Position numbers and translations under genes: made by a program | Source of the DNA: a virus | Reading direction: 5' to 3' (one strand) | Length of the DNA: 20,300 nucleotides | IMG/VR virus record: IMGVR_UViG_3300044955_000057 | Location: 1-20,300 of that record | The notes under the pieces: generated by a model | Databases searched by the model: none | Told to the model about the DNA's origin: nothing | What the model saw: only the letters and a program-made list of their open reading frames with translations | In this document: positions 1 through 20,300 of the stretch, piece by piece | Position numbering within the stretch: the stretch's first letter is position 1 | Layout of the letters: every line of letters starts with the position of its first letter

Positions 1-23
1 AGTGTATCACCAAAGTAATGCAT

Positions 24-70
24 CAGAGATAACCGTTACTACAAAGAGGCTGCCGTTACTTCAATCTCTG
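24..70. repeat. Inverted arms around a direct repeat, downstream of the tRNA-Ser 3' end
   Basis: Seven-base arms CAGAGAT (24-30) and ATCTCTG (64-70) can pair, and the eight bases CCGTTACT occur twice between them (33-40 and 53-60). On the minus strand this lies beyond the CCA end of tRNA-Ser, so it would sit in the 3' part of the same transcript. I see no coding gene in 1-128. It could be a further stable RNA or only trailer sequence. Confidence 0.3.
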
Positions 71-128
71 ACTCTGTTTACCTTGCCTATGAAGTATAGA
101 CTATCGGCAGGAACCGCTGTTCCGATAT

Positions 129-218
129 TGGCGGATGGGGTGGGATTCGAACCCACGGTACGCTTTCACGCACACGGGTTTTCAAGACCCGGACATTAAA
201 CCACTCTGACACCCATCC
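129..218 (-). tRNA. tRNA-Ser(TGA)
   Basis: A complete class II tRNA of 90 nt with an encoded CCA end (129-131). The acceptor stem is GGATGGG/CCCATCC with discriminator G. The anticodon stem CGGGT/ACCCG closes the loop CTTGAAA, giving anticodon TGA. There is a long variable arm, and the T arm is GTGGG-TTCGAAT-CCCAC. It decodes UCA (and UCG by wobble). It lies five bases after tRNA-Asn and is probably co-transcribed with it from the promoter at 441-476. Confidence 0.95.
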
Positions 219-223
219 GATTT

Positions 224-299
224 TGGCTCCCCAACCTGGACTCGAACCAGGGACATACGGATTAACAGTCCGGTGTTCTACCAACTGAACTATTGGGGA
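224..299 (-). tRNA. tRNA-Asn(GTT)
   Basis: A complete 76-nt cloverleaf with encoded CCA. The acceptor stem is TCCCCAA/TTGGGGA with discriminator G. The anticodon loop CTGTTAA reads GTT, and the T loop is TTCGAGT. Its 5' end lies only two bases after the long-stem RNA at 302-426, so RNase P cleavage here would also free the 3' end region of that RNA. Confidence 0.95.
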
Positions 300-301
300 A
301 T

Positions 302-426
302 AAGATCACTTAAAGCTAACACACCCTTTAACACTTCCGCCCTCACAGGCTTTTACGGGTTCTGCTGCCGGCGCATACCTACCTTTTACGTTTGGTCGCT
401 GATGGTGTGCAGCTTTAAGTGATCTT
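302..426 (-). ncRNA. Candidate structured stable RNA with a 16-bp closing stem
   Basis: The 16 bases at 302-317 and 411-426 are perfect reverse complements (AAGATCACTTAAAGCT on the plus strand at 302). A second helix follows a small bulge: CACACC (320-325) with GGTGTG (404-409). Read on the minus strand, 339-350 folds as GCCT-GTGA-GGGC, a hairpin with a GNRA-type tetraloop, which fits transcription in the same direction as the tRNAs. CGTAAAAG occurs twice inside. The promoter at 441-476 would start transcription about ten bases before the first stem arm, and tRNA-Asn follows directly. There is no open reading frame of note. T4 encodes stable RNAs C and D of unknown role in its tRNA cluster; this may be an analogue. 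I recognise no known RNA family. Confidence 0.6.
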
Positions 427-440
427 GTTGTTATAGTAGT

Positions 441-476
441 AATATAAGCTATGTATGTATGTTTGTAAACCCCCTA
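441..476 (-). promoter_or_regulatory. Promoter P1 (GGGG-TTTACA family), for the structured RNA and tRNA-Asn/Ser
   Basis: Minus strand: TAGGGGG (upper part of the element), -35 TTTACA (464-469), 17-base spacer, -10 TATATT (441-446). The register matches five other copies in the window. The first product would be the structured RNA at 302-426, then two tRNAs. The layout fits a host sigma-70 type early promoter; T4 early promoters have, as I recall, a related GTTTAC -35 element. Confidence 0.8.
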
Positions 477-495
477 GACGAACTTTTTTCTTGAT

Positions 496-702
496 TTATG
501 AGAAGTAGTTATCTACTAAAGTTTCCAAGCATTCGTTCAGATATTCGAAAGAGTAGATATCTCCAAGATCGATAGCAAGATCTGCATCTACGAAGTCCCA
601 GTTAATACCACCGCCTTTGATCTGGTTGGAAGGATCATTAACTGCAAAGTTGAAAGCTTCGATGATGTCGTTCTTGATCATTTCGCCGTTGGGAAGTAGC
701 AT
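496..702 (-). CDS. Small acidic hypothetical protein (68 aa)
   Basis: I do not recognise this protein. It is short and acidic, with no membrane segment or cysteine motif, and it ends in a hydrophobic, acidic helix-like stretch (ECLETLVDNYFS). The start is supported by a GGAG Shine-Dalgarno eight bases upstream and by promoter P2 (735-771), which drives it directly as the first and perhaps only gene before P1. Small acidic proteins behind strong early promoters are common in T4-type phages and often interfere with host functions; for this one that is inference only. Confidence 0.75.
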   Translation of the reverse strand: MLLPNGEMIKNDIIEAFNFAVNDPSNQIKGGGINWDFVDADLAIDLGDIYSFEYLNECLETLVDNYFS

Positions 703-709
703 TTGAGTG

Positions 710-757
710 TCTCCGTGTGTTTGTTTATATTAGTAATATAATGTATCCACACGGAGA
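710..757. repeat. 10-bp inverted repeat bracketing the -10 box of P2
   Basis: TCTCCGTGTG (710-719) and CACACGGAGA (748-757) are perfect reverse complements. Between them TATATTA-G-TAATATA (726-740) is a second palindrome covering the -10 element. One arm lies in the promoter spacer and the other in the 5' leader, where it contains the Shine-Dalgarno GGAG. Because the upstream arm should not be transcribed from P2, a DNA-level operator is likelier than an RNA hairpin. Confidence 0.55.
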
Positions 758-771
758 TGTAAACCCCCCTA
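735..771 (-). promoter_or_regulatory. Promoter P2 (GGGG-TTTACA family), for the small acidic gene
   Basis: Minus strand: TAGGGGGG, -35 TTTACA (758-763), 17-base spacer, -10 TATATT (735-740). An A-rich tract (GAAAAAAAA) lies just upstream, as expected for an UP-like element. The spacer holds one arm of the inverted repeat described separately. The gene starting at 702 follows. Confidence 0.8.
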
Positions 772-793
772 ACGAATTTTTTTTCATTTTTTT

Positions 794-868
794 TGGTCCT
801 AGCAAAAAGATTCGAACTTTTTCCTCTTGATCCACAATCAAGTGTGCTACCATTGACACCATGCTAGA
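794..868 (-). tRNA. tRNA-His(GTG), without G-1
   Basis: A 75-nt cloverleaf with encoded CCA. The acceptor stem is TCTAGCA/TGCTAGG (first pair T.G), the D stem GTGT/GCAC, and the anticodon stem CTTGA/TCAAG with loop TTGTGGA, giving GTG. The T stem is AAAAG/CTTTT. The base at -1 is T and the discriminator is A, so the usual bacterial G-1:C73 pair of tRNA-His is absent. This absence is known from a large group of alphaproteobacteria, which is a clue to the host. Confidence 0.88.
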
Positions 869-895
869 AGGGATATTCATTACAATGAACTTTTT

Positions 896-1489
896 TTAAA
901 ATTTACCTGAAAGCCCTACGAAATATGATGTTGCATTACTATTTAAACTCTTTGCAACCTTACCATATAGCATAGTAGCTTCATCAATACCATATGCAAG
1001 ACCGAAAGATACGGCAGATTCCAAATCAGTGCCACCGATACCACCGGCCCATGACCAACCTTTTTCATCTGGTGTTGTAATTTCCAAACCAGCCATACCA
1101 GAAACTACAGCATCATAACCTTTAATTAAACCGTAATCAACTACACCAGGATCCCCCTGTGGACCTTGTGGACCAACTGCACCAGCTACACCTTGTGGAC
1201 CTTGTGGTCCAACTGCACCAGCTACACCTTGTGGACCTTGTGGACCAACTGCACCTTGTGGACCTTGTGGACCAACTGCACCTTGTGGACCTTGTGGACC
1301 AACTGCACCAGCTAAGCCAGCTAAACCAGGAGCCCCCTGTGGACCAGTATCTCCTTTAGGACCTTGTGGACCTTGTGGTCCAGTATCGCCTTTAGGACCT
1401 TGAACCTTTACAACATTATTATTATTACCAGCATATGCTACAGTTGTCAAGGAAAGTGCAATAGCAGTAGTCAAAAGAATTTTTTTCAT
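896..1489 (-). CDS. Exported collagen-like repeat protein (197 aa)
   Basis: Residues 1-20 form a classic Sec signal peptide (MKKILL..., cleavage expected after AYA). After a short Asn-rich linker, residues 31 to about 115 are an unbroken run of 28 Gly-X-Y triplets, mostly GPQ, GAV and GVA, which would form a trimeric collagen-like helix. The remaining 80 residues are Gly-rich with alternating hydrophobic residues and end in LSGKF. A terminal aromatic residue after amphipathic strands resembles outer-membrane anchors such as that of YadA, but this is only a resemblance. Tail-fibre collagen domains lack signal peptides, so this one is probably made for the host envelope. An AAAGG site precedes the start, and the gene directly follows the CAT tRNA. 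Confidence 0.85.
1145..1399 (-). repeat. Tandem repeats encoding the Gly-X-Y collagen-like region
   Basis: Units of 27 bases (encoding GAVGPQGPQ) and of 36 bases (with an added GVA triplet) recur with near-identical DNA sequence. The core is CCTTGTGGA on the plus strand. Such repeats expand and contract by slippage, so length may vary among relatives and short-read assembly may collapse them. Confidence 0.85.
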
Positions 1490-1515
1490 AATTTACCTTT
1501 ATAATGAGAAGAATT

Positions 1516-1590
1516 TGGTGGACCCAACAGGATTCGAACCTGTGACCTACCCGTTATGAGCGGGCGGCTCTACCGCTGAGCTATAGGTCC
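1516..1590 (-). tRNA. tRNA with CAT anticodon (elongator Met or Ile2)
   Basis: A 75-nt class I cloverleaf with encoded CCA. The acceptor stem is GGACCTA/TGGGTCC with discriminator A, and the anticodon loop CTCATAA reads CAT. The paired 1-72 position rules out an initiator tRNA. The variable loop and T arm (AGGTCACAGGTTCGAATCC) look like elongator tRNA-Met, but phage tRNA-Ile2 species with a lysidine-modified CAT look similar, so the amino acid is left open. Confidence 0.9.
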
Positions 1591-1593
1591 ATA

Positions 1594-1685
1594 TGGTAGG
1601 AGTGGAAGGATTCGAACCTTCTCGAGAACGCTAATCTGGCGCTAAAGACCTTATAAGGGCCTCTTGTGTACCAACACCCACTCCC
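1594..1685 (-). tRNA. Atypical class II tRNA, anticodon loop reads TAT
   Basis: A 92-nt molecule with encoded CCA, acceptor stem GGGAGTG/CACTCCT, discriminator A and a good T arm GAAGG-TTCGAAT-CCTTC. A long variable region contains its own stem AGCGC/GCGTT. The anticodon stem AGGCC/GGTCT closes the loop CTTATAA, so the triplet is TAT, which would read the Ile codon AUA. Long variable arms belong to Leu, Ser and Tyr tRNAs. The D arm is also short, and position 8 is G instead of T. It may be a divergent Leu-type tRNA, a miscoding tRNA or a decaying copy. Confidence 0.65.
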
Positions 1686-1690
1686 AATGG

Positions 1691-1984
1691 TTATTCTTTG
1701 GAAGCAACTACGCCAAATACGATATGTGCTACAACCGAAATATATGGTACGAAGATCAGAATAACCCACCACCCGTTCAAACCGGCATCACGTAGACGCC
1801 GAATAGTAGTCGCAACCAATAGCCAAAGTGATGCGACTAGTACACCGAGTGCAATCATCGCGCCAGCTGCTGATCCGCCTTCAACTAGGACCATGCCGCC
1901 GACAAGAAGAAGGATTGAAATGATAAGAACTGCCCAATATTCTTGACGTTTGGCTGTTCCATTGAAGTTGAAGTATTGTTGCAT
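1691..1984 (-). CDS. DUF805-like small membrane protein (97 aa)
   Basis: The start QQYFNF... is chosen because AAAGGA lies about nine bases upstream; longer readings would begin inside a tRNA remnant. The N-terminus has FNFNGTAKRQEYW, the 'F.G...R.EYW' signature of DUF805 proteins. A loop with RRLRDAGLNGWW matches the family's RRLHD.G.SGWW motif. Three to four hydrophobic segments make it an inner-membrane protein. The family is common in bacteria and its function is unknown. The gene sits between a half-tRNA and a class II tRNA, so it is an accessory cargo gene. Changes to the host membrane during infection are possible but not shown. Confidence 0.85.
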   Translation of the reverse strand: MQQYFNFNGTAKRQEYWAVLIISILLLVGGMVLVEGGSAAGAMIALGVLVASLWLLVATTIRRLRDAGLNGWWVILIFVPYISVVAHIVFGVVASKE

Positions 1985-2002
1985 AATATAGTTTCCTTTG
2001 TT

Positions 2003-2030
2003 TGGTACTCCCGGCCGGACTCGAACCGGC
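2003..2030 (-). pseudogene. 3' half-tRNA remnant
   Basis: A perfect T arm GCCGG-TTCGAGT-CCGGC is followed by a seven-base acceptor strand CGGGAGT, discriminator A and CCA. No matching 5' half (an ACTCCCG-like strand, D arm and anticodon arm) lies upstream; instead the 3' end of tRNA-Leu is only twelve bases away. This is a broken tRNA gene, probably a scar of recombination in the cluster. Confidence 0.75.
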
Positions 2031-2042
2031 ACGGATATTTAT

Positions 2043-2119
2043 TGGTATGGGCGGCGGGACTCGAACCCGCAAAACTTTGATTTTAAGTCAAATATGTATA
2101 CCAATTCCATCACGCCCAC
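2043..2119 (-). tRNA. tRNA-Leu(TAA) with a short variable loop
   Basis: 77 nt with encoded CCA. The acceptor stem is GTGGGCG/CGCCCAT and the D region ATG-GAATTGGTATA-CAT is typical of Leu tRNAs. The anticodon stem TTTGA/TCAAA holds the loop CTTAAAA, anticodon TAA, and the T arm is GCGGG-TTCGAGT-CCCGC. The variable loop is only GTTTT, whereas bacterial tRNA-Leu normally has a long arm. The 5' 32 bases also encode the end of the HNH protein. Confidence 0.85.
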
Positions 2120-2525
2120 TTAAACTATTACTAATCTTTTTACGATGTTCGGGAGACTTAGGTTTGCCTCTGTTACCTCTTCCCCCGGCAGACTTATTTC
2201 CCTTTGCTTGCATTTTACGAGCTTCTTCATAACCGTATTTTTCTACCATGCGTTCCCAAGGGGACTTATGAGTCCCATTGTTTTTAGAATCTTGGACATT
2301 TTCTTTTCGAGTGCCCCAGTAAAGATGTTTTGGGTTAGAACATTTATCATTATGGCAAGCGTGACAAAGGTCAGCCGGTCTTCCGTAAATAGGGGTGTCT
2401 AGATATTGCGCTAATACACCTCTATGATTAGTACTATTACCACCTCGTTCTTTACATTCATCATTTAAATCGAGATGGCTTTTTCTTTCTTTTTGCTCTT
2501 TAATTAAGTAGGTTTCCACTAACAT
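2088..2525 (-). CDS. Free-standing HNH homing endonuclease with NUMOD3-like tail (145 aa)
   Basis: Residues 54-76 carry the phage HNH pattern with zinc-binding Cys residues: CHACHNDKC followed by NPKHLYWGT and RKEN. Residues 119-137 (GKPKSPEHRKKISNSL) match a NUMOD3 DNA-binding module. The enzyme would cut DNA to spread its own gene between phages. The start has a GGAGG site eight bases upstream. The last ten codons and the TGA stop lie inside tRNA-Leu, so the gene abuts or has captured a tRNA target. A late-promoter octamer in a hairpin lies just upstream, a layout known from T4 genes whose early readthrough message is kept untranslated. Confidence 0.88.
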   Translation of the reverse strand: MLVETYLIKEQKERKSHLDLNDECKERGGNSTNHRGVLAQYLDTPIYGRPADLCHACHNDKCSNPKHLYWGTRKENVQDSKNNGTHKSPWERMVEKYGYEEARKMQAKGNKSAGGRGNRGKPKSPEHRKKISNSLSGRDGIGIHI

Positions 2526-2535
2526 TTTAGTCCTC

Positions 2536-2563
2536 CGTGTTTTATTTTATTTATATAAACACG
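2536..2563 (-). promoter_or_regulatory. Late promoter TATAAATA inside a hairpin loop before the HNH gene
   Basis: The exact T4 late octamer TATAAATA lies at 2548-2555 on the minus strand. It is flanked by CGTGTTT (2557-2563) and AAACACG (2536-2542), which pair in any transcript coming from upstream. The 3' arm abuts the GGAGG ribosome site. Transcripts starting at the late promoter would lack the 5' arm and leave the site free. This matches the known T4 arrangement at e, soc and the I-TevI gene. Confidence 0.65.
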
Positions 2564-2588
2564 TTTTTCTAAAATTGTATGCGTCTAC

Positions 2589-2816
2589 CTATTCCGCCAC
2601 GGGAGCGTTATCGTCCTCTAGCCATTTCTTAATAGCTTCGATTTGACGTTGTTGAAAATCGTCGTTCATTTTTTCACGACCAGATAGAGATGAAACCTCA
2701 CCGGATAGCCGATAATTCCATTCTTCAAGATTATGAATCTCTAGCTGTTGCTTTTCCAGTTGTGTTCCGAATGCTACTGCAATAATAGCAAGGAAAGCTG
2801 CGGTAATTGGTTCCAT
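2589..2816 (-). CDS. Small membrane-anchored coiled-coil hypothetical protein (75 aa)
   Basis: The N-terminus has one short hydrophobic segment (about residues 5-17, AAFLAIIAVAF). A polar helix with heptad-like spacing follows (LEKQQLEIHNLEEW) and then a charged C-terminal helix (QIEAIKKWLEDD). A TAGGAG site precedes the start. The gene lies between tRNA-Arg and the HNH gene. Single-span anchors with a coiled coil resemble spanin or holin-associated proteins in outline, but there is no lysis gene nearby and I do not assign a function. Confidence 0.75.
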   Translation of the reverse strand: MEPITAAFLAIIAVAFGTQLEKQQLEIHNLEEWNYRLSGEVSSLSGREKMNDDFQQRQIEAIKKWLEDDNAPVAE

Positions 2817-2831
2817 CTCTATCTCCTAATT

Positions 2832-2908
2832 TGGCGACCACGGAAGGACTCGAACCCTCAACCTAGTGATTAGAAGTCACTTGCGCTATCCAGTTGCGCC
2901 ACGTGGTC
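2832..2908 (-). tRNA. tRNA-Arg(TCT)
   Basis: 77 nt with encoded CCA. The acceptor stem is GACCACG/CGTGGTC with discriminator G. The anticodon stem AGTGA/TCACT closes the loop CTTCTAA, anticodon TCT, reading AGA and AGG. The T arm is GAGGG-TTCGAGT-CCTTC. AGA is often enriched in AT-rich phages relative to their hosts, which is the usual reason for carrying this tRNA. Confidence 0.95.
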
Positions 2909-2920
2909 ATATAAACCTAT

Positions 2921-3394
2921 TTATCGGACAAAATCAATCTTATACTGTTTACCTTCCATTGTAAACACTAAAGTTGAATGCGAATACACATTTTTTGGTT
3001 TTTCTTGGTAAGTCACTTCGTCAGTGCAAGATTTCTCTTTGCGGTAACCTACGATCACGTTCTCTGTGTGTCCACGGCTACCTTTATCTGCACCGATGAT
3101 GCCACCCATAATAGCACCAGCTGCTGCACCGTTATCTTTACCGGTGATTGCCTTACCAGCAGCACCACCAATGAGCATACCAAGTAGTGCACTGCCAGCA
3201 GCATTGTTGCCACCAACTTGACGCTGTTCGTACACTGGAACATCGATTAGCTCACAGCGTCGATCAATAACTTCTACAGTGTCGTAGATCGTAGTGTAAT
3301 GATCCTGTACGTTACCGTATACTTGTTCACCAGCCGTAGCAGCTGTTGTACTCATCAACGTTAGGATGATAGGTGTAAGAAAGATCTTCTTCAT
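2921..3394 (-). CDS. Exported glycine-zipper 2TM protein (157 aa)
   Basis: Residues 1-21 are a signal peptide (MKKIFLTPII...). Residues about 66-103 form two Gly/Ala-rich hydrophobic hairpins (ALLGMLIGGAAG and AAAGAIMGGIIGAD) separated by a polar turn, the glycine-zipper 2TM pattern also found in the rickettsial 17-kDa antigen and SlyB-like outer-membrane proteins. Flanking Cys residues (RRCELI, KSCTDE) could form a disulphide in the periplasm. The start with GGAG eight bases upstream is chosen over a longer reading because it gives the signal peptide. It overlaps the end of the preceding gene by 68 bases. It probably inserts in the host envelope; the purpose is unknown. Confidence 0.85.
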   Translation of the reverse strand: MKKIFLTPIILTLMSTTAATAGEQVYGNVQDHYTTIYDTVEVIDRRCELIDVPVYEQRQVGGNNAAGSALLGMLIGGAAGKAITGKDNGAAAGAIMGGIIGADKGSRGHTENVIVGYRKEKSCTDEVTYQEKPKNVYSHSTLVFTMEGKQYKIDFVR

Positions 3395-3560
3395 GTGGCA
3401 TCTCCAAGCCTGTTTCCGGTGTGCCCATAGTGCACGATTGGAAGTATTCATTCCAAAAATTATTTACCATATCTTCATGGGATATATCCTCGATACCTTT
3501 AAATCGAAACATCATCCAATCTACGATCTGGCCTGCATAGTCCTGTTCCATATCAGTCAT
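3327..3560 (-). CDS. Small acidic hypothetical protein (77 aa)
   Basis: I do not recognise this protein. The start MTDMEQ is preferred because its ATG overlaps the stop of the upstream gene as ATGA, with a GGAA site just upstream; another in-frame ATG lies four codons earlier. The protein is acidic and aromatic-rich (VNNFWNEYFQ, HEEDLSYTYH) with two Cys residues and no membrane segment. It is the second gene of the unit driven by P3, and its end overlaps the signal-peptide region of the glycine-zipper gene. Confidence 0.7.
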   Translation of the reverse strand: MTDMEQDYAGQIVDWMMFRFKGIEDISHEDMVNNFWNEYFQSCTMGTPETGLEMPHEEDLSYTYHPNVDEYNSCYGW

Positions 3561-3766
3561 GGTAGTTTCCATTCCATGTTCTTTTCCAAAGCATATTCTA
3601 CTGCTTGGAGATAGTCACGATCTTCCTCGTTTAACCGAGACCAAAACTTACGGACAGAATAGTATACGTCCATCACTTCTAACTTATTGGTAAGATGCGC
3701 ATTGGATTCCATCTCACGTTGAAGCCGATCCATCCGCTTCTTGATCTTATCATCGAGGTTCATCAT
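3557..3766 (-). CDS. Small helical hypothetical protein (69 aa)
   Basis: I do not recognise this protein. It is rich in charged residues and probably helical (DDKIKKRMDRLQREME), with an aromatic centre (VYYSVRKFWSRL). AGGAG lies three bases before the first ATG and six before the second, so translation may really start at the second Met (3763). It is the first gene after promoter P3 and is coupled by ATGA to the next. Confidence 0.72.
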   Translation of the reverse strand: MMNLDDKIKKRMDRLQREMESNAHLTNKLEVMDVYYSVRKFWSRLNEEDRDYLQAVEYALEKNMEWKLP

Positions 3767-3786
3767 AATCTCCTTTTGATAAGAGT

Positions 3787-3821
3787 ACTATAAGATATAG
3801 TTTAGTCTTTGTAAACCCCTA
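3787..3821 (-). promoter_or_regulatory. Promoter P3 (GGGG-TTTACA family)
   Basis: Minus strand: TAGGGG, -35 TTTACA (3810-3815), 17-base spacer, -10 TATAGT (3787-3792). The TAG (3819-3821) is also the stop codon of the last gene of the glycan island. A short inverted repeat ACTATA/TATAGT covers the -10 box. It drives the genes at 3557-3766 and 2921-3560 and probably the tRNA region beyond. Confidence 0.78.
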
Positions 3822-4412
3822 TTCCGTAATTATTTCAACATTTTCTGAAATTGTAAACTTAATGTTTTTGTGTGGATGGTGGATCTTGAATTGTACGTCC
3901 TTATGTTGTGCAAACATATTTGACCAGATGGGGCGCCAGTTGTTTGCAAGGCGATGGTTGTTCGTATCACCCCGATCAGAATTCAAGTAAAAATCAGTAC
4001 AGCTACGAAGGTTTGGACCAAACATAGAATCGAATCCATAAAGATGCACTTCGGATGCATCGATTTTATTCACGGCATAGTGTGTAGCCATATGGCCACA
4101 GTTAAAATCCGTATAGCCAGCGACATACTCCGGTAACTCAGTATAGAATTCTTTAATATGATTTGCCCACTTTAGACGTAAATTAGGATTCATTTCAAGA
4201 AATTTCTGAGGTCTGAATCCTAAGATCCATTGACCAGGCGGAAATACACTGCCTTCTGCCATCGCCCGCATCATCTTAAAGTCTACGATGCAAGTGGCGT
4301 ATGCATTTGGCACTTCAAACGGCGGAAGGTTACAAGTGATCTTAACCCCCTTTGCGGGTTTATACATCTGTGCATGATCACCATTTCCAATTACATGAAC
4401 TACTCTACCCAT
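3819..4412 (-). CDS. GT42/DUF115-like putative glycosyltransferase (197 aa)
   Basis: The N-terminal strand ends in VHVIGNGDH (residues 5-13), like the GNG.S nucleotide-binding turn of CstII-type sialyltransferases and DUF115/MptE-like proteins. Around residue 110, GHMATHYAVNK is followed by EVHLYGFDSMFG; these families have a similar helix followed by 'a.LiGfD'. The rest is diverged and I cannot prove the sugar donor. The start has AGGAAG about nine bases upstream and overlaps the preceding glycosyltransferase gene by eight bases. It is the last gene of the island and its stop codon is part of promoter P3. A conserved phage protein without transferase activity is the alternative. Confidence 0.6.
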   Translation of the reverse strand: MGRVVHVIGNGDHAQMYKPAKGVKITCNLPPFEVPNAYATCIVDFKMMRAMAEGSVFPPGQWILGFRPQKFLEMNPNLRLKWANHIKEFYTELPEYVAGYTDFNCGHMATHYAVNKIDASEVHLYGFDSMFGPNLRSCTDFYLNSDRGDTNNHRLANNWRPIWSNMFAQHKDVQFKIHHPHKNIKFTISENVEIITE

Positions 4413-5043
4413 TCATTAACTTCCTAATATGCTCTTTGCCCTTTTGACCAGTCCAATGATATACCAGCGGATTTTCTGGTACGGTGTTATCTATATGCTG
4501 AATACGAAGTACATTATAGCGGTTTGGTACGTCTTCGATGTACTGCAATCTTTTTAGTGGTGAATCCATAAGCTCATGTAATACTTCTTGATCACCGCGC
4601 AGCTTAGTCATTTGGCATTCAGCATTCCAGCGCTTTAAGATATCTGGCTGGCCCTCATATGCAACTACACCTGAGTTATGCCAGGTCTCGCCTTTGCGCA
4701 TCGTCCAAGGTTGATCTATAATCATAGACAATTTCTCGGGTTTGACATACGAAAATATATTAGAGATATCACCTACAACTTCACAGTCAACATCAATCCA
4801 GCAGACTTGTTCAGCGAATGCAGAAGCAATCATCATCGCCTTTGGCTTCTTAAACCAACCATTCAAATCACTCCGTACAGACTTACGGATGGACGGAAAA
4901 AGACTACTTTCCATACCGAAGTCCATGATCATCAATGGAATATCGTTATGCTTTTTAAATATTTCTACAAACCACGGAAGCATCCATTCGGTATGAGAGT
5001 CACATCCAGTAATGAATAGTTTAGATAATTTTGTACTTGTCAT
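4405..5043 (-). CDS. GT-A fold glycosyltransferase with DxD motif (212 aa)
   Basis: The core strand CWIDVDCEVV carries the metal-binding DxD (Asp84, Asp86). It is followed by NSGVVAYEG and DQEVLHEL, the order seen in GT8-like and related nucleotide-sugar transferases, and by HWTGQKGK near the C-terminus, like the terminal H.....K of GT8. It should transfer a sugar from a nucleotide donor; acceptor unknown. The gene overlaps the end of the GT25 gene upstream by 23 bases. No ribosome site lies at normal distance: AAGG is separated from the ATG by a 16-base palindrome plus seven bases, so folding may create the start site. Confidence 0.78.
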   Translation of the reverse strand: MTSTKLSKLFITGCDSHTEWMLPWFVEIFKKHNDIPLMIMDFGMESSLFPSIRKSVRSDLNGWFKKPKAMMIASAFAEQVCWIDVDCEVVGDISNIFSYVKPEKLSMIIDQPWTMRKGETWHNSGVVAYEGQPDILKRWNAECQMTKLRGDQEVLHELMDSPLKRLQYIEDVPNRYNVLRIQHIDNTVPENPLVYHWTGQKGKEHIRKLMNG

Positions 5044-5665
5044 TATAATTGTGCTTAGCTAAGCACCCTTCTGTTTTCTGGATAGTAGTGAATGTGTCAC
5101 GTGCCTCTACCGGCCAAGGGTAATACTCTTCCAGCCATGGGAATCTACCAAGATGTAAAAATACGTCAGTCGGCCCTGCGGCGATATAAGCGCGTTGAAT
5201 AAACTCTCTAGCACCAGCTGGTTTTAACATATAAGCGTGTGCACCAGGAAAGTATTGCTTCGACGTTAAGGGATTTACACCAAGCTTCATTGGTCTTTGA
5301 GCTTTACCATAGCTCGGTTTACCAATATTCATAGCTTTATCGAAGTTTGCAAATATGTTCACAGAGTCTACGAAGTATGCATCGTGCTCAAGAATCATAT
5401 AATTTGAATTATTCCTTACACAATTTTCCCACAAAGAGAAGTGTGACAGAAAGGCAGATACACAATTCTCGAATCGGGAGTATTTTTCCTCGAATCCTTT
5501 CACGGGGATATTCTTCTTACGGGCATACGAAATCGGATCTTTAGCTGGGGTAATAGCCGGAAACTTTTCTACCTCAATCCCATACTTTGCTGCTGACTTA
5601 ATACACCGATCTGCTGCTTTTACAGATTCTGGATTTTCCATAATTGTAATTACATATGCTTTCAT
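5021..5665 (-). CDS. GT25-family glycosyltransferase (214 aa)
   Basis: The opening MKAYVITIMENPES, the segment NCVSAFLSHFSLWENC (68-83) and ILEHDAYF (91-98) are hallmarks of the LPS/collagen glycosyltransferase family 25, where the E.D motif (Glu93, Asp95) binds metal and donor. Family members usually transfer galactose or glucose to LPS core or protein. The start overlaps the stop of the next-upstream GT25 gene as ATGA, so translation is coupled. It is a paralogue of that gene: the two share the N-terminal MKAY pattern and the SH..LW and ILEHDA motifs. Confidence 0.85.
   Translation of the reverse strand: MKAYVITIMENPESVKAADRCIKSAAKYGIEVEKFPAITPAKDPISYARKKNIPVKGFEEKYSRFENCVSAFLSHFSLWENCVRNNSNYMILEHDAYFVDSVNIFANFDKAMNIGKPSYGKAQRPMKLGVNPLTSKQYFPGAHAYMLKPAGAREFIQRAYIAAGPTDVFLHLGRFPWLEEYYPWPVEARDTFTTIQKTEGCLAKHNYNDKYKII
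5044..5070 (-). promoter_or_regulatory. Hairpin-bridged ribosome binding site
   Basis: On the minus strand AAGG (5067-5070) is followed by GTGCTTAGCTAAGCAC (5051-5066), a perfect palindrome that folds as a 6-bp stem with an AGCT loop, then AATTATA and the ATG at 5043. Linear spacing is 23 bases; with the hairpin folded out it is seven. T4 gene 25 is known to use mRNA folding in this way. The same bases encode the end of the upstream protein. Confidence 0.55.
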
Positions 5666-6357
5666 GATGATGTTGTAGAGGGTAAGCCCTGCACTCCTGT
5701 ATAATAAATTTTAGTTACGCCAAGTGTACGTACAAGTTGTCGACACATAATAGCATCATTTGGCCATAGTCCGTATTCAGTCACCAGATCCAACATCTTC
5801 TTAGCCCCGGATGGTTTCATTATATATGCCGAATTACCAGCGATGCCTTGTGGCACATATTCTTCGTCGATAACTGGCGGACGTTGGATTAGTGATTCTT
5901 TCTTTTGAACAGATTCATGGAACTGACGAGAACGACGTGTAGCACCACGAGGATCATTAATACCAATTATATCATACTTACTATCATCTGTAACCCACTC
6001 TGGTAGCTTTTGTTTCCAAACAGCATCATGTTCCAGAATAATAATTGCTTCGTTTTCTTTATAGCATTTTAACCATAGCTTATAATGTGATAGAGCACAG
6101 GCAATACGTGCATCATAATTCTTAGTAGGATATGGGGTTTTTAACAGTCCAGTCGCAATATCACGAACTGGTTTATCCCAAGGGTAATTCCAAATAAGAT
6201 TTAATACTGCCAATTGTCCTAAGCTTTCTTCAGCAGTAACAGCATCGTAACGTTGTATTTCGAAGTCGTTACCAACTACTTCCGAAGACTTAACCATAGT
6301 TTCATAGCCAAGTTCAGATACCTTATTGCCATTTATTACAATAGCGTATGCTTTCAT
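5662..6357 (-). CDS. GT25-family glycosyltransferase (231 aa)
   Basis: It has the family order MKAYAIVING at the start, ARIACALSHYKLW (83-95) and IIILEHDAVW (105-114) with the E.D pair at 109 and 111, then GNSAYIMKPSGAKKM, which matches the family's 'ayml...A..l' helix. It is longer than its neighbour because of an insert after residue 45. Start and stop are both coupled as ATGA to the sulfotransferase upstream and the second GT25 downstream. Expected role: addition of a hexose to a glycan or protein acceptor in the cytoplasm of the infected cell. Confidence 0.82.
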   Translation of the reverse strand: MKAYAIVINGNKVSELGYETMVKSSEVVGNDFEIQRYDAVTAEESLGQLAVLNLIWNYPWDKPVRDIATGLLKTPYPTKNYDARIACALSHYKLWLKCYKENEAIIILEHDAVWKQKLPEWVTDDSKYDIIGINDPRGATRRSRQFHESVQKKESLIQRPPVIDEEYVPQGIAGNSAYIMKPSGAKKMLDLVTEYGLWPNDAIMCRQLVRTLGVTKIYYTGVQGLPSTTSS

Positions 6358-6863
6358 TTCTTCAACTCATTCAAGTGGGGAAATTTGGTCATATCGGTCT
6401 TAACGCCTAAGAACTCTGCAAGTTTTTGTGGAGATTCGCCTCCAACGATATCTATAACCAACATACGATCGCCAAACCATGCACGTACATCTGCATCGTG
6501 TCGGTCCCAAGCTTTACTGGCTTGCTGTCGATTCGGGAATGGTGCACCGTATAGCATACGCCGTACGTTTACTTGTCCTTGTGATTGCTGCCATTGCTTC
6601 TTGCGTTCTAGATATGGCACAATGGAATCTAACCATTTCTCCTTGTCACGTACAGTGTACACAAACTTCGATCCCGGAAACTTTAGATCCAGCTCACGAA
6701 AGTTTAGCGCTACAGGAATATCTGTAGCGCCATCACTATTTGGATCCCATAGTTGCTGGTCATTGGGATAATGAATAGTTTGCCAGCCCCACTGGTTTAA
6801 TACGCTATTCAGTGTGGTTGTACCGGTACGGGATAGACCAATTCCAAATACTTTATATTTCAT
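6354..6863 (-). CDS. Sulfotransferase-family protein (169 aa)
   Basis: Residues 5-18 (VFGIGLSRTGTTTL) form the 5'-phosphosulfate-binding loop of PAPS-dependent sulfotransferases. FPGSKFVYTVRDKEKWLDS (62-80) is the 3'-phosphate motif with Arg72 and Ser80. It would move sulfate from PAPS to a sugar hydroxyl. It is short compared with many family members (about 250-300 aa) but keeps both cofactor motifs and the C-terminal FLGV segment. It overlaps the upstream methyltransferase gene by eleven bases, with only a weak AAGAGA site, so it probably depends on coupling. PAPS would come from the host. Confidence 0.85.
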   Translation of the reverse strand: MKYKVFGIGLSRTGTTTLNSVLNQWGWQTIHYPNDQQLWDPNSDGATDIPVALNFRELDLKFPGSKFVYTVRDKEKWLDSIVPYLERKKQWQQSQGQVNVRRMLYGAPFPNRQQASKAWDRHDADVRAWFGDRMLVIDIVGGESPQKLAEFLGVKTDMTKFPHLNELKK

Positions 6864-7440
6864 TTGTGTTTCTCTTAAATACTAAAACTGTTCCCCCGTG
6901 TTTTGCACCGTTTTTCATAATCTCCATTTCAAGATACATCCCATGGGATTTTGCCCATTCTTTGACCTCAGACTGTGTCGCACAAAGAGGGTCACTCCAA
7001 ATTGTTTTATTATTTTGACTGTCGCTCCATTCAATAAGTAATCGACCATCAAGAGTAAGTTGATCCCTCCAAACTTTAAGTGTTTCAATTGGCGTGATAG
7101 AATGATCTAATGCATTTGAATACACTATATCGAATTTACCAACCCAATCCGGATTGACCTTGTTAAAATCCCAGATAGTAGTCATTTCAGCTTTGGCAGC
7201 TTTTTCAGATAGTTCCGACCCCCAAACATAACATCCGAAATATTCTTTGAATAATTTCTGTTCTTCGCCAGATCTAGTACCATGACATAGAATAGACTTT
7301 ATATTTTTATTTTTCAGGGATTCGTAAATTGCTTGGGCTACATTTATCTGAATATAGACCAGTTTACCGTATTTCAGTTCAGTAGTTTCTTTTTGAGCTT
7401 TAATATACTCATCATAATTTTTATATTCGTATACTTTCAT
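6853..7440 (-). CDS. Class I SAM-dependent methyltransferase (195 aa)
   Basis: The Rossmann core starts at SILCHGTRSGEE (49-60), the SAM-binding strand and loop. GSELSEKA follows in place of the usual acidic ribose-binding strand, then FDIVYSNALDHS as the post-motif strand and LTLDGRLLIEW as the last core strand. This is the methyltransf_11-like order. The substrate is probably a sugar, given the sulfotransferase and glycosyltransferases around it. A weak GAAAG site lies upstream and a 24-base gap separates it from the preceding gene. Confidence 0.8.
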   Translation of the reverse strand: MKVYEYKNYDEYIKAQKETTELKYGKLVYIQINVAQAIYESLKNKNIKSILCHGTRSGEEQKLFKEYFGCYVWGSELSEKAAKAEMTTIWDFNKVNPDWVGKFDIVYSNALDHSITPIETLKVWRDQLTLDGRLLIEWSDSQNNKTIWSDPLCATQSEVKEWAKSHGMYLEMEIMKNGAKHGGTVLVFKRNTNEI

Positions 7441-7464
7441 AGTCTTTACTTTCGAGTATATTCT

Positions 7465-8283
7465 TTAAATGTCATAACCCCAATCCTTACGTGGTAGATT
7501 TACAATCTTCAGCAGTTGTTCTTCGGATAGATCATCTGCACCGGGAAACTGACAATGCACGAACTTAGTATCCTCATTACGCCAATCCATAATACGACGC
7601 TTCGGATTAATCTTATCCTTTGTACCATGAATATAGCTATTCCATCCGCCATCCATAATCTGTACGTCAAATCCTTTAGCAAACATCATTGCATGTAAGT
7701 AAGGTTGGTCACACGTATAAAAGCTATCGAGTCTTGCATTACGAATAAGCCTTACGTACTGGTCAAACTTAACAAAGTCACGCTGTGCTTTCTTACGACC
7801 GGCTGCAGAGTATAGAACCATTCCGGTGTTATAGACCTTAATCAAACCATCCTCTGTACGTGGCATAGGCACGCCGTAGGCAGCCTCTACAGTGTTTGCC
7901 CATAGATTATCTGCTTCAGACGTAATGCGTCCTAGCGTGATCGTACGTTGCTTTGGCTGGAACGGTTCTTCACAGATGCCGATCTCGCCCTGGAAAGCAT
8001 CGAAGATATTCTCTTCAAGACCATCGACTGCAAACACATCTGTATCTACGAATAGGATCTTTTCATACTGATCCCAATGTGAATCGAACAGTGGCTTGAA
8101 TGCACCATAGTGTGGTGAATAGTTACCAAAGTCCATGTTCATTCTTGTACGAAGCCACTGCGGATTATCTTCGAATCGATAATCTGCACCAATGCGCGCG
8201 GCATATGCTTTCATGTTATTTACGCCCGCGTGCACACTTGGGCGAACATTTCCATCCCAATATTGGTAGATTGCAGTTTTCAT
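7465..8283 (-). CDS. GT-A fold (GT8-like) glycosyltransferase (272 aa)
   Basis: The N-terminal IYQYWDG and MKAYAARIGADY form the first strand and helix shared with the transferases at 9905-10573 and 10573-11358. ILFVDTDVF (76-84) holds the DxD (Asp80, Asp82), and YNTGMVLYS and CDQPYLHAMM are the acceptor-side motifs seen in GT8. VHCQFPGADD near the end may supply the terminal His ligand. The start overlaps the upstream FkbM stop as TAATG. The donor sugar is unknown. Confidence 0.8.
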   Translation of the reverse strand: MKTAIYQYWDGNVRPSVHAGVNNMKAYAARIGADYRFEDNPQWLRTRMNMDFGNYSPHYGAFKPLFDSHWDQYEKILFVDTDVFAVDGLEENIFDAFQGEIGICEEPFQPKQRTITLGRITSEADNLWANTVEAAYGVPMPRTEDGLIKVYNTGMVLYSAAGRKKAQRDFVKFDQYVRLIRNARLDSFYTCDQPYLHAMMFAKGFDVQIMDGGWNSYIHGTKDKINPKRRIMDWRNEDTKFVHCQFPGADDLSEEQLLKIVNLPRKDWGYDI

Positions 8284-8957
8284 TATTCTCTCACAAATAT
8301 ATCGTCAATTACGATAGTATTGACTCGTTTATAGCCTAGGTCTTCTAAAAATTTTTGAGATTCTAAACTATGGGGTGAGCCTCTTTCTAACTGAATAACG
8401 GGAGAACATTTTTTAAGGGTTTCTTGCATACCGATTAGCGGTTCCATGTTATAACCTTCAGTATCAATTTTTATAAAATCAACATGATTGAAATTAAATG
8501 AATCAATGCTTCTACATTCGACCTGAATGGGCTTTTGCGCTACAAAAGTTTTTCTAAGGGGATTGTTCCAACGAGTATCGATTAGCTTCTGGGTAGCCTC
8601 CGATTGAACGACGTTTGACCCGGGGTTTTCAGGATTTATGTATATAGTAACTTCTCCTTCTTTATCCCCGATAGCAATATTACGAATAAAAATATTTTCG
8701 ATGTCTCGAGTATTATATTCCAGACATTCGTATAAAGCCGGAATTGGTTCGAAAGAAAATACTTGATCAAACAACTTAGAATATTGGATAGCTGATGTTC
8801 CAATGTGACCGCCGAAATCTAAACAAAGCCTTGTATTTTTAAATAGCTTTTGGCAGTATCGCCATTGACTTAGATCATGGTTAGCTGTGTCTGTAAAAAT
8901 AGCACCTGTTTGCTTCTGATAATCAGGAAATGCTATACCGTCTTTATTAAATATCAT
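8283..8957 (-). CDS. FkbM-family methyltransferase (224 aa)
   Basis: LDFGGHIGTSAIQYSK (46-61) is the SAM-binding motif, SFEPIPALYECLEYN (68-82) the second FkbM motif, and VDFIKIDTEGYNMEPL the signature post-core block of the family. FkbM enzymes O-methylate sugars or polyketides, and in phages they occur beside glycosyltransferases. AGGA lies eight bases before the ATG, giving it its own ribosome site after a fifteen-base gap from the epimerase gene. It is coupled to the downstream glycosyltransferase by TAATG. Confidence 0.9.
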   Translation of the reverse strand: MIFNKDGIAFPDYQKQTGAIFTDTANHDLSQWRYCQKLFKNTRLCLDFGGHIGTSAIQYSKLFDQVFSFEPIPALYECLEYNTRDIENIFIRNIAIGDKEGEVTIYINPENPGSNVVQSEATQKLIDTRWNNPLRKTFVAQKPIQVECRSIDSFNFNHVDFIKIDTEGYNMEPLIGMQETLKKCSPVIQLERGSPHSLESQKFLEDLGYKRVNTIVIDDIFVRE

Positions 8958-8972
8958 TCGGGTTTCCTATTT

Positions 8973-9908
8973 TTATGCATTGTATTTTTTATACCACTCC
9001 ACGAAGTTACGTACACCGTCAGCAATGTCAGTAGTAGAAGCGTAACCAAGCTTTTGAATTTTAGTGGTATCACTCCACGTTTCTTTAGCATCTGCTGGAT
9101 GAGGTGGCTGGAAGTCATATATTGCTTGTCCGTTACCTACGTTCTTTTCAATTTCCCGAATAAAGTCCATCAAATCTACTTGCTTACCGTTACCTAAACA
9201 GTACGTGTCACGTGGTGTCATATTATGTGACACTAACCAGATGCCTTGGACGATATCATCGACGTAAGTAAAGTCACGCTTCATGTTACCATTGTTATAA
9301 ACAGTAATTGGCTTACCTTCAATGATGTTCTTAGTGAATGTAAACAGTGCCATATCCGGACGACCATACGGTCCGTATACAGTAAAAAAGCGGAGACAAA
9401 CCGCATTCGGAATTTTTGATACGTGGAACTGATGTTCATTGGTTAATTTAGTATAGCCGTATGGACTTAACTGACGCCCGGGCTTTTCGACCTCATTCCA
9501 TGGTAGGGGATTGCCTTCCATTACACATGAAGTGGATGCATAAATTACATTTTCTATCCCGAGTGATTCACACGAGTTAATAACACACTGCGTTCCATGA
9601 ATATTGTTATCGATGTATTGGACAGGTTCGTCAAGAGATACGCGTACACCAGCGCTTGCAGCTAGGTGAATAACCAGGTCAGGTTTTGCTTCCATCATAT
9701 AGCTAGTCATATCCTTTGAACGAATATCTATGCGACCGACATTAACTCCCTCGTCCCAAAGTACCCCTGCGCGATATTCTTTTAGATCAGGATCATAATA
9801 CTCGTTAAAGTTATCTACACCCCATACATCCCAACCGTTTTGTTTATACTTAAGTGCAGTATGAAATCCAATAAATCCTGCAATGCCAGTAATAAATACC
9901 GTTTTCAT
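8973..9908 (-). CDS. NAD-dependent epimerase, UDP-glucuronate 4-epimerase-like (311 aa)
   Basis: GIAGFIG (8-14) is the NAD-binding G..G..G motif. The catalytic Tyr-x3-Lys is at 150-154 (YGYTK), with STSC just before the catalytic region. HLAASAGVR (81-89) and the block at 166-218 containing FFTVYGPYGRPDMALF and MKRDFTYVDDI are characteristic of UDP-glucuronate/galacturonate 4-epimerases (the WbnF/LspL group). Its length fits the family (310-340). It would interconvert UDP-GlcA and UDP-GalA, supplying a donor for the neighbouring transferases. ATGA overlap with the upstream gene, plus a GAGG site. UDP-glucose 4-epimerase activity is the alternative. Confidence 0.85.
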   Translation of the reverse strand: MKTVFITGIAGFIGFHTALKYKQNGWDVWGVDNFNEYYDPDLKEYRAGVLWDEGVNVGRIDIRSKDMTSYMMEAKPDLVIHLAASAGVRVSLDEPVQYIDNNIHGTQCVINSCESLGIENVIYASTSCVMEGNPLPWNEVEKPGRQLSPYGYTKLTNEHQFHVSKIPNAVCLRFFTVYGPYGRPDMALFTFTKNIIEGKPITVYNNGNMKRDFTYVDDIVQGIWLVSHNMTPRDTYCLGNGKQVDLMDFIREIEKNVGNGQAIYDFQPPHPADAKETWSDTTKIQKLGYASTTDIADGVRNFVEWYKKYNA

Positions 9909-10573
9909 ATCAATCCTCTTTCCACCAAAGCTTTGTAGTTCTCGATCTTGGGTCGCTTTAGTCCACCTTGTTTAATTTTCGTACGTATATGGACTATGTA
10001 TGAGTCTTCTACATCTTCCTCGAAGCTGCTTTTATTCCACATATCACGTGTTAAATAATTCTTAGGTTCGTTCTTAATACCAGCAAGAACCGCAAGACGA
10101 TGCATAATACCCTCGTCTTCATAGTTCCCACTAAACTGTGATACTTCATTATAACGAATATGCTTACGAAGTAACATCCTAATATTACGATCTAATCTAT
10201 AGATCGATCCACCCCAGTAAGCATAGTTTGGATCACCAAGTAGCGGGAACTTACGTGCAAGGTTACGCACAAGTGTTTCCTGAATGCCATAGTGACGACC
10301 GATACCAGTCTCGTCACGGAAGATATCTTTGTCGATGTTTTTACGTACGAACATATCCGGATCCATCATTACGACTGTATCATACTGGTCGAATTTTGGA
10401 TCTAGCATTACTAGTTTCTGGCATGGGCTTGTAAGACCTGGTCGAAACGCCGGACCATTAACCAGCATATGATCAGCGTCAAGAGACTTTGCGTAACCCA
10501 TAATGTTAGCAACAGATAAACGAGTAAGCTCGTTAATAGGACCTTCCCAATGTTGTAAGATAATGTTATTCAT
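9905..10573 (-). CDS. GT-A fold (GT8-like) glycosyltransferase (222 aa)
   Basis: It opens with IILQHWEG and IMGYAKSLDADH, matching its paralogues at 7465-8283 and 10573-11358. VVMMDPDMFV (67-76) carries the DxD (Asp71, Asp73). YAYWGGSIYRLD is the acceptor loop in the place of NTGM/NMGI in the others. The C-terminus has a basic KIKQGGLKRPK segment. It is coupled upstream by TAATG and downstream by ATGA, so it sits inside one tight translation unit with the epimerase. Confidence 0.78.
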   Translation of the reverse strand: MNNIILQHWEGPINELTRLSVANIMGYAKSLDADHMLVNGPAFRPGLTSPCQKLVMLDPKFDQYDTVVMMDPDMFVRKNIDKDIFRDETGIGRHYGIQETLVRNLARKFPLLGDPNYAYWGGSIYRLDRNIRMLLRKHIRYNEVSQFSGNYEDEGIMHRLAVLAGIKNEPKNYLTRDMWNKSSFEEDVEDSYIVHIRTKIKQGGLKRPKIENYKALVERGLI

Positions 10574-11358
10574 TAGATATTCATCATCAGCTCTTTTACA
10601 TTTTCCCCATGTGCAGGAAGCTTATCTTTTAAAAAGAAGTGGATAAAATGCGCTTGTTTAATATGATCATCCCGCACACCTTTATATAGTGCATTGAATC
10701 GCCAATCAAGATTCTTGACCTTCATCTTCGATTCTTTTACAAAGACATTTAGTAGCGTCTGATCGGTCGACCACTTCCATGCGCCCATACCATCGATGAA
10801 CGGCTTAAATCGCGGACGACGTAGGAACTGCAATGGGGTTTCACCGTCGAGGTAATCATTGAATGATTTGTTTAATACCATGATGCCCATGTTATAGAAG
10901 TTAGCACCACGATCATCCCATTCAAACAGTTTATTCAGTGGTGCCATACCATACTGCATACGTGAGTAGTTTGAGATCTTTGCCTTATATTGTGGCGTGA
11001 TCGGCATGTCTTTTTCTAGAACCCCACCAAAGCTATACTCAGAAGGTAACTCATCAAAGATAGATGGAGCACTGCTGCGAATATAACAGTCAGCATCGAT
11101 AATCGCCACTTGGTCGTACTCTCTAAGATAGGCGAACGCATTCTCCTTTTCGTAGATCGGTAGGAAACCGCCGTGTTTCTCATAGCTTTCTTTGCTCCTA
11201 TTTGTCATGAACACATCAGGCTTAATCATAAGAATAGGAGTACGCTGAACAACGTACTCCGCACCAATTCTTTTGGCATATTCTTTTACACTTGCTGTGC
11301 AATGGTCGTACAGCTTCGAGCGTTTACCCAGATAGACCTGATAGATTAACTTCTTCAT
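10573..11358 (-). CDS. GT-A fold (GT8-like) glycosyltransferase (261 aa)
   Basis: The N-terminus LIYQVYLG with VKEYAKRIGAEY matches the two related transferases downstream. QVAIIDADCYI (83-93) holds the DxD (Asp88, Asp90). NFYNMGIMVLN and STDQTLLNVFV follow as in GT8 enzymes, and HFIHFFLKDK near the end may be the C-terminal ligand motif. Start and stop both use TAATG overlaps. I infer nucleotide-sugar-dependent transfer; neither donor nor acceptor can be read. Confidence 0.78.
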   Translation of the reverse strand: MKKLIYQVYLGKRSKLYDHCTASVKEYAKRIGAEYVVQRTPILMIKPDVFMTNRSKESYEKHGGFLPIYEKENAFAYLREYDQVAIIDADCYIRSSAPSIFDELPSEYSFGGVLEKDMPITPQYKAKISNYSRMQYGMAPLNKLFEWDDRGANFYNMGIMVLNKSFNDYLDGETPLQFLRRPRFKPFIDGMGAWKWSTDQTLLNVFVKESKMKVKNLDWRFNALYKGVRDDHIKQAHFIHFFLKDKLPAHGENVKELMMNI

Positions 11359-11570
11359 TATACATTCCTTAAAATAGTCTCCGCAATCTCGATAGCCTCG
11401 TCAAATCCCTTACGGAATCGATTGCCGGGAGCACAGTACTCATAAAAGTATTTAATATTTTGGATAGTACCATGCTTGTGATGATCATCTAACTGAAAAT
11501 CTTTTACAAGATCTTCCCACTGACTACGTAGATTTAGGATTTCAAATACTGACATTTTAGCCAACGACAT
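11358..11570 (-). CDS. Small hypothetical protein within the glycan island (70 aa)
   Basis: I do not recognise this protein. The start MSLAKM is preferred because AAGGA lies about eleven bases upstream; an ATG four codons earlier (11582) has the same site directly against it. The protein is soluble and helical, with a central H-rich turn (DDHHKHG) and aromatic YFYEYC. It overlaps the HAD gene upstream and is joined to the glycosyltransferase downstream by TAATG, so it is expressed with the island. Confidence 0.68.
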   Translation of the reverse strand: MSLAKMSVFEILNLRSQWEDLVKDFQLDDHHKHGTIQNIKYFYEYCAPGNRFRKGFDEAIEIAETILRNV

Positions 11571-12129
11571 ATTGGTATACATCCTTCCAGTTTTTCATAA
11601 GAGGACAGGGACCGTCGTAGTCCATATTGAAACCGTGTTCCATGATAATGGCATCAAGACCCATATTATAACCAAGGTCTGCATTTTCTACCTTATCCTC
11701 AATCCATACATCATATGAGTTACGGTATGGTTCTAGTGCTTCGTGCTTATCTGCACCAGTATCGAGGAACACGAACTTCTCAAACACAGTAGAACCAAAC
11801 AACTTATTCAGGTTTGCGATACGAAGCTCTTGAGCAGTAGGCTCTAGGGATAGAGATGTGATAACGTGAAATACACAGCCGTGCTTACGGTGAAGCTTAT
11901 CAACGTAGTGCATAGCATCACGAAGAGGAGGTAAGAAACCGATAGCCGAGCTTTCGTTGAAGAACTTGACCAGTCGTTTCTTTTCTTCTGTTGGGATTCC
12001 ATAGCGATCCCCTACATCATAGTATTTGGAAGCATCCTGTACTTCGCCATATCCATGGCGTTGCATCCAAGTATTAAAAGCATACTCCCAGTTCAGAAGT
12101 ACACCATCACAGTCAGTCAAAATTCGCAT
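11557..12129 (-). CDS. HAD-superfamily hydrolase, 5'(3')-deoxyribonucleotidase-like (190 aa)
   Basis: The N-terminus MRILTDCDGVLLNW carries the HAD nucleophile motif DxDG. VFHVITSLS is the second motif with its Thr-Ser, and VWIEDKVENADLG contains the late acidic motif (ED) of the superfamily. The closest shape is the 5'(3')-deoxyribonucleotidase group often found in phages, which removes phosphate from nucleotides; a sugar-phosphate phosphatase is also possible next to a glycan island. The start two codons downstream of the first ATG is chosen because AAGGAG then lies nine bases away instead of three. It overlaps the upstream membrane-protein gene by 17 bases. Confidence 0.75.
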   Translation of the reverse strand: MRILTDCDGVLLNWEYAFNTWMQRHGYGEVQDASKYYDVGDRYGIPTEEKKRLVKFFNESSAIGFLPPLRDAMHYVDKLHRKHGCVFHVITSLSLEPTAQELRIANLNKLFGSTVFEKFVFLDTGADKHEALEPYRNSYDVWIEDKVENADLGYNMGLDAIIMEHGFNMDYDGPCPLMKNWKDVYQYVVG

Positions 12130-12460
12130 AGTCATTATCTCCTTTAATCACTGTCGATTGTACCTCAATTTCATATTGTTGTAAATATTTTTTACCATAC
12201 TTCCGAATATTTTTTCCGGTGTACCAGTACAACCAGCTATGCAAACAATGGTCTTTGTCCCAGAAAATTAGGAAGTCAATAAGCCAGACGAGATGAAATC
12301 GGTTTTGTTTCTTCCGGCTATAATTCCTAGCAGAAAATGTCTGATTTGACGGACCTCCCAGAATTACATTTATTAAGACAGATAGTGCAATACCAACTCG
12401 CTCAAGATACTGAAGTGTTTTCTTCAGTAAGAAGATCGTCGTCCTCTTCATATTCATCAT
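12113..12460 (-). CDS. Conserved phage small membrane-associated protein (115 aa)
   Basis: The N-terminus is basic and followed by a hydrophobic helix (VGIALSVLINVILGG). The block QTFSARNYSRKKQNR and then VWLIDFLIFWDKDHCLHSW look like a conserved motif that I recall from other T4-like phage and bacterial hypothetical proteins, with no known function. It may span or lie on the membrane. The start is uncertain: ATGs occur at 12460, 12457 and 12451, and only a weak GAGAG lies upstream. It overlaps the small gene before it by 59 bases. Confidence 0.7.
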   Translation of the reverse strand: MMNMKRTTIFLLKKTLQYLERVGIALSVLINVILGGPSNQTFSARNYSRKKQNRFHLVWLIDFLIFWDKDHCLHSWLYWYTGKNIRKYGKKYLQQYEIEVQSTVIKGDNDYANFD

Positions 12461-12599
12461 ATACTACTTCTCTCAAGAGAGCTTGGTGTTTTATTTTGCT
12501 ATCATCAACTTCGCGAATGCGGAAGTCTTTACCGAGAGAACGGGTTTTGTTACGACCGTTCTTTTTATTACGCGGATCAAAGCGTGTGTATTTGGCCAT
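12402..12599 (-). CDS. Small basic/acidic hypothetical protein (65 aa)
   Basis: I do not recognise this protein. The first half is strongly basic (NKKNGRNKTRSLGKD) and the second strongly acidic (DEYEEDDDLLTEE), a charge split that suits nucleic-acid or protein contact and little fixed structure. GGAAAGG precedes the ATG by about three bases. It follows the PhoH gene after an eleven-base gap and is probably translated from the same message. Confidence 0.7.
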   Translation of the reverse strand: MAKYTRFDPRNKKNGRNKTRSLGKDFRIREVDDSKIKHQALLREVVYDEYEEDDDLLTEENTSVS

Positions 12600-12610
12600 T
12601 TTACCTTTCC

Positions 12611-13300
12611 TTATTTAATGCCCAACATTTCTTTTGTCATGATATAGTCACGTACAAAATCTGAACGTACGATATCTTTCCAAGTGAATTCAACTACGTC
12701 GAATTGATTTAATTGTACCACAATATTCATGAACTGTAAAATACCTTTTTTATCATTGTCCTTCTGGAAGTCGGACTGATAGTAGTCACCACACATAACA
12801 AAGCGACACTGGTGACCAACGCGGGTGATAACAGAATCAAGTTCATGGAAGTTTAAGTTCTGCATCTCATCGACCAGGATGATTGCATTGTTAAATGTCG
12901 TACCACGAATAAACGACGTAGACTCGAAGCGCAACTTCTTAGCTGCAATCAGCTTATTCCATGCCTCACCATCACCAAGGATCTCTTTTAACAATCCAAT
13001 ATATGGTGCAGCATACGCTTGCTTTTTTTCTTCTTCGTCACCGGGTAGAAAACCAATGTCACGCGTAGGCACGATCGAGCGCACGATCACGAGCTCGTCA
13101 TACTCAGACTCGCGATCGAGTACCAACTCTAGTGCTAGACGTAATGCAAGAAAAGTCTTACCAGTACCAGCTGAACCAGATAGTACAAGATTGTAGCCAT
13201 CTTTCCAGGCTTCCCTTGCATTCATTTGATTTTGGGTTTTTGGTTCGAAGGGTTGTAGATTTTCTAGCTTAATGCTATTTGAGGTGTAAGACCTAGACAT
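12611..13300 (-). CDS. phoH: PhoH-like ATPase (229 aa)
   Basis: GSAGTGKT (42-49) is the Walker A loop and AIILVDEMQN (139-148) the Walker B strand. The segments VRSIVPTRDIGFLPGD and VMCGDYYQSD are typical of the PhoH family. Family members are P-loop ATPases, some linked to RNA handling or phosphate stress; phoH is one of the most frequent auxiliary genes in marine phages and its role there is unsettled. AAGGGG lies eleven bases upstream and the start overlaps the preceding gene by eight bases. There is no PIN domain, so it is the short phage form. Confidence 0.93.
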   Translation of the reverse strand: MSRSYTSNSIKLENLQPFEPKTQNQMNAREAWKDGYNLVLSGSAGTGKTFLALRLALELVLDRESEYDELVIVRSIVPTRDIGFLPGDEEEKKQAYAAPYIGLLKEILGDGEAWNKLIAAKKLRFESTSFIRGTTFNNAIILVDEMQNLNFHELDSVITRVGHQCRFVMCGDYYQSDFQKDNDKKGILQFMNIVVQLNQFDVVEFTWKDIVRSDFVRDYIMTKEMLGIK

Positions 13301-13529
13301 TAATACTGTTGCCCCTTCCAGAACCTTGTTTAATTCTTTTTTGTAGATCCTTGAACCCGTCTGGTACTTTTAGATCGTTGTTCCCCATTCGGCTGCTTAC
13401 GATCTTCGGTGCTTTTAGTACGTGTTTTACGTCGGGTTGTTCGTTTAGGATTGTCTGTAGTTCGTCCCAGGAGCACGTCACGTCGTAGTGCTCTCCGCTC
13501 TTGAGATCCTTCAGAGTGTATACTGGCAT
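13293..13529 (-). CDS. Conserved phage protein, MPxY-type (78 aa)
   Basis: The protein opens MPVYTLKDLKSGEHYD and ends in a Gly-rich basic tail (GFKDLQKRIKQGSGRGNS). I recall similar small proteins starting MPxY in T4-like marine phages, where the function is unknown. This start is preferred over an ATG ten codons upstream because TGGAAA is about eight bases before it and relatives start there. It ends inside the PhoH start region. The long basic reading at 13330-13818 overlaps it in another frame. Confidence 0.75.
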   Translation of the reverse strand: MPVYTLKDLKSGEHYDVTCSWDELQTILNEQPDVKHVLKAPKIVSSRMGNNDLKVPDGFKDLQKRIKQGSGRGNSINV

Positions 13530-13818
13530 ATGTGTGTTTCCATTTAGACCATTGTTCATTCACGTTATACATGTGCATGTTGTTCCATTGTTTCGATAGT
13601 CCGGACCAACATTGTATATATCGTTTGCCGTTTTCAGTTTCAACCAGTCGTAGGTGCGTACCATTGTCGCCAAACTTGATCTCTTCGAGCGTCTTAAAGC
13701 TCGCTTGCGAGAAAAGTAGATCCTGGTCTCCAGCCGTCGCACGCTTTGGCTTGGATGTAGTTCTCGATCGCTTCGTCTTGTTCTCTGACGTAGGCGAAGA
13801 TTTCGTCTTCGAGCGCAT
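13330..13818 (-). CDS. Doubtful basic protein overlapping both neighbours (162 aa)
   Basis: Only about 135 bases in the middle (13560-13693) are free of other genes, and there the reading looks like real protein (THLRLVETENGKRYIQCWSG, WNNMHMYN). The N-terminal third overlaps the metallopeptidase gene and the C-terminal 65 residues overlap the MPxY gene; both ends are low-complexity Lys/Arg/Ser/Thr sequence, as shadow frames often are. A GGGAG site lies ten bases before the ATG at 13818. Either it is a true overprinted gene or the remains of a short gene that lost its start or stop. Confidence 0.42.
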   Translation of the reverse strand: MRSKTKSSPTSENKTKRSRTTSKPKRATAGDQDLLFSQASFKTLEEIKFGDNGTHLRLVETENGKRYIQCWSGLSKQWNNMHMYNVNEQWSKWKHTYASIHSEGSQERRALRRDVLLGRTTDNPKRTTRRKTRTKSTEDRKQPNGEQRSKSTRRVQGSTKKN

Positions 13819-14227
13819 GTGCTTCTATCTCCCAAGGTCTGTCGTCGTAGTCCACTTCTGTAGAAGTGAAGTGCTCGCTTCCAAATCCGACTCGGTAAGG
13901 ACCAGCCAGATAACGCATACGACGAGTAGCAAACTGGCACACATGAATGAGTTCATGACATAATACCTTTATTAGTTGACCATACGATTGTACACCAGAA
14001 TAGTTCAGCCGTATATCAAAAAGTTTAGGTGATCGTGAATCATCCTCGACGCACATATCACCCCAGATTGTTTTTTCTTTGTACAGATCTTTTTCGATCG
14101 TTATACAGATCTCTAGCGTGTTCTTCATACGCTTCGATACTAAACAATCCAGAGCATGGCTAACCGCACTCTGGATCATTTCTTTCTGTAGGTTGGAAAG
14201 AGGATAGCCTCTGATATCAACTAGCAT
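13694..14227 (-). CDS. Putative zinc metallopeptidase with HExxH (177 aa)
   Basis: HELIH (91-95) is a zinc-binding HExxH motif on a predicted helix (KVLCHELIHVCQ). About 40 residues later RPWEIEAHALE offers a glutamate as third ligand, a gluzincin-like spacing. Otherwise I see no named family; SprT-like or ImmA-like proteins are the nearest comparisons. The start MLVDIRGYPLSN follows GGAAG and overlaps the preceding gene by eleven bases. Several phages encode such small HExxH proteins with unknown targets. Confidence 0.72.
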   Translation of the reverse strand: MLVDIRGYPLSNLQKEMIQSAVSHALDCLVSKRMKNTLEICITIEKDLYKEKTIWGDMCVEDDSRSPKLFDIRLNYSGVQSYGQLIKVLCHELIHVCQFATRRMRYLAGPYRVGFGSEHFTSTEVDYDDRPWEIEAHALEDEIFAYVREQDEAIENYIQAKACDGWRPGSTFLASEL

Positions 14228-14423
14228 CTTTCTTCCAATTACGAATACGTTCGTTGGCTTTCTCCTGCTCCCATTCAGCAACCTTATCCCAGGAGCGAAC
14301 CATAGCCCATTCACCGGAGTTTGCCATGGACTTATGCATCCGCTTAGACTCTTCTTGGGTCAGACCAGATACATAGAAGTAGTCAGGATTATCACCAAAG
14401 TTCTTTGCTTCAACCGCCCACAT
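14217..14423 (-). CDS. Small hypothetical protein (68 aa)
   Basis: I do not recognise this protein. The ATG at 14423 overlaps the stop of the upstream gene as TAATG and has GGGAG eight bases before it; an ATG five codons earlier is less likely. The protein is Trp- and charge-rich, with YFYVSGLTQEESKRMH near the N-terminus and a helical tail (EWEQEKANERIRNWKK). It belongs to the coupled unit running from P4 to the metallopeptidase. Confidence 0.72.
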   Translation of the reverse strand: MWAVEAKNFGDNPDYFYVSGLTQEESKRMHKSMANSGEWAMVRSWDKVAEWEQEKANERIRNWKKDAS

Positions 14424-14716
14424 TATGCTTTCTCCCATGCAATATTATCTTTGTATACAATGCTTTCAGCACCATCATATTCGTCGATCTGAAACTCTGT
14501 TCCTACTGGCACCCAAACAATTCCTACATCACGTGCACCACCGGCGTAAAGTTCCAATTCGTCACACAATGCTTCAACTTCATCATACTTGCCATCCAAG
14601 AACAGCTGGTTAAAACGTGCATCCATACAGTTTACATCGTTCCAGGTTGACCAGCCAGCACCAAAGCCACGGCTTACTGCAACTGCTACTTTACAATCAC
14701 GTACGATCTTTTCCAT
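14423..14716 (-). CDS. Conserved-looking phage hypothetical protein (97 aa)
   Basis: No known domain is recognised. The protein mixes a Gly-rich segment (VSRGFGAGWSTWND) with two strands ending VGIVWVPVGTEF and an acidic EYDGAESI stretch, so it is probably a small globular alpha/beta protein. The start overlaps the stop upstream as TAATG, with AAGGAAG about eight bases away. It is the second gene of the unit driven by P4. Confidence 0.78.
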   Translation of the reverse strand: MEKIVRDCKVAVAVSRGFGAGWSTWNDVNCMDARFNQLFLDGKYDEVEALCDELELYAGGARDVGIVWVPVGTEFQIDEYDGAESIVYKDNIAWEKA

Positions 14717-15126
14717 TATGCTGCTTCCTTTTGAAATGCTTCTTTGTACAGGTTGCGGATCTTAATCCGATCTTCGTATCCAATCCCCTGATCCCAAAGA
14801 AAGTAATCGAAGTCTTGGTCGTGGGTATTGTAACCTACTTCATGACCTTCTGCAACCATAAGGTGACGAAGTGCATCGTGCCATTTGCACGAGACCAGAT
14901 CCATGACCTGACGAATTTTCCCGCGGAACTCAACCAAAGCTTTGGCTTCTGCTTCTTCCTGAGCTGCCATACTAGCTTCCAACTCTTCGCAGAGCATGTC
15001 CCAAATAACTTGCTTTGCTTTGTCGGTTTGGTTTTCCCATACATACATCCAGCCATCAATGGGACGATAGCCACGAGCATCTTTGTGCAGATCCGAGATA
15101 AGTTCGTTCGAGAAGGTGTAAGTCAT
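14716..15126 (-). CDS. Phage hypothetical protein (136 aa)
   Basis: I do not recognise a domain. The protein is acidic and mostly helical, with an Ala/Glu-rich helix (ASMAAQEEAEAKALVEF) and an aromatic C-terminal half (DFDYFLWDQGIGYEDRI). AGGAG lies eight bases before the ATG. It is the first gene after promoter P4 (15152-15187) and leads a coupled series of four genes that ends in the metallopeptidase. Confidence 0.8.
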   Translation of the reverse strand: MTYTFSNELISDLHKDARGYRPIDGWMYVWENQTDKAKQVIWDMLCEELEASMAAQEEAEAKALVEFRGKIRQVMDLVSCKWHDALRHLMVAEGHEVGYNTHDQDFDYFLWDQGIGYEDRIKIRNLYKEAFQKEAA

Positions 15127-15151
15127 CGGGTATCTCCTTGTTGATATAACT

Positions 15152-15187
15152 AATATAAGCTATTTCAAATCAAATGTAAACCCCCTA
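15152..15187 (-). promoter_or_regulatory. Promoter P4 (GGGG-TTTACA family)
   Basis: Minus strand: TAGGGGG, -35 TTTACA (15175-15180), 17-base spacer, -10 TATATT (15152-15157). The TAG (15185-15187) is the stop codon of the upstream gene, and a GAAAAAAA tract lies just before it. The spacer end TAGCT and the -10 match P1 exactly. It drives the gene at 14716-15126 and those after it. Confidence 0.82.
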
Positions 15188-15742
15188 TGCACACTTTTTT
15201 TCAAACCATTCTGGAATATCCCGCTTGGTCCAATCCATGGAGAAGCGATCTTGTTTGGTCTGATAGAATGCACGATAGGAACCAACCGGATCGTTGTAGT
15301 TGATACACTCTGGTGCAGCACCCATTGCAAGCTTAAACGGTGTAAGCGGACCAACAGGAATATTACGTGGAGGTGACATAAGGATCTCGCCAAGATCATC
15401 GAACGATTTGTGTGTCTTACCATAACGATACATAAACTCGTCATGCAGAGCTACAAAGTGTACGTAGTGCCAATTGTAGTTGTTGTTGGATTCCATAGTC
15501 CAGACAGTGCACGGATGGCCAACGTGTACTGCCTTATAGATAATATTATCGTGATGATCCAATTCCCAATGCTTAACCATAGTCTTACCAGACTTAGAAG
15601 GAATCTTAGTAAGCTTACCATCGAGCACACGATGTGCAGTCGATAGCATCTGTGCAGACTCTAGCACCATCTTTACGATATGTTTATCGCACTGGAGCTG
15701 TGCTGCTTTGACTGGATCTTTGTCAAGTATGAAGAGGTTCAT
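15185..15742 (-). CDS. Conserved T4-like phage protein, MNLFILDKDP-type (185 aa)
   Basis: The N-terminus (LDKDPVKAAQLQCDKHIVKM) with ESAQMLSTAHRV is a pattern I recall from many T4-like marine phages, where it has no firmly assigned role. Conserved His, Asp and Lys residues (CDKHIVK, STAHR) look catalytic or metal-binding, but I cannot assign a reaction. The leader carries one arm of a 10-bp inverted repeat (GGACGGGAT) about 10 bases before the ATG, in the place of a clear Shine-Dalgarno. Promoter P5 drives it and its stop codon is part of P4. Confidence 0.82.
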   Translation of the reverse strand: MNLFILDKDPVKAAQLQCDKHIVKMVLESAQMLSTAHRVLDGKLTKIPSKSGKTMVKHWELDHHDNIIYKAVHVGHPCTVWTMESNNNYNWHYVHFVALHDEFMYRYGKTHKSFDDLGEILMSPPRNIPVGPLTPFKLAMGAAPECINYNDPVGSYRAFYQTKQDRFSMDWTKRDIPEWFEKKCA

Positions 15743-15750
15743 GGTATATT

Positions 15751-15793
15751 ATCCCGTCCTAGTAATCTCTTTAATATTATACCAGGACGGGAT
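15751..15793. repeat. 10-bp inverted repeat bracketing the -10 box of P5
   Basis: ATCCCGTCCT (15751-15760) and AGGACGGGAT (15784-15793) are perfect reverse complements, 23 bases apart. The -10 box TATAAT lies between them, one arm falls in the promoter spacer and the other in the leader just before the start codon. The arrangement equals that at P2, although the arm sequences differ, so a site-specific repressor or a leader structure is possible. Confidence 0.55.
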
Positions 15794-15811
15794 TAGGCTG
15801 TAAACCCCTTA
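15776..15811 (-). promoter_or_regulatory. Promoter P5 (GGGG-TTTACA family)
   Basis: Minus strand: TAAGGGG, -35 TTTACA (15799-15804), 17-base spacer, -10 TATAAT (15776-15781), a near-consensus sigma-70 promoter. The TAA (15809-15811) is the stop codon of the small gene upstream. It drives the conserved gene at 15185-15742. Confidence 0.85.
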
Positions 15812-15982
15812 TGCTGCCTTTTCTAATGTTTCTTCGATTTCAGCTATGTGATCGTCTAGGTATGCCTTTTTTGTTAATACTTTGTGCATACGATCTGTTT
15901 TGCCCTGTTTTCTATATCGATCTGCGTACCAGCCTAGTTGTCTAGAATCTTTTTTTAAGCGCTCGATAGTTGCTGAAACCAT
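15809..15982 (-). CDS. Small helical hypothetical protein (57 aa)
   Basis: I do not recognise this protein. It is Lys/Arg-rich and helical (ERLKKDSRQLGWYADRYRK) with an acidic final helix (AEIEETLEKAA). The start MVSATIE is chosen because GGGAG lies nine bases upstream; an earlier ATG at 16015 would begin inside a terminator hairpin. That hairpin directly precedes the gene and there is no room for a promoter between them, so its expression must rely on readthrough or antitermination. Its stop codon is part of P5. Confidence 0.7.
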   Translation of the reverse strand: MVSATIERLKKDSRQLGWYADRYRKQGKTDRMHKVLTKKAYLDDHIAEIEETLEKAA

Positions 15983-15995
15983 ATTACTTTTCTCC

Positions 15996-16031
15996 CAAAG
16001 AAAAAGGTGCATCACCCAAAGGTGCGCACCT
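15996..16031 (-). terminator. Intrinsic terminator after the conserved 139-aa gene
   Basis: On the minus strand AGGTGC (16026-16031) pairs with GCACCT (16005-16010) and CACC/GGTG extends the stem inward around a TTTG loop. TTTTTCTTT follows directly. This is a strong rho-independent shape and would end the message of the RNase H unit. The next gene starts only about 14 bases after the T-run. Confidence 0.75.
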
Positions 16032-16071
16032 GTTTGTTATTGTTGTTGATTATGGGTAGTATTACTGAGTG

Positions 16072-16491
16072 TCATAAAAGTCCGGGGAATGCCTCCTCTA
16101 CAATTTTTACAGTTAAACCCTTTACTGGTAGCTTTTTATTGATCATAGCGCATACCAGTTCAGCATCTTTGGGATGAATCGATTCGACAATCCCAAGGAA
16201 TACTTTCTCGCGTTTGAACGCAGGCATCTTCATACCTGGTCCACCCTTTACGCAATATTTGAAATCTACGTTTTTGCGAAGCAATGTAGAAGGCGCATTG
16301 TGCTCTTCACATGCGGTGTATGGCACTTCGCCTGCTGGCAGCAGCCATTCGATCTTTGGATCTAATGCACCTTTCAGAATATCTTTCAGTGCCCAAGTCT
16401 CGTTCTTCTTTAGCACTTCGATCTTCTCTTTACGAGTCTTTGCCTTCTCAAACAATTCAAAAACTTCATGTACGTCTAACGTTCTAGCCAT
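16072..16491 (-). CDS. Conserved T4-like phage protein, DUF6433-like (139 aa)
   Basis: The start MARTLDVHEVFELFEKA and the blocks EHNAPSTLLRKNVDFKYCVKG, GPGMKMPAFKREK and ESIHPKDAE look like a highly conserved phage family that I recall as DUF6433; its function is unknown. There is no membrane segment. It begins one base after the RNase H stop, with GAGG about twelve bases upstream, and is followed by a terminator. A late-promoter octamer at 16594-16601, inside the RNase H gene, could give it separate late expression. Confidence 0.82.
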   Translation of the reverse strand: MARTLDVHEVFELFEKAKTRKEKIEVLKKNETWALKDILKGALDPKIEWLLPAGEVPYTACEEHNAPSTLLRKNVDFKYCVKGGPGMKMPAFKREKVFLGIVESIHPKDAELVCAMINKKLPVKGLTVKIVEEAFPGLL

Positions 16492-16492
16492 C

Positions 16493-17344
16493 TTAAAAGA
16501 ATTCCTCTACTACTTCAACTAACAAACGGCACTGCTTCGAGATAAGATAAGGTAGCACCTTGTTGCGGGCAGGCGTCTCATATGATTCAAATTTATTTAT
16601 AATTTCTTGTTTTACAGAATCAGGGCATTCTGACTCTTCTGTAAGAACAATCATCTTTTTGTTACGGAGATAATTGCGATATACCTGCTCACCAAGTGCG
16701 TGGGGATCTTCCAGCAGTGCTTCTTTCTTTTTCTTCGAAAGAACGTTCTGGCGCTTACCTTCTACAAGGAATGTATCGTCGTCGGATAGCACATTCGGTA
16801 CACCATCACCAGAACAGCCTTTTAGGATATGCTCTAGCTGATACAAGCGTGGATTAGGATCTTTAACAAACTTCTTAGTGTTCGGAGAGAACTGCTGTAC
16901 GTTGTCGAACTTCTGCAGCTGGATAAAGTCGTGATCAGCAGACACGATCATAACCTTTTCGTAGTTACCGAACTCCTGGGTCCACTTAACTATCTCTGCA
17001 ATAGCATCGTCTGCCTCGCATCCCCACTGGTGAATAACCTTCCATGGCATATTTTCTTTAATCTCTTCAAGCACCATATTGATGTTCTTGAATGCCTGAT
17101 CCCAATCGATCTTAGATTCATCACGGTTCTGTTTACGCTTACCCTTGTACTCAGGATAAACATCTTTACGCCAGTTACCACCACCATCAGCAATGATAAC
17201 CATATCACCGTAGTCCTTGAACTTCTGCTTGTACATACGGATTGAATTTAAGATCATGTGACGGATAAGGTTCTCGTCATCATATTTGGCTTGGCCCATT
17301 ACGATAGGTGCAATGGCAATGCCGCTGAAGTCAAGTAGAATCAT
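16493..17344 (-). CDS. rnh: T4-type RNase H (5'-3' FEN-like nuclease) (283 aa)
   Basis: It has the full set of acidic metal ligands of the FEN/RNase H family: Asp5 (MILLDFSG), IADGGGNWRK (51-60), GCEADDAIA (108-116), VSADHDFIQL (134-143) and CSGDGVPN (177-184). The arch region contains the basic YKGKRKQNRD. Its length fits T4 RNase H (305 aa). It removes RNA primers and adjacent DNA from lagging-strand fragments during phage replication. AGGAG lies six bases before the ATG. Promoter P6 drives it, together with the conserved gene that follows. Confidence 0.93.
   Translation of the reverse strand: MILLDFSGIAIAPIVMGQAKYDDENLIRHMILNSIRMYKQKFKDYGDMVIIADGGGNWRKDVYPEYKGKRKQNRDESKIDWDQAFKNINMVLEEIKENMPWKVIHQWGCEADDAIAEIVKWTQEFGNYEKVMIVSADHDFIQLQKFDNVQQFSPNTKKFVKDPNPRLYQLEHILKGCSGDGVPNVLSDDDTFLVEGKRQNVLSKKKKEALLEDPHALGEQVYRNYLRNKKMIVLTEESECPDSVKQEIINKFESYETPARNKVLPYLISKQCRLLVEVVEEFF
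16594..16601 (-). promoter_or_regulatory. Possible late promoter TATAAATA inside rnh
   Basis: The exact late octamer occurs about 105 bases upstream of the gene at 16072-16491. It lies in coding sequence, and one or two such octamers are expected by chance in a window of this size and AT content, so the support is position only. Confidence 0.35.
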
Positions 17345-17369
17345 AGTATACTCCTGTTAATTCTCCACT

Positions 17370-17405
17370 ATTATACATCATGTTCGGAGTCTCGTAAACC
17401 CCTTA
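17370..17405 (-). promoter_or_regulatory. Promoter P6 (GGGG-TTTAC family) within the end of the GIY-YIG gene
   Basis: Minus strand: TAAGGGG, -35 TTTACG (17393-17398), 17-base spacer, -10 TATAAT (17370-17375). The upstream gene reads through the TAA in another frame and ends at the TAA inside the -10 box. It drives rnh. Confidence 0.8.
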
Positions 17406-17805
17406 CATGATTTCTGTGGATGCGGCAGTTGATAATACCGTTATAGTAACGGTCGTCTAGCAATACATTTCTATCGAACTGCTCTTTGGCTTCGAGGTAA
17501 CCAAGCTCACCTTTCGATTTGCCGAAATATAATATCTCACGATGAAAGTTCTGCTCTCCGTGTTCAAGAAGCAGTTGCTTGACGAGGTCACTGGATCCAT
17601 AGTAGGATCGCCAGTCTGACTCGACAATCTTTCTTCGCTTTCGGGTTTTACCTTTGAGTGGGGGTAAGGTTTTCTTTGACCAGAATGTCTTTTTCCCAAC
17701 ATACATCTTGTCGTTGGATTTATCCGTAATAACATAGACAAACCCTACCCACTCTTTTAGTTCTTCTTCAGTTGGCTCGTAAGCCTCGCCTTTATAATGC
17801 CACAT
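17371..17805 (-). CDS. GIY-YIG domain phage protein (144 aa)
   Basis: GFVYVITDKS (21-30) and KMYVGKK (33-39) are the two strands of the GIY-YIG nuclease core. WRSYYGSSD, the helix with FHREILYFGKSKGE and the final LEAKEQF supply the conserved Arg and catalytic Glu positions. It resembles a conserved single-domain phage protein, related to Seg-type enzymes but without NUMOD DNA-binding modules, that I recall from many T4-like marine phages, where it seems fixed and not mobile. The last eleven codons encode promoter P6, so the tail RGLRDSEHDV may be an extension compared with relatives. The start has TAGG upstream. Confidence 0.85.
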   Translation of the reverse strand: MWHYKGEAYEPTEEELKEWVGFVYVITDKSNDKMYVGKKTFWSKKTLPPLKGKTRKRRKIVESDWRSYYGSSDLVKQLLLEHGEQNFHREILYFGKSKGELGYLEAKEQFDRNVLLDDRYYNGIINCRIHRNHVRGLRDSEHDV

Positions 17806-17843
17806 AATTAACCTATTAAGTTGTCTTATGTGTTATATATGAC

Positions 17844-18002
17844 TCAATAATCGCTATCTTCCTCAGCATCCATCAACGTGGAATATGATTCATATCCACA
17901 CATTGGACAATGATAAGGTTCTTCCTTGGTATTGTTAATCACTGTGACGCGGGTTTCCACGCCACAGTGATCGCACTCGATTAAGTACTCCGCTAATCTC
18001 AC
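17844..18002 (-). CDS. Zinc-ribbon small protein with GTG start (52 aa)
   Basis: Reading from GTG at 18000-18002 gives LAEYLIECDHCGVETRV, then PYHCPMCGYESYS and an acidic end. Two C-x2-C pairs (Cys10/13 and Cys32/35) form a zinc ribbon. The GTG follows the nrdA stop directly (TAA-GTG), and GAGG lies five bases before it. It could bind nucleic acid or a partner protein; the place right after nrdA does not by itself prove a link. It is short and non-ATG, so simple gene calling may miss it. Confidence 0.75.
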   Translation of the reverse strand: MRLAEYLIECDHCGVETRVTVINNTKEEPYHCPMCGYESYSTLMDAEEDSDY

Positions 18003-19646
18003 TTACGCCTCACAGGATACGCAAGTCATAATGTCACGAACAAGCTCTTGTGCGGGGTTCGATGAACGTTGGTAGTAGAATGTTTTCACGCCGAGTCTCC
18101 ATCCTTCGATAATTAATGCGTTAATATCTTTTACCGGAGCTTCATGTGGAATCATCAGGTTTAAGCTCTGGCTTTGATCTATATATGCCTGTCGAGCTGC
18201 TGCCTGTTGTACAACGTTTAGTGGAGAGATTTCAGAGAATGTTTTAAATACATTTTTTTCGTTCTCTGTAAGGAAATCCAGATGCTGTACCGAACCTTTG
18301 CGCATCAAGATATCGTCCCAGGTGTCATCGTCATTCTTACCATGCTTTTCCAATACCTCTACAAGCCAGGGGTTTCTGTAGGTAAAGACACCTTTGGCAA
18401 GGTCTTTGACGAAATAGTTGGAGGCGAGAGGTTCGATGGAGGGTGAAACTTGTCCGAGGATAAATGATGATGAAGTAGTAGGAGCAATAGCAGTTCGAGT
18501 AAGATTACGCTCGCCGTAACCCTTAAGGCCTTCCGGTTCACCATAGATTTCAGCCATTTCTTTCGATGCAGCGAGGGATCGCTCGTCAATAAATTTACTG
18601 ATCTCTTCACCCAGTTCAAGTGCATCGAACGACTCGAACGGAATCATCTTAGAATGTAATAGTGAATGCCAACCAAGTTGACCGATACCAAGTGCACGCC
18701 AATGCTTAGCAAAGTTGTGTGCAGATTCCATAAAGCGTACGCCTTTGGTTTTACGAATATATTCTTCCATGACTGCATCGAGGAAGTAAGTCATGGTTTC
18801 TACTGCATCAGTTTCTTTCCATTCGTCCCAAGTAACCAGGTTCATGGATGATAGGTTACAAACGAATGTCCAGTCTTTGCTGCTTGGTAGAGCAATTTCA
18901 GAGCAAAGGTTAGATGCATAGATTGGGTAGTTGTGCTCTTTCAGTACACGGGGCTTATTATTGTTTACTGTGTCGGTAAAGAACAGATACGGATAGCCAG
19001 TTTCCTTGCGCTTACGCAGAACCTTTGCCCATATCTCACGCTTTTCTTTATCACCATTGATCATATCATTCATCCACTCATCGGTGATAGTTACACCGAT
19101 AGAGATGTTTTGGATTACTGCACCTGGTTCACGAATCTCTAGGAACTCATCAATATCAGGATGATCAATGTTGAGATAAGCAGCAAAAGCGCCTCGTCGT
19201 ACCGATCCCTGACTAATAACATCAGTCCCAGTATCGTAGAGCCGCATATAATGAACAGGACCATCAGCTTTTCCTCCTCCCTTAATCGCGCTCCCGCGCG
19301 GGCGAAGATCACCAAAGTAACCGGATGTACCTGCGCCTAGTTTTGTCTGTACACCAACCTCTGCCATCTTCTGCAGAATCTCTTCAATAGAATCTTCTAC
19401 CTTAACACCGTTACAAGAGATAGGCAGACCACGGGTTGTACCGAAGTTAGACCAGACGGGTGAAGACAGGCTGTAGTAGCCTGCCAACATATACTTATTG
19501 AACTTTTTAGCAAAGCCAGGTTTGTTCAGGATCTTTTCTGCTGCCTGTGCAATCTCCCAGATGCGTTCTTCTGCAGACACACCTTCTTCAAGATAACCTC
19601 GAGACAGAAATGTGCGTGAATCTTCGTTCAGCCAATCAAATGCCAT
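18003..19646 (-). CDS. nrdA: Ribonucleotide reductase class I, large subunit, without ATP cone (547 aa)
   Basis: The active-site triad NLCSE is at 246-250 (Asn246, Cys248, Glu250). The redox Cys pair is Cys78 (ISCNG) and Cys263 (VCNLSS). The radical-path tyrosines are at 524-525 (FYYQRS), and a C-terminal CVSC supplies the shuttle cysteines. It reduces ribonucleotides to deoxyribonucleotides for phage DNA synthesis. At 547 residues it is far shorter than E. coli NrdA (about 760): it starts at the barrel's N-terminal domain and lacks the ATP cone, so feedback shut-off by dATP at that site should be absent. GAGGG lies five bases before the ATG. The small subunit is not in view. Confidence 0.95.
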   Translation of the reverse strand: MAFDWLNEDSRTFLSRGYLEEGVSAEERIWEIAQAAEKILNKPGFAKKFNKYMLAGYYSLSSPVWSNFGTTRGLPISCNGVKVEDSIEEILQKMAEVGVQTKLGAGTSGYFGDLRPRGSAIKGGGKADGPVHYMRLYDTGTDVISQGSVRRGAFAAYLNIDHPDIDEFLEIREPGAVIQNISIGVTITDEWMNDMINGDKEKREIWAKVLRKRKETGYPYLFFTDTVNNNKPRVLKEHNYPIYASNLCSEIALPSSKDWTFVCNLSSMNLVTWDEWKETDAVETMTYFLDAVMEEYIRKTKGVRFMESAHNFAKHWRALGIGQLGWHSLLHSKMIPFESFDALELGEEISKFIDERSLAASKEMAEIYGEPEGLKGYGERNLTRTAIAPTTSSSFILGQVSPSIEPLASNYFVKDLAKGVFTYRNPWLVEVLEKHGKNDDDTWDDILMRKGSVQHLDFLTENEKNVFKTFSEISPLNVVQQAAARQAYIDQSQSLNLMIPHEAPVKDINALIIEGWRLGVKTFYYQRSSNPAQELVRDIMTCVSCEA

Positions 19647-19681
19647 TATACCCTCTTTTAAGTTTTATAAATTCTTTATTG

Positions 19682-19689
19682 TATAAATA
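19682..19689 (+). promoter_or_regulatory. Late promoter TATAAATA for the plus-strand endonuclease gene
   Basis: An exact T4-type late octamer on the plus strand, 59 bases before the start codon. The leader contains a hairpin: GTAGTT (19695-19700) with AACTAC (19719-19724), and inside it GGGA with TCCC. The ribosome site AAGGAGG (19736-19742) is left free. Confidence 0.65.
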
Positions 19690-19747
19690 TTAATGTAGTT
19701 CACGGGACGGCCATCCCCAACTACTCTAGTCAACCAAGGAGGTTTTT

Positions 19748-20251
19748 ATGACCAGCAAAAAGTTTGTTCCCTATACTTATCTTATCGGATGGAGTCATCA
19801 TAATAAATATTATTATGGTGTTCGGTATTGTAAAAATTGTAATCCTTCAGATTTCTGGAAAACATATTTCACTTCCTCTAAAAAAGTAAAAGACTTCAGA
19901 AAATGTTTCGGCGAACCCGATATTATTCAGATTAGAAAAACATTCTGTAATATTGACTCTGCTAGACTTTGGGAACATAAAGTTTTAAAAAGAATGAATG
20001 TTGTTCTTGATAACAGGTTCCTAAATCAAACAGATAATAAAGCCTTTGTGCCATTGGTTGGTTCCAATAATCCTATGTATGGGAATACTCATTCCCTAGA
20101 AGCAAAAGATAAAATTCGTAAATCTAAACTTGGGAAAAACCGAAAGCCATTTTCCAAAGAAACTAAAGAAAAAATGTCTAAGAATAGAACTGGAAGAAAA
20201 AGAAAATATAATGAAAATGGCTCTTGGCATTGGCACTATCCAGAAATCTAG
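19748..20251 (+). CDS. GIY-YIG/NUMOD3 homing endonuclease, Seg-like (167 aa)
   Basis: YTYLIGWS (9-16) and YYYGVRYC (21-28) form a diverged GIY-YIG core, and ARLWEHKVL carries the catalytic Glu. Residues about 106-150 hold two NUMOD3-like units (NPMYGNTHSLEAKDKIR and GKNRKPFSKETKEKM). It would cut at an intergenic site in related phages and so spread. It is the only plus-strand gene, is visibly richer in A and T than its neighbours, has its own late promoter and a strong AAGGAGG site, and separates nrdA from the gene before it. Its stop overlaps the stop of the convergent gene (shared CTAG). Confidence 0.88.
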   Translation: MTSKKFVPYTYLIGWSHHNKYYYGVRYCKNCNPSDFWKTYFTSSKKVKDFRKCFGEPDIIQIRKTFCNIDSARLWEHKVLKRMNVVLDNRFLNQTDNKAFVPLVGSNNPMYGNTHSLEAKDKIRKSKLGKNRKPFSKETKEKMSKNRTGRKRKYNENGSWHWHYPEI

Positions 20252-20300
20252 AAAAGATCGTCCGCGGATACGCCCTGGCCACGAGCGTAATCAACTGGTC
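20248..20300 (-). CDS. C-terminal end of a gene cut by the window edge
   Basis: The minus strand reads VDYARGQGVSADDLF and a TAG stop at 20248-20250. Only the last 16 or so codons are visible. An acidic tail with a terminal aromatic is compatible with a ribonucleotide reductase small subunit, which would suit a place upstream of nrdA, but this is a guess. Confidence 0.5.
   Translation of the reverse strand, partial: PVDYARGQGVSADDLF

Follow-up and report, generated by a model that had tools for sequence, protein, structure and literature searches.

The stretch analysed here, 20,300 nucleotides of the virus record IMGVR_UViG_3300044955_000057 (the window), carries a cassette that, as read from its genes and two structural models, is a phage-encoded, soluble, stepwise glycan-assembly operon with an intact enzyme set. 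Sequence comparison indicates that it recurs in hundreds of uncultured relatives, where the end genes stay constant and those between them are exchanged. The cassette represents a new form of the marine-myovirus "LPS gene cluster" already known, and no published description of this exact cassette was found in the literature searched.

Thirteen open reading frames (ORFs) occupy positions 3819-12135 of the minus strand, all open and tightly packed. The initial annotation had described thirteen genes, nearly all of them overlapping, and this was borne out: neighbours overlap at 10 of the 12 junctions and are separated by 24 and 15 nt at the other two, with the start of the 5'-most gene corrected from 12129 to 12135. 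In the rest of the genome of a complete relative, the overlap rate among same-strand neighbours is 66 of 157 (Fisher p 0.007 vs the island). However, the idea of a thirteen-gene glycan island held for 11 of the 13 genes, since the HAD/NT5C-like nucleotidase (11557-12135, phrog_420) and a conserved 74-aa ORF (11358-11582, in 110 fetched loci) are neighbours rather than glycan genes. The eleven comprise six GT-A/GT25-type glycosyltransferases, the number first proposed and supported by Pfam, profiles and the 10573-11358 model, together with a Maf/GT42-like protein, a sulfotransferase, an FkbM methyltransferase, a weak second methyltransferase and a UDP-glucuronate 4-epimerase-like enzyme. Just 7 of 553 cassette proteins have a membrane segment (one). 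Compared with L004, the closest relative, all genes tested gave dN/dS values within 0.03-0.20, indicating purifying selection and an island kept for its function. Furthermore, cassette synteny is kept in L004-L008, which together with the dN/dS values excludes chance ORFs.

Among 60 non-redundant loci the ends were fixed while the centre varied, giving 40 arrangements, and single genes were gained or lost between close relatives. The order is a GT-A enzyme at the 5' end and GT25, GT25, a further glycosyltransferase and the Maf/GT42-like protein at the 3' end, with the swappable centre between them. Both end enzymes were each found in more than 500 viral contigs, so the earlier view that islands of such breadth are uncommon was wrong; P-SSM2 and pelagimyophages are already known to carry similar clusters (PMC3037559, PMC7029224).

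The invariant 5' end gene (10573-11358) encodes a predicted GT8/GT24/GT34-like GT-A glycosyltransferase. Its GT8 Pfam match was weak and under the cut-off (0.0018), but its model (pLDDT 90) has a clear GT-A fold, with VIA Z scores of 16.1 to PBCV-1 A064R, 15.2 to UGGT and 13.2 to LgtC. A064R, a chlorovirus capsid glycosyltransferase, and UGGT are thus tied within one Z unit. When 84,980 genomes were searched for this enzyme, 8 matches were obtained, all in metagenome bins. A cellular origin was considered and rejected: all 8 were read as misbinned phage contigs because the larger ones carry further genes of the same phage group, and from this distribution the enzyme appears practically virus-only. 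The invariant 3' end gene (3819-4412) was present in 60/60 loci, the loci that define the set. It had no Pfam match and no significant PDB match by Foldseek alone. Its AlphaFold model (pLDDT 92) matched Maf (5mu5; VIA Z 11.6, 163 aligned, 3.4 Å), the GT42 enzyme CstII (1ro7; Z 10.7, 171 aligned, 3.8 Å) and GT29 (Z 8.2), indicating a sialyltransferase/Maf fold, and the GNG, CGH and GFD motifs are invariant. The original GT42/DUF115-like call was therefore right at fold level, and structure prediction, which had been suggested as a check, gave a GT-A fold for the first end enzyme and a Maf/GT42 fold for the last. The near-constant gene at 4405-5043 (41/60 loci) encodes a putative glycosyltransferase with an invariant DxD (WIDxDCE); it is replaced by another glycosyltransferase (u19) in some loci, and in profile comparison it shares only the DxD segment with the 10573-11358 family. 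PDB sequence searches with the profiles of these three families returned nothing useful. The two GT25 genes, b at 5021-5665 (PF01755 3.5e-11; 56/60 loci) and a at 5662-6357 (PF01755 7e-15; 51/60 loci), carry the EHD motif, are both above the Pfam cut-off and keep EHDA invariant.

In this virus the swappable centre holds a uronate epimerase, two further glycosyltransferases, a sulfotransferase and methyltransferases, all accessory. The product 6354-6863 was identified as a sulfotransferase by family match (PF17784, Sulfotransfer_4, 2.1e-22; PDB sulfotransferases 1e-8) and by the 5'-PSB/3'-PB segments of PAPS sulfotransferases, with a PAPS-loop-like GLSRTGTTTL and VRDKEKWLDS. Two methyltransferases had been called. 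The FkbM-type enzyme (8283-8957; PF05050 1.8e-18; phrog_8156 5e-29) stands, but the second (6853-7440) is just a probable methyltransferase, with a Methyltransf_31 match below the cut-off (E 0.029); it is missing from L004 and L005, where the junction between the 7465-8283 gene and the sulfotransferase gene is intact, i.e., empty sites. The GT-A glycosyltransferases at 7465-8283 (LFVDTDVF) and 9905-10573 (MMDPDMF) matched the 10573-11358 family by hhalign at 98.4% and, in the nucleotide-binding half, 94.6%. The predicted epimerase (8973-9908) also agrees with the first call (Epimerase 3.4e-48): this SDR enzyme is closest to 5u4q and to the characterised BcUGAepi (6zl6; 1.4e-44), and keeps the catalytic Tyr and the residues that bind the carboxylate, at T126, S127, Y150, T176 and R183 (equivalents T126, S127, Tyr149, T178 and R185), with Cys in place of S128 and not the Glu of decarboxylases (PMC7984243, PMC12338863). 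Its nearest annotated relative (51%) is in phage C48C1 (OQ984149), co-encoded with an adjacent UDP-glucose dehydrogenase. This dehydrogenase family, which would supply UDP-GlcA, was found in 10/18 cassette contigs and is not visible within the window. Given the intact motifs and residues, and an epimerase relative co-encoded with the dehydrogenase, the methylated, sulfated, uronate-containing glycan proposed initially seems a fair reading. G005, a complete relative, encodes KdsA, KdsB and UDP-glucose dehydrogenase; the idea that KDO is generally part of the glycan was rejected, KdsA being found in G005 and in 0/17 other cassette contigs.

The cassette lies beside tRNAs and PhoH (12611-13300, minus strand; PF02562 8e-44), the upstream anchor of the locus, in a region with several glycosyltransferases plus sugar-nucleotide enzymes. 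It is flanked by the T4-like backbone genes RNaseH, PhoH and RNR, and the RNaseH is 44% identical to that of phage Melnitz (Kyanoviridae); the source is a marine T4-like phage. Permuted tmRNAs point to Gram-negative hosts. Two sigma70-like promoters were predicted on the minus strand. One, TTTACA-17-TATATT at 15152-15180, is identical in L005 and sits in the last intergenic gap of more than 30 nt ahead of the cassette; the other, TTTACA-17-TATAAT with a TG extended -10 (15776-15804), has its -10 region kept in L004. No T4 late promoter was found on the minus strand of positions 2926-16593, and in G005 such promoters precede 14/48 structural genes and 0/15 island genes. By these signals, the cassette lies within an early/middle-type unit near replication and nucleotide genes.

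The cluster is partly shared with a cultured phage. Pelagibacter phage Mosig EXVC030M (Kyanoviridae) has a partly homologous cluster at 124832-130666, near RNR, with GT8, a u19-family glycosyltransferase, a u1-family sulfotransferase, two FkbM methyltransferases and overlapping genes; however, no recognisable homologue of either end gene was found in the stretch examined, and it has no epimerase. Phage C48C1 has homologues of the HAD, u19, 7465-8283 and 3819-4412 proteins in one region, whereas the epimerase, overlapping the dehydrogenase, lies at another place in the genome; the region includes a carbamoyltransferase, and tblastn found no homologue of the 10573-11358 or GT25 (b) enzymes. The 'LPS' clusters of Prochlorococcus phage P-SSM2, also a T4-like marine phage, contain glycosyltransferases, NDP-sugar epimerases, an FkbM-family methyltransferase and overlapping genes, and lie near phoH and tRNAs (PMC3037559). 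In the P-SSM2 cluster at 193428-205500 (near hli03), one of two, the epimerase and FkbM families match those of the cassette, GT25 (b) is marginal and the fixed end genes were not found. The GT8/LPS genes of the pelagimyophage host recognition cluster are likewise GT8-rich, with a surface change against coinfection proposed (PMC7029224), but most of them sit inside the tail-fibre region or form small sets of two or three genes, with no fixed-end cassette beside phoH.

No PF02397 initiating (lipid-carrier) transferase was found in 20 records, and no protein with more than three TM-like segments in G005 under a simple hydropathy rule, which argues against a Wzx/Wzy or ABC O-antigen/capsule route. 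With soluble enzymes and no such transferase, flippase or polymerase, the acceptor is expected to be accessible on the cytosolic side. The enzymes that build lipooligosaccharide outer cores have GT8/LgtC-like, GT25 and GT42-like folds. Because of this toolkit and the early/middle unit lacking T4 late promoters, we tentatively favour the host lipid A-core, modified in lipooligosaccharide style, over a virion protein, a preference held at somewhat under even odds. The Gram-negative hosts suggested by the permuted tmRNAs, and the KdsA, KdsB and UDP-glucose dehydrogenase of G005, also speak for this target. The pelagimyophage authors came to the same reading of host-surface change (PMC7029224). 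The genes would be transcribed from the sigma70-like promoters early or midway through infection, and the enzymes would extend the lipid A-core on the inner leaflet, to be exported by the host's own machinery. The altered surface could then stop competing phages and released progeny from binding the doomed cell or its debris, and the variable centre would give each phage lineage its own decoration. Some observations stand against a lipid A-core target. The fixed glycosyltransferases are conserved over hundreds of phages and almost confined to viruses, a pattern that would fit a conserved acceptor of phage origin as well; the top structural match of the first enzyme is a capsid glycosyltransferase, and Maf glycosylates protein; and KdsA occurs in just 1/18 relatives. 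Genes that lack late promoters could still modify the virion.

Glycosylation of the virion, modelled on chloroviruses and glycosylated mycobacteriophage virions, is a possible but less probable alternative, in which a conserved capsid or fibre protein would receive a core glycan from the fixed enzymes, with decoration of that core by the variable centre. It is supported by the virus-only conserved set, the soluble, cytosolic enzymes, A064R as best VIA match of one end enzyme and Maf as best structural match of the other. PBCV-1 also has virus-encoded cytosolic glycosyltransferases, a conserved core with variable decoration and a methyltransferase, and chloroviruses have in common a conserved glycan core that their own enzymes make in the cytoplasm (PMC7826918). 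However, PBCV-1 is a eukaryotic virus with an N-glycan on its capsid protein; a common GT-A fold carries no information on the acceptor; and the cassette lies away from the structural genes and, unlike them, lacks late promoters. By contrast, in G005 a late motif lies 68 nt ahead of the gene for a GT25-GT_PLOD-2OG protein. Another cytosol-reachable acceptor, such as a surface protein of host or phage (a pilin, a flagellin or the collagen-like protein that the phage itself encodes), a small molecule or a lipid, is unlikely. Maf enzymes glycosylate flagellin, and the genes just downstream include those for secreted collagen-like (896-1489) and Gly-zipper proteins, but the collagen-like ORF has no match in L004-L008, where the cassette is conserved, and no direct link was found. 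Collagen glycosylation by GT25 was rejected on this ground and because the GT25-GT_PLOD-2OG protein occurs in G005 only.

Modified DNA bases, another target named in the initial annotation, are disfavoured, and sugars on hydroxymethylated bases are very improbable. A thymidylate-synthase-family protein, possibly a hydroxymethylase, was found in G005 and in 6/18 cassette contigs, but not in the complete C48C1, which has part of the cassette, nor in the 177-kb contig G006, which has no detected terminal overlap and may be incomplete. No sulfotransferase or GT25 enzyme is known to act on DNA. Cyanomyoviruses gave no evidence for hydroxymethylcytosine or glycosylated DNA (PMC2984593). That the cassette is functionless stuffer or decaying host DNA, an idea once raised for P-SSM2-type cyanophage LPS clusters (PMC3037559), is refuted for this lineage by the low dN/dS, the 13/13 open frames and end genes conserved in hundreds of contigs.

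The function and target of marine myovirus glycan clusters have been open since P-SSM2, where the question was put as 'functional or stuffer DNA' (PMC3037559); here such a cluster is under strong purifying selection, with fixed ends, a swappable centre and virus-specific enzymes. Since it is partly common to the cultured pair Mosig and Pelagibacter HTCC1062, function and target are directly testable. The cassette is a widespread, little-explored means by which phages vary a surface sugar, probably one carried by the host envelope or the virion. It is conceivable, though we think it doubtful, that it acts as a virus-only 'serotype locus', in which the fixed end glycosyltransferases, common to hundreds of marine T4-like phages, assemble a conserved stem on an acceptor in the virion (or on a universal lipid A-core) and the centre individualises the glycan, in some lineages via a RuBisCO-like protein making an unusual sugar. 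If true, O-antigen loci and chlorovirus capsid glycans would have an equivalent in phages.

The thirteen-gene glycan island proposed in the initial annotation was borne out, with 13 genuine ORFs at 3819-12135 (-). Pfam and PHROGs assigned two GT25 proteins, a sulfotransferase, an FkbM methyltransferase, a nucleotide-sugar epimerase and a HAD/NT5C protein; one methyltransferase and one GT8 fell below threshold. In profile comparison, 7465-8283 and 9905-10573 joined the family of the 5' end gene (10573-11358), and 4405-5043 has the DxD segment in common with it. The gene order was retained in the closest relative, L004 (94% in the epimerase), L005 (84%) and L006-L008 (67%), and dN/dS between the window cassette and L004 was 0.03-0.20. 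The glycosyltransferase at 4405-5043 was just 57% identical to L004 14231-14842 while its neighbours were about 90%, a sequence pattern that suggests allele replacement by recombination. L004 and L005 have nothing at the junction that holds 6853-7440 in the window, and L005 carries an additional sulfotransferase between 10573 and 9905.

Family scans confirmed at least 572 stretches for the 3' end gene (3819-4412) and at least 549 for 10573. In the 60 non-redundant loci with both families the ends were constant, whilst the 2-11 genes between them varied (40 arrangements). Of these loci, 57 carried one or more of the clusters read as methyltransferases, and 25 a sulfotransferase; the centre may also hold UDP-galactopyranose mutase, pyruvyltransferase, nucleotidyl- and cytidylyltransferases, HAD phosphatase, PfkB kinase or a RuBisCO-like protein. 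The last (L075:5057-6145 (+) in a sister cassette; PF00016 3.4e-24, PDB RuBisCO 6e-25) occurs in nine loci, e.g. L072, L073, L086, L089 and L093-L096, beside a nucleotidyltransferase. It retains KPK and KxDE, and one catalytic His appears lost; L084 and L098 have the HAD phosphatase and PfkB kinase in its place. The only members of the 10573 family among 84,980 cellular genomes were in 8 contigs, all of metagenome bins, which we read as phage contigs.

The model of the 10573 protein (pLDDT 90) is that of a GT-A enzyme: Foldseek matched UGGT (5e-10), and VIA Z scores were 16.1 for A064R, a chlorovirus capsid glycosyltransferase, 15.2 for UGGT and 13.2 for LgtC, the first two being tied. For the 3819 model (pLDDT 92), Foldseek matches in PDB did not reach significance. 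After realignment, the top ten entries were Maf (Z 11.6) and GT42-type sialyltransferases (Z 9.9-10.7); GT29 scored about 8, and most unrelated folds less. A viral structure library returned phage proteins (1.8e-13) and a mimivirid DUF115 protein (1.9e-3). The cassette epimerase was closest to 5u4q and the characterised Bacillus cereus UDP-glucuronic acid 4-epimerase, of which it retains, as aligned, Thr126, Ser127, Tyr149, Thr178 and Arg185; Ser128 is replaced by Cys, where decarboxylases have Glu (residue roles: PMC7984243, PMC12338863). Phage C48C1 has a 51% homologue that overlaps a UDP-glucose dehydrogenase gene by one base, and this dehydrogenase family occurred in 10 of 18 cassette contigs.

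The window record is complete at 20.3 kb and comes from a T4-like phage, with an RNaseH 44% identical to that of Methylophilales phage Melnitz (Kyanoviridae), PhoH, RNR and seven tRNAs. A GIY-YIG/NUMOD3 homing endonuclease (19748-20251 (+)) adjoins the RNR large subunit on the opposite strand, and a DUF805 membrane protein (1691-2032 (-)) lies amid the tRNAs. A predicted secreted collagen-like protein (896-1489 (-)) combines a signal peptide with GXY repeats and a C-terminal end that resembles a beta-barrel; a signal-peptide Gly-zipper protein (2921-3451 (-)) is kept beside the cassette in 66 loci. From 15126 down to 3819 every intergenic gap is at most 30 nt, and this inferred transcription unit is preceded by a match to the sigma70-like promoter consensus, TTTACA-17-TATATT, identical in L005. 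In G005, a relative whose genome is complete (119-bp end repeat), 14/48 structural genes have the T4-type late motif, NATAAATA (PMC2984593), within 80 nt, as against 0/15 genes in the island region (structural genes versus rest, p 0.001). This motif was seldom found upstream of island genes across loci and was absent from the coding strand over 13.7 kb of the window (3.5 expected, none in 3% of shuffles). Expression of the island thus appears to be early/middle rather than late.

Membrane segments are missing from nearly all cassette proteins, a search of 20 records for the PF02397 transferase was negative (controls 10/14), and no G005 protein exceeded three TM-like segments when a simple hydropathy rule was applied. 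Thus, the glycan should be assembled on a cytosol-reachable acceptor: inner-leaflet lipid A-core, protein or DNA. Of the three targets initially proposed, DNA is disfavoured (PMC2984593), and the evidence between host surface and virion is mixed. Modification of the virion would fit end enzymes that are conserved and virus-only, and that match A064R and Maf in structure; the acceptor cannot be read from the common fold of either. The expression class, the LOS-type enzyme kit and Gram-negative hosts lead us to favour, tentatively, lipid A-core at the host surface. Such hosts are predicted from the permuted tmRNA, present in G005 and 12/18 contigs; its model also matches Melnitz, a phage of a betaproteobacterium, and is therefore not specific to alphaproteobacteria.

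The early region of G005 (90230-95828; L017:10230-15828) holds together KdsA, KdsB, cupin, thymidylate-synthase-like, asparagine-synthase-like and UDP-glucose dehydrogenase-like genes. In the same genome, a 641-aa GT25 + GT_PLOD + 2OG-Fe(II) protein (57533-59458; L015:17533-19458 (+)) has lysyl hydroxylase/glycosyltransferase architecture; its gene has a late-promoter motif and sits between tail-fibre and neck genes. Two accessory islands adjoining tail fibres (G005 28-57 kb; L014, L015) encode radical SAM proteins, a 2OG oxygenase, a NodU-like carbamoyltransferase and a flavin-halogenase-like protein.

The general kind of cassette is already known. Cyanophages carry LPS clusters near phoH and tRNAs, described as 'functional or stuffer DNA' (PMC3037559), and GT8 enzymes of pelagimyophages were interpreted as changing the O-chain against coinfection (PMC7029224). 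As far as our literature search shows, the fixed-end/swappable-centre cassette and its breadth are new, as are the virus-specific set of glycosyltransferases, the Maf/GT42-like enzyme at one end, the evidence of selection and the connection with a cultured phage, Pelagibacter phage Mosig. Mosig carries a GT/sulfotransferase/FkbM cluster, whose FkbM, sulfotransferase (u1) and glycosyltransferase (u19, which replaces 4405 in some loci) proteins match the cassette gene pool.
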